Part shown: positions 1-64,000 of the stretch, in pieces | How positions within the stretch are numbered: position 1 is the stretch's first letter | How the letters are laid out: each line of letters begins with the position of its first letter | Notes under the pieces: generated by a model | Database searches by the model: none | Told to the model about the DNA's origin: nothing | Seen by the model: only the letters and a program-made list of their open reading frames with translations | Assembly (NCBI RefSeq): GCF_002234675.1 | Contig: NC_019864.2 | Location: 15,083,582 to 15,147,581, forward strand | Source: Oryzias latipes | Taxonomy: Eukaryota > Chordata > Actinopteri > Beloniformes > Adrianichthyidae | DNA: 64,000 nt | Direction: 5' to 3' | Translations under genes and position numbers: made by a program

Positions 1-69
1 TATATTGTTGACCACAGCAGCAAAAGAAGTGAAGTTCTTTGACAATGAATGTTTTTTTGCAGATAATAC

Positions 70-3000
70 CTGGTATATTACATCCTGAAAAAGCACAGGG
101 AAAGTGAGAGCAGCGTCTTCTAACTCATTTAAACTACAGTGAACCAGAGTTTCATCCTGGCAAAGAAAAAGAAAAGAATTTATTAGATAAAGTGTACTTC
201 TTAGAAGACATCAATACTTGTGAAACAGTCTGTTACCAGATCCAGAACCAGAGAGAACTCTGGTGTGCTGCGTGTCTTCAAAGGTAATGCTGGTTTTCGT
301 GTTAACTGCTCTTCTGTCAGAGGAGGCACATGCTTGATGAAGTAGTACCTTCAATCAGAAATTCAAATTAAAAAATGAACGTATGTAGAGATAGAGTTTT
401 AATGTAAGTCTATGATGCATTGAAAACAAAATAAGTAAATAAATAAAAATACACTAACAAGAAAAAATACAAGTATAAACCTGTAAAACTTAGATTTACC
501 GATTAATTAAACCAATATGTGAAATATCTGTTAATCTAAAATGTTGTCCATAAATATATATTATCTTATCTATAATGCTAATTCCTAAAAAGTCACTTTA
601 ATAATGTCAGAGCAGAGGTGTAAACAGAAACCCCCATGCAGAGTTTGGGTTTTTGCTTCCACCTAGTGGTCAAAGTCTATATGTCCCTGAGAAACACCCC
701 AGTTACAGCACCAAACATGGGGTTGCCTGTTTTACCATCTCATTTATACAAATCATGATACAAAAAAGGCAGTAAATTTCACTCTGAACATTTGAATGAA
801 CTCACGGGTCAAAAACTTCCCACTCGTCTTCATAGGAGGTTTCTGGAGGGGCTGAGGGTATCGAATGTGGATAGCTGCCAACTGACATGCACCCGGGAGC
901 TGGTGACAGCACAGGTTACAGAGAAACGTGAACAATGAACCTCTTCATAACTGACAAACAGGTTTTTGGATGAGAACCAGGGAATACACTGCAGTTGGAA
1001 GAGCACTTCTTTTCTAATGTGACAGACTGTTAGCACTTTACTGACCCTTTATTAAAGCATAATAGAAAATAGAAACAACACTAGAAAATTCTGTCCATCA
1101 GTTTCTCAAACTTCTAAAGCTAGATGAAGCTTTAGAGAGAATTTACCCGTTAATGGGGGCATGTCCGTCTCTGTGATGATTTCTCCTTCTTCTATGGAAG
1201 TGTCGGAGGTAATCTGAAGTCTCTGTGGTAACACGGATGAGGAGTAACACTGACTGATTCCTTCTGTGGATGTCAGGGTGCTACTCTGCATTTCTTCGGC
1301 CGGTTCGATGTCCAGTTGTTTCATGATTTCCTCGGCCTCCACTGCTTGGCCCGGAGAATCGGAGCCTGGAGTGGCTTCAACAAGACGGAAAGAACAAGAA
1401 AGGTCAGGCTACAACATAAAATGTAAATACTACTCCGCCATCCAGAACAACATCCTCCATTGAACCTTCACTTAAATGTAGTCTTGCATCCGAATATACA
1501 ATTCTCCATAATTTCCATGTATACATTCACTTATGCATTTATTATCTTATGACAAATTATACAGCTTCCCCCCCCCCCCCCCCCCCCACTCCCTTTTAAG
1601 CAGTTAATCAAACTATATTTGATCATTCTTATATTTAATGGATTAAATGTGTCATGTGTGTAATTTCTATAAATGCAAATATGTCTATTTACGATTAGGA
1701 GGAATTATAACATGAATTATAGAAAGGACCATCTTTTATTTTCCGACCAATTTATGACTCAATATCTCAAATTAATTTGATATAGGTTTGTTTTTTTTTT
1801 GTCTATTGTATATCTTGCTTAAAAGCAATAAACAATAAATACAAGAATAGTGTGTATGCTTCATGAGCAAAGGATACTACAGAAATGTGTACCTTTTAAT
1901 TTGTTTGTGCATAAATCCATTCAGGCCTTTAAACATTTCATTTGATCTAAACAACCATGTCAATCAATATTATTTTGTCTGTTTTTTTTCTCATTTTAGG
2001 ATACTATCAAGGGTGAAATTTGGTTGGTCTGTCCGTTCACTGTACAACTTACATATTGGACTTTTATCCCAGCCCTCCGCTAAGGCATCTTTATTCAGAT
2101 TGTTGGATAATTTAATGACATAATTCACTAATAATGAGAGAAAGTAAATGTCTTTGAATGTTATTTTAGTTTTAAACACAGATTACAGCAACTATATGTT
2201 TTATTGAAAACTAGTTGACACAAACACACACATTTCCTTAAACTTCAGTCTATTGAACACTGTCTTGCTTCTTTTCCTGCAATTTATGCTGTGGTCATGT
2301 GATATCCAAAGGAAAGCCGTTGGACAACAAGAAACTGATTTATTCTAAGACTTTCTCAGAGTCAACAGACGATAGCAGCACGGTGGATATTTGTGTGTGT
2401 GAGCACAGACACCAACTGTAAGGATTGTAGTGATGTTAAGCACGAAACCATTTACAAACCCCACAAAGTGATCAAACCTCTAAATAACTATTTCTGACTA
2501 ATCCCGAGTTATGCTTTTTCAAATGACTTTTCAAACGACTTTCAGGACCTGGATGCTTTCCTTACCGGTCTTGGTTGCTGGTGAAAAAAAGTTGAAGACT
2601 GGTGAGAAGATGGTTCCGAGCAGGGTGGTGCGCGGGGGGCTGCTGGGTGACTCGACAGGGGCTTCCATTTTACCGTTTGGTTTCAGGAGTTTACTGCTGC
2701 AGGTCACTGTGTCTAAAATAAATAAATAAATGTGACTCATTAAAACCAACATCTGTCTAATCCACGTGTTCTCCATGTAGAGTGTGTAATGTGAATTTAA
2801 AGCAACTTCAGGGAACATAAATATGATGAAGATCTGCGATACCTTTATTGGGAGTTTTCCGGCAAACTCTGGCTACTGTTTTGTTGGATAGATCTCTGGT
2901 CTGCGGAGTCGATGTTATGAGATTATTGTCAGGATTACAATCAATGCGGCTCCTTTTGGCCGGGATGTCCGGATCCACCTGGAACAATAAATAAATAATA

Positions 3001-4092
3001 TACAAGAAAAGTAATCAACTTTTAGCATTTTAGAAAATCCGTGTTTCTCTTTAGACTTAAGATATGGAGGGGAAAAAAAAACAATCAGAATCATAGTTTG
3101 AGATATTTCCACATAAAATTACAGCAACATTTTTGGAATAATTTTTAAACATTCTTTTTAAAGCATTTTCTACTGGGTTAGTTGGTCCTGTCATCACCAA
3201 GAAGCAAGTTTTGTTTTCCTCATTTTGTTCCAAAGTTGTTCAGTTGTATTCAATCCAGGAGAATTCATAATTGTGCAGATTTTGGTTTACATCCTGCATT
3301 TTCTAGGATTGTCTTGTCAGCCTGAATGTCTAGCAGACACACCTTCAGAACACAGAGCCTTTTCCTTGTCACATTTAGAAAGCAATTTGTCATGATCCAG
3401 TCTCAAATTCTCTGTTTTGCTCATTTCTATGACCGATAAAAGCGATAATTAACATTGTGACGTTCCCTGTCATGCTCCCACAGGATCTAGGGTCTTCTTG
3501 GGTCTAGAGAAAGGCGCAGCGATGCACGTCTGTAGCTACATCACAGCAGTCTGTGCCCGACAACACAGCAATCACAGAAACCCAGTATTCTGTGCAGTAA
3601 GGTCAAATGGACAATGTCTCAGAAAATTGGCTTACCTCAAACTACAAGAAACAAAGTAGACTGGATTTCTGTTAAGAATATAGCTCTAAAATAAATGAAG
3701 TAAAAGCCGCACGTAATGGGGTAAAAATCAATCTCATGTGAAGCACATCCTGGTAAAATCAACACCAAAGTGAAAATAGTTTAGATTTAGCTTCTTTAGA
3801 TACATTTTCCATCGACAACCTGCTGTGACTTTGAGTTTACCGTTTATTACATGACACATCACACTTATCTGTTGAAGAAAATGACTGAATGGTCATCTGT
3901 GCCTACCTTGACAGCATTTCCACGGATAAATTTCTTTATTGTGGAGAAAAGCCCGGTTTCATTTTTCTGCATTTTGCCTCGACTTCTCCCGGGGGGTGGC
4001 TCCACTTCCCGATGTTTGCGTTTCAGCTGGGACAGGTGTGTTTGATGGCCTTTGTTCGGCTGCTGAGGAGCTTTACGCACTCTCAGCCTCAT
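70..4092 (-). CDS. ctdspl2: CTD small phosphatase-like protein 2, N-terminal about 330 residues (3' part outside window)
   Basis: Coding exons in order: 4092-3907, 2978-2843, 2712-2566, 1374-1147, 899-806, 348-237, 156-70; all phases join cleanly. The start ATG is at 4092 and the protein opens [13 protein letters not shown], matching the CTDSPL2 N-terminus. Known CTDSPL2 blocks are visible: [76 protein letters not shown]. The first part is a low-complexity, probably disordered nuclear region; the HAD-type FCP/SCP phosphatase domain begins near residue 298. The catalytic DxDxT motif (DLDET, about residues 300-304) is split by the intron between 237 and 156. The family dephosphorylates phosphoserine in RNA polymerase II CTD and SMAD-type substrates (family knowledge). 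The C-terminal part of the catalytic domain lies beyond position 1. Teleosts may carry a/b copies, and I cannot say which this is. Confidence 0.95.
1567..1590. repeat. Poly-C tract
   Basis: About 21 consecutive C in the intron between ctdspl2 coding exons 1374-1147 and 2712-2566. Homopolymer length may be unreliable in the assembly. Confidence 0.8.
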
Positions 4093-4180
4093 TGTGCTCC
4101 AACATCACATAGAAGAACCTAACAGAGGAGAAAAAAACAACAGGTGAAAACCTTTAATACTTTTTCATTTCAGAGCATTT

Positions 4181-4530
4181 AAAGTCCCACTCCAATTATC
4201 GTTTGATCTATTATAAAAGCCTTACCAGTAGTCGTTTAATTATGATTGTCCTTTTTAGCCAAAATTGATATAACCGTGTCGTTTTCAAAGACAGTTTCTG
4301 CAGAGCGGCAGCAGGACATTAAAAACTTGCCTATAAGTTGTGGAAAGGACCACTGGCGCAGAGCAACCCCGCCCGCCCTTCCCCTCCCTGTTGCAGAACG
4401 GCCAGCTTATTTTCTACATCATAAATAAGCTTCTTTTCCTAACTGCACTTTTTTTGTCTACTGCTGATTCACAACAAATTGAATAAAGATATACTCAAAA
4501 GTGTAATTTGAGCTTAAAAGGCCAACAGAA
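4181..4530 (+). repeat. Copy 1 of a dispersed TIR element (AAGTCCCACTCCAAT family), truncated
   Basis: It begins AAAGTCCCACTCCAATTATC and shares long stretches with the copies at 57081 and 61383: TTTGATCTATT, GTCGTTTTC, AGTTTCTGCAGAGCGG, CCGCCC, TTCTACATCA, TTGAATAAA. The right-hand end with the inverted terminus is missing. It lies in the 5' UTR intron of ctdspl2. No coding sequence is seen. Confidence 0.65.
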
Positions 4531-5951
4531 AAGATTTTTACACCCAAAAATACTGTTATTAATACTGTCAAATAAATGTCTTGATATACAATATTATTTT
4601 TTATATTATATATTATTGTAACATGCTTACAATTTAAACTGTCAGTAAAAAATATCAGTCAACAAAAATCTAACAGCAAAATAGTTTGTGAAAACTTTTT
4701 TTGGAGCAGAATTTTATGTTTAATGTCAGTTTCAAATAAAGTTTGATAATCTGGCCGGTTTTTTTTGGTGGCACTTATTTAAAAAAGAACTAAAGCTGCT
4801 CGTTTTTAGTGTCTCAAAATGCTAATATAAAACATTTTTTATGAATGACTGGCAAAGACAGTTCCCAAAGTTCTTACAGTTTTAGTAGATCCAAGCAAAT
4901 CCTGATTATTTTCAGAGTTTGAGCTTGTTAATGCAAATAAATATGAAGTATTAAACAATCAGTTTGAGGGATTAAGACTGACATTAATAAATAAAACATT
5001 TTTTATATACTTCTCATTATAGTTATTAACTATAGATGTTAACATTCCCTTTTATTTTGCCTCTTAAACTTTTATAAAGCATGGACATAAATGAACAGGA
5101 AAGCTGAAAAGTTTAAAGTGGGTGTTTTCTAAAAATGTAGCAGTTTTAACATTAAAAAAAGACTTAACTAGAAGAATGTCAATGAACATACAAGCAAAAA
5201 CACGACATTTCTGCCTTAATGGGTCATGTACGAAAAGCTGGCATTAAAGTTAGAAATATCAGAGGGTTTTTAGAAGAAAAGTTAATGTTCATAGTTGAAC
5301 GAGATGAAATAAGATACATACAAAGCCAGGACTGTAATAGGACAGGTTTCTGTTTTGACATAAGATAAGTCGGTGTGACAGAAACTCCTCATGCAGGCGG
5401 ATTTGCTCATGTGCAGGGAGATGACATCAAACGGCACCAGTGAGTGACTGCAGTTATGTAACATCAGCAGGACCCACAAGCAGCTTTAGCCGCTACCATT
5501 AGCCGTTACTGATGCGATGTAGCGGCGACACTTCCACAGTCTGCTCTCCACAAATGTGTCCTTAATATTACAGTACGAGTGGATGTATAGGGTCTTAGCC
5601 GGAACGTCACGGGTTGCCTGATCTACTGTTGATTGCGATGTCCACTAATAAATGAGAAGCGGTCATTGGGTTCTGCGGCTAAGGCTTCGGTTAGCAAAAA
5701 ACGCGCTAAACAATACGGCCTCGCGGACTACAACATGTCTAACGTTTAACTGTTTATTTATGTATCTTTGTTTTAGGTGCCAACTCGGCAGTGTCATGTA
5801 TATATAAAAAAGAAAATTAAAAAGCTCTTTTATTCGTGTGTGTGCAGCCATTAGACTACGCCCCCTTGGTTTGCTAACGCTCGCCGCTGCTAGCTAACAG
5901 CAGTCACGGTTTAACGGGGACATTTTTGTTTACATGTCGGTGTGTACTCAC

Positions 5952-6110
5952 CAACTATCTCTGAAGCTTTCTTTTTTAAAACTTGCCGCAGTGTTTTGTT
6001 GAGCCGTGGACTGCAACCGTGGCGACCACCGATAGAGGTCGAGCCGTGGTTGTCGCAGCCAGCCGTGTGTGTGTCGCTCGGTGGCTAGTCACAGATCAGC
6101 CATGTCTTCG
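5952..6110 (-). promoter_or_regulatory. ctdspl2: Probable non-coding first exon and promoter of ctdspl2
   Basis: On the minus strand a strong donor (TTG|GTGAGTAC) ends an exon at 5952. The coding exon has an acceptor (TCTGTTAG|GTTC) at 4118, leaving 26 nt of 5' UTR before the ATG. A 5' UTR exon ending at 5952 and starting roughly 6000-6110 is therefore inferred. Sequence from about 5460 to 6200 is richer in CpG and lacks TATA, as expected for a housekeeping promoter. The exact transcription start is not visible. Confidence 0.5.
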
Positions 6111-6883
6111 GACGCCATTTCCCGCCTCATCACAAATATAACGTTGGCGTTGCGCAGCGGAATGCGACACGGACGTAGAGGAACGAACCAACGTTGCGGA
6201 AAGCGGAGTCAGGTCGAAGCTGGCCGGGCATTGGTGCTCCAGAATCAGCCCGAGGCTCTGACATGTACCCCTGCTGGTGCTAATGTATCACTACACGGAC
6301 AGCTTTAAAAAATAAATGTAACATTTTCTGAACTAGCATGACAATAGGTGGACACATTTGTGCGCATGGGCAGACTTGGTCTCGTCAATAGTTTAAAATA
6401 TACAAAAAAAATGATTTAAATTAAAAACAAATTTAGAAATAAATACTTCCTGAAAGTTATCTTCTTGTGAATTTGAGTTATTAAATCCATTTTTGAAAAA
6501 GAAAAAAAAAAACATCCAATGATTGTATTGCATATCATACCAAGCATAAATATGAACAAAAATGGCGTTCGTTTTTTTGTGCTTCTTTAAAAGTGAGTGT
6601 GAAAAAACAAAACTCAATGTGGTTAACCTGCCATTGTTAAATCTAAACTTAAATACAGACACTTAAATTAAAAGAAATACTCCCATTTACCATAAAATAA
6701 TGTCACAATTTGACATTTTGTGATTTATTTTAAAACCACATTTTGAATATTGCTGCTTGTCTGAAGCCCAGATTGGGCCTCACCAATAAAAATTCCAATG
6801 AAAATAAAAACAATATTGTAGATATTTAGCATTTTTGCTCAGTTGTCACTGAAGAAAAAAACAGTCTCTCTATAACAGTCATT

Positions 6884-7654
6884 TTTATTGATGAAGGTTT
6901 TCTTCCCCAGATTACAAACATGATTTTAGTACCAACTGTACACCCACAAAATGTGTTTACAACCAAATGTAGACAGTAAAAACCCTACACAGTTGCATGT
7001 TAATTCAATTCCAAAAAAACATTTGTACTTGTTAGCAGACTAATGGTAACAATAAATACAGCTGCAAATTTATACCAGTATAAAAAAGGTCGTGAATTTA
7101 GGACTTGTATTTCATCAGGATCAATGGAGTGAAGCATTCACATTCCTGCTATAGCAAAATATTTGACAATTAATGCTTTTCCACCAACAGGCACATTTTT
7201 TACTTAAATTTTCAACTATTAGATAATGTAAATCAACAATAACTTTTGATTACTCATACTTAGAAGAGTAAAGCAAACCACTGTGCTTTCTCAGCTTGCA
7301 TATAATATTGTAAACTTGATGTCCAGTCTATGAATTGATCAGAAAAAGTGGGAATCCAGTTTAGTAGAGGATTTCAAATTCTTTGCCCCTCTGGAGTTTT
7401 GGCAAAATATGCTAATTTTAATACAGCACTTGAAGCCAAATTGTTTTGAAAATGCCTTAGCTTAGTGAATTATTGTGCATAATGAAAACAGTACAACTTG
7501 TCATTTAATGAGATGTCCAAAAGAGCCCAAATATCCAGTCTTTTGCACAGGTGTCAAAATAACAGATTACTGCTGAATCTGTCCATCATAAGATGAATTT
7601 CTGTAACCTTTAAGGAAATGAAACGTTTAAAGTTAAGATTGGTACTAAGGTGCT
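6884..7654 (-). other. sqor: Probable 3' UTR of sqor
   Basis: The stretch below the sqor stop codon is AT-rich and non-coding on the minus strand. An AATAAA (plus-strand tttatt at 6884-6889) is a candidate polyadenylation signal. Another AATAAA overlaps the stop codon region at about 7653-7659, so a very short UTR is also possible. Between 6110 and 6880 I see nothing beyond AT-rich intergenic DNA. Confidence 0.4.
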
Positions 7655-11368
<3,714 letters not shown>

Positions 11369-11837
11369 TCAGGAGCCTAAAACCAGTACCCATAATGCAC
11401 TTCCTGTTGTTGTTTTAGTTCCATAAGAAGTGGCAGATGGTTTTACCTCTGAGTGGATAAACACTGCGTGATAGGCGTTTTGATCCATTTTACTAGACAT
11501 TTACCTAGCTATTAAACTAAAGAAGAACAAAAAAAAACGTCATAACATTCAACAACAGCTATGTTCACACATTTTTTGGAAGTGAATTCTTACACTTTAT
11601 ACCATTTAGTAAAGCCCTGTTTCAGTGCCTTGAATACAAACAACATAAGGTTAACAAGCAACGCTATACAAAAGGATAATTTTATCAGGGCAGTCAGTGA
11701 AACTTTATCCAAGTTGATACACAGTTGTTGTTTGCTGCAGACTGCGTAAGAAGAAATAATCATGGCCTGGCTGAACTAGGCTCGCGCCTGACTCCCTAAC
11801 CGTTACACCTGAAACGATTTAGCCGCATTACAGTTAC

Positions 11838-12080
11838 CTGGCGAATGTTGCGTTATCCGACTGTTGTCAAGCTAATAATTCCCAACGCCACCACTCATGA
11901 CTTCCACGCCACGCAGGGAGAAACCTGCAATGTAATGCAGAAAAGCGCAGCATGTATATAGACTCGCAGCTCCCGCCCTCCTGAAGAGCGACAGAGTAGA
12001 GAACCAATGAGATTTAAGCTCCAAAAATTGTTTTCGTCACGCCTTTCCGGCCTGAACTGCACACAATGTCCACGGCGCAT
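11838..12080 (-). promoter_or_regulatory. sqor: Probable 5' non-coding exon and promoter region of sqor
   Basis: On the minus strand CGCCAG|GTAACTG at 11838 is a good donor, matching the acceptor TTTGCAG at 11315 just upstream of the sqor ATG. The 5' UTR exon therefore ends at 11838 and begins somewhere between about 11900 and 12080, where the sequence is less AT-rich. No TATA box is obvious. Confidence 0.45.
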
Positions 12081-12109
12081 TGTTTAGTTTCATTCTCAGA
12101 CAGGGATTT

Positions 12110-13555
12110 CAAAATTTAGACCAATAAACTGCAGGTGTCATATATCTATGTGCGTCTGTGAGGAAATGGGGCGTTGCGTTATGTCGTCACCACGCGTAGC
12201 GATTGCTTACAGCGGCATAACTTTGGACGTGCCTGAACAGAACCCATCGTCTCTGTGAAGGACACTGGGAACACACCCCTCACACCGGAACTTACAGGAT
12301 CAACCAGGAGTTGTCGCTTCAGCGTTTAGTTCTCTGGAGGTTAAGAATTCTGACTTTAAACTCAGAATTCTAAGAAAAAAAGTCAGAATTGTCTATGCCC
12401 TTATGTTTCTTTCTCCACGACCCTAATCCTCTTCCGTATGAGTTTTAAAAGCACTTCAGTAAATTACTGAATTCTAGAATGTAGTATCTCAAGTAGAGAA
12501 AGGTATGCCACATAGTTTTGCCATATATAAATAGTGGAAAATGTGAAAAAAAAAATCATTATTATAAGACATTATTATTATTTTAAACAATATCCTTTAA
12601 ATTTGTAGGTGTGCTTTTTATTTGTTGCTAATTTAGAGAACGTACTTAGGCTACAATAGATGGAAGCCCATGTGATGTTGTTACACATGCAGTAAAACTT
12701 TGTTTTGTCACCATGACTCAGCTAAACTCTTTAAATGCAACGGTTGGACTGGTTCAGGTTTTTGTTTTGTTTTTTGCTAGTTGACTACCTGTATAAACAT
12801 AAACCTAGATCTCTATGATTCATTTTAGCCCCTACATGCAATGTGTTTCATTCTTGCTATTGAACAGTTGTCTTCACTCTGATTCTGCAGCCATTGGTGG
12901 CCACATCTAATGTGTAGTCTGTAATGACAGCATCAAGTGGATTAGTACCCCCTGCAGTCCGTGCTTTGTCCTCTGCACACGTGTTGATGCTCTTTACTGT
13001 ACAAAAACACTCATTTGTGACTGTTTTACTGCAGAATGACATGCAACACATTTACATAGATGCATGAGATACCTGCATGGCTTCTTCGCTCTTCAATCTC
13101 TTGAAACATCACAGGAAGTAATTCAGAATTGAAAAGCATTTAAAAGTCTTTTCTAATTGTCGTTAGTTTGACTATTTTGTAATGCTTGCACGAAACAAAA
13201 ACATAAGACAAGTGTTGGCATAAACTGACTGACTGAGAGTTGATTTAAGTAGTTTTTTTTTTCAAGTAGAACCTAAATCTTTTTTTATATATACAATTTC
13301 CATCTCCATCAATCAAAGTTTTTTTTTCTTAAATACTGCTTGTGTGCCACCAAAAAAAATCAATTTATAGCTTAAAAGCACTTTGTCTCAGTTGCACAGA
13401 CAAAAGTTTGTATATGCTGTGTCATGATTCAACAGCTTCTTTTCTGCTTCTTCAGTTTGTACATTCCTCTCTCCGTGGTGTTTGTGTCACTGATACCCTC
13501 TCGGGAATTCATTAGTGGATGTGAAGAAGATTTAAATAGATATTGCTCTTAGCAT
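12110..13555. other. Intergenic DNA, nothing recognised
   Basis: AT-rich sequence between sqor and atp8b4. Short internal inverted repeats of AGAATTCTGACTTT type occur near 12340-12400. No conserved coding segment, RNA gene or clear mobile element was recognised on either strand. Confidence 0.5.
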
Positions 13556-13558
13556 AGC

Positions 13559-13885
13559 ATAGTGACTGGATGGCTCAGTTGGCTGCGTGTAGGATTGGCG
13601 CATAGGAAGCAACAGTTCATTTCCCAGGGAACACGATTGGTTTCATTCAGTGTGGGTCCTTGGGCAAGACCCTTCCAACTACTGCCTGACCATGTATTCA
13701 CAAGGGGGTCCGAGTCTCAGTTTCCCTGTGCCGGTCCCCAACCCAGATTAGATAAAGAGTTGTGTCAGGAAGGGCATCTGGCGTAAAAACCTCTGCCAAA
13801 CCACCTGTGTGAATCAGTAAAAGCTGATTCCCTTTGGCGACCCTTGGAGATATTTGCCGAAAGGTGAACCTTTCGGCAAATATTG
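13559..13885 (+). mobile_element. tRNA-derived SINE with a 34-bp palindromic tail
   Basis: The head (TGGATGGCTCAGTTGGCTGC) carries a Pol III A-box-like motif and AGTTCATTTCCC sits at the B-box position. The body has typical fish SINE phrases: CCTTGGGCAAGACCCTTCC and AGGAAGGGCATCTGGCGTAA. The 3' end is a perfect hairpin at 13850-13883 (16-bp arms, 2-nt loop). Confidence 0.7.
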
Positions 13886-14105
13886 CTGTTTAGCTGTTTG
13901 CGTAACATGAATTCAATAAAACAAAGGACAGTTTTGGCTGAAGCTTGCTGAAAAGGCTACATGACACACCTGGTTTGTCTGTTTGACTTGACACAGTTTA
14001 ACAAGGGCTTTTGTTGTCACTCCAACACAATTATGAATCTTGTGATCACCAGTAAAATGTATAATATAGATATAATTGGTGTCTTCAGATCATTGCTGAC
14101 CCTTT

Positions 14106-14313
14106 TTAACCCTTGTGCTATCCTATGACCCCACCTTAACATTGACGTGTTCTCCCTACCATGACAAAGGTGGATAAAGTGAAGAGGATTTCATGTGATC
14201 CATGGACACCAGTGAAGATCACAAATCATTGAAGAAAAAAGGTTCAGCGCACTGTCTTGTGGGGTCTAGATAACCCAACTCCCAATGTTAAAGTTCCCAG
14301 GCACAAGGGTTAA
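14106..14313 (-). mobile_element. TTAA-flanked MITE, piggyBac-like, copy 1 (inverted)
   Basis: A 200-bp element (14110-14309) begins CCCTTGTGC and ends GCACAAGGG, and is flanked on both sides by an intact TTAA. Its interior is the reverse complement of the copies at 24665, 48727 and 52006. TTAA duplication with CCC...GGG termini is characteristic of piggyBac-type transposition. There is no coding capacity. Confidence 0.75.
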
Positions 14314-14319
14314 AGTGTA

Positions 14320-15600
14320 AGGTGTCTTTCAATCATCCTGTGAACTTTAAAAATACCTTAACACCATGAGATTTTTGATTGTAAAGCTTATCTGTTCCTG
14401 ATAAACTGCAATTCATTCTGACTGGACTGCATGAAGTGCTGTTTTAAATAGTGCTGATCCTTGTCCTTCCTTCTGCTCACCTTAAAAAAGGAGTTTACAA
14501 TATGCAGTCCAGGATCAGCTTACCAAGTTTTCACTCACAACAGCACACAAGCATTTCAAATATAAAGTAGGGCAAAATATAGCATCAGGCTATGAGAACT
14601 CTGAACACTGTATTTACTGATGGTATTTTATTATGTTGTGTATACAACATATGTGTTTTTTTTTGTAGTGCTTCACCAACCTATAGTACAAAAAAAAAGT
14701 TTTTGAGTTTTTTTAAGATGTTAATCATTTATCATAGAATGTTCCAGTTTAAGGATTTATGAAAATGATGTATGCAAAATAAGTAAAAATAGGCCTTAAT
14801 TTGTTCCTACATAAATAAAGGTTAAAAACATCCTTTGAACAACAAAGCAGGTGGGTGGTAAAGTAATATCTAATGCCAAGTAGTAGTTTGATTGCAGGAC
14901 AATGTTTTGCATGGAGCAATATGTCTTTTAGGGGTTGTTCCTCAAAATTTGTGCTGAGACCCTTGAACATGAAACCTTCTTTTATACTGTAATTCTTTTA
15001 TAAATCAGTGTTCTTCTGGACTCCTTTAATAAACATTGTCTGCAGTTCTTTCTGAACATACAGCTCAATGTATTGAACTTATAGGATATCACAATATATA
15101 TGTTATGACACATCACAAATCCTTACAATCAGGGCTACGGTGGTATAGATAACGACTGACACCTAATCTGCTTAAATGAGTAAAAAAACATTAAATTATA
15201 AATACATTTAAAAGCAAAAAATGAATAATTTTATATATGAATGCAACAAACAGAATATTTGTATTTATTTGTATTTATACAATGTTTTCTTTTGTTTTTG
15301 TTTGTGAAAATAAATGTTTCATTTATCTCAATGTATTTACAGTAATTAGTAATTTCTTTTTATAACATTCATTCATGTTGTATGTACCAAAATAGACCAG
15401 ATGGGGGCGCTTCAATCCCAAAAATGTAAAAAATCAAATGGGGGTGGGTGGGAAGAGCAAATAATTGGAACTCATAACACGGTGAACTTCATGTCACGCA
15501 CTTTATTTCAAGCTTTAAACCAATTCTAAGCAACGGTATTTCTTACAACGCAATAACATTTTCTATGATGGAATAAAGTTTAAAGGAATAGTTTTTCCCC
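14320..15600. other. AT-rich intergenic DNA, nothing recognised
   Basis: Upstream flank of atp8b4. No coding segment, RNA gene or classified repeat was recognised. Confidence 0.45.
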
Positions 15601-15637
15601 CCAGATATTTTAATCGACTAAATTATTTCAGAACATT

Positions 15638-16069
15638 GTGACAGTGACAGTACAGCTTGATTTGTATTATATGGGAGATTTCTGCCCGTTTCACTCTGCC
15701 ACGCGCAGGGAGAGCAAGGATGCAGCAGTCACGCACGCTCACGCACCTCCACCTTCCTCCCCCTGGTGGCTGTGCTCCCGCATCACCGGCTCCCGTTGTG
15801 ACTCTCTTTCGGTGAGGGATGCTGCAGTTCTCCTGCTGGTGCCTCATCCTCACATCCGCCTGATTTCTTGCTGCATCTCTCCTCACTGCCTTAACCACCA
15901 CCACCACCACCATCCTCATCCTCCTCCTCCCATCCATCCACTGCGGGGTTCCTCTGCTCAGCACCTCTCTCTGTTGACTCCGTCCTCATTAGCTGGCTCA
16001 GGAGGTGGACACGAAATCTGCGGGAATGCGGTGCCTGGAATGACTGATCGTCACAGACTGGCTGTATTC
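15638..16069 (+). promoter_or_regulatory. atp8b4: 5' UTR/promoter-proximal region of atp8b4
   Basis: A GC-richer island inside AT-rich DNA, directly upstream of the first coding exon. It holds a CAC/CAT/CTC low-complexity run at 15894-15935. The frame of the atp8b4 start is open through most of it, with in-frame ATGs at 15638 and 16040. This is more likely 5' UTR than coding, because the sequence has no similarity to P4-ATPases that I recognise. Confidence 0.45.
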
Positions 16070-18620
16070 ATGGAGACAACACAAGACTGCGTCCGTGACA
16101 AACTTCAGCGAGGTAACCAAGGGGTGAACTGGCGCACAAAGCTGCAATATTGTATTGCATTAGAGATACGCAAAATAATACTAATTTAAAAGAAAACTTA
16201 AAGAAGGAAGTTTTTATCAGTACATGATGAAAACTAGTTTTGTTTTCAGAGACATTGAGCAGGAGTGTCGTTGGCTTCGTCCTACCTGTCCGATCGTATA
16301 GTCTATGGGATTACTTACTACTGCTGTCACCAACTGTCTTTTTACGTCGCTTGTCTGGACACAACCCTTTGCAATACTAATAGTTATGGTTCATCCTGTT
16401 TGTAGTCACATTAGGGTTCTGTATCTCTCAGGGAAACCTTGGCGAGGTCCCAGGAAAAGATGGCATTCTGGAATAGAAAACCTCACATTGGTATGTTTTC
16501 ATTCAGTATTTATCTTTAAAAAATGTAAAAGGATGAGATTAAATGAGGGGTTAAAACCCTTAGTAGTCACCACCCTTATTACATTGTCTTTCTATACAAT
16601 TTGTTGCTGTTTTTGTGGCAATATAGTACAGCTCCAGCTTCTTTTAAAGAGTCAGGCCCAGAAATATTTGGACAGTGACACAATCTTAATGATTTGGCCT
16701 CTGTAGGCCACTACATTGGATTTGAAATAAATAACTACAAAATAACTGCAGTGCAGGCTTTAAGGTTTAATTCAAGGGGTTGAACACAAATATATGATAA
16801 AACATGTAAGAATGATAGCTGTTTATGTGCAATTGCTCCTCATTTCAGGGGCTCAAAAGTAATTGGACAAAAGACATAACTCTAAGTGAAATGTAACTTG
16901 TCAATATTTTACTGAGAATTCTGTGCAGGCAGTGACTGCCTGGAGTCTGAAACACATGGGCATCAATGCTGGGTTTCCTCCTTTTTGCTTTTTCATGCCA
17001 TAACTGTAACTGTCTTCGGTTGTTTTTTTGTTTGTGGGTCTTTCTACCTTAAGTTTTGTCTTGGTCAAGTGAAATGCATGCTCAACTGGGTTCAACTCTG
17101 GTGGTTGACTCGGCCATTGAAGAATATTGTTTGCTTCCAAAAAATCCTTGCATTATTTTTTGGATCATTGTCTATCTATACTGTGAAGCGCTGTCTAATC
17201 AACTTTGCAGCATTTGTCTTGATCTGAGCAAAACGTATGTCTCTATACACTTCAGAATTCATTCGGCTACTGTCTTTTGTCACATCATCAATGAACACAC
17301 AAGTGCCACTGGACGCCATGCATGCTCATGCCATCACGCTACCTCCAGTATGTTTTACAAAAGATACAGTGTGCTTTGGATCATGAGCGGTTCCAGTTCT
17401 TCTCCAAACTTTCCTCTTTCCATCATTCTGGTACAGGTTGATCTTAGTCTCATCTTTCCAAAGAATGTTGTTCCAGAACCCAGCTGGCTTCTTCATGTGG
17501 TGATTGGCAAATTCAATTCTGACCTTTATGTTGATCAATGGTTTACACCTTGTGAGAAATCCTTTTATTCAGTCTTGTGAAGTCTTCTCTTTGTGGGGGA
17601 ATTAGAAATTGATATACCTATTTCCTCATGAGTGTGCTTCACTTCAGTGGATGTTGTGGAGGAATTTTTCTTTATCATCAGAAGGATGCTGCGATCATCC
17701 AGCACTGTCGTCTTTCATGGAGGTCCAGGCCATTATGAGCTCCTATGCTCACTAGTACAGTCTTTCTTTCTCAGTATGTACCAAACTGTTGACTTGGCCA
17801 CTTCCAACATTTATGCTCTCTTTCTGAAAGAGTTGTTCTTTTTTCTCAGCCCCAGAATGGTCTGTTTCATCTCCAGTGAGAGCTCCTTTGACTGCATGTT
17901 ATGTGTTCTCAGCATCAACTTCTGAATGCAAATGCCATCCCTGGTATCAACTCCAGACATTTTAACTGTTTAATTGATGACAGGTTAATGATTAAAATTT
18001 AGTTACAAATTTAGAACAAACTCCATTTGGGCAGGAGTTGATATCCTCATAAAAAATATATGTTTTCTTCAATTGTTGTAGGCTAGGAGGCATCTCAAAA
18101 TTTCTGGTAGAGGGTGAATTTTTAGATCCTCAAACTTGCATGCCTTCTCTAAATTGATCCTGACGAGGAGAAAAAAAAAAATATATATATATATATATTA
18201 GTGCTTCTAAATTGTACAAAACTGTTCATAAGCACTATGAAATACTAAGTTTAAGCAAACTGAAGGCTGTAAATAGCTTCACATTTAGTTAATAATTTAG
18301 TGTTGATGTTCTGAGCTCATGAGATCATTGTCCTGTTGTCCGTTGGTGCGAGTGCTATGCATAATTTAGCAACAGTTTAACTTTGTTGGAGGTGTTGAAA
18401 AACATCCACACATCCATGGTTTTTGCTCAGAACCTGCTGTTTCTGGGGTAGAATTGATCGCTTTAGCGGTGGTGCATGTTCTGTGAATGAGATTACTAAA
18501 CTAAACAAGACCAGGCATAAAGACAGTTTTTTTTTTAAAGTCCAAACTTGTGCAACAGGGACATATGGAGGCAACCTGAACCCAGGTTTTGAAACTAAAT
18601 TGCTGAATGCAGTTTTACAA

Positions 18621-18717
<97 letters not shown>

Positions 18718-21700
18718 ATGTAAAACCATTGAAATACTTCAAACGTTTATTTATTCTAGTTTTAATGTTTTGGCCCACAAATAGTAGTATATTAAAATAT
18801 GTCTTCAGGCTGATAAAAAAAAGTGTTTTCAGTAAAGATGTCAAGCTTTTGAAAACCTGTGTGGTTTTTTGTTATCTTTGAAATTCTAAAAATATTAATT
18901 AAGAAGGTGAATGTGTCTATAAGTGATTGCATATATTCTGGCAGGTGTTAGATAGCTTTCATGTTTACCAGGTGAGTTAATGAAATTTACTATTTCTTTT
19001 CCCCCAACACGTACAAAATCATGCCACAAACTACATAACCTAAACTATTTGTTATTTTGGTTATATTAGCTTGTCAAACACATATTTTGTATTTCCCATT
19101 AGTTTAAAAAACTATTTTGTATTTTTTATATTTTTTAAGCAATGTTATCAACATCAAAATCTCGGATAAAACTTAACATTTAGATTTTGCAATGTTATAT
19201 CAGCACAAAGCAGTTAGGCTGTTGATAGTAAATTATGATTATGATCAGATTCTTAGATGCAAAAATGTCGGCCAGGATGCTTAATGAGTCCGGAAAACCT
19301 TAACGATATTAAAATGATGTAACACGGGGAATGTTTTTTACCCAAATTATGTAATGTTGCCATTTTTTGTCCACCTTTTTGTCTACTTATAAAGATTTAA
19401 GCGTATTATTTACGTCTTCATGTTTCTGAAATGTTCATTATTTGTAGAGAAAGAACGCAGAGTGAAAGCCAATTCACGGGAGTACAACGACAAGTTTCTT
19501 TATGCTGTGAGTAGATTTCATTTGCTTGATTCACATCTGAAGTCAGAAGGATTTAACTTATATTTAGCATGTTTCCTTCTTCAGGACAACCGCATCAAAA
19601 CCTCAAAGTACAACATCTTTACCTTCCTACCTGTTAACCTGTTCGAGCAGTTCCAGAGGGTGGCAAATGCCTACTTTGTAGTACTGCTGATACTGCAGGT
19701 ACAAAGATTTACTAAACAAACAAACAATTAAAAAATAAAATGGCTGAGTTGGCTTTTTAGGTGAAAGGACTCATACAGACTGCTTTCACAGCTAATTCCA
19801 GAAATCTCCTCTCTGTCTTGGTTCACCACCATTGTGCCTTTGGTTATGGTGCTGGTCATCACGGCTGTGAAGGACGCCACTGATGACTATGTCAGTCCCA
19901 CTTTTGACATTTTTTAAGTTCTCGTCCTATAATTGACTTTTGTAAAACTTTCGTTCCTTTTCTTAAATTTCAGTTTAGACATAAAAGCGACCAGCAGGTC
20001 AACAACCGCAAGTCTCAGGTTCTCATCAGAGGGAGGTATTTACCTCCTTTCCATTTACATCCCACTGATCCTCCATCTGTCATCAACTGAAAATTAAATG
20101 TTCTTGTTTGTCTGTGAAGTTTACAGAAGGAGAAATGGATGAATGTTCGAGTGGGGGACATTATCAAACTAGAGAACAATCAGTTTGTAGCTGTGAGTAC
20201 ATTTGAACGTGTTGTGGTCAGACATGCCGACAAGAATCTGCTACTTCTGATAATGTTTGTGCTCTTGTTTTTTGTTCAATTCTTTCTAATCCGATTTAAA
20301 GCCATAATGAAAATAGAACTAGGTGGAAAGCCATAAAGGTTTCCTGTGGGAAAAGCAGGCTGCTGAGTGCGCTTGAAGGCTCAATAATGCAGATCAGTTC
20401 TTTGCTCCGTTTCCCTGCTGAACGTTTTGTACTGGATTTGTGCACAGGCAGACATCCTTCTTCTCTGCAGCAGTGAGCCCTATGGTCTGTGCTACATTGA
20501 AACTGCAGAGCTTGATGGGTGAGCACCGAAGAAACACGAAATAGAAGTCAACAAGTCATCCATATGAGCAGAGAAACACAATGTTCCCGTTTATCTGCTA
20601 CATTTCCTCCGGAACAGAGAGACGAATCTGAAAGCCAGACAAGCTTTGAGCGTCACCTCAGATTTGGGAGATGTTTCAAAACTCCTCAACTTTGACGGTA
20701 AGAAAGAAAAAAATTATATATATATATGAAAAAAAATTACGATTTAAAAGATGGGCTGAAAAGAGGATTATTTATTGTATTTAAGATTCAATTCTGATAT
20801 ATTAGTCTTGCTGGGAGTCTGATTCTTGTCCTTGGGTCTCAGGAAAAGTCATCTGTGAGCCACCAAACAACAAGCTGGACAAATTTACAGGAACACTAAA
20901 CTGGAGAGGCAATAAATATTCTCTTGATAATGGAAAAATGCTGCTGCGGGGCTGCATCCTCAGAAATACTGAATGGTGCTTTGGAATGGTCATCTTTGCT
21001 GGTATTTTATTTCTATCATCATCAATTTTTTTAAAATTAATGATTTTCATTGTCTTCACTCTTTACACAGTTCAGATTCTTTAAATGCTTTTTTTCTTCC
21101 AGCCTTTAAAATTGACGTTTTTTTTCTTTAAATAATTATAAATATGTTTTCCTTCCTTTGACAGGATTGCAAACCAAACTAATGCAGAACTGTGGGAAAA
21201 CTAAATTTAAAAGGACTACTATAGATAAACTCATGAACACTTTAGTTTTGTGGGTAAGTGCTTCTTGCGTCTAAACTTTAACCAACATCAAATCTAAAGA
21301 TTTCCTCCAATTCCAACACATATCCATTCAAAAATCATATGTTTCTGTTTTCTCAAATACAGTTATAGCCACACACATATGGAAGATGTTTTAATAGGCG
21401 TGTTTTTTTATATAATCTATTCATACTTTTATAAATCAGTTTTGCTATGTTTCAGATTTTTGCTTTTCTCATATGCATGGGGGTTATTTTGGCAACTGGG
21501 AACACAATTTGGGAGACCTGGATCGGCAGAGGATTTGAGATGTTTTTACCATGGACTAAGTTTCAGATCAGCACAGTTTTTTCTGGCTTCCTCACCTTCT
21601 GGTCCTACATCATCATCCTCAACACCGTTGTGCCGATCTCATTGTATGTCAGGTAAAGAGGCTGTTTTTTAAGTAAATTATCAAGTTTTTCAAAGCAAAA

Positions 21701-24700
21701 TTCGACCAATTTTTTAAAACTAGGGAGTTTTTTTTCTTCCTCAGTGTGGAAGTTCTGCGGCTTGGTCACAGTTTCTTCATAAACTGGGACGTTAAGATGC
21801 ACAACCGTCAGACAAACACTGCAGCTGTAGCTCGCACCACCACCCTGAATGAGGAGCTTGGTCAGGTCGAGTTCATCTTCTCTGACAAGACCGGCACGCT
21901 CACTCAGAACATCATGGTCTTCAGCAAGTGCTCCATCAATGGAACAATTTACGGTATTAACTGACTCTCTATTCATTTGTATTTTGGTTTACATTTATGA
22001 AGAGATTTTACTTTACATTTATTTCACGAACAGTGCAGGTTAAACCTACAGTCAAAGGGAAATGAGCTCAAAAATGAAATATTTTAATTAAATGAATATA
22101 TTTGGCCAAACATTTTGACTTTAAAAACATCCACATTGACCCTGAGAATAAAATTAATTACAAAAGTACAGAACATTTCTTAGGTAACAGAATAAAAGTG
22201 AAAAAAATCTAACTTATTTGTAACATTTTCTTCTCCTAGGTGATGTCTATGATGAATTTGGTCACAGGATGGAAATCACTGAGGTAAGTAGTTCATAAGT
22301 ACGTATTCTTTAGCACAAGAACAATGCCTTTAAACATAGGTGCCTCTTGTCTCCCTAGAAAACAGCCTGTGTGGACTTTTCCTATAATCTCCTCTCGGAT
22401 GGTGCATTTAAGTTCTACGATAACACCCTGGTCGAAGCAGTGAAACAGAAAGATCCTGCAGTGCAGGAGTTTTTCAGACTGCTGGCTTTGTGCCACACTG
22501 TCATGTCAGAGGAGAGTGAAGGTAATCTGTGGCTAAGTTCATGTAACGGCACGTACAATTTACAGCGGCACTGAAAAGTACCATCAGTTTTCCTGGTTTT
22601 TACTCCATTTGTTATAGGAAAGCTGGTGTACCAAGCCCAGTCACCAGACGAGGCAGCGTTAGTCACTGCTGCAAGGAATTTTGGTTTTGCTTTTTGGGCT
22701 CGAACCCCAGAAAGTATCACTGTATGCGAGATGGGACAAGTTGTCACCTACCAGCTGCTGGCCATACTGGACTTCAACAACACGCGCAAGAGGATGAGTG
22801 TCATTGGTTAGATTTTCTCTCAAAATTGCAAAGCTATAAACTAAACTACAATGTTTAAAATGCACTGTAAACTAAATGTTTAATTATACAAGCAGTACAT
22901 TGTCTTTTTTTTCCAAAGTTAAACCTTAAGTAAAGATAACATTTAACGTGTTGCTCTACTTTGTTTTGTTCAGTAAGAGATGCACAGGGAAGACTTAGAT
23001 TATACTGCAAAGGAGCTGACACGATTATCTTTGATCTTCTGGATCCGTCCAGCACAGACCTCATGCACACTACATCCGAACAACTCAATGTGGGTCTCCT
23101 CTGCTTAATTAGCATTACATGTTTTCTCTTCTTTGGGGTTGTTTTTCTTGTTGTGTCCAATTCTAGATGTGTATTAGTGTCGTCCATCAGATGATACCTG
23201 CTGACTTTAATGCTCAAAAACACATTGCTCAATCTAAATGATTTAGTTTCAACTCTTAGAAAAATGTGAAAGGAATAATAAAAAAAATAATTATTTCTCG
23301 ATCATTACTTGCTCTTTGCTCTAGCTTAGCATACATTTTAAAAACCTTTTTTGATTTCTAAAATATGTTTGTTCAGACTAACTGAAGAGTTAAGCATGAA
23401 ATTGCCCAATGCTGTTTTTTTTACGCCTATTAATCGATTTTTCTCAAAAATTGTTTTCAAAGGAATTTGCAGGAGAAGGGCTTCGAACTCTAGCTCTGGC
23501 CTACAAAGATCTCGATGAGGAATACTGTGATGTTTGGATGAAGAAGTTTCTATTTGTCAGTGCCGTGCTTGAGAACCGTGAAGATCAGCTTGCTGCTCTC
23601 TACGAGGAGATCGAACGGGGCATGAAGGTAAAACTGACCTCCTTCTGTTAACATTTTTAAAGCGACTGATCCCATTTGAACTGTAGACTGACCGCTGACA
23701 TCTTTGAAGCTTCTAGGAGCAACAGCTATTGAGGACAAACTTCAGGAGGGAGTGCCAGAAACAATTTCCAAATTGAATCTGGCTAATATTAAAATTTGGG
23801 TTTTAACAGGAGACAAACAAGGTGGGTTTTTTATATTGAAGAAATCAGAATTTTGCTTCTAACTTGACATTATTTTTTTTATTATCACCTATAGTGAGCT
23901 GAACAGATTTAAACTGTAATTTTCAGAAACAGCAGTGAACATCGGCTACTCCTGCAACATGCTGCGAGATGACATGACTGATGTGTTTGTTGTCTCCGGC
24001 CACACACTTACGGAAGTGCAGCAGCAACTCAGGTGACCATCTGCTGATATTCTTGCACTAAATATTTCAGAAAAAGGGAAAGAAAGCTGATACTTTTGAG
24101 CAACATGACTCAAATGTAGGGCTGCACAGTGGAACAGTGCTTAACAGAAGACCCTGGTTCAAATCCCAGCAGGGGCCCCACTATGTGGAGACTGCTTGCT
24201 CTCCATGTGCATGTGAGGGATTCTGCAGGCACTCCAGGTTCCTCCTACAGTCCAAGAACATGATTTAACAGTTATTTGGTTTCCAGAAGTTGTCCCTATA
24301 GGCATGAGGTTGTGACCTGTTCAGGGGGTAACCTGCCATTGCCCAACAGGAGCTGGGTTGGGTCATGCAGCCCATGACCCTGAAAGAGATTTAGCAGGTT
24401 CTGAGGATGAATTGAGTTAGAGGCTGTTATGGTTACTGTATAGTTACAGGTACTGTCAAAAAAAAAAGTACATTTTATCTGCTTTAAATTTTCCCCCAGG
24501 GAGGCTAAAGAGCGCATCCTCAGTTTGAGTCGAGTCAGTGACGCAAGAAATGATGAGGAGAACGACATGTTTGCAGATGATTCAGTGTTTGAAGAAGCCA
24601 TCATAACAGAGTATGCCTTAGTCATCAACGGACACAGTTTGGTAAGAAAACTATCTTTTTTTAACCCTTGTGCTGTCCTAGGCACTTTAACGTTGGGAGT

Positions 24701-27700
24701 TGGGTCATCTAGACCCACTAGACAGTGCTCTGAACCTTTTTCTTCAATGATTTGTGATCTTCACTGGTGTCCATGGATTACAGGAAATCTTTCCACCTTT
24801 ATCCACCGTTGTCGTGGTAGGGAGAACACGTCAATGTAAGGGTGGGGTCATCTAAGATAGCACAAGGGTTACATGTTTATTTAGCCTTTTTTTTGTTTTT
24901 TGTCCAAGATGACTGTAGCCCTTGCTGTGCTGCTTGTTTACCTGCTGCTGACTTAACACAGTTTAATTAGCAGGAACCTGCTGTGCTCCTCTGGGTCATC
25001 AGCTCTACCTCAAGTTTTCATTAACATTCACTTTGTCCTCTCTTGCCACGCCTTTGGCAGTGTGCCTGATCTGCTGCTCACTGTGGATGCTGCTCCATGA
25101 TGCCTCTGCAGGGGTGATGCAAAGTGATGGCATGTTTAAAAAATGTGATGTATGTTTGCCCTGCAGGCTCACGCTCTGGAGCCCCAGCTGGAAATCGTGT
25201 TTCTGGACCTGGCCTGTTTGTGTAAAACTGTCATCTGCTGTCGGGTCACTCCGATGCAGAAAGCTCAGGTGGTGGAGCTGGTGAGGAAGCACAAGAGGGC
25301 CGTCACTCTGGCTGTGGGAGACGGAGCAAACGACGTCAGCATGATCAAGAGTAAGAAGGACCAGCATTAAGCCTAATTTGTTTGTCTTATATTGTTTTTG
25401 AAGTCCTACCAACATATTTTCCTTGTAAAAGGATCCATCATTTCATGCCTCTGGTTTGAAACAAATCTGTTCAAATCTGACAAGAAAGAATAAGCTTCTG
25501 CTTGATTCCTTTTAAATTTTTGGATGACTTAATGCATCAAAAGGTCAGCAGTGGCTCAGGCGGTTGAGCAGGTTGTCCAATGATCGAAGGGTCGGCGGGT
25601 CGATCCCCGCTCCCCCCAGCCAACTGTCGTTGTGTCCTTGGGCAAGACACTTCACCCTCCTTGCCTCCAGTGTGGCTCCACTGGCCTGTAAATGTGTATG
25701 AATCATCCCGGTGATGGTCAGAGGGGCCGGAGGCGCGAACTGGCAGCCACGCCTCTGTCAGTCTGCCCCAGGGCAGCTGTGGCTACAACCATAGCTTACC
25801 ATCACCAAGTATGAATGAGGAGTGAATGAATAATGGACACACTGTAAGTGCTTTGAATGTCTGGAAAAGCACAAAAGATAAATCTAATCCATTATTATTA
25901 AAAGCTTTATTGTTGCAAATAAAAAATCTGATTATGAGTGCAGGAGGTGAAGAAGAGAATAATTCTAGTAATTATTCATAAAATTTAGCAAAAACGGGTG
26001 TGTTCTTGTTGCTGCCATCCTTAGAGTAAAAGTGTAATTTTTTTATTTAACCGAAATTGTCCATAAGCTGAGTCTCAGTGGCTGAATATTTACCACCTGG
26101 GTAAAACCCTTACAGAGTAAACACTGGATCATGTGAAATATAAAACAGTATTTGTTTTTAAAAGATTTTCATGTAATCGCCCTTTCACTGGTATTTTATA
26201 AACTCTATTTTTCTAAATAAAGAAGGAAATAAAATTCAACTACAGTGAGCCTAAAGCTGTACGGCATCTGTGCTGCTACTTTGGTTTTGGAAAATAAATG
26301 TTCCCCCTAAAAATAAAGGGATTTTTCTATCTGAAAAAATTAAAACTAACAATAATTTTATTTGTTTTCAATAACATATCAGGAACCTGAAGCTGGAAAA
26401 AAGTCAAATTTCTCTTTAAACATGATTTTTGAACTCACAGAATGGCATAATTTTGTTTCTAATAGTTCTATAGCATTCGTTATATTCATCTTTTGATTAA
26501 CAAATATTTTTGCTGCATTTCATAGTTCAATGTCCTTCAAACTTGACCAGATCCTTATTGCGTGCTCCTCTTCTCAGCTTCTCATATCGGTGTTGGCATC
26601 AGTGGTCAGGAGGGAATGCAGGCTGTTCTGGCCTCTGACTACTCATTTGCTCAGTTTCGGTATCTGCAGAGGCTCCTGCTGGTACACGGACGCTGGTCCT
26701 ATTTCCGTATGTCCAATTTTTTAAGTTACTTTTTCTACAAAAACTTTGCCTTTACCCTGGTTCACTTCTGGTACGGCTTCTTCTGTGGTTTTTCAGCACA
26801 GGTGGGTGAATTCAAATCTATCCGTTTCAAAGCAATGTACAATTTTGGAAAACGGAATCGTTCATACATTTTTTGCTTTCACAGACTGTGTATGACCAGT
26901 GGTTCATAACCCTCTTCAACATTGTCTACACTTCTTTGCCAGTGCTAGCGATGGGACTTTTTGATCAGGTGAGGCCCTGATAAAAACAATAATAGTATAA
27001 TAATAATAATAATAATAATAATATTATGGTTTATAATCAAGACATAAGTGTAAAATATCATGCCTTTAAAGCTTCACGCATTTTTATGAAATAAAAAAAT
27101 CAAATCACTCAGCTAAATCATGCAATTACGTCACTAATAACTTCCCAAAATTGTGAAATGAAAAAAATAAATGACCAACAGAATGATTCTAAATGTTTCT
27201 GAGAGCCTAAATCCACAGTAAGACAATATACTTCGTGTATTTTTTGGTTATTTTCACTACTAAAATCAAAGCTGCATACAGTGTGGATGTGTTCCTCCAC
27301 TCACCATCTAATGTGCCACTTGAGCCCAGTGTTTTCGTAAAATGCCTATTATTACTGCAATGTTTCCTCGCTTTTGTCCCTGCAGGATGTTAACGACCAG
27401 AACAGCCTTCGCCATCCGAGTTTGTACAAATCCGGGCAGAACAATCTTTTCTTCAACAAGCGGCAGTTTTTCCTGTGCACCGTGCACGGCATGACCACAT
27501 CATTCCTGCTTTTCTTTATTCCCTACGGAGCATTCTCTGTTATGGTGAAAGAAGACGGGTCCCACTCCTCAGACCAGCAAACGTTTTCCATCACCATAGC
27601 AACATCTTTGGTCATTGTTGTGAGTGTTCAGGTGAGCCTCAGAACTTAGCGAGTCCAAACTGAGGCAGTTATAAAATCTCATACTAAAGTGTGATGCTTT

Positions 27701-28521
27701 TAACTTTCTAGATTGGACTGGACACGCATTACTGGACTGCAGTCAACCATCTGTTCGTATGGGGAAGTTTGGCAATGTACTTTGCAATATTGTTTGCCAT
27801 GCAAAGTGATGGATTGTTTGGTGTTTTTTCAAATATCTTTTCATTTGTTGGTGAGTTTGGCTCAATGCAATGCCTGTAAGACAAAGGAAATCCAGTTGTG
27901 AATAAATGTTATTCTGTGTCTCTTCAGGAGCGGCTCGTAACTGTCTTTCAGAGAAGAGCGTGTGGCTAGTCATTCTGCTCACCACTGCAGTGTGTATTGT
28001 GCCTGATTTATTTGTTAGATCCATACGAGCCAGCCTCTTCCCAACTCAAACAGACAAGGTACACAAAGTTCAAAATCCTTGACTCCAAGCAGAAAACTGC
28101 TCATGCATTTTTAAAATTTATAATCCACCTTTTAAATTATTTTCATCATCTAATCCAAGGATGTGTATCTGATGGGATTTTTCTTTAAAATTCCTCATTG
28201 TTTCCACAGGTGCGTCAACTCCAGCAGTCATGTAAGAGTCAGAGACCAGAGGAGCAGAACCTGAGGCGAGCACGCAGGACAAGCTCTCGCCGCTCCGCCT
28301 ACGCCTTCTCCCACCAGGAGGGCTTTGGAGAGCTCATCACCTCCGGCAAAAACATGAGGACAAGCAGAGTCTCCTCCACATGCTCCTATGAAAGAACAGC
28401 GCCGAGCTCCAAGTGGATCGAAAATGTGATCAAGAGAACAAACGCAGTCTCATGCATCTCCTTTGGAAGCCCAAACAAGCAGCACCAGAGTCTAAAGCAA
28501 CCGGACAGACTTAACTGTTGA
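16070..28521 (+). CDS. atp8b4: Phospholipid-transporting P4-ATPase ATP8B4
   Basis: There are 27 coding exons: 16070-16112, 19448-19506, 19585-19698, 19792-19890, 19974-20035, 20120-20192, 20448-20518, 20618-20697, 20843-21001, 21165-21253, 21456-21652, 21745-21953, 22240-22283, 22359-22521, 22618-22806, 22974-23089, 23463-23627, 23710-23821, 23927-24032, 24500-24641, 25167-25350, 26578-26801, 26885-26968, 27386-27631, 27712-27850, 27928-28058, 28210-28521. This gives 1203 aa against about 1192 in human. It is a flippase moving aminophospholipids to the cytosolic leaflet, expected to pair with a CDC50 subunit. Motifs: actuator DGETNL, TM4 VVPISLYV, phosphorylation site [11 protein letters not shown] (Asp about 396), TGDKQETA, hinge [11 protein letters not shown] (about 815-825), then the C-terminal TM block. 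The C-tail contains [20 protein letters not shown], specific to this subfamily. Exon 1 ends KLQR and joins EKERRVKAN in phase. An upstream in-frame ATG at 16040 would add 10 residues. Confidence 0.95.
16665..17990 (-). mobile_element. Decayed Tc1/mariner DNA transposon in atp8b4 intron 1
   Basis: The left end, CAGGCCCAGAAATATTTGGA, resembles the terminal repeat of Tc1-like fish elements. The opposite terminus is not found, so the element is truncated. A transposase relic reads on the minus strand: N-terminal [18 protein letters not shown] near 17900, central [20 protein letters not shown] with [14 protein letters not shown] near 17326-17500, and C-terminal [19 protein letters not shown] near 17050-17110. 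Frameshifts separate these blocks, so it is inactive. Parts of the DDE core (DETK Asp, NPVE Glu) are still visible. Confidence 0.85.
18619..18714. repeat. (TA)n microsatellite, about 48 units
   Basis: An uninterrupted TA dinucleotide run in atp8b4 intron 1. Shorter TA runs occur at about 7988-8004, 18178-18198 and 20717-20726. Confidence 0.95.
24117..24420 (+). mobile_element. SINE-like tRNA-related repeat in atp8b4 intron
   Basis: The head GGGCTGCACAGTGGAACAGT and a B-box-like GGTTCAAATCCCAGC, followed by CTTGCTCTCCATGTGCATG, TTCCTCCTACAGTCCAAGAA and CCTGAAAGAGATTTAGCAGG, match the widespread teleost repeat of the gggcggcacggtggcgcag type. It is diverged and lies between the exons ending 24032 and starting 24500. 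Confidence 0.65.
24661..24872 (+). mobile_element. TTAA-associated MITE, copy 2
   Basis: The element at 24665-24868 starts CCCTTGTGCTGTCCTAGG and ends TAGCACAAGGG. The left flank is TTAA and the right flank TTAC (one change). The interior is near-identical to the copies at 48727 and 52006. It lies 23 bp after the atp8b4 exon end at 24641, close to the splice donor. Confidence 0.75.
25543..25895 (+). mobile_element. tRNA-derived SINE in atp8b4 intron
   Basis: A-box-like AGTGGCTCAGGCGG and B-box GGGTCGATCCCCGC mark a tRNA-like head. The body has CTTGGGCAAGACACTTCACC, and the tail reads TGTAAGTGCTTTGAATGTCT followed by a short ATT repeat (CCATTATTATTAAA), typical of fish V-type or related SINEs. 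It lies in the intron 25351-26577. Confidence 0.75.
26996..27024. repeat. (AAT)n microsatellite
   Basis: About nine AAT/ATA units just after the atp8b4 exon ending at 26968. Confidence 0.85.
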
Positions 28522-29275
28522 TGAGGGACACTTTACAGAAATCCATGTGAGTGGACCCCCAGTGTAAGCACAAGCTACCAGTGTCCTTCATTGGGGTTAG
28601 CCCATGCTCAAATTAAAAACACAAACATACCTCTTTTTTTATACCAAGTAATTTAAAATAGTGTCATTGATCTGTTTATTAGTATAGAGGAAAGAAGATC
28701 AATTAAAAGAAAATAAAAATGATGAACACATTGGAAATACGCCTGTTACATTAGACATTAGTTGTTAAAGTATGAAAAATTGGTAATCTCTGTTAAAATA
28801 TAAAATGTGTTTCTCTCTCACCATTAATCAGATGCAATTTCTTTTTACAGGAAAAAGGCTCTAAATCATCAGCTCTGATCACAAGTTATTAAAAGTGGAA
28901 ATCAATGAGTTTTAACTTTCTAGTTAAGTTTTCAAGAAATATATAAAATATAAATGTATTTATTAAATTAAAGGACATTTTTTGGAATGAACCTGTTGAA
29001 CAAAAGCACAATCTGTCTAAAAAAACTGGAATACTAATGCCACATCTTCCTTGTGAGGTTCAATCTGTTGTTTTTGTTGAAGACAACTGTGTGTGTTACT
29101 TGATTTTTGATCAATGTTCACCTGAATGTATTCAAAAACATAAGGACGCATTGTAATATCTAAAAATATGAATTGCAAACAATACAAACAAAGACAAGAT
29201 GTTCAGTTGCAGAAAACCAAGAAATGTCGTGGAACAGATTAAAGATTGTTTTTTTTAATAAAGTGATCATGTCAA
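28522..29275 (+). other. atp8b4: 3' UTR of atp8b4
   Basis: AT-rich sequence after the TGA at 28519-28521, with a candidate polyadenylation signal AATAAA at about 29258. The next gene, galk2, ends its own transcript from the other side near 29575, so the two genes are tail-to-tail with about 300 bp between. Confidence 0.5.
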
Positions 29276-29780
29276 AACGCATTAAAAATGACTGTTTTTG
29301 TTTTTCTCCAGCACTTCAGGGATAGGTAGCATATATTGAAGCTGTAAAATGAAAAATATCTGAGCTTTGAGTTATTCAGATAGCAAAGATTTAGAGTGTG
29401 GAACCTGCAAAGAGGCAGTATGAGGTATAAAAACATCTGAAATAAGGTTGTTTTGATGATAAATATGTGCAGCTATGTGCATACTTTTTATGTATACTAT
29501 TTTATTTTAAAATGCCAAGAAAATATTTGACTTTTCAGTACCTTTGTTAAGTAAGAAGTTGATTCAGTTGTATATTTATTATAAAACATGAACTATAAAT
29601 CAAGAAGAGTATTCTGAAGAAACACTTGAGAAATATTTCAGCCCTTATATTCCACCTTTAAGAGTTCAATTGAAACCCCAACAACCATCCGTGCATGTAA
29701 AGGATGGTCAGAAGTCCCTTATTTCCCATAGCTGTTTCTGCATTTTTGAAAAGAAAAAAAAAATGATTGCAACAAAAGTT

Positions 29781-32689
29781 TTAGTCCTCCAGGAAAAGTG
29801 CAGCTCCTCCAGCCGGCTTTGAAACAAACAAACTTTGTTTTTCCATAGCCGCCCTGCGGGGGTCGGGGGTGTAGTATGCATCTCTGACAGCTTTTAGGAA
29901 AGACTCCATCTTCTTACTGGGAACCATGGAGACGGCACAGCCTCCCCATCCGGCTCCTGTCAACCGGGATCCAACGGCCCCCGACTTTCTGTGTTCAGAT
30001 AAAACAGCAAAGATCATTTTAGAGATTGAATACTACAAAGTCAGCCCATTAATCTTTTTCTTGAATATCAGGATGGGCTGCAGGAATAAAGGAGAACCCA
30101 TTAAAATGCTATTTATCTCACTGAAGGAAAGCAAGCGTTTAATAGGTTACAATCAATACAAATCAATCAGTGTTTAAAAAAATCTAAAGGGAGTTCTTTT
30201 TTTTCCCCACATTCTCCTCTTATTTCACATCTTGCTGACATTTACTAAGTTGGGCTAAAAAAAAAATGCTGGAGTTTGACTTGTGGTTTTGAAGGAAAAA
30301 AATCCAAACTGTCCAGAAGGTGGCAGTAAAGGAAAACTCCAGCAACCTATCATGTTGATCGACCAAATCACAGTCAAGAGACTTCGGTGATTACAAGGTA
30401 AAAACTGAGAAAGTTAGTTAACAGATATTCTGGAGCAATTTTAACAACACTTCAAATGGATTTGTCACAGTAAAGTCATTCCCTGAGGCCTTTTTTACTG
30501 TAGTGTAATAATCTTAAAAACTCAGACAGCTTTGTGGGGCAATTTGTAAAACAGTTTGATAAATCATAAGAAAGTATCTTTCAGAAAAGAAAACCTACAG
30601 AGCAGCGAAATAATTTCTGATAAATCTCTAAAATGGTCAAATGTGACCTGCAGGACTTACAGACAGATGTCCACCAGTTGGTCCAGTTCAGGACAGCTGC
30701 ATTCATAGAGGTCTCTGCAGCTCACATGGCTCTGGTTCATCAGATCCCCCAGGAGACGTATGGCGTCGACCGGTTCAGAGTCACAGACGCTCTTGAAGCT
30801 CATCACCCGAGCAGCTTCACCGTACACATGTTTGCTCCGCTGGTAAAGCTTAAAGTGCGTTTCTAGGAGACAAGACGTAAGATGCAAATGTCATCTTTAG
30901 TGCACATGCAAAAATGATGTTCATGGAGTTTAAATAATATAAACTCACTTTTAACTTGACTATTAAGCTAAAGAAAAACACTTAAACTCCTATTCAGAGT
31001 TGAGATTTAAAGAAAATCTTGACCAAATAACTGAGTTAATTTGCAGATGTGAGCTGTTACACACCCTGCTGGGTGTTGGCACTCAGCACTTCTGTTGAGA
31101 ACTTCTCCGAGGTGATGCTCAGGAGCTTGCAGATCTCCTCCCGAGTGTACGGTTCAGGATGAAACACCTCCTCCACCATGGCCAGCATCTCCTCCAGAGA
31201 GGCATTCAGTTCAGTCTGAACCTGAGACAGCTTGGACACTTTGCTTGGGTCCAGACCACGATGATGCGCCAGCATCTGCATCCACACAAACAACACAGGT
31301 TCAAAACCAGTCGAATGAAGCTGGAGATTTTAAAAAAGACCAAAAATTAACTTTAGCATGCAGCTTCAAACTCCACCTTTGTGGCAATCCGGCACTCCAC
31401 CACACGGATGTTGTAGTGAGAGGAGGCGGCTTTGTTCATCTCCTTGCAACAGTTGGAAATCACAAATACAGCTCCCTCTGGAAGCTTCACATCAGTGGCC
31501 CGCAGAGGGTGAAACTCTATCAGCTTTGCCTGACAATAGATGCAAAAATTAATGCACACTTTTGTTTAAGGGTTACCTTTTAAGGAAAAAAGACTGATGG
31601 AAAACAGGTACACACAGTGCCTTTTTCTGCCAGAAAAGAAATGGACTGGTCCATGCCTCCCCCCTCTGTACCGATGTAGCGCTCACATTTGGCACATATC
31701 TCAGCAAGAGCCACCTGGAGGAATAAATGCACATAAACAGAGGGCTTCGAAGTATCTTCGTATTTATCCTCTTAGTAAGGATTTTACCTTGGAAAGGGAT
31801 TTCTGATTGGCTTCCATAGTTAACAGACCAGCACAACAAACCAAAGCACTTGAGCTCGATAGACCGGAACTGGGAGGAATAGATCCATCTACCACACAGG
31901 ACATCCCAGCCAAACGAGGGATCCCAAACTTCTCCTGCAGGAAAAAAAACACTCACAGCAACAAAAACTGTACAAATATTTATTTTCATTCCAGGTCAAT
32001 TATTTCAGACATTACATAACAAACACATCATACCTGGATACCTTTAACTCCACAGAGAAAATAATAATACCACTTTGGGTCGTCTTTGTTTATGGCGATG
32101 TCCTCTGAGCATGACACTTTATAATCTCTGCAGATGACCAAAAACACGTTTGTAATGCAAGAAATCCTAACAATCAACCATTTAGGAAGAATTAAAATGA
32201 TATCTGGTCTCTTACTTATATTGAGGATTTATGTTTGCCAGTTGGATCATTCCAGAGTTGTTTACAGACACAGCTGCAAGGATGTTCTGCTCAATGGCCA
32301 TCGGCAGTACAGAATAACCGCAGTAATCAATGTGTTCCCCTGGTAAATGTATTACAAGAAAATAAAGAAAGAAAAGTGTCCCAGTGAGATCAAATGACTT
32401 GTATTAATGAAAAAAACATCAATTTATTTAGTTATGATGATAACACAGAAAAATGGAGCATTTAGTTTACCTATTAGATTAACTCTTCCAGGTGCACACG
32501 TGTAGAATAGTGGGGATTCTCCATACTTGGCTTCAAATGCATTTTTCAGGTTTTTCAACCTGCAGATGACACTATATTCAAGTAAATAAGAGCCACACGG
32601 TTGCCTCTTTCCCTCAACTGTCCTCATTTGTCATCTCACCTTTGATTTGTAGCAATCGATGTCTTTATCTTGGGTGGGTTTGAGGCCAT
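29781..32689 (-). CDS. galk2: N-acetylgalactosamine kinase (GALK2, GHMP kinase)
   Basis: Coding exons: 32689-32640, 32559-32471, 32339-32216, 32127-32034, 31934-31788, 31714-31616, 31529-31377, 31275-31065, 30862-30661, 29988-29781; 458 aa, the human length. The enzyme phosphorylates GalNAc (and galactose weakly) at C1 in the cytosol. GHMP motif 1 [14 protein letters not shown] is at about 39-52, the ATP loop [14 protein letters not shown] at about 139-152, the catalytic Asp in [12 protein letters not shown] at about 190, and motif 3 [12 protein letters not shown] at about 396-407. The order and spacing match GALK2 better than GALK1 (for example [12 protein letters not shown] and QLVDIC blocks). 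The 3' UTR probably ends near AATAAA at 29575-29580 (minus strand). The codon at the last junction gives Leu (CT|A) where human has Arg. Confidence 0.96.
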
Positions 32690-33885
32690 TTTTCACCTGA
32701 TTTGGAATAATCTGGGTGTTTACGTGGTCCCACGACGTTAAATTGGGGAAGTGGTGAGCAGCCTGTGTCCTGTCAGCTGACTAAAATCCTGGATCTGAAA
32801 CCGCTGAACTCCAGTCAGCTAAAAGCGAAAACTCTTACTCAGGAAAGCGTGATTATCACGGGAAAGACTGATGCTGGAACAGGATTCAACGCTAAACGCG
32901 GAAGTCGGGGGCGGAGCTAACGTGTTTTTGTCCCAACTGAGCCACCGTACACAGAGGAGTGTATTTATATCAATTTTTTTTAAGGTAAACACATAGTTAT
33001 AGTCAATGAAAAAAAAACTTTAGTGAAAATATTTTTGACTTAAAAAAGACAAAAAAATAAAATAAGTCATTAAAAATACCATTTTTTTTTAATATTGACT
33101 GGACTACACTTCCCAAAAAATTAGTTTGTGTTACTATGGCAACTGTTCTTTTTTTGTTCCGGGTTTAGGAACCAAAGTATCTGCTTTGTTTTTTGCTACC
33201 TAAATTTCAAACGGCAAAAATGGGTAACATTAAAATTATGCGACCAACGGCAACACGAGACAGTGAAAGTTAGAGGTTGTGGGTTTTCTGCAGTACGGTG
33301 AAACTTTGCAATGGCTGGGCGCCGCTGATGCGCGGGAGTTTTCAAACTGGGCGAGTCCACAGACCGTGGGTCCGTTTAAAGAGGATGCTAATCTGTGTGC
33401 TACTTAGCCACGGTTAGCTTCGTACATTTCTTACTTTACAGTGTTGTTAAATGCTTGCAACGTTACGTTAGACGCGTTTCTATTTTTTTAAATATTATTT
33501 CGTGTAGCCATTTATGTTTCAACATGTACTTAGATAAACAGAATGCCACACGTAGTTTTAGCTAACTGGAGCCGCATCTTCAGATAGCCTTGTTTGTTGG
33601 TAGCGTTTGTTTTAACGCGTTCAAATAGGAGGATGTCCAGCTAGACAAAATACATTTTTTATCTTCAATCAGGTAATACGTTACATTGGTTAGCTTCTAC
33701 CTTCACCTGTGTGAGGTGACGCTCATTGTTTTTACCAATACTAGTAGTTAACCTTTGACACTAGCACGTAGCTCAGCTGGTGACTGAAGAAAAACATAGT
33801 CTAGACTGCTGTGTTTGAAAGGCAGGATAGCCACCTTATTCCTGTTTTGCTTCTCTTTTCCCAGCCCACCAGCAAGTTTTGCAGC
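32690..33885. promoter_or_regulatory. Head-to-head promoter interval between galk2 and cep152
   Basis: The galk2 ATG (minus, 32689) and cep152 ATG (plus, 33886) are about 1.2 kb apart. The cep152 exon begins at an acceptor (TTTTCCCAG at 33864), so its non-coding first exon must lie upstream, probably within 33240-33420. The interval 32870-33420 has the highest CpG content here and no TATA box, consistent with a shared or bidirectional promoter. The exact starts are not visible. Confidence 0.5.
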
Positions 33886-36800
33886 ATGTCCATAGACTTT
33901 GACAGTGCTGCTCTCCAAACTCAGCATGATGATGAAGAATATGACCAAGAGGACTACGCAAGGGAGCAAGAGGTGACATAATAATGTGAAAGCTAACCTC
34001 ATTTGTGAGATGTAAAGGGTGGATGAAAACTAGATCAACAAAAGCATCGGACTGCATCTTTAAAATCAAGGGAGCAAGAGGTGATATAAAATGATAATAT
34101 GAAAGCTAACCTCATTTGTTAGATATTAAGGGTGGGTGAAAATAAGATCAACAAAAGCATCGGACTGCATCTTTAAAATCATATTCAAACTGTCATTTAT
34201 TTCTCACGCCTCAATCTGTTGAGCCATGACTGTGAGCTATTATTGGCTCCAGGGAGGACCTCCTTTCAGGTGTGTCATAAGCTTAAACAAGCTCTGCTGT
34301 CTCTATTTAAGTTATTTGGCCTCTCATGCCTGACCCCACTACACGGAACAAAGCAGAAATGCTTTAGCTAAAATTGTAATGAATTTGGCAGGACTCTGCA
34401 AGTTTATTTTGAAATTTTAGCCCAATTTCAAGCAAGCCAGTGAAGTGGGAAATGTTGACCACCAGTAATCGGAATGTTTCTGCTCCAGTTAACCTTGCTA
34501 TATGTTTGGTCTGAACAATGGAGTTCTTTTTGGAGCAAAACAGAGGAATAACACAGGGAGCTGACGGCATGCCAGGCAGGTTTTGAATATTTCCAGCAGA
34601 AGGTCATCTCTCCAGACACTCAGACTGCTGATGGTTGTGTTAGAGCTCGTGCAGAAGAAGAGTTGTCTCTGTAGTCAGTTTTTTAAATTTATAATTGCAC
34701 AAATGGGTCCTTCTATTGTGGAAGCTGTGGATGATTTGAGGACCATTCAACAATCCTTGTGGGAAGTAAGTCCAGCAGACACTGCTTGTTTAATCGTCTC
34801 TTTTTTTCCAGCACAGAGAGAAGCTATTTTAAACAAAATCTTCTCAATAGTTGGTCTTATACAGAACTTTATTGCAAATAATGATTAACCAGTAACGGTT
34901 TCACATTGTTGAGAAGCTGTTAGTGGAGGTTGAGGCTTGTATCTCCCTTTCTTAGCTCATCAAGTATAAACAATCATAATTCAAATGTTTAAAAATACAA
35001 AATAAATCAAAATATTATTATTTTGCTGTAGTTACAGTGTAACTTCAAATGAGCTTTTATGAAAATATGAGTTTAACTGCTGCTTCAGTGTGATTGATCT
35101 TGTGCAAATATAAAAGCAGCTTCTGTGCCTGTCATTGATTACCTCCGTGTGCTTTAGTTTTTCAACCTGTGTTACTTTATAACTCTGTTGCTTGGCAACC
35201 TCAGTGACTCATATCTGTGCTGTGTTTTCTCTGCAGTTGCACCAGCTGCTCACAGACCTGCCTGATGACATGCTGGAGGACAGCGTGGACTCCTCCTCCC
35301 CTGAGCTGGAGTGCTCCACCTACAGCAATAAAAACGCAGCCAACAGGTAAATGCATGCGGTGGACACATTAGTGCCACCGATTAAAGGTAAATTGCTCTG
35401 TTGTTTGATGCATGTTTGGTTTTTCAGCCCACGGGCTCAGTGGAACCAGCAGTGGTCAGATCACACCCACACACAGGTAAGACCTCACTTTTCCCTCTTG
35501 ATAGATTTTTGCTTTCACCAATTAAACAAAAGATGAAATTATCATTTTGTTACTTTTTGGAGAACTTTGAGGATGACTATGATGGAAGCTCGCATGGTGA
35601 TTATGCCTATAAAGATGGAGTAGCTGATATTAATGGGCATCACAGTCAAAATCAGCCCCTGCCTCATACCTGGACTCAGGAACATCAGTTTGGACCGGAG
35701 GATTATGAATACACAAACCGATGTACAGAGAACGAGGATTTTCCCATTCACTTTGAGCCGCAGTCAGCCCCGGAAAGAACTGAAAATCACATGGAATATA
35801 ATGGAGTAGAGGACTACACAGATGAGCACAACTCCAGAAACCTCTTTCAAGTAAGTGATCAACAAAGAGAGGCTGCTGAGGTGGCTTGTCAAACAGATGA
35901 GACTGAAGTCAACGGTGTGATGATTTCTGCCGAAGATAAAATATACTCAACATGTGTGAATATATTTTTACCCTTTGGAGATCTTAGTTACAGTTTGTCT
36001 GTGTTTCTGAAAACAAACAAAATAACAAGGTTTTTTTTATTTTTACCAGCAGTCAGTGGAGCTTAGTTCTATCTTTTTGAGTGAATTACAAGTAATCTCA
36101 GTTGTTAAATTATACAAAGATTTAGGAAATTATATCTACAAACATAACATAAAAAATGAAATGATGCCAAAAATGCTCATAATGTTTCAATATATAAGCT
36201 TTTCTCATATTTTTTTGTGGAAAAAATGGAGAAGAAAGTAAAATGATGCCTATTGAAAACTGAAGTTTTTATGGGTAAATGTTTTACAATATATCTTTAA
36301 ATTATTTGTAATTTTCTCCCATTTTTTTTAAAATATTTTTCTGTGTTTTTTTGACAAAATTTGAAATGTGAGCAGGAGGATCAGCGTCTAAATCAGTATA
36401 AGGTCGGCTACAATCCACAGCATCCCGCCCATCTACCAAAGATGTTGAACTCTCAGTCCGCTCAGCAAGAAGGCCCCTATGACCAGCTGCAGAGACAGCT
36501 CCTGGATAAAACCCAACGTGAGTCTTGCAAAAGTTATTATTTAGAAATTAGGCTTCTGTGTGTGTTATCTGCTTTTCTATATTTTTTGCGTTTGTTCATA
36601 GTTTTCTGGTATGGATTTGTGTTTCATAAGTTTTAGTCTCTGCTCTTGTACTTTCGTCTTTTTTGTTGCGATGAGTAGCTGGGATAAATGCGAACCTGGT
36701 GTAATTTAGAAAGTAGAATGTTCTGCAGGAGTTTGATGCTTCTGACTAGATCAAATAAAATAAAGGGTAAACATTATAAACAAAGTGGCAGAAATAGTAG

Positions 36801-39800
36801 AGAGTCTTGTTTTTCTGTCTCTAAGGCTGGATTTTTCTAACTAGAAAATATGTGTCAAACTTTTGGTAAATCTCAGGCAGCCCCTGAAATGTAGTCCCAG
36901 TTTTACTAACTAAACTTTAGTTTTTACTAAGTAAAATCTAGATTAGTGTTAGTTTATATGTCAAAGAATTTTAGGTAATTGCATGTGATTAAAACCGCTC
37001 ACAGTCAGACGTCTGATCTGCAAAAGATATAGAGATAGAGAAGTTCAAACCAAGACTTTTGGCGCTTTAAAGCTCTTGTAAGTAAATGAAAACGACCTCA
37101 ATCGCAGTGCTCATAAGGCCAGACAGTTGCAGATAAAGTTCTCTGAAAAGATCGCCTGTCGGGTTAGTTATAGTTCTTCACACAGTATTCAAAAAATTGT
37201 AGGAAGTTATTGTGTTGATTAAGACTTATTTCTTTTTACTTTTTAGAAAATGCGGATCAGGAGCAGATTTCTCAGCTTCAGATTTTGAACAAAGCTCAAC
37301 AAAGACAGATTGAAGACATGGAGCGGAAGCTGGAGGATTCCCGCCGGAGTCTGCGATACCTGGAGCATCAGTTTGCAATTGTCAAGGGTACGTTTTACAC
37401 ATGGATATAGGTTTAATTATCACTTTATGCTATATACTATTATAGTAACCTATATATTGGAGGAAGATATTTCCATTGAATCTAAGGTTGTTATTTAAAA
37501 TATGAGATTTCCTGGGAAACCTTTATGTTATTAGTGGAATTCTTCTCTGATAAGACCAGTTGTTTGTCTTCCAGTTTCTTCTTCACGTACATCTTTTCCT
37601 TGTTGTTATGCAAATTTTGGAATGGTATCTTACATTTTCCTCTTGAATAACAGATGAAAAGGACGGCCTTGCAGTCAGTCTAAAGGAATCGAGTCGACTG
37701 GTTGAACAGGCCAAAGACAGAGAGGCTCAGATGCAGAAAAAGCTAACAGCAGTGGAGCAGCAATTACAGACCCTCAATGAGCGAGACCAGGAGGTAAACA
37801 CCGTCTTTTATCTTTATAGTTATTTCAATTGGTATTGTTCATACTGCATTTATTTTTTTCCTGTGTTGGCAGAACGTAAAGAAACTGGGGATGGCAGACG
37901 CAGCTGTGGACAGCATGAAGCAGCAGATGCTGGAGCTTTGTCGCACTGATACCCTGTCCAGAGTGCGGGAGCAACATGACAGAGACATCACCGTCCTGAA
38001 GGAGCAGCACAACGCAGCACTGCTAGCACTGCAGCAGAATCTAGACTCGGCCTCTCGGGCTCTGAGCGAGCAGGTCTGCAGTTTTATCAAGCTGGACATT
38101 CATTTACCTCAATCAGACGTTATTTACGGTATACGTGATTTATTTATTGTTGTTTTTCTGATGCCTTCAGATTGATGCTGGTCAGAGGTTACGAGAGCAG
38201 GTGAAGCAGCTGGAGCGCCAAAGAGAAGACGAGCAAGTGGAGAGGGCTGGAGTCGTTAATTCTCTTACTCAGCGCCTGGAGGAAAGCCAGCAGCAGTGTG
38301 CCAGGCTGCTTCAGACAAGTGAGTGAAGAAGGAAGCAAGTAGTCGGTGTGTTCTGTTTACTTCCCTCTCACCGGTGAACCTTTTTTTCTGCAGATTCAGT
38401 TCAGGAGATGAAACAAATGGAAATCAAGCTGCAGCAGGCTCAGTCTTCCAAAGCACTGAGTGAAAACATGAACAAAGCTTTACAGGTTTGCTCCTGATTT
38501 ATCTGCCACTAAATCCACTCAAAGAGCCTCACCTTGAAGATCTACAGCATGCGATCAAAGTGTTTAATCTCCACGGACATCTGTGTGTGACTGTGTGTCA
38601 TTTGCTTTTAAGACAGACAGTCTGGCGGACAGACACTAGTGGCAATGTGGCCGTCCTTGAACGCTGCATTAACCTTTTGAGTGTAAATAAAACCCTGCAG
38701 CTTAAACTGTGTTTGTTCTTGTCTTAAAGGAGGACATGGCTGATCTGAAGGAGCAGATCACTCTGTATGAATCTGCTGTGAAACATGGAGTTGTGGCGCT
38801 AGACCTCAGCAGTGAGTGGGACCATCATCTGTCCGAATCCTGTTTGGATTTGGGATTTAAGAAGGCAAAACGGAAGAATGGGATCCTTCACAGGTGTTCT
38901 ATCATCACTCCCCTGTCTCCATCTGCTTCTGCTCTGTCTGAGCCTGTGGGCTTTCATCTGAAATCCAAATGAAATTTTTTCTTTTCACCTTCCCTGTAGT
39001 GTTGTGGCCCAGCAAGCAGATTCCAAGCTGCCCAAGGACGAGGCTTTAAGGCTTCTGCGGGCGGAGATGCAGCGCTGTCTGGGGTGCTTAAAGGGGAAGC
39101 GGCAGAAGATTGGTCAGCTGCAGGAGGAACTCCAGCAGCGCCAGGCTCAAGTTAACCAGCTGCAGACGGAGTTGGAGGAAGCAAAGCTTAACTCTGCTGT
39201 GAGAACTCCTTAAATCTATTTCTGTTAAACCATGTTACGTGCAGTTCCTAAAATATTAAGAATAAAAAGCATTTTAGTATAAAAGGTCAATTATTGTAAA
39301 CCATTTCTGTGAAAAGGGGAAAGAAAGCCAGATGAAGACGATGAGGACTCCGGACACTCAGGATTTAATTAAGCTACAGGAAGAAAAGCGGTGCCTGCAG
39401 GAGCAGCTGGAGGTCAGATACATTTGTATTATTGCTGTTTGTTTTGTTTGAATTGTAATTTAAAGTCTTTCCAACGTGCAGCTTCTTGAAAAGCAAAACA
39501 AGGAGCTGAAACTGAGCGAAGAAAAGGTAAAGTGTGCCAACACTGAACTGTGCACCAAAATGAGGCAAATGATCCAGGAGCTGGACCAGGAAAAGCAAGA
39601 AGCAGCAGAACGGTAATTCCAAGGAGACAAGAACATAAAGTTCTGAACATAAAGTTCAAAAGGATTATAAGCTACGTCTGCCTTTAATGTTTTTAAGGTC
39701 TGAGCGGATTAATCAGCAGTATCGGGATGATGTGGTGAACCGGCTCAGAACCGAACTGGTGCAGGAACATGAAGCTCAGGTTGAAGAGCTGACTGCACTT

Positions 39801-42800
39801 CACCAGCAGCAGGTTCAGCAGCTCCAGTAAGACCTCTGCTCCTGTTGTTGAACCCTGCTGTGGATTCAAACCATGCGCGTCTTACTCCTGTGTCTGTTGT
39901 CTTCACAGAAAGCAGCTGTCAGAAATCAACGACAAAATGTTAGCCGTGCAGGAGTGTTACATATCCGTCTGCAGAGAGAAGAGCTTGCTTGAAGACACAA
40001 TCAGCAACACGCAGAAGGAGAAGGAGACTGAAATCCAGCAGCTAGTGGACTCTCGTGTGGCTTTAGTTGAAGCTGAGTGGAAGGCGAAACATCATGAGGT
40101 TCATTATTTAAAACATAAAAAATAACCTTCAACCTTTATCAATAGTAATAAATATTGTCAAATGTGTTTTTCTTTTCTCTTCTTGGCAGATTGAGAAGGC
40201 CTGGACTAAGAAGCTGAAGGACTCTAAAGATCAACAAAGAGAGGCTGCTGAGGTGGCTTGTCAAACAGATGAGACTGAAGTCAACGGTGTGACGAGTTCT
40301 GCCGAAGTGCTGGACTCCAGGCTCACTGCCCAGAGACAGCAGCTCCAACTGGAAGCTGACAGAGTGCAACGGCAAGCTGTGGAGGATGCCAGGAAACACG
40401 TCCAGAGAGAGCTGCAAAAGAAGCACCTGCAGGACATGGCAAAGCAGGTCAGGGGAGACGCTCTAATCTCAGTTTAGTTTTCCTGATCTCTCAGTAGAAG
40501 GAAGCATTTACCACTGAACTTGGTAAAGATGATTTCCAGCCATTCCCACACACGGCCATGCCTCTGTCATGATTGTTGTAAGTCAAGGCGCTTTTATTTT
40601 GAAGGATCTGATGTTTTGTTTTTTTGGCTCATTGTTGTGGGTCAGGTTGAAGGAGCTGTAACTCGTGCTTATAATCGCTGGATCGAGGATCTGCCTTCTT
40701 TACCTGAATACAAAGCCCGTCTGCAAGCAGAAAAGGAAAAGTGGGAAATGTCGCAGGAAAAACTCAGAAAGCAGAGAGTATGACATGTTTTTATTGATAA
40801 CTAAGTTGAAATTGTGTATGTTTTTTTCTTTGATGATGATTATTTTATGTTCCTGTAACTTGTTGCATTTCAGCTGTCCCAGGCTCTGAAGGATACAGAG
40901 GAGCAGGGGCACAGGGACCAGCCGGAGCAGCACAGCTCTGGAGCCAAGAGGGTGGAGGAGCTTCAAGAGGAGATGGGGGTTCTCAAGAGTCAACTAGAAG
41001 ACGCAGCAACGGAGCACGCTGCCCTGCTGAAAGCTGAGCTGGCCGCAGCCAGAGCGGCCTGGAACAGAGACAAACAGCAGGAGATCTCCATCATCCAGGC
41101 CTGCAGCGAGCAGGCGTGTCAGTCTAAGCTGCAGGAGCAAAGCACGAGGATGGAGCAGGCTCTGCAGCAGGCCCGAGAGGACGCTGAGCTCCAGAAGAAA
41201 GAGCTGCTCCTACAGATGGAGGCCAGACTTGAGCAGACATTGAGGGCGCGAGAGGAAGAGTGGAGATGCCAGCTCTCAGAGAGGAAGACACTCCAGCAGA
41301 TGAGAGCAGAGTTTCTTGCAGAACTTCAGTCTGGACTTGCAGAAGTTCACAACAGACTCTTTGAAACCACTAAAACGGATCGGGAAGAGACTGACAGCAG
41401 AACCAGTGGATCCACCTCAGAGGCGACCATAACCTGCATCATTGAAGCCTCCGTCAGAGATGTGGTGAACAGAGCTGTTTCAGAGGCTGAAAAGGAGTGG
41501 AAAAGAGTGAGTTACAGAGTAAAAAGGGATGTCTAATTGGTGATCTGGTAAAGAGTTTTTCCCTTCAAAAGACGAAAACGTTTTTAAGATTTCATTTCCA
41601 CCCTCACAGATGAGCGAGGAGAAACTGAAGTGGGCCCTAAAAGAAGCTCAGGATCAGCATGCAAGAGAAATCCGCAAAGTTCAAAGTAAGCAGTTTACTC
41701 CTCAGAGAGAGCTGCTCAGCTCATGGAACGCTCCTCCAGAACATAACCCGTTTATCCTGCAGGCTCTTCATCCCAGAGGAAGGAGCAGCTGCGCTGCAGC
41801 AGAGACTGCTCGGAGGCGCTGAGCAAACTGCAGAAGAAGAACCAGGAGCTGCAGAGACATTTAGAGAAAGCCTGCCGCCAACTTCAGCATAGCATCCGGG
41901 AACACAAAAGATCCATGCAGCATCTAAAAGGCAGGTCATTTCCAAACATTCTAACATTTTTATGAGCTTTATTGTAATTATTTCTGACTGGTTCATTTTC
42001 AGATGAGCATGAAAGAAAACTACAGACGATGTCTTCAGATCATCTGCAACAACTAGAGGAAGTGAAGAGAGTCGCAGAAACGTCTGGGTTTGTACTCTTT
42101 TCTCAATGTTTCTCACTTAAAATCAAACATTTGCCTGTTTCCTGTGTGAACTAAATATCCTAAGTTTGATACGTCTTTGTATGAATGTAAAACTGTTGAT
42201 CGTTTTGTTTTGCGCATTATTCTTGCTTTGATTGCTTAAAGTAAACCATTTCAAATCAAATCAAAAATATACTATATAGCACAGTAACTAATTCTTTTTT
42301 TAACTTTGAGCTTTTAGGTATGGTACTTTAATTGCACTACTACATCGTTGTTCAGAACCTTTATTTATGTTTATTTTAGCATTTAATTTCATTTTTTGTT
42401 GGCAGATCTTAACATTCAGTTGTGTGCATTTATGTAGAAAAAACAAAGACAAACTTTTTGTAACATTCATATTCTTAATTCTATTCTGGGAGATTTAAAG
42501 TGAATTATAAACGTAATATGCATTTATTTTTTTAAACCATTTTTAGACAGATTTTCTTTCATATAAATCTTTAGATATTTTTCTTTTCAGCAGAAGTTCT
42601 GACCAACAGAGTCTTCATCAAGGCCTGGAGGAGATGAAGCAGCAGTATCTGACCACCGTAGAGAAGATCAGAGGTTTGTTTCATTCGTTCTCTTTGCATT
42701 ATGTCATCCAGAGGGTCTCCACTCACCAAAGTTATCCTTTAAATTCTTTCCTCTTCCTTTTTTTTCTGTCAGGAGACATGTTGCGTTACCTCCAGGAGAG

Positions 42801-43965
42801 CCGGGAGCGTGCAGCAGAGATGATCCGTACTGAGGTGCAGCGGGAGAGGCAGAACACAGCCAGAAAGATGCGGCACTATTATCTGACCTGTCTGCAGGAG
42901 TTACTGGAGGACGGGGGGAAGACGACAGGGCAAGACACTATAATTGCCCTGAACCTGTTTGCTGGCCTCGCTCCGGCTCCTCGGGCTAATTACATCGATC
43001 CTCCTGTTCTCTGCAGAGCTGAAAAGAAAATCATGAATGCTGCAAGCAAGCTGGCGGCTATGGCTAAAGTGCTAGAAACTCCAATCAGAGCTAAATCGGT
43101 AAAGAAGCCTGGTTCATCAGGTGAGTTCTGCAGCACCAAACCAGCATCTTTTTCCTTCAAAATATTTCATGAGGTCTGATTTTGTTTCGTGGTGTTGGCA
43201 GCTGTGTCCACCGCCATCTCTGGCAGCCAGCCGAGCAGAAGCGCAGCTTTCAAGAAGAACCCGTCGGCAGTACCGGAGCGTCCAGAGACGGGTCCAGAAG
43301 GAAGATCTCACGAGGGGAAGACTTCTGCTGATTCAAGGCAGAAAGCTAGTGCTCCAGTGAAGACTCAAGTTTTTAGCTTCCAGGAGGGCCCTGCATGTGA
43401 CCAAGGCTTGGAATCCAGACTGCCTCGCACAAATCCATCATCTCCACCCAAAGCAGCTACTCAGTTCCACGTAGATTTTGTGAACTTGTCTGTGAGTGGC
43501 AGAAACCTGGAGCTGTACCTGCAGGGAGGAGAACCAAGCAAAGCGGACGCTTCCCCAGAGCCAGCATCACGATGGAAACCTTTCCTCGTCCAGGAGCCTC
43601 CCGTCAGAGAGCAGAAACCCACAGACTGGACTGCGACGAGCTGCGCCGTAAATCTCCCCAGACTGTCCGACTTTGGGAGAGTCGAACCTGTGAAGCCTTT
43701 TTCTGTGTCCACCGTCAGAGAGGCGGGAGAGCTGGACAGCCTGACCTCAGACACGCCCCACCTAACATTTTATGAGGAGATGCCCAGGAAGCCGGAAACC
43801 TTCACCCCCGCTAAGAAAAGCGCTCACAGAGAGCCGACGCCGGGCTCAGAATGTGGGGCGAATCGTTCTGGACCTTTGTTCTCCGAGCTGAGACGGCGGC
43901 AGCAGGACAGCGGCTTTGACAGTCCGTTTTACCAGAAAGGAGGAGCAAAGGACGGACAGGTATGA
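33886..43965 (+). CDS. cep152: Centrosomal protein of 152 kDa
   Basis: There are 26 coding exons: 33886-33972, 35237-35346, 35428-35476, 35563-35850, 36376-36517, 37247-37387, 37654-37793, 37873-38073, 38171-38318, 38394-38485, 38730-38893, 39000-39198, 39317-39412, 39482-39612, 39698-39826, 39909-40098, 40190-40447, 40646-40777, 40874-41506, 41610-41685, 41763-41930, 42003-42087, 42591-42673, 42773-42929, 43017-43120, 43202-43965. This gives 1588 aa. It is a pericentriolar scaffold that recruits PLK4 for centriole duplication. The acidic N-terminus ([20 protein letters not shown] then [15 protein letters not shown]) matches the PLK4-binding region. Long coiled coils follow from about residue 260. 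Conserved CEP152 blocks include [25 protein letters not shown] (about 793-797), [33 protein letters not shown] and the terminal [10 protein letters not shown]. Introns 41931-42002 and 42930-43016 use GC donors. The shorter length than human comes mainly from diverged central and C-terminal regions. Confidence 0.95.
33961..34181 (+). repeat. cep152: Tandem duplication spanning the cep152 exon 1 splice donor
   Basis: Unit 1 (about 33961-34068) and unit 2 (about 34069-34181) are roughly 90% identical. Both start AGGGAGCAAGAGGTGA and end GCATCGGACTGCATCTTTAA. Unit 1 carries the last 12 nt of coding exon 1 and its donor (GAG|GTGACA); unit 2 holds a decoy copy of that boundary (GAG|GTGATA). Confidence 0.85.
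35857..35935 (+). repeat. cep152: 79-bp near-identical copy of cep152 coding exon 17 sequence
   Basis: Positions 35857-35935 match 40229-40307 at 77 of 79 bases. The copy starts 6 nt after the end of exon 4, immediately behind its GTAAGT donor, and it is open in the same frame as exon 4 ([19 protein letters not shown]). The 40229 copy sits in the exon equivalent to the conserved CQTD region of other CEP152 proteins, so it is the likely source. Confidence 0.9.
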
Positions 43966-44660
43966 GGGGAAGGGCAGTCAACCCACCCAAAGCTGAAACA
44001 CCAGTTAACCTTTTTTTACCGTTAGTTTATTTTATGATTTAAAAACCTTGTACACTCCCTGGCAGTACGTCTGTTTCTCTTTTTTGAGTTAAAGGATCTG
44101 TAAAGCTCACACAGATGTTTTGCTTCTTGACAAGTTAAACTGCAAACAGCCACTTCCTCCATGATTAACATATTCAAATGAAAAGTTTTACATTCATAAA
44201 ACCCGTTGTCTCTGAATTGATTGATTGTCAAACTCACTGAAAGCAGAGATTTTTGTTTCCAAATATTTCTTCAACCTGTTATTTCAAGGCTTTGGTTGAG
44301 TGTCACACCTGGTTTTGTGCATTTCTGTGTGTATGTCTGTAAAAGTTGTAGATTTTGGGCGAAACAAACCCAAGATAAACTTGTGTTTTTGTCCAAATTA
44401 ACACAGCCGGTGTTCCTGCTGCTTTGTATGAATGTTTAGCATAGGATCTGTGAAAAATCCTGTTTATGTCCAAAGTTTTAGTTTTTGCCGCAACATTGTT
44501 GTTATAAACTGACTATTTACTCTCAATGTGGGAGATGTCAGGCTTATTATTTAAAACTTTATAGTATTTTCATTGTTTTTGTTGTAAATGTTGATATGCT
44601 GTGCATATCATGTGAAAGTCTTTTGTCTTTAAGTCTTTTTTTTTTTTAATAAATCCTATT
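43966..44660 (+). other. cep152: 3' UTR of cep152
   Basis: Non-coding, AT-rich sequence after the TGA at 43963-43965. A polyadenylation signal AATAAA lies at about 44649 after a T-run. Confidence 0.55.
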
Positions 44661-46700
44661 TATATTTCAAATTGTTTTTAAAAACTCGTAATTTGAACTT
44701 AAAATGTAACTCTTTTGTTCTCTGAATGGTGGTAAAACATTGTGTACATTCATTTTAAAGGGCAGATTTAGTATTGTAAAAGTAATGCACTTTTACTTTT
44801 GTAAAGTAAACTAAAAAAGCTGCATTTAGACAAACTATGTGTTTATGATCTCTCCATTAAAGGTAAAGATTAAATCTTTACAGTCTTCTTTTACCGACCC
44901 TATTAAGGGTTGGACCTCAGTTTTTGTAGAAAAACAATCAACATTTACCCAAATTTAGAGCTCTTGATCTTTGTTAGTTTTGAATATTTTGGCTCAATTA
45001 TGAGTTTTCTAAACCAGAATGCATTAATTAGTGTGACTGTAAATTGAACAAAAAAATGCTTCGTAAGGAAGTACCTTACGGGGCACTCGCTGTAAAATTA
45101 CTTGAATCGTTTTGGTTTTCGTTATTCCTCCTTAAAACCGGTCTTGCAATGATTTCACAGTTAAAAGTGATCACAGCTGCCCCCTGCTGGCAGCTATAAA
45201 GAATGCAGGGATTTTTACCACAAAGCCACGCCCACCCACGTGGTGCCAGAAAAGTGGCTAAAATCCATGATTTAGGTCGTATTTTTACAGTATGTTATGA
45301 ACCAAAAGCTTCTGCTGGAAGTTTCAGGTTCTTTGAAGCAGTTCATCGATCCAGAATGTGGATCAAATTCTACAGTTTTAGTCTAAACTCCTTATTTTTA
45401 CTTTTTTAAATCATATTTATTTATGCATTGACTTCGATGGAAATTATTTGTTTGCACAAGATAGACAGTCTTAGCAAACAATTAGACTAAAAAATATGGT
45501 ATTTTATTTATATTTAAAATAAACAGACTCTAAGGAATGAAACACAAAAAATACCTTCATGTAAAGGAAATTAGGATCATAATTTGGTGCAAAATAGTGT
45601 TTTCCCTCTTATTTGATCATATCGGAAAAGCAAATGCATTGATTGGACTGATAGAATTTCATCTTTAGACCTATGGATTATTCAGAATTGTGCAAAGTAT
45701 GACCTAAATATCACTAATTAAATTGAACTTAATTGTTGTTCTTTCTAAGTTTTTGAGATTGTTTTTAAAAATTTAAAGCATTCGATTTCCATTAAAAGAA
45801 TTTAGATGACATGTTTGTCAAAACTCAGTTCATTGAGTAGCAGGATCGTTTGTCTCTCATGAAGATTTTTTCTTCTTTTTAAAACATTTGTTTCAAACAC
45901 TTGGTGTAATTTTGTCTTGTATGAAGATGCATACCTAAATGTATATTCATATCTGTTATTGGCCATTCAAAATAATCCTATAGCTGCAGCTGAGTGGCAG
46001 CTTTATATAATAATCCGACTTTCATGTTTGATTTTAAATGTAAATGTTTCAAATCAGGGCACGAAAGGAGATTTGGAAATGTTTACCATTGACCATAGTC
46101 TCTGTTTGCCAGCTGTTCCGGTGGTATTTACTCTTCATAGTTCAGCTGAAGTCAGTGTCCTGGTCGTAAACTTTGACTGATTGTTTGGACTTCAGGAGTT
46201 GAGGGTGTTAGCTGAGGTCTGTGTGAGACCAGAGTGGTCCGGAGGAGCAGGTTTACCTTGATGGACAAGTCTTTTTCAGGACCACTTTTGGTATGCTGCA
46301 TATGTCAGAGCACCTCACCCCTGAAATGAGACACTGATGCAACATGCAAAAGCTTTTTGGACGTTTACTGATGATGTGCTGAATCTTTGGATTGCCTAAA
46401 AGTGCTGTAACTAAAAGAAAAAATCAGCACAATTTAAAATGGGTTAAGTGTGTCATTTCCTTCCTATATACCGGTGTAGACACATTAGTGTAAAACCTAA
46501 TGCCACAAAGATTACTGGCATTCAGCTGCACTGTTTTCTTTTGCTTACTTAACAAAAGGGAATTGTTTCTTAAGAAACAACAAGATAAACAATGATTGCT
46601 CTGAATAATGGATTTTTTTTAAACAAAAGTTTCCTTCGATAAAAGCAAAAAAATCCAAACCTTTTGTGTTGTATCCAAAGTGCTGCAAGAGTTCGAATTC
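44661..46700. other. Intergenic DNA between cep152 and slc27a2, nothing recognised
   Basis: AT-rich, with no coding segment or RNA gene that I can support. The stretch at 45170-45400 (ACCACAAAGCCACGCCCACC) looks like part of a dispersed repeat but could not be classified. Confidence 0.4.
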
Positions 46701-46739
46701 TTCAAATAACCATCTTGTCTTCGTAAGAAACATGAAGCT

Positions 46740-47400
46740 CTTTCAGAAAAGTGCCAGCTCTACAAAGCAGCACAGAGGTTGCTGAAACTGCTGAGTTGAA
46801 AACGGTTGAAAGAATTATGGATAAGATTGAAAGAAAAAAAAAAGAAATTGGACCAGAGATGACCTTAGTAAAAAAAAAATCAGTGCAGTCAACTGAAGCA
46901 AAGGAGACTGCAGAGATACTAAACATGTCCAACAGGAAAAGTAGGAGCATTTTCACAGACAGTGAGAAGAAAAGTCTGGGTTTTAGGAACCAGCATTTGT
47001 AAATGAGTGGAGGAAAGTATTTCTCTGGAGTGATGAACATGTGATGTAGTTTAGAAAGAGAAAACCAGTGTGATGTGAAGCAGCCGTTTCTGATACAACC
47101 TGTGGAGGCAGTATCACGATCTGAAGTTCCTTAATCAGGTCAGATCAGGGTTCAGTGATAGTATGTGACCAAATAAAATCCTGAACTTTCAGTCTGAATG
47201 GTCTGAATGACCAAATTCTTCCACTGACATGACAACTTTTTTGTTCTTTTCTTAACACAAATAAGGAGTTTTGGGAAGCTTCTCCACACAGGTTTCAGAT
47301 CTGAGCTCCTCTGATAGAGAGTCTTTGGGATGAGCTGGAAAGCAGAAACTGTGAAGGTCATGAAGGTTGCATGATCCCGTTGAATGATAGTTATTTTGAT
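46740..47400 (+). mobile_element. Possible highly decayed Tc1/mariner-like remnant
   Basis: Plus-strand fragments resemble Tc1 transposase: CTCTGGAGTGATGAACATGT reads LWSDEHV at 47021-47043, and ACCTGTGGAGGCAGTATCAC reads TCGGSIT near 47099-47120 with a stop where Trp is expected. No terminal repeats were identified and frames are broken. Superfamily assignment is tentative. Confidence 0.35.
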
Positions 47401-48722
47401 TTATTTCCCATGGATCACCAGTAATAAGGCTGTGAATTTACATGATTAAATCAGTGGCCCTCTAGAACGCTGTTTGCCTGAGCTGAATGTGCGATGAGGC
47501 CACTTTCATCTACATTCAGTCCTTCAGCATAATGTTTTAACCCGAAGGGTCATAGCGAGGAAAAACTGATTTAGAGTAAACACATTCAAAGTTAAGAGAG
47601 AGAATGTGGAGTGAGCCGCATGAACAGAAGAATAAGTGTAAAAAGGCTACAAAAGATGTCTGCTGTTTTTGTATTTAGAGTCAGGCTTGTCTGTGAACAG
47701 CTCGTCCCACCGCTGTGGGGTCACAGCAGACGGAGCATGACTGGTCAGTTTGTTGGCAGTGTCAATGAGGGGATGGGTGGTGTGAAATTGCAGAGAAATA
47801 GAAGTGGTGTGAAATAGAAGAGAACTGGGCGCTGATGGATGCTGCTCTTTAGCTGGGAAGAACATGTGACGCCAGAGTTCTACAAAATATGAAGCCTGAG
47901 GGAGCAAAGGCATTTCTGCTCCTATGGGCCTACGGGGAGATCAAGATTCCTGAGAGACCAACTTTCACACTCCTGCTTCTGAGAAAGACCCATCCCATCA
48001 CAACCACCACCACCCCAGACAAGGGTTCTGCTCCTCTTATCTTGTTGCCCTCCACTGAGGGAGGAGACAAGAAAGCAACTTTACAGTTGAGGATAACAAA
48101 AGGACTGAACGCATATCAAGTTTTTCCAGTTGTTTCCTTCCTGCTGCGCTGCGTTCCACAGCAAGTATGTTTGTTTTTACTTTTCATTGACTCATCAAGT
48201 GTCTTCTTGTGGAAAGCATAAAGATTAGCTGTTTTTTTTTAGCAGCCTTCTGATCGAATCCTCCTTTAGTTTATGACAGGAGGGTCAAAACATTTTGCAA
48301 AGGGGTTGAGATTTGGTGAGGGGAAAATAAGTGAGGGCAGACCTGAAAATCTATTTTTATAACATAGCATTTAAATTTGGTATTCAATAAACATTTTATT
48401 GTAATGGCATACTTTTTTCTTCTCATAGAACAAATAGATCTAAATACTTTTTTACCTAAAGTTCTCTCAATTTGTCCATTTTTTGCATTGTTCATACCCA
48501 GCTATCTCATCTTAGTTAAATGTCTCGTTTAGTAGTGCCTCCTTATAGGGAATTAAAAAAAAAAGTAATCCTGCCAACCACAATCAAAAAGTCGTAAAGT
48601 AACAGTTTATGGAAAAGGGCTGGAGGACGAATATTTTTGATTTTTAGAAAAAGAACCTTTTCACCGTGGCTGCATTTGGCCCCTTTGGCCGGACTTTGGA
48701 CATGCCTGGTTTATAACTCAAT

Positions 48723-48935
48723 TTAACCCTTGTGCTATCCTAGGCACTTTAACGTTGGGAGCTGGGTCATCTAGACCCACTAGACAGTGCTCTGAACCTT
48801 TTTTCTTCAATGATTTGTGATCTTCACTGGTGTCCATGGATTACATGAAATCTTTCCACCTTTATCCACCTTTGTCATGGTAGGAAGAACATGTCAATGT
48901 AAGGGTGGGGTCATCTAAGATAACACAAGGGTTAC
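48723..48935 (+). mobile_element. TTAA-associated MITE, copy 3
   Basis: The element at 48727-48931 starts CCCTTGTGCTATCCTAGGCA and ends ACACAAGGG. The left flank is TTAA and the right flank TTAC. It is near-identical to the copies at 24665 and 52006. It lies intergenic, about 400 bp upstream of the slc27a2 TATA box. Confidence 0.75.
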
Positions 48936-49312
48936 AGATTTTGATTAGATTGTTCACGTGTTCAGTTTATACTCTGATGATTCTGATAAAAGTTTTAATT
49001 TCCTTTGTCTTCCTTTTTACTTGTTTATTAATCTGAAATACAGAGACTCCTTCTAAATTTCAGCTCAATGCGATAGTAAGATGTGTTGTTGTTTTTTTAC
49101 TAGAACAGAACAGCCCACTATTGTAAGATGACAGAGATATTTGAGCGCACAGTGGAGTCTTGTGTAACAGCATCTGCTCCTCCCCCCCATACATTTGCAT
49201 ATACTTCCCCTCCAGTCTAACTCTTTATGACTTTTTCCATCATTTTTTTTTTCTCCTGAGGACGTCTTTAAGGTTGATGTAAGCGTTCCAGAAGCAGCCA
49301 CTTATATAAGTG

Positions 49313-49320
49313 CAGCTTAT
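49313..49320 (+). promoter_or_regulatory. slc27a2: TATA box of slc27a2
   Basis: TATATAAG in a CACTTATATAAGTGCAG context, about 315 bp before the ATG. It is followed by a GC-richer stretch (49330-49630) that fits a 5' UTR. The motif sits in a short palindrome (CACTTATATAAGTG). Confidence 0.55.
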
Positions 49321-49629
49321 TGTCAAAGCTGCCCTGATTGCGTCTCGTCCTCGCGCGTTTTGGCGCAGTGGTTGTGACCAACCAGCAGAATCCTGAAGTT
49401 GGGGAAAAGTGTAAAAACAAAAAAAGTAGTGAGAGAGTTGAGTAATCTGTGAATGTGCAAAGAGGGGACGAAAAAAAGGCGTTCTCTGGCAGCTGGAGAA
49501 CATTCCCCGGATTTAAGGAGGGGTCATCGGGCCACAGCTCAGCGCCGCCCCGCGCTGCGCGCATGAACTTTGTCACAAATATAGAGGCTGCGTCCCTCTC
49601 CTGCCTGCGCGCTGCGCCCTGTTGCAGAA

Positions 49630-52600
49630 ATGACCATGTGGTTCACTGTTCTCGCCGGGCTGGTCGTCCTGTCGTTGTCCTACGTGAAGGCTTTTTGTCC
49701 GCACCTCCAGGCGGACTGCGTGTACATCCTGAGGAGCCTCGGATTGGGCTTGAGGCTGCTCAAATACAGGAGGAGGAAACCCATCTACAGCGTCCTGGAC
49801 TGCTTCTTGGATGCGGTGAAGAGGCATCCCACCAAGACCTTCCTGCACTTTGAAGGACGCGAATACTCCTACGAGGATGTGGACAGGCAAAGCAACAAAG
49901 TGGGCCGAGCTCTGCAGGCTGAAGCCCGGCTGAAGGAAGGGGACACCGTCGCGCTGTTCCTGCCCAACGAGCCCTGCTTCGTGTGGACTTGGCTCGGTTT
50001 GGCCAAGCTGGGCTGCCCGGCTGCTTTGCTCAACTTCAACATCCGATCCAAGTCCCTGCTGCACTGCTTCTCCTGCTGCGGGGCCAAAGTCCTCATCACC
50101 TGCACAGGTGAGACACCGTGTGTTCACACAGTTAATGATCTGTGCCATCAACAGATATGTCAAGTTCAAAGTTCAGCAGCGAGCCACCGACCTCTCAGTG
50201 TCCAAGTTGCGCAACAAGTGGTTATGTTACGCGCGGAAAAATATTTGAGAGAAGGAAAGACATTTTTTTTCAAGAAAATAAAAAAAAAATCTGTCATTCA
50301 ACCTCATACACAAACCATCCAAACATACTCATATTGAATGAAGTTCTTGTGCTTCTGCTTCTCATTCAATCACATGAAACCCCTCCTGCACTGATGGTGT
50401 GACTCCAGAGGAGCCTGACCTCTCTTTCAGGCTTTAATAGTATTAAGCTATTAACATTACCTCCACTGTGTCTTACTGCAGCATAAACATTATGCTCTTG
50501 AGTCACAGTAGAAATGCAAGCATAAATGCATGAACCTAAATTTCTGAAACTTTTTCAATCTTTTTTTCTTTTAAATGGCTTTTTTTTTCTAAACAAACTT
50601 TAGCTGCATATTTCTTAAGATTTGGCAGAAAAATGAAGGCCAAAGTAACTCATTGTACATTTTGGTCAAAATGATGAACATTTAAAACATTTTAAAATAT
50701 AGGTTTTGAGCTGATGCTTTGACCTTTTGTCTGTGTCAACATCCCTCTGACACAGAAGGCATCGGCTGAACTCAGAACATCGGGTTTCTCAATCAGCTTT
50801 AGGGAATTTTTATTGGGTGAAAGAGCAGTTTTTGACGAGTAAGCGTACATTATGTTTTTTTCTGAACTCCATCTTTTTGGAGAAACGTTTATGCTTACTG
50901 GAACATCAGCGCAGTCACCGTTTCTGCAGATTTGAGGGTCCTGAACATCTTCTTTTCCTCCAGCTCATCATTTATACAGTTCATGAAGCACTTTTTATTA
51001 TTTTTTAAACAAACCATTTTGATTCACTTTATTTAGAAAGCTGCAATTCCTAATTAAGGTTGTATCAAGCTACATCAGAAAAATTCAATTTATTACAAAT
51101 AATCCACAGTTAAAACTAAATTCCATTTAGTTCAGACCAATGTGGCCAAATTATTTGACTATTTAGTATTGACCTTCAGAAGTGACCAACAGATTACAAG
51201 AGTGTTCAGTGCAACCCCTCTTGCTGAGCAAGCAAAAGGCAACTCCATCCATCCCAACTGGAAAACATGGAGAAACTTCCAGCAGAGCCAGGATACGTAT
51301 GAATGACCATCTGTTGGGACTGGTTGGGGTCTGAGAAGTACGGTGACCCTGAAGAGGAAATCACACCAACAAATCCCTCAATGCAAAAAAATATTACACA
51401 TCACGACAACAATTAAAAAAAAAAACAATCAAATAACACAACATTACATTTTAGAAACCAAAACCCAATTTGGAAAGCAAAAGTAGTATCCAGAAATGAA
51501 ATGTCAATAAAATGAAACACAATCTGAAACTGGAAAATGGGACATCGCTACTTGGATGATGACGTTTGAGTTTTTTCAAATGGGTCTTTAATACATTTAA
51601 TGATTAGTACGGAGCATACTCAGTATTGGTTCATGCCAAAAAAACCTTTGGCCAAAATTAATGGACAAACGTCATCATCTAATCAATGATGTCCCATAGT
51701 CCCTATCTTTTCCAGCTTCTTTATTGTGTTTCATTTTCTAACATTTTCTTCTGACTTCTTTCCTGTCTGGAAACTACTTTTGTTATCCAAAACATTTATT
51801 TTTATTTTGTTCAAATTGATTGAAATTTTATTTTGATTTCCAAAATGTAATTTGTTTTTTTTTAATTATTATTATTAATTTTTAACTGTCGTGATTTTCA
51901 ATATGCTTATGCTACACTTATATTTTCATTTGTTGGTGTGATTTGGGGCTCAGGGCCACCATAGAGAAGCAGGAAAAAGACAGAAACACAGTAACGTGTG
52001 TGTAACCCTTGTGCTATCCTAGGCACTTTAACATTGGGAGTTGGGTCATCTAGACCCCACTAGACAGTGCGCTGAACCTTTTTTCTTCAATGATTGGTGA
52101 ACCTCACTGGTGTCCATGGATTACATGAAATCTTTCCACCTTTATCCACCTTTGTCATGGTAGGGAGAACACATCAATGTAAGGATGGGGTCATCTAAGA
52201 TAGCACAAGGGCTATATCAAGCATACGGTCAGAACTGTATTACATTCATGGATGCGAAGGAGAGGAAAAGTCTGCATTGAGGATGGTAAGGGGCAAAAAA
52301 AGTTTTCCCTAATATAGAACAGTTCCAGTCTATCCAGACAAACTGTAAGTTATGGTTTGTCTGGTTGGGCTTGAGTCATTGATAAGCTTAGAAGGCCACT
52401 TTTCAGTTTGGTCTTTGAAGTAAGGGTGGAGAACTGATCTTTCATCCAGTTTAGCTGAGCTTCTGTGATTAAAGTGAATAAATCATTAACTAGAACTGAA
52501 AAATTTTCTTGAACAGACTTAGGACTCAAACTAATCTGCATGATAAACCTTAGGAGACTCCAAAGCATGTAGAGAAACTTGCATCTGGTCATATGCGTGC

Positions 52601-55600
52601 ATGGATGAATGTCCCCCCGCCCTCAGAGAAAGTCCCTCTCTACATGCAGAATTTACTTTAACAATGATCTGATTTAGTGCGTCTGCTCCAAAATGCATAC
52701 ATTTGAGCCCCACGTGCCGGTATGCTAGTGGGCCTGTAACATGACACGGGCCGGCATGTGCAGGATTGTGTAACTCAGAGGCCCCCCTCCCCAACGCTGT
52801 GCGTTAGTGAATGCTTTTCTGTTTCTCGCAGAGCAGCAGGACGCTGTGGAGGAGATTTTACCGACGCTGAGAGAGCAGGGGATCAGTGTGTATCTCCTGT
52901 CTGACAAGGGCGGCGTGCAGGGCATCAACCCTCTGTCCGACAAGATCTCTAAGGCCTCGGATGAGCCGCTGACGCGGGACCTTCGGGCCAACATCCACAT
53001 CCGAAGCACAGCTCTCTACATCTACACATCTGGCACCACAGGTATACTTGAAAACACCGAAACACATCCATCCTTCCTTATAAAAAACTGTTTGTTTTAA
53101 AAAAAAGGTGTCCTTTTTTTGAAACCTGCACTCTTTAGATCCTGGTTATTTTTATGTTTATTTTTTGGCACGTTGCAGAATTTTTAGACAATTTCTGTCT
53201 TGTTGATTAGTCGGGCAGTGACAACTGGCTGAGGAATGTGTAGCACATCTTTTGCATAGATAACTTATGCGAAAACCACTGATAAAAGCAAGTAACGACT
53301 GGCTGTATATGTTGGAGATCAACATAGTAGGCCTACAAGACTAAAAATAAAATTCCTTTTTATAATTTTAAGTTTAAAAGTTTAAAAGTCGCACTCCGAC
53401 CTGCTCCTCATTTACAACAATTTGAATAAAAATAATACTAAGCAACACAATTTTAAGCTTAATTTTCTTTATATATGTCCTCCATTATTAGTAAAATGCC
53501 ACAAAAACATAAAAAAAACTCTGATCCAATTTTCATTGGAGTGGGTCCAATGTGATGAAAATCCAATATTAAGTCGTACATTTTCTAATCAAAAGCTGAA
53601 GGGACCTCATTGATCTGCATTGGTTCTGCAAGCATCAACACTGGAGTCCTTCCTACATCCTCACATCTTCTGCATCCATCCTCAATGCTATATCTGCTGT
53701 GAGTGATTCTAGGCAAAAAGCACCGTTTTTCATGCACTACCAAGAAAAATAAGTACAATATTCCATTTATTTTTCTTGGGAAGCTGTCATATGACCTTAG
53801 AGGAAATGCTCTTACTGTTGCGCCAGCATGAGGTCAGACCCACATTTCTGTTAGATTGGATTCAGTCACAGAACAAGTTTGTATTTGATGTGAAAGACTC
53901 AAAGTCAGCTGTGGCTGAAGGACACATGACAGACCCACGCTTTTTTTCTTTACATTTTGGATAAAATGAAATAAGATTTAAGTCGAATGACTTTAGTTTT
54001 TTCTTGATAAAACAATCTCCTCAGATTGTCTGAGCCACAAATTCTTTGTGTGCGTTTCTGTGTGACAGATGCTAGTTTAAGCACAGGTGGACGTTGCTTC
54101 TAACGGGCCAGGAGGACATGCAGACAACTACACTCTTTAGCATGCACCTCTGCAAGCCTCTGTGTGGAACAAAAACCTGTGGCATATGGAACTTGGCTCA
54201 CTCTAAAAGCTGTCAGCAGCTTGTGCTGCGTTGACAAAATCAACCAAATCCTCATTCTTTCTATTTGCCGCACCCCACCTGGAATGAGTTGTCATGTTTA
54301 TATATAGATGCATCTGCGGTCATCCGAGAATCCTGCAGAAAACATTACTATCAACGAGTGAGCTCATCCAGCTGACAAACATTGCAGCTCCCCCACTGAT
54401 CTGCTCTGATTTTTACCTGCTCGCTGCTCCGTGATGTCCACCAGCTCGCTGTGCTGGCGCAGTCAGAGCAGGTGTGTGGACCTTTTATGGGGCTGCGTGA
54501 GCGCCGAGCGTGAAGGGAGAAATTAATGGACTGTTAAACCAGAGCAATGAGCTGAGAGACGAGGCCGTGGCTGTGGTGGAAGCTTTGGCAGGTGCAGATT
54601 TAGAGGAAGCTGAGAACACCTGAGTGAATCGTCCCACAGCAACAGGCTTTAAGGCTGACCCGCTGTCCTTTCATGTTCTTGTAAGGTCTACCCAAAGCAG
54701 CCGTTGTCACACATGAGAGGGTGTGGGCCGCCTCCTTCCTCCAAGCTGCCAGTGGGGTCACCTCAGAGGACGTCTTCTACATCAACCTGCCGCTCTATCA
54801 CAGCGCTGGCTTCCTCATCGGGCTGTGCGGGTCCATCGAGAGAGGTAACTGTCCTCATCATCACTAGTTAACCCTCTCTGCACTCACCAGGGCATTTGCC
54901 AGTCAAATCAATTGTTAACAGATTGACCCCCCCCCTCCCCGCCATTAAAATAGTTGTCATTCAAATTATAACATAAAGGTTTAATAACGGTTATTAGATT
55001 TTTTTGGTTTAAAAAAAATATAACAATTGTTATATTAAATAATTGTGATTCTTCTACAATTCGATTTTAACTTATGCAGTAAAAAATTTACATTAACCAA
55101 TCAGAATTGAGTTTTTTCTACAATTGAGTTTTTTAAGGTTTTGTGTACTGAAATGCAAAAAGAAGCTGAGGTTGAACTAAAAAGATAGATATTAAAAATT
55201 GGCCCAAAAGAAAATATTTCAAAGGTAAATTATCAGCGCAGATTGTAAAGTAGTCTAAAACGCTTGGCACTACTAAGGGGTGAAAAAAACAGAAGTAGAC
55301 TTTGATTGATAAAATTTGCCTGACTAATTTGCTGTTTTTCCAGGAAATACCATCATTCTTAGGAGAAAGTTTTCCGCCTCTCAGTTCTGGGACGACTGCA
55401 GGAAATACAATGTAACGGTGATGCAGTACATCGGCGAGACGCTGCGCTATCTCTGCAACATGCCAAAGGTACAGGAGGTCACCAGAAGAAGCTCCTGCCG
55501 CATCAGTCAGTCTTTGCTGAGCACTTCAAGAAAAATCTGCATCTGTTTTGCAGAAAGAAAACGAGAAGAATCACAAAGTGAGAATTGCCATCGGCAATGG

Positions 55601-58306
55601 ACTCAGAACTGATGTTTGGACGGAGTTTCTGAACCGCTTTGGGGACATTAAAATCAGAGAGCTGTATGCTGCCACCGAGGGAAACATCGGCTTCATTAAC
55701 TACACATCCAAGATTGGAGCGGTGGGACGGGTCAATTTCGTGCATAGGGTAAAAGAAAAAATGTTTTTTCCTTTGTGAAATCTGTGAAAACAAGTTAACA
55801 TTTATTTTAAAAAAAGCAAGTTAAGAACAACTGAAAACCACAATGAAGCTGCAGCTTGTTATTCTCATGCATCAGTTGAACTATCGTCTCCTTTAGAATT
55901 AAATTTTTTTTTTGAAAACGATATAAAAAAGGTCAACCTTTTTTTTTAATTAAAAAAAACAAACTATATATTTTTAGACACAAAGACTAAACTTTGTTCC
56001 CTTCCCTAATAAAAATCAGCCTAAGGGTTCCCTTCCTTGTAAACCTTTGCAGATGTATTAGCAGTACATTTCAAAATAAGAGCATCTCCGTTCATTGCTG
56101 TACAGTGGAGCATTACAGATACCACCCTTCAGCTTTAGATCTGCTTTGTGTGGAGGATATAGGAAGGTTTGTTGAAAGCATCATCTAAGAATTTCTGACT
56201 TTATCTGATGAATATTTTTTTCCTCCCACAGTTTTTATTCCCTTACACGTTGATAAAGTTCGACATTGAGAAGGAGGAGCCTGTCAGAAACTCCCAGGGT
56301 CTCTGCATTGAAGCAGCTACAGGTGATTCACCATTAAACCTCAGGGTGTTCATGAAATTAATTCACGCAGCTCTTAAATTCTTTTTATTTGTCACATGAG
56401 GCTGATGTTTTTGTTCCTCTGTGTCTCGGTCAGGTGAGACGGGACTTTTGGTCGGAAAGATAACTCACAGGTCACCTTTTGTTGGCTATGCTGGCAATAA
56501 GCAGCAGACCGAGAAGAAACGGCTTAGTGACGTGTTAGAAAAAGGCGACTTGTATTTCAATACTGGCGATCTACTTCGGTTCGACAAAGACAACTTTGTA
56601 TACTTTCAGGATCGAGTCGGTGACACCTTCAGGTGGGTTTTCAGACACTGTAGTCCTAACGACTCAGAACCATGCTGTTTTTTTTAAGACTTTTCTGATA
56701 ATTTTTCGTAACAGGTGGAAAGGGGAGAATGTCGCCACGTCAGAGGTTGCAGACATCCTCACCATGGCTCACTGCATCCTGGAAGCAAACGTTTACGGAG
56801 TTAAAGTTGATGGTAAGGATTGCTGATTCATGGGAGCTTTGAAAAGTACTTCACAGATCTTTGGGCATTGATGGCTTTGATTGAATCCCCCCATCAGGCC
56901 ATGAAGGGCGCATCGGCATGGCAGCAGTCACTTTAAGAGAGGGCCAGGACTTCGACTGTTCAGACACCTACAGTTATGTGGTCAAGTACCTGCCCGCTTA
57001 CGCTCACCCCAGATTCATCCGCGTTCAGGTAAAAATAATGTCTGATTTGTTAAAAATAACAATTAGTTTTACATTTTTTTAAAGTCCCACTCCAATCATC
57101 TTTTGATCTATTTTAAAAACATGTTCTCAGTGATGTTTTGACTATGATGATGCCGTTTCTAGACAAAATCAAAAATCCTGTCGTTTTCTAGGACATAGTT
57201 TCTGCAGAGCGGTAGTAGTTCATCAGGAATTCACCTCTGAGTTTGTGGGCGGGGCTGTTGGTGTGGAGTAACCCGCCCCTCTTCCGCTCCCTGTTGTTGA
57301 GAGTTCTCTGTTCATACGCTCTCCTGCTAGCTTACAGCCAATCACACCCCAACCTAACATTACTGGTGCAACAAAAATGGTAAACAATATCGGAGCCATC
57401 CAGCTGTGAAGCTTTGAGCCAGATTCCAGCTTGGATGAGGGAAAAAAGCATGAATCTCTTGTATACTAATGGATGCATCAGAATGGAGCAGAGCAGGGAG
57501 CTTGTGGCCCAGCAGGTTAATTTTCTACGTCACAAATCATTTTTCAAACCGTAAATTTCGTCTGCTTCTGATTTACAACAATTTAAGAAATACAGGGAAA
57601 TGTAATTTTGAGCTGAATTTTCTTAATATGTCATTCATCATTGGTGAATAAAATGACTGTAACCAGAAGCGCACAGCTAAAAATGCAGTTTTTATTATTT
57701 TATTTCCTGCAACCTCTCATTGGTTTCAGATCTTTTTTTTTCCGGGGGGAACAGTTTAGGTTCCGTTTCGATAACTGAGGATTTACTCGCTGTGCTTCAT
57801 TCACACACTTGGGATTTTATGGGTAATTTCTTCTTTCAGCTCTGATGCAGCAGAGACAGAACCTTTGCCGTCACTAATAAGAGGGGGTGTTACAGAGTAT
57901 AAAGCACTGATGCTGTGGACTACAGCATAGATGGAGACCTAATGATCTATGACATGGACATCATTTTAAAGCGAATAATTGTATTAAGAGTATAAATCTG
58001 GTATACAAGCCAAATTGAAACGTTTGAGTCATTTTTGTCGTTAGATAATCCACGTCTCTGTGACATGAAGTAAGAAACAACGTCTTGTGGATTTGGGATG
58101 TATGATCCATTTCAAACCCTGTTTTGCAGCCCTGCCTGGAAATGACTGGGACATTCAAGATGAAGAAAGTCAAGCTGGTGGAGGAGGGATTCAACCCATC
58201 TCTAATCACTGATCCGTTATACTTTTTGGATCTGGAGAAGAAGAAATATGTGCTGCTGACGGAGGACATCTACAAAGCAATCACTTTGAAGGAAATCAAA
58301 CTCTAA
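49630..58306 (+). CDS. slc27a2: Very long-chain acyl-CoA synthetase / fatty acid transport protein 2
   Basis: Ten coding exons: 49630-50107, 52832-53041, 54686-54844, 55344-55468, 55554-55748, 56232-56322, 56434-56632, 56715-56812, 56898-57028, 58130-58306; 620 aa, the human FATP2 length. It activates very-long-chain and branched fatty acids (and bile acids) to CoA thioesters and promotes fatty-acid uptake, in ER, peroxisome and plasma membrane. The N-terminus ([19 protein letters not shown]) is a single hydrophobic anchor. The AMP-binding P-loop [15 protein letters not shown] (about 223-237) spans the exon 2/3 junction. [16 protein letters not shown] and the FATP signature [20 protein letters not shown] (about 477-496) follow. 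The C-terminal tripeptide IKL resembles the human LKL and may act as a weak PTS1. SLC27A2 is preferred over A3/A6 by near-identical blocks such as [18 protein letters not shown], and by synteny. A second in-frame ATG is at 49636. Confidence 0.95.
51342..51960. repeat. Long imperfect inverted repeat (fold-back) in slc27a2 intron 1
   Basis: The left arm (51342 to about 51610) and right arm (about 51620-51960) are reverse complements with gaps. Matched pieces: GGTGACCCTGA...AATCACACCAACAAAT, TCACGACA, TACATTTT, CAAAAGTAGT, AATGAAACACAAT, TGGGACATC and GATGATGACGTTTG. The right arm is somewhat longer. No coding sequence is present. This is either a decayed fold-back DNA transposon or an inverted duplication. 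Confidence 0.7.
52002..52215 (+). mobile_element. TTAA-associated MITE, copy 4
   Basis: The element at 52006-52211 starts CCCTTGTGCTATCCTAGGCA and ends TAGCACAAGGG. Flanks have decayed (GTAA left, CTAT right). It lies in slc27a2 intron 1, just after the fold-back sequence. Confidence 0.72.
53390..53560 (+). mobile_element. Short member of the AAGTCCCACTCCAAT TIR family (copy 3)
   Basis: Starts AAAAGTCGCACTCCGACCTG and ends TTTTCATTGGAGTGGGTCC, which are imperfect inverted termini about 160 bp apart. The interior (CATTTACAACAATTTGAATA, TTTTAAGCTTAATTTTC) matches the 3' half of the copy at 57081. It looks like an internally deleted MITE within slc27a2 intron 2. Confidence 0.65.
57081..57690 (+). 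mobile_element. AAGTCCCACTCCAAT TIR family, long copy (copy 4)
   Basis: Begins AAAGTCCCACTCCAATCATC and continues with TTTCTGCAGAGCGGTAGTAG, CCAATCACACCCCAACCTAA, ATTTACAACAATTTAAG and TTTTGAGCTGAATTTTC. It has the same order of blocks as the reverse-strand copy at 61383-62005. It lies in the last slc27a2 intron (57029-58129). The 3' terminus is eroded. Confidence 0.7.
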
Positions 58307-58545
58307 AACGGAGGCTATAGCTTTAAGAATTTTTTTTTAACAAATCTATCATGGACCATAACAGCTAACTAATCTCAGGGACAGACAACAAATCTTGTTT
58401 TAAGAGCCTTTTTTTTTTTTTAACGCAAGTACTGTTCATCTCTACAGTTTAACAAATCCTGTGAAGCAGACGGTGGGAGCCCATCTCACTGTTGGACTTA
58501 GGTAATTCTTTGAATAAAAGGTTAAATGCTTCATCCATGGTAAGA
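58307..58545 (+). other. slc27a2: 3' UTR of slc27a2
   Basis: Follows TAA at 58304-58306. The polyadenylation signal AATAAA lies at 58513-58518. The stretch from 58545 to 59340 is intergenic and AT-rich. Confidence 0.6.
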
Positions 58546-59039
58546 CCTGCTCTAACTTTAATGACCTTAAGTGCCTTACTGTGTAATCAGGTCAGAGAGG
58601 ACTTAAGGAGCTGCTGCCTGCACTCACAAACTCTGCAAACCTAATTCCTTCTTCAAAATCTCCCCAAAAAATATTTATTTGTAATGCCCTTCAGAATGTC
58701 TGAATTCATTCATCCATGTGTTTTTGTAGACTTTAGGGGGGGGGAAATGGTAATGGTATGTATTCTTTCTAATCTGGAAAAAATAAATAATATATTGTCT
58801 AGATATAAGGAAGATCAAACTTTTAACTAAATAATTCAGTTTAAATATTTGCCCAAAACACTTTTGGTGGTTCTAGGAAAGGGATGACACGGAACCACCA
58901 ACTAATGGCGTAGTTATAACACTGCCCCAATGAGTCAGATGTTTATGTAAATCAATGAGTGGAAAGGTTAACTTACGAAACTAAATTAAAAAAAAAAGGG
59001 GAAATTAAATAGTTAGAAGGTAATTCAAAAGAACTTTTG

Positions 59040-59170
59040 ATATAGAAGCCCCACTATAAAGCATGGTGGTGGCTGAATCATGATGTGGAAGTACATTTTA
59101 ATTGCTCTTTTGGTTAGAAATCTCAAGGTGAGCACGGCAGAAAACATTTGGCATTTGAAACCAAACTATA
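59040..59170 (+). mobile_element. Small Tc1/mariner transposase relic
   Basis: AAGCATGGTGGTGGCTGAAT followed by CATGATGTGG (59059-59088) reads KHGGG-stop-IMMW, the conserved Tc1 block preceding the DDE second Asp, with one stop codon. Only about 100 bp is recognisable. Confidence 0.45.
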
Positions 59171-59344
59171 TGTTAGTGAGGTGAGTGAAATAAAGGTAAA
59201 TTTGAAGAAAAACCTGATTTTTAATAATTCACAGTGTAAATAATCAAAAATCTTTTTACATTTTTTTTCATCTACCAAAATACTTTGTGTCAAAAAAATC
59301 TGCAAAAACATGAGACTCAAACTCGAGGGATATTTACTTTATAA

Positions 59345-60938
59345 ATGGATTTATTTAGTAATACAGTGGTATACTTAGAAATGTGTTGCAAAAGAAAAAA
59401 AAACAGAACCAAAATAAATAAAAAGAATGTCAGCCACACAGGAAAGAAAATAGTGTTGGGTTGAAGCAGAGTTATCATATCAAAAGAAAAATAGTACTGA
59501 TGTGCCATAATAAATTGTCTATTAGTACAAAAATACATTTCAGGGCACACAATACAGCATCCAGTATCACAAATAAAGGACGGGACCACGCTTCACAGCA
59601 GCCCCTCTCAAGTACATCTTTTAAAATCAGTTAAACCAAGCACTTCTTCTATTTTTGTAAATAAGAATAAAAAGTTTTCTGACAGTTAAAAATGCCTTAA
59701 GTAGTGTGTCGGTGTGTGTAGTAGGTTGGTATAAAAGTTGGACTTATTACTGCTTATGTCAGTTCCAAGGCTCAGGGGTTTAACCAGAATACAAACATAA
59801 CCAAGGTTAACTGCTGTCTCTTTTTTAAACAAATGTTTTCGCTCTTTTATACAAAATAACAAAGATGTAAAAAAGTTCATTTACAGAGAACCAAGGCCAT
59901 ATGCTAGCATTATGTACAGCCACAACTGAAACGTCTTCTAGCTTTGTGTATTTCCTCAGACTTCATATGCATAGCAGTAAAACAAAGCATACCTTTTCAT
60001 TAGCCCCAATTATTCTCGTGTGCTAAGTCCAAGTTCACGGTTGGTGAGAAAATGCAGACCCTCCTCCCGTCGGGATCGGTACAACTCAAGGACCCGATGT
60101 TTTGAACGGTTCGCAGAAAAGTCAATATGCAGGTAAGGCATCACTGCTTGCAGTGTATGATGGGGTTTTCCTCATGTGTTGAACTTAGTAATAACAGGCT
60201 TCTGGACCTGAGTCGTAGCACATGCATAGATCTCTAGACAGCAGGAGTTTGTAAAATCAAGTCAGTATATTTATCTACGATAGGTTTTTTTTTTTCTACA
60301 AAAACAGCGGTTTAATCAGAGCGTGCTCAGTCGAATGGGCACCTGACTCTTAATACTTCTTTTTATCCTTCTTCTTCTTGGGTTAAATGATGCAAAGGGC
60401 TTTCTTCAATGAGTCAGGCTCAGCCAGTCCTTCATGAATGGTAACACATGACCACCGAACTCAAAGGTTCAGTGTTAGCAAACGTTACCTTTTTTTTTTT
60501 TGAATCCACTAGAATACACAAAAATCCCACTGCAATATGAAAACTTTTTTTTTTATATGCTCGCACGTTTCTAACCTTTTAGAAAATTAGGTAAAAATGA
60601 CAAAATTGGATTATCCAGTCTGTGGCACTGGTCATGCATTCCAACTTCAGTTCCTTTGTTAAGATAACTTGTTTTTTTCTTCTTTTTTTTTGCAAGCCTC
60701 AAAAGCACCAAACCCCTCCCTCCCCCAAATATTAGTAAAGAAACTAAGTTAGAGCCTCATGGGTGTAACACTCCTCCAACTGTACGAGAATGTGGTTTTG
60801 AAATGTTGGGCACAGTAAACAATCGAGTTCAGACTTCATTGAGCGTTGTGCGCCCCCACCAGCAGACAGACGGGCGGACGGGGTGGGGGGGGGTCCCACT
60901 GCTCATCACATTCAGTAACAGGCCAGCTGTTGCCCTCC
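59345..60938 (-). other. tjp1: 3' UTR of tjp1
   Basis: About 1.6 kb of uninterrupted non-coding sequence follows the tjp1 stop codon on the minus strand. It ends near an AATAAA (plus-strand tttatt at about 59350-59355). Long 3' UTRs are usual for this gene. Several T/A homopolymers are present (60280, 60490, 60545, 60680). Confidence 0.5.
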
Positions 60939-63584
60939 TCAGAAGTGGTCAATGAGCACAGACACGCAGTTTGCACCCACCAGGTAGTTTGGGTCACCAG
61001 GGAGAGATTTGTTCTGCCAGGTTTTAGGATCACCTGCAGGGAAACAGCACAGCATTAGAATGATGCTCGCATGTTTTTACGCATGCTGCTGGGGCAAAAG
61101 AAAACAGAAGAGGCCAAGATGGAAACCATATTCAGAACTGGGCTTGCATGTCTTCTATGGATAGAAATGTCTGCTTATATGTAGAATAAAAGAAGTGACA
61201 CCCAGCCCTGATTATGTCTGCATGCAATATTTAAAAGCACATTTCAGCATCAACATCAGGAAAAAAGAAATAATAATAATTTTTATACAAATTCATGAAC
61301 ATTTCTATATTGATCATAGGTTAAAAAAAAAAGAAAAAGAAGAAGCGTTTTCATTTAAAAAACAACAACTCTTGAATCTTGAAGACCTACTCCAATGAAA
61401 ATGGTGCTTTTGGGGTTTTAACATGCTCTTGTGGGATTCTTCTGATGATGGAGGACAAATATGAATATAAAGAATATGAAGATTAGAAATTGCATTTGTG
61501 AGCATTTCTTTATCCAAATCATTGTGAATCAGAAGCAGATGCAAAAAGGCTGTTGGAAAAAGCTCTTAGGTATGATTTCGAATCTACTATGACGAGCCAC
61601 AAGTTCCCTGCTCTATTCTTATGCATCCTCTGATAAACCAAGAGATCCATGTGCGTCTTTGTTTTCCTCGTCTGAGCTGGAATCTGAATCGAAACTGTAA
61701 AGCTGGATAGCTCCAATATTTTTGTCGCACCTGTAATGTTAGGTTGTTGTTGTGAGGGGTGTAAGCTAGTGGGAGAGAGTGTAAACAAAGTGATAATGGG
61801 AAATGGGGGAGAAGTCACCCCTCGTCACCACTTCCACCCACAATTCAGAGGTGAATTATAATGAACTACTGTTGCTCTGCAGAAACTATGCCCTAGAAAA
61901 CGACAGTTTTTTTTTATTTTGACTAAAACCAGAATCCTCATAATTTGGTTCATAGATCATAACGCTTTACAAATAGATCAAAAGATGATTGGAGTGGGAC
62001 TTTAAGTTCTGTATAAACTACACAAAAAACAAATAGCAGATTTTTCTCTTTTGAATTTCCATGTTTTAACAATAAATGTGATGCATCAGTTCAAACATGA
62101 AAGCAGAAGCATCAAATGTGTAGATCCTTTACATTTTTTGTTAAATAAAAACAGAAATCCGAGTTTGTTGATGTGTTGGTATAAACAAAAACTATCAAAT
62201 TTAAAGTCGCTGTCGCTGACAGAACCAAGACCGCAGCAAGGAGAGGCTGACCAACAAAGATCTCCAAGAACAAAGTGGAATTGTCTGAAGGCGCACAGAG
62301 GAGCACAAGGAACATTTGAGACACTGGGAGCTTACACACACTGTGGCTCATGTTTATGTTCATGACTCCACCAGCAGGAGAACAATGAACAACATTGGAG
62401 CTCAAGGCAGAGCTGGAAGGAGAAAGCCTCAGCTTTCATAAACACTGCAGCACATCTTTACTTTGTTAGATAATGGAAACATTATTTTAGAGCAAATAAA
62501 ACAGATTTAACTTAAAGGTGATGAGATTGGAGGGAAAAAAGTGTTCTACTAAAAGAACCAGATTCCCGTCTTTTTCCTGTCTGAAAGAGTCAACCTGAAA
62601 TTAAAACGTTTAAACCTGGATCCTTTTTAATGACTCACTTTAATATTATTTATTTTAGATTAGGAAATGTGAAAATCTAATAGTGTTAAATCCTAAACTT
62701 AAACCACAAATGCAAAAAATACAGTAAATAAATCCAACAACCATGTTAATTGTTGTGTACAAGTAAATAAAATAAAAAAAGATTTTATTGAGTGACCTCC
62801 GTTTAGTGAGAGAGAAAAAAATGTCGATCACAGTTTTGTGTCTTTTTCACATTAAGGATGAGAAAAACCGCATACAGGCAGGAGTGTAAAGGGAAATGCG
62901 TTGGTTTGGGGAGATCTGCCTCCTCTGTTTCCACATGAGGCGCTTCAGACATATTCTGGTCTAAAACAACCAGCTGCAAAAAACTCAGCAAAAATGCGGC
63001 GTTTCGTCTGCTGACTCTCATTTTCAATATAGCCTCTGTAAACTGTGCAAAAAACACAAAAAAAACTGACGTCATGACAGACTGCACCAATTTATATATC
63101 ATGTGGATGCAGTATCTATGGAAATCTGTTAATAGTTGATATAACCCAACTTTCCTTTATTTTGATGTAAATTAACATCTTGTTTTTAAACAGATGATAA
63201 TTTCTTTTTTTCCGATTGTTTTGATTGATTGATTTCAGATTAATTTGTTTTCTGTTGAACGGATGCATTGTTAGACTCATTTTAAAGGCTAAAGAATACA
63301 ATTTCCCGCCACCAAACAGCCTATATGACTAGATAAAAGTGCAGGAAGTGAAGACAAGAGGTGATCATGAAACCATCTAACAAACTTTGATTAAAGCCAG
63401 ACCTCAGACCCCAAAATAGGACAGAGAGAGGACAGCGTACCCGACGAGGAGTCGGAGGATTTTAGAGCAAAAGACCAACCATCAGGGGTCATAGACGCAC
63501 AGTGAGGTAAGCGCAGCTCCACCGGCTTCAGGAACTTGAGTCCGTGAGGGCCACACATCACAAGTGGACTTAGCAGCGTTTCTC
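60939..63584 (-). CDS. tjp1: Tight junction protein 1 (ZO-1), last two coding exons (C-terminal end of ZU5 domain)
   Basis: Exons 63584-63441 and 61033-60939 join in phase, and the protein ends NYLVGANCVSVLIDHF. The first exon encodes GETLLSPLVMCGPHGLKFLK, PVELRLPHC and ASMTPDGWSFALKSSDSSSG; the second begins DPKTWQNKSLPGDPN. This is the C-terminus of ZO-1, the ZU5 domain of the scaffold that links claudins and occludin to actin at tight junctions. The ASMTPDGW segment corresponds to a region present in some ZO-1 isoforms; here it lies in the same exon as the ELRLPHC block. The PDZ, SH3 and GUK parts lie beyond position 64000. TJP1 is preferred over TJP2/TJP3 because only TJP1 has a ZU5 domain. 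Teleost a/b copy is not assigned. Confidence 0.95.
61383..62005 (-). mobile_element. AAGTCCCACTCCAAT TIR family, most complete copy (copy 5, inverted)
   Basis: Reading the minus strand, it begins AAAGTCCCACTCCAATCATC at 62005 and ends CATTTTCATTGGAGTAGGTC at about 61383. The termini are imperfect inverted repeats (AAGTCCCACTCCAAT against AAGACCTACTCCAAT). It is about 620 bp with no credible transposase and lies in the last tjp1 intron. The target duplication is not clear from the flanks. Confidence 0.7.
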
Positions 63585-64000
63585 CTGTACGGATACACAA
63601 CAAGGTTTAAAATCCTCAAAATAAACACACAGGAATTTGCCAGCACAAAAGGATTATCAGTTATCTAAGCGGGAGAGAGGGAAAAAAAAAAGATAAGATG
63701 CCACCTGGTGCCTGGCCTTCATTATGAGGGGCAATTAACTGTTACCTGACTTAGCAGGTAATTAAACAGACGCAGTCCCCCGGTGCTTCGTCTTAATTAA
63801 ACCGATTCTTGTCTACCAATGGATGCCAAACTGAAGGCTTATATATAACCAGTGTCTTACTGTAGTTAAGCTACTTATTTGCCCATTACATATTAGTTTA
63901 TATAATTAATTACTTGTTGACTCTTTAAAAAAACATGTTACGATGCTCTAATCTTATCAGGTAAAAACAGAAAACATGGCCACGTTTCTTTAACTTTTAG

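Follow-up and report, generated by a model that had tools for sequence, protein, structure and literature searches.

The cep152 gene lies within the window, that is, the whole 64-kb stretch of DNA that was analysed. The gene model was assembled manually on the basis of reading frame and splice signals and comprises 26 exons in a single frame, encoding 1588 residues, with 25 introns that together amount to 5313 bases. The name cep152 and the numbering of exons 4 and 17, as given in the original prediction, were upheld by this model and by database matches: exons 1–3 code for 82 residues, of which residues 1–59 match PDB chain 4n7v_C, "Centrosomal protein of 152 kDa" (E = 2.8e-16), and for exon 1 there is a match to Pfam PLK4_bind_CEP152 (E = 2.4e-17). 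Judged by frame, introns 21 (41931-42002) and 24 (42930-43016) seem to be of the GC-AG type (AAG/GCAGGT and AGG/GCAAGA, respectively). The adjoining stretch at 30654-32690 on the minus strand is presumably galk2 (galactokinase 2), a resemblance recognised by eye. The features on which the analysis is centred, namely a copy of part of exon 17 at the beginning of intron 4 and the elements around it, are collected in Table 1.

Table 1. Coordinates of the features at and around the insert in cep152 intron 4 (positions in the window).
Feature	Position	Strand	Remarks
cep152 exon 4	35563..35850	+	Hand gene model; starts and ends in phase 0
Predicted hairpin	35841..35872	+	Minimum-free-energy fold of 35821-35960
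Exon 4 splice donor GTAAGT	35851..35856	+	Intact, directly left of insert; score 9.27
cep152 intron 4	35851-36375	+	525 bases; 79-base copy at its very start
79-base inserted copy, cep152 intron 4	35857..35935	+	77/79 identity to 40229-40307
Candidate in-frame cryptic donor GTCAGT	36052..36057	+	Frame 0; would extend exon 4 by 201 nt
cep152 exon 17	40190..40447	+	Hand gene model, 258 bases
Source segment within cep152 exon 17	40229..40307	+	26 residues plus one base; inside open coding frame
cep152 exon 26	ends 43965		Hand gene model

Extent and uniqueness of the copied segment

The two segments share a longest exact run of 64 bases and differ only at 35921 and 35924, and the similarity has sharp edges, with none found further out on either side. 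When the window was compared with itself by BLAST (E ≤ 1e-6, dust on), the copy appeared in one of the 16 non-self pairs listed, with E = 1e-31; alignment and self-BLAST thus agreed with the identity of 77/79 bases, within the same gene, in the same orientation and 4.4 kb apart, that had first been claimed. The first 24 bases of the copy, used as a probe with up to three mismatches, were found at two places in the window, and two places were obtained in none of 100 shuffles. Similarly, when the cep152 exon model was divided into 18-base words and these were searched on both strands, exact recurrence in the window was limited to words of the source segment. Chance is ruled out as the cause of the similarity. 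A dispersed repeat, against which the original prediction had proposed a check, is ruled out within the window, as self-BLAST and the 24-base probe gave two places only. Beyond the window, the exon 17 protein gave 191 pattern matches and no confirmed one against bacterial and archaeal genomes, and a 33-base probe gave no match against viral contigs; both results say little, the collections being without fish genomes. The copy was named nowhere among the matches listed for the literature on templated insertions (including polymerase theta and zebrafish), on cep152 in teleosts, on exon fragment or dispersed duplication and on short duplications.

The 10-mer GATCAACAAA, with which the segment starts, was found at four places, two of them in intron 1 (34033 and 34146), where base composition would predict 0.23 over both strands. 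Two of these occurrences belong to a single tandem duplication and the other two to the studied pair, which in effect leaves two independent ones, and the recurrence in intron 1 was set aside as chance, although this is not proven. The tandem duplication itself (33959-34181), in which a unit of about 110 bases is repeated at 88.7% identity across 115 aligned columns, takes in the donor of cep152 exon 1 together with roughly 14 bases of exon sequence before it, placing a second donor copy (GAG/GTGATA) in intron 1, the use of which would meet an in-frame stop (GTG ACA TAA). The presence of two duplications at donors in one gene, at exon 4 and, more diverged, at exon 1, could be coincidence. Elsewhere in the window, four dispersed copies of about 215 bases were found at 14107-14317, 24660-24874, 48719-48936 and 52003-52217, with pairwise identities of 88–96% and one of them inverted, and these probably represent a mobile element. 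A further set of dispersed repeats (4178-4509, 10943-10997, 53401-53547, 57078-57634 and 61384-62005), with 70–93% identity between aligned pieces and both orientations represented, may, at a guess, be one family.

Direction of copying, junctions and the exon 4 donor

Exon 17 was identified as the source because the segment is part of an open coding stretch whose frame would be broken by the loss of 79 nt (79 mod 3 = 1), and also because one of the two differences is a CpG in exon 17 and a TpG in intron 4, CpG to TpG being the usual direction of decay. The other difference is a G in exon 17 and a T in intron 4. Copying from intron to exon is ruled out by the frame loss that exon 17 would suffer without the 79 bases and by the CpG/TpG difference. 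The divergence between copy and source is 2.5% (two differences in 79 bases), with a 95% interval of 0.3–8.8%. The word "recent", which had been applied to the duplication, is therefore fair but loose, given so few differences and so wide an interval.

Strict microhomology was 0 bp at both junctions, the base to the left being T at the copy and A at the source, and that to the right A and T, respectively; the junction microhomology that characterises MMBIR was accordingly absent, the adjacent bases differing on both sides. If one gapped base is allowed, re-joining of the copy's end (CCGAAG) with the AAG of GTAAG would be conceivable at the right junction, a weak indication. The two 20-base flanks of the copy have no word of at least 5 bases in common, hence no target-site duplication, and the sole common word of at least 4 bases, TCAA, lies away from the junctions.

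The copy begins immediately after GTAAGT, as had been stated at the outset. When donors were scored with a matrix derived from the other 22 GT donors of the gene, the others being scored leave-one-out, the exon 4 donor was found to rank third of 23 GT donors leave-one-out and fourth of 23 in-sample. The boundary had been called striking. It does fall exactly at the donor hexamer, but the first 8 bases of introns account for about 4% of all intron positions, before allowing for the post hoc choice of this feature, so the coincidence is mildly unusual and gives no strong reason to assume a mechanism linked to the donor. Selection would mostly have removed any insertion that fell in an exon or a splice site.

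Explanations for the insert

The origin of the copy was weighed against several alternatives, of which an artefact of assembly or polishing is highly improbable, as the two internal differences and the unrelated intron sequence on both sides would be unlike a simple mis-join. Least probable of all, to the point of being nearly negligible, is a mobile-element or retrotransposed insertion (a class 1 templated insertion). The segment is exonic, and an RNA template would therefore be possible, but the exonic origin says little, because 28% of random 79-mers of the gene (2770/10002) fall wholly inside one exon. None of the class 1 (LINE-1 mediated) marks, which are a target-site duplication of at least 5 bp, polyA and a polyadenylation signal, was found with the insert: neither AATAAA nor ATTAAA occurs in its 79 bases, and no polyA run was seen by eye at the junction. 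A nascent exon extension, in which some transcripts would skip GTAAGT and use a downstream donor such as that at 36052, thereby gaining 67 codons including a second copy of a 10-residue block, is very unlikely, even though the exon 4 frame is open and a usable in-phase donor lies downstream. The copy lies on the same strand as its source and has codon phase 0 whether read in the frame of exon 4 or in that of exon 17, a one-in-three outcome by chance. The exon 4 frame was described originally as open for 50 or more codons downstream, and this was borne out, with 71 open codons counted from 35851 up to a stop at 36064-36066. GTAAGT and the insert cover 28 of these; the 43 further codons are not unusual, since 203 of 2672 start points (8%) in the gene's longer introns (above about 200 bases, with the remainder of intron 4 among them) gave runs of at least 43 open codons. 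The candidate donor (GCA/GTCAGT) is of average strength, with a score of 6.14 that lies above 11 of the 22 other GT donors (leave-one-out), and it is outscored by the exon 4 donor (9.27). Moreover, the 67-residue extension gave a single Pfam match, to LisH_2, with E = 0.068 and 12.7 bits against a cut-off of 27. An extended exon 4 isoform is possible and would most likely be minor, and a coding role for the insert is likewise possible given the average-strength in-frame donor downstream.

The predicted RNA structure bears both on this extension and on the likewise very unlikely alternative that the insert was kept because it changed splicing, its pairing with the end of exon 4 exposing the donor in a hairpin loop. 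The predicted stem joins CCUCUUU, close to the 3' end of exon 4 (35841-35847), to AGAGAGG in the insert (35866-35872), and the donor is placed in an 18-nt loop. The mean unpaired probability of the donor was 0.82 with the insert and 0.43 in the modelled empty site (60-nt flanks), and over four flank sizes the values were 0.79–0.83 and 0.43–0.49, respectively. With the insert, the exon 4 donor showed the highest unpaired probability of the gene's 25 donors, and few controls matched its accessibility: one did so among 300 shuffled inserts and two among 300 random 79-mers, the latter drawn from 37248-41478 with exons and introns mixed and the source segment not excluded. Against a selected change in splicing, the test was chosen after the fold had been seen, and the fold of the whole region (35821-35960) was no more stable than shuffles (z = −0.50, a stability reached or exceeded by 56 of 200 shuffles). 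The accessibility values, moreover, come from naked-RNA folding with a modelled empty site and are a lead only. On this modelling, the insert is suggested to expose rather than hide the exon 4 donor, which points away from skipping and thus also against the exon extension. The chance of an effect on how exon 4 is spliced is considered small. Even less likely than either of these two alternatives taken alone is their combination, by which a repair patch made of the gene's own coding sequence would have re-shaped the adjoining splice site, pairing with the end of exon 4 and holding the donor in an open loop with an in-frame coding block behind it, and opening a putative way to a longer exon in which a peptide is repeated.

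An intragenic templated repair insertion from exon 17, spliced out and probably near neutral, is considered the likely explanation. According to this explanation, a break or stalled fork would have arisen in the germ line immediately downstream of the donor of cep152 exon 4 and would have been repaired with a 79-base patch templated by exon 17, 4.4 kb further along the same gene. The template was presumably reached by DNA template switching, a cep152 transcript being less likely. The patch would have come to rest within the intron, leaving the donor hexamer intact, and would be spliced out with the intron. Its direct basis is the copy, the source, the edges and the intact donor; that repair made the copy, that this took place in the germ line and that it is without effect is inferred. 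Near-identity, sharp edges, the lack of another copy in the window, the exon-to-intron direction, the absence of a target-site duplication and of a polyadenylation signal, a length within the range reported for insertions at induced breaks and the strong intact donor speak for this explanation, whereas the strict junction microhomology of 0 bp and the average-strength in-frame donor downstream speak against it. Of the two origins suggested in the original prediction, templated repair was supported as the simplest route, and a nascent exon extension found little support. If real and germ-line, the insert would be a clean natural case of repair dropping a gene's own coding pieces into introns, in frame and beside a splice site, and such repair patches would be raw material for new exons. 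Taken alone, it is one short scar of an ordinary kind, with a putative effect only.

Comparison with known templated insertions

Templated inserts made by polymerase theta are usually much shorter than 79 bp. The inserts described by van Schendel et al. (2015) are germ-line events with a template near the break, as is proposed for the cep152 insert, but they differ in being copied from the immediate vicinity of the break, and they are seen with small deletions (PMC4490562). The MMBIR-type templated insertions (MMB-TI) of Osia et al. (2021) are also similar, in that a template is copied before a return to the original site, and differ in their junctions, as strict microhomology at the cep152 insert is 0 bp on both sides (PMC8421209). 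There, microhomology of at least 1 bp was reported for 138/155 and 135/148 germ-line junctions, and microhomology of 2–12 bp was given for 80% of junctions among 103 events on chromosome 1 (PMC8421209). Furthermore, the yeast signature behind MMB-TI copies from within 100 bp, whereas the cep152 source lies 4.4 kb away (PMC8421209). Microhomology-driven switching would appear to fit the cep152 insert poorly, as far as its sequence indicates.

A likeness was also found to the class 2 insertions (TSI/TSIP) of Onozawa and Aplan, which show no target-site duplication or polyA and, when obtained at induced breaks in experiments, measure 73–414 bp (PMC5110952). The cep152 insert shares with them a short patch of 79 bp, within that range, and the absence of a target-site duplication, polyA tract and polyadenylation signal. 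It also shares a source left in place, both copies being present in the window at 77/79 identity (PMC5110952). Class 2 TSIs are, however, defined there by a distant template, unlike the cep152 insert, whose source is 4.4 kb off in the same gene, and the insert also appears to differ in showing no clear junction microhomology (PMC5110952). The cep152 insert works like a class 2 TSI but is not filed as one, its source being only 4.4 kb away.
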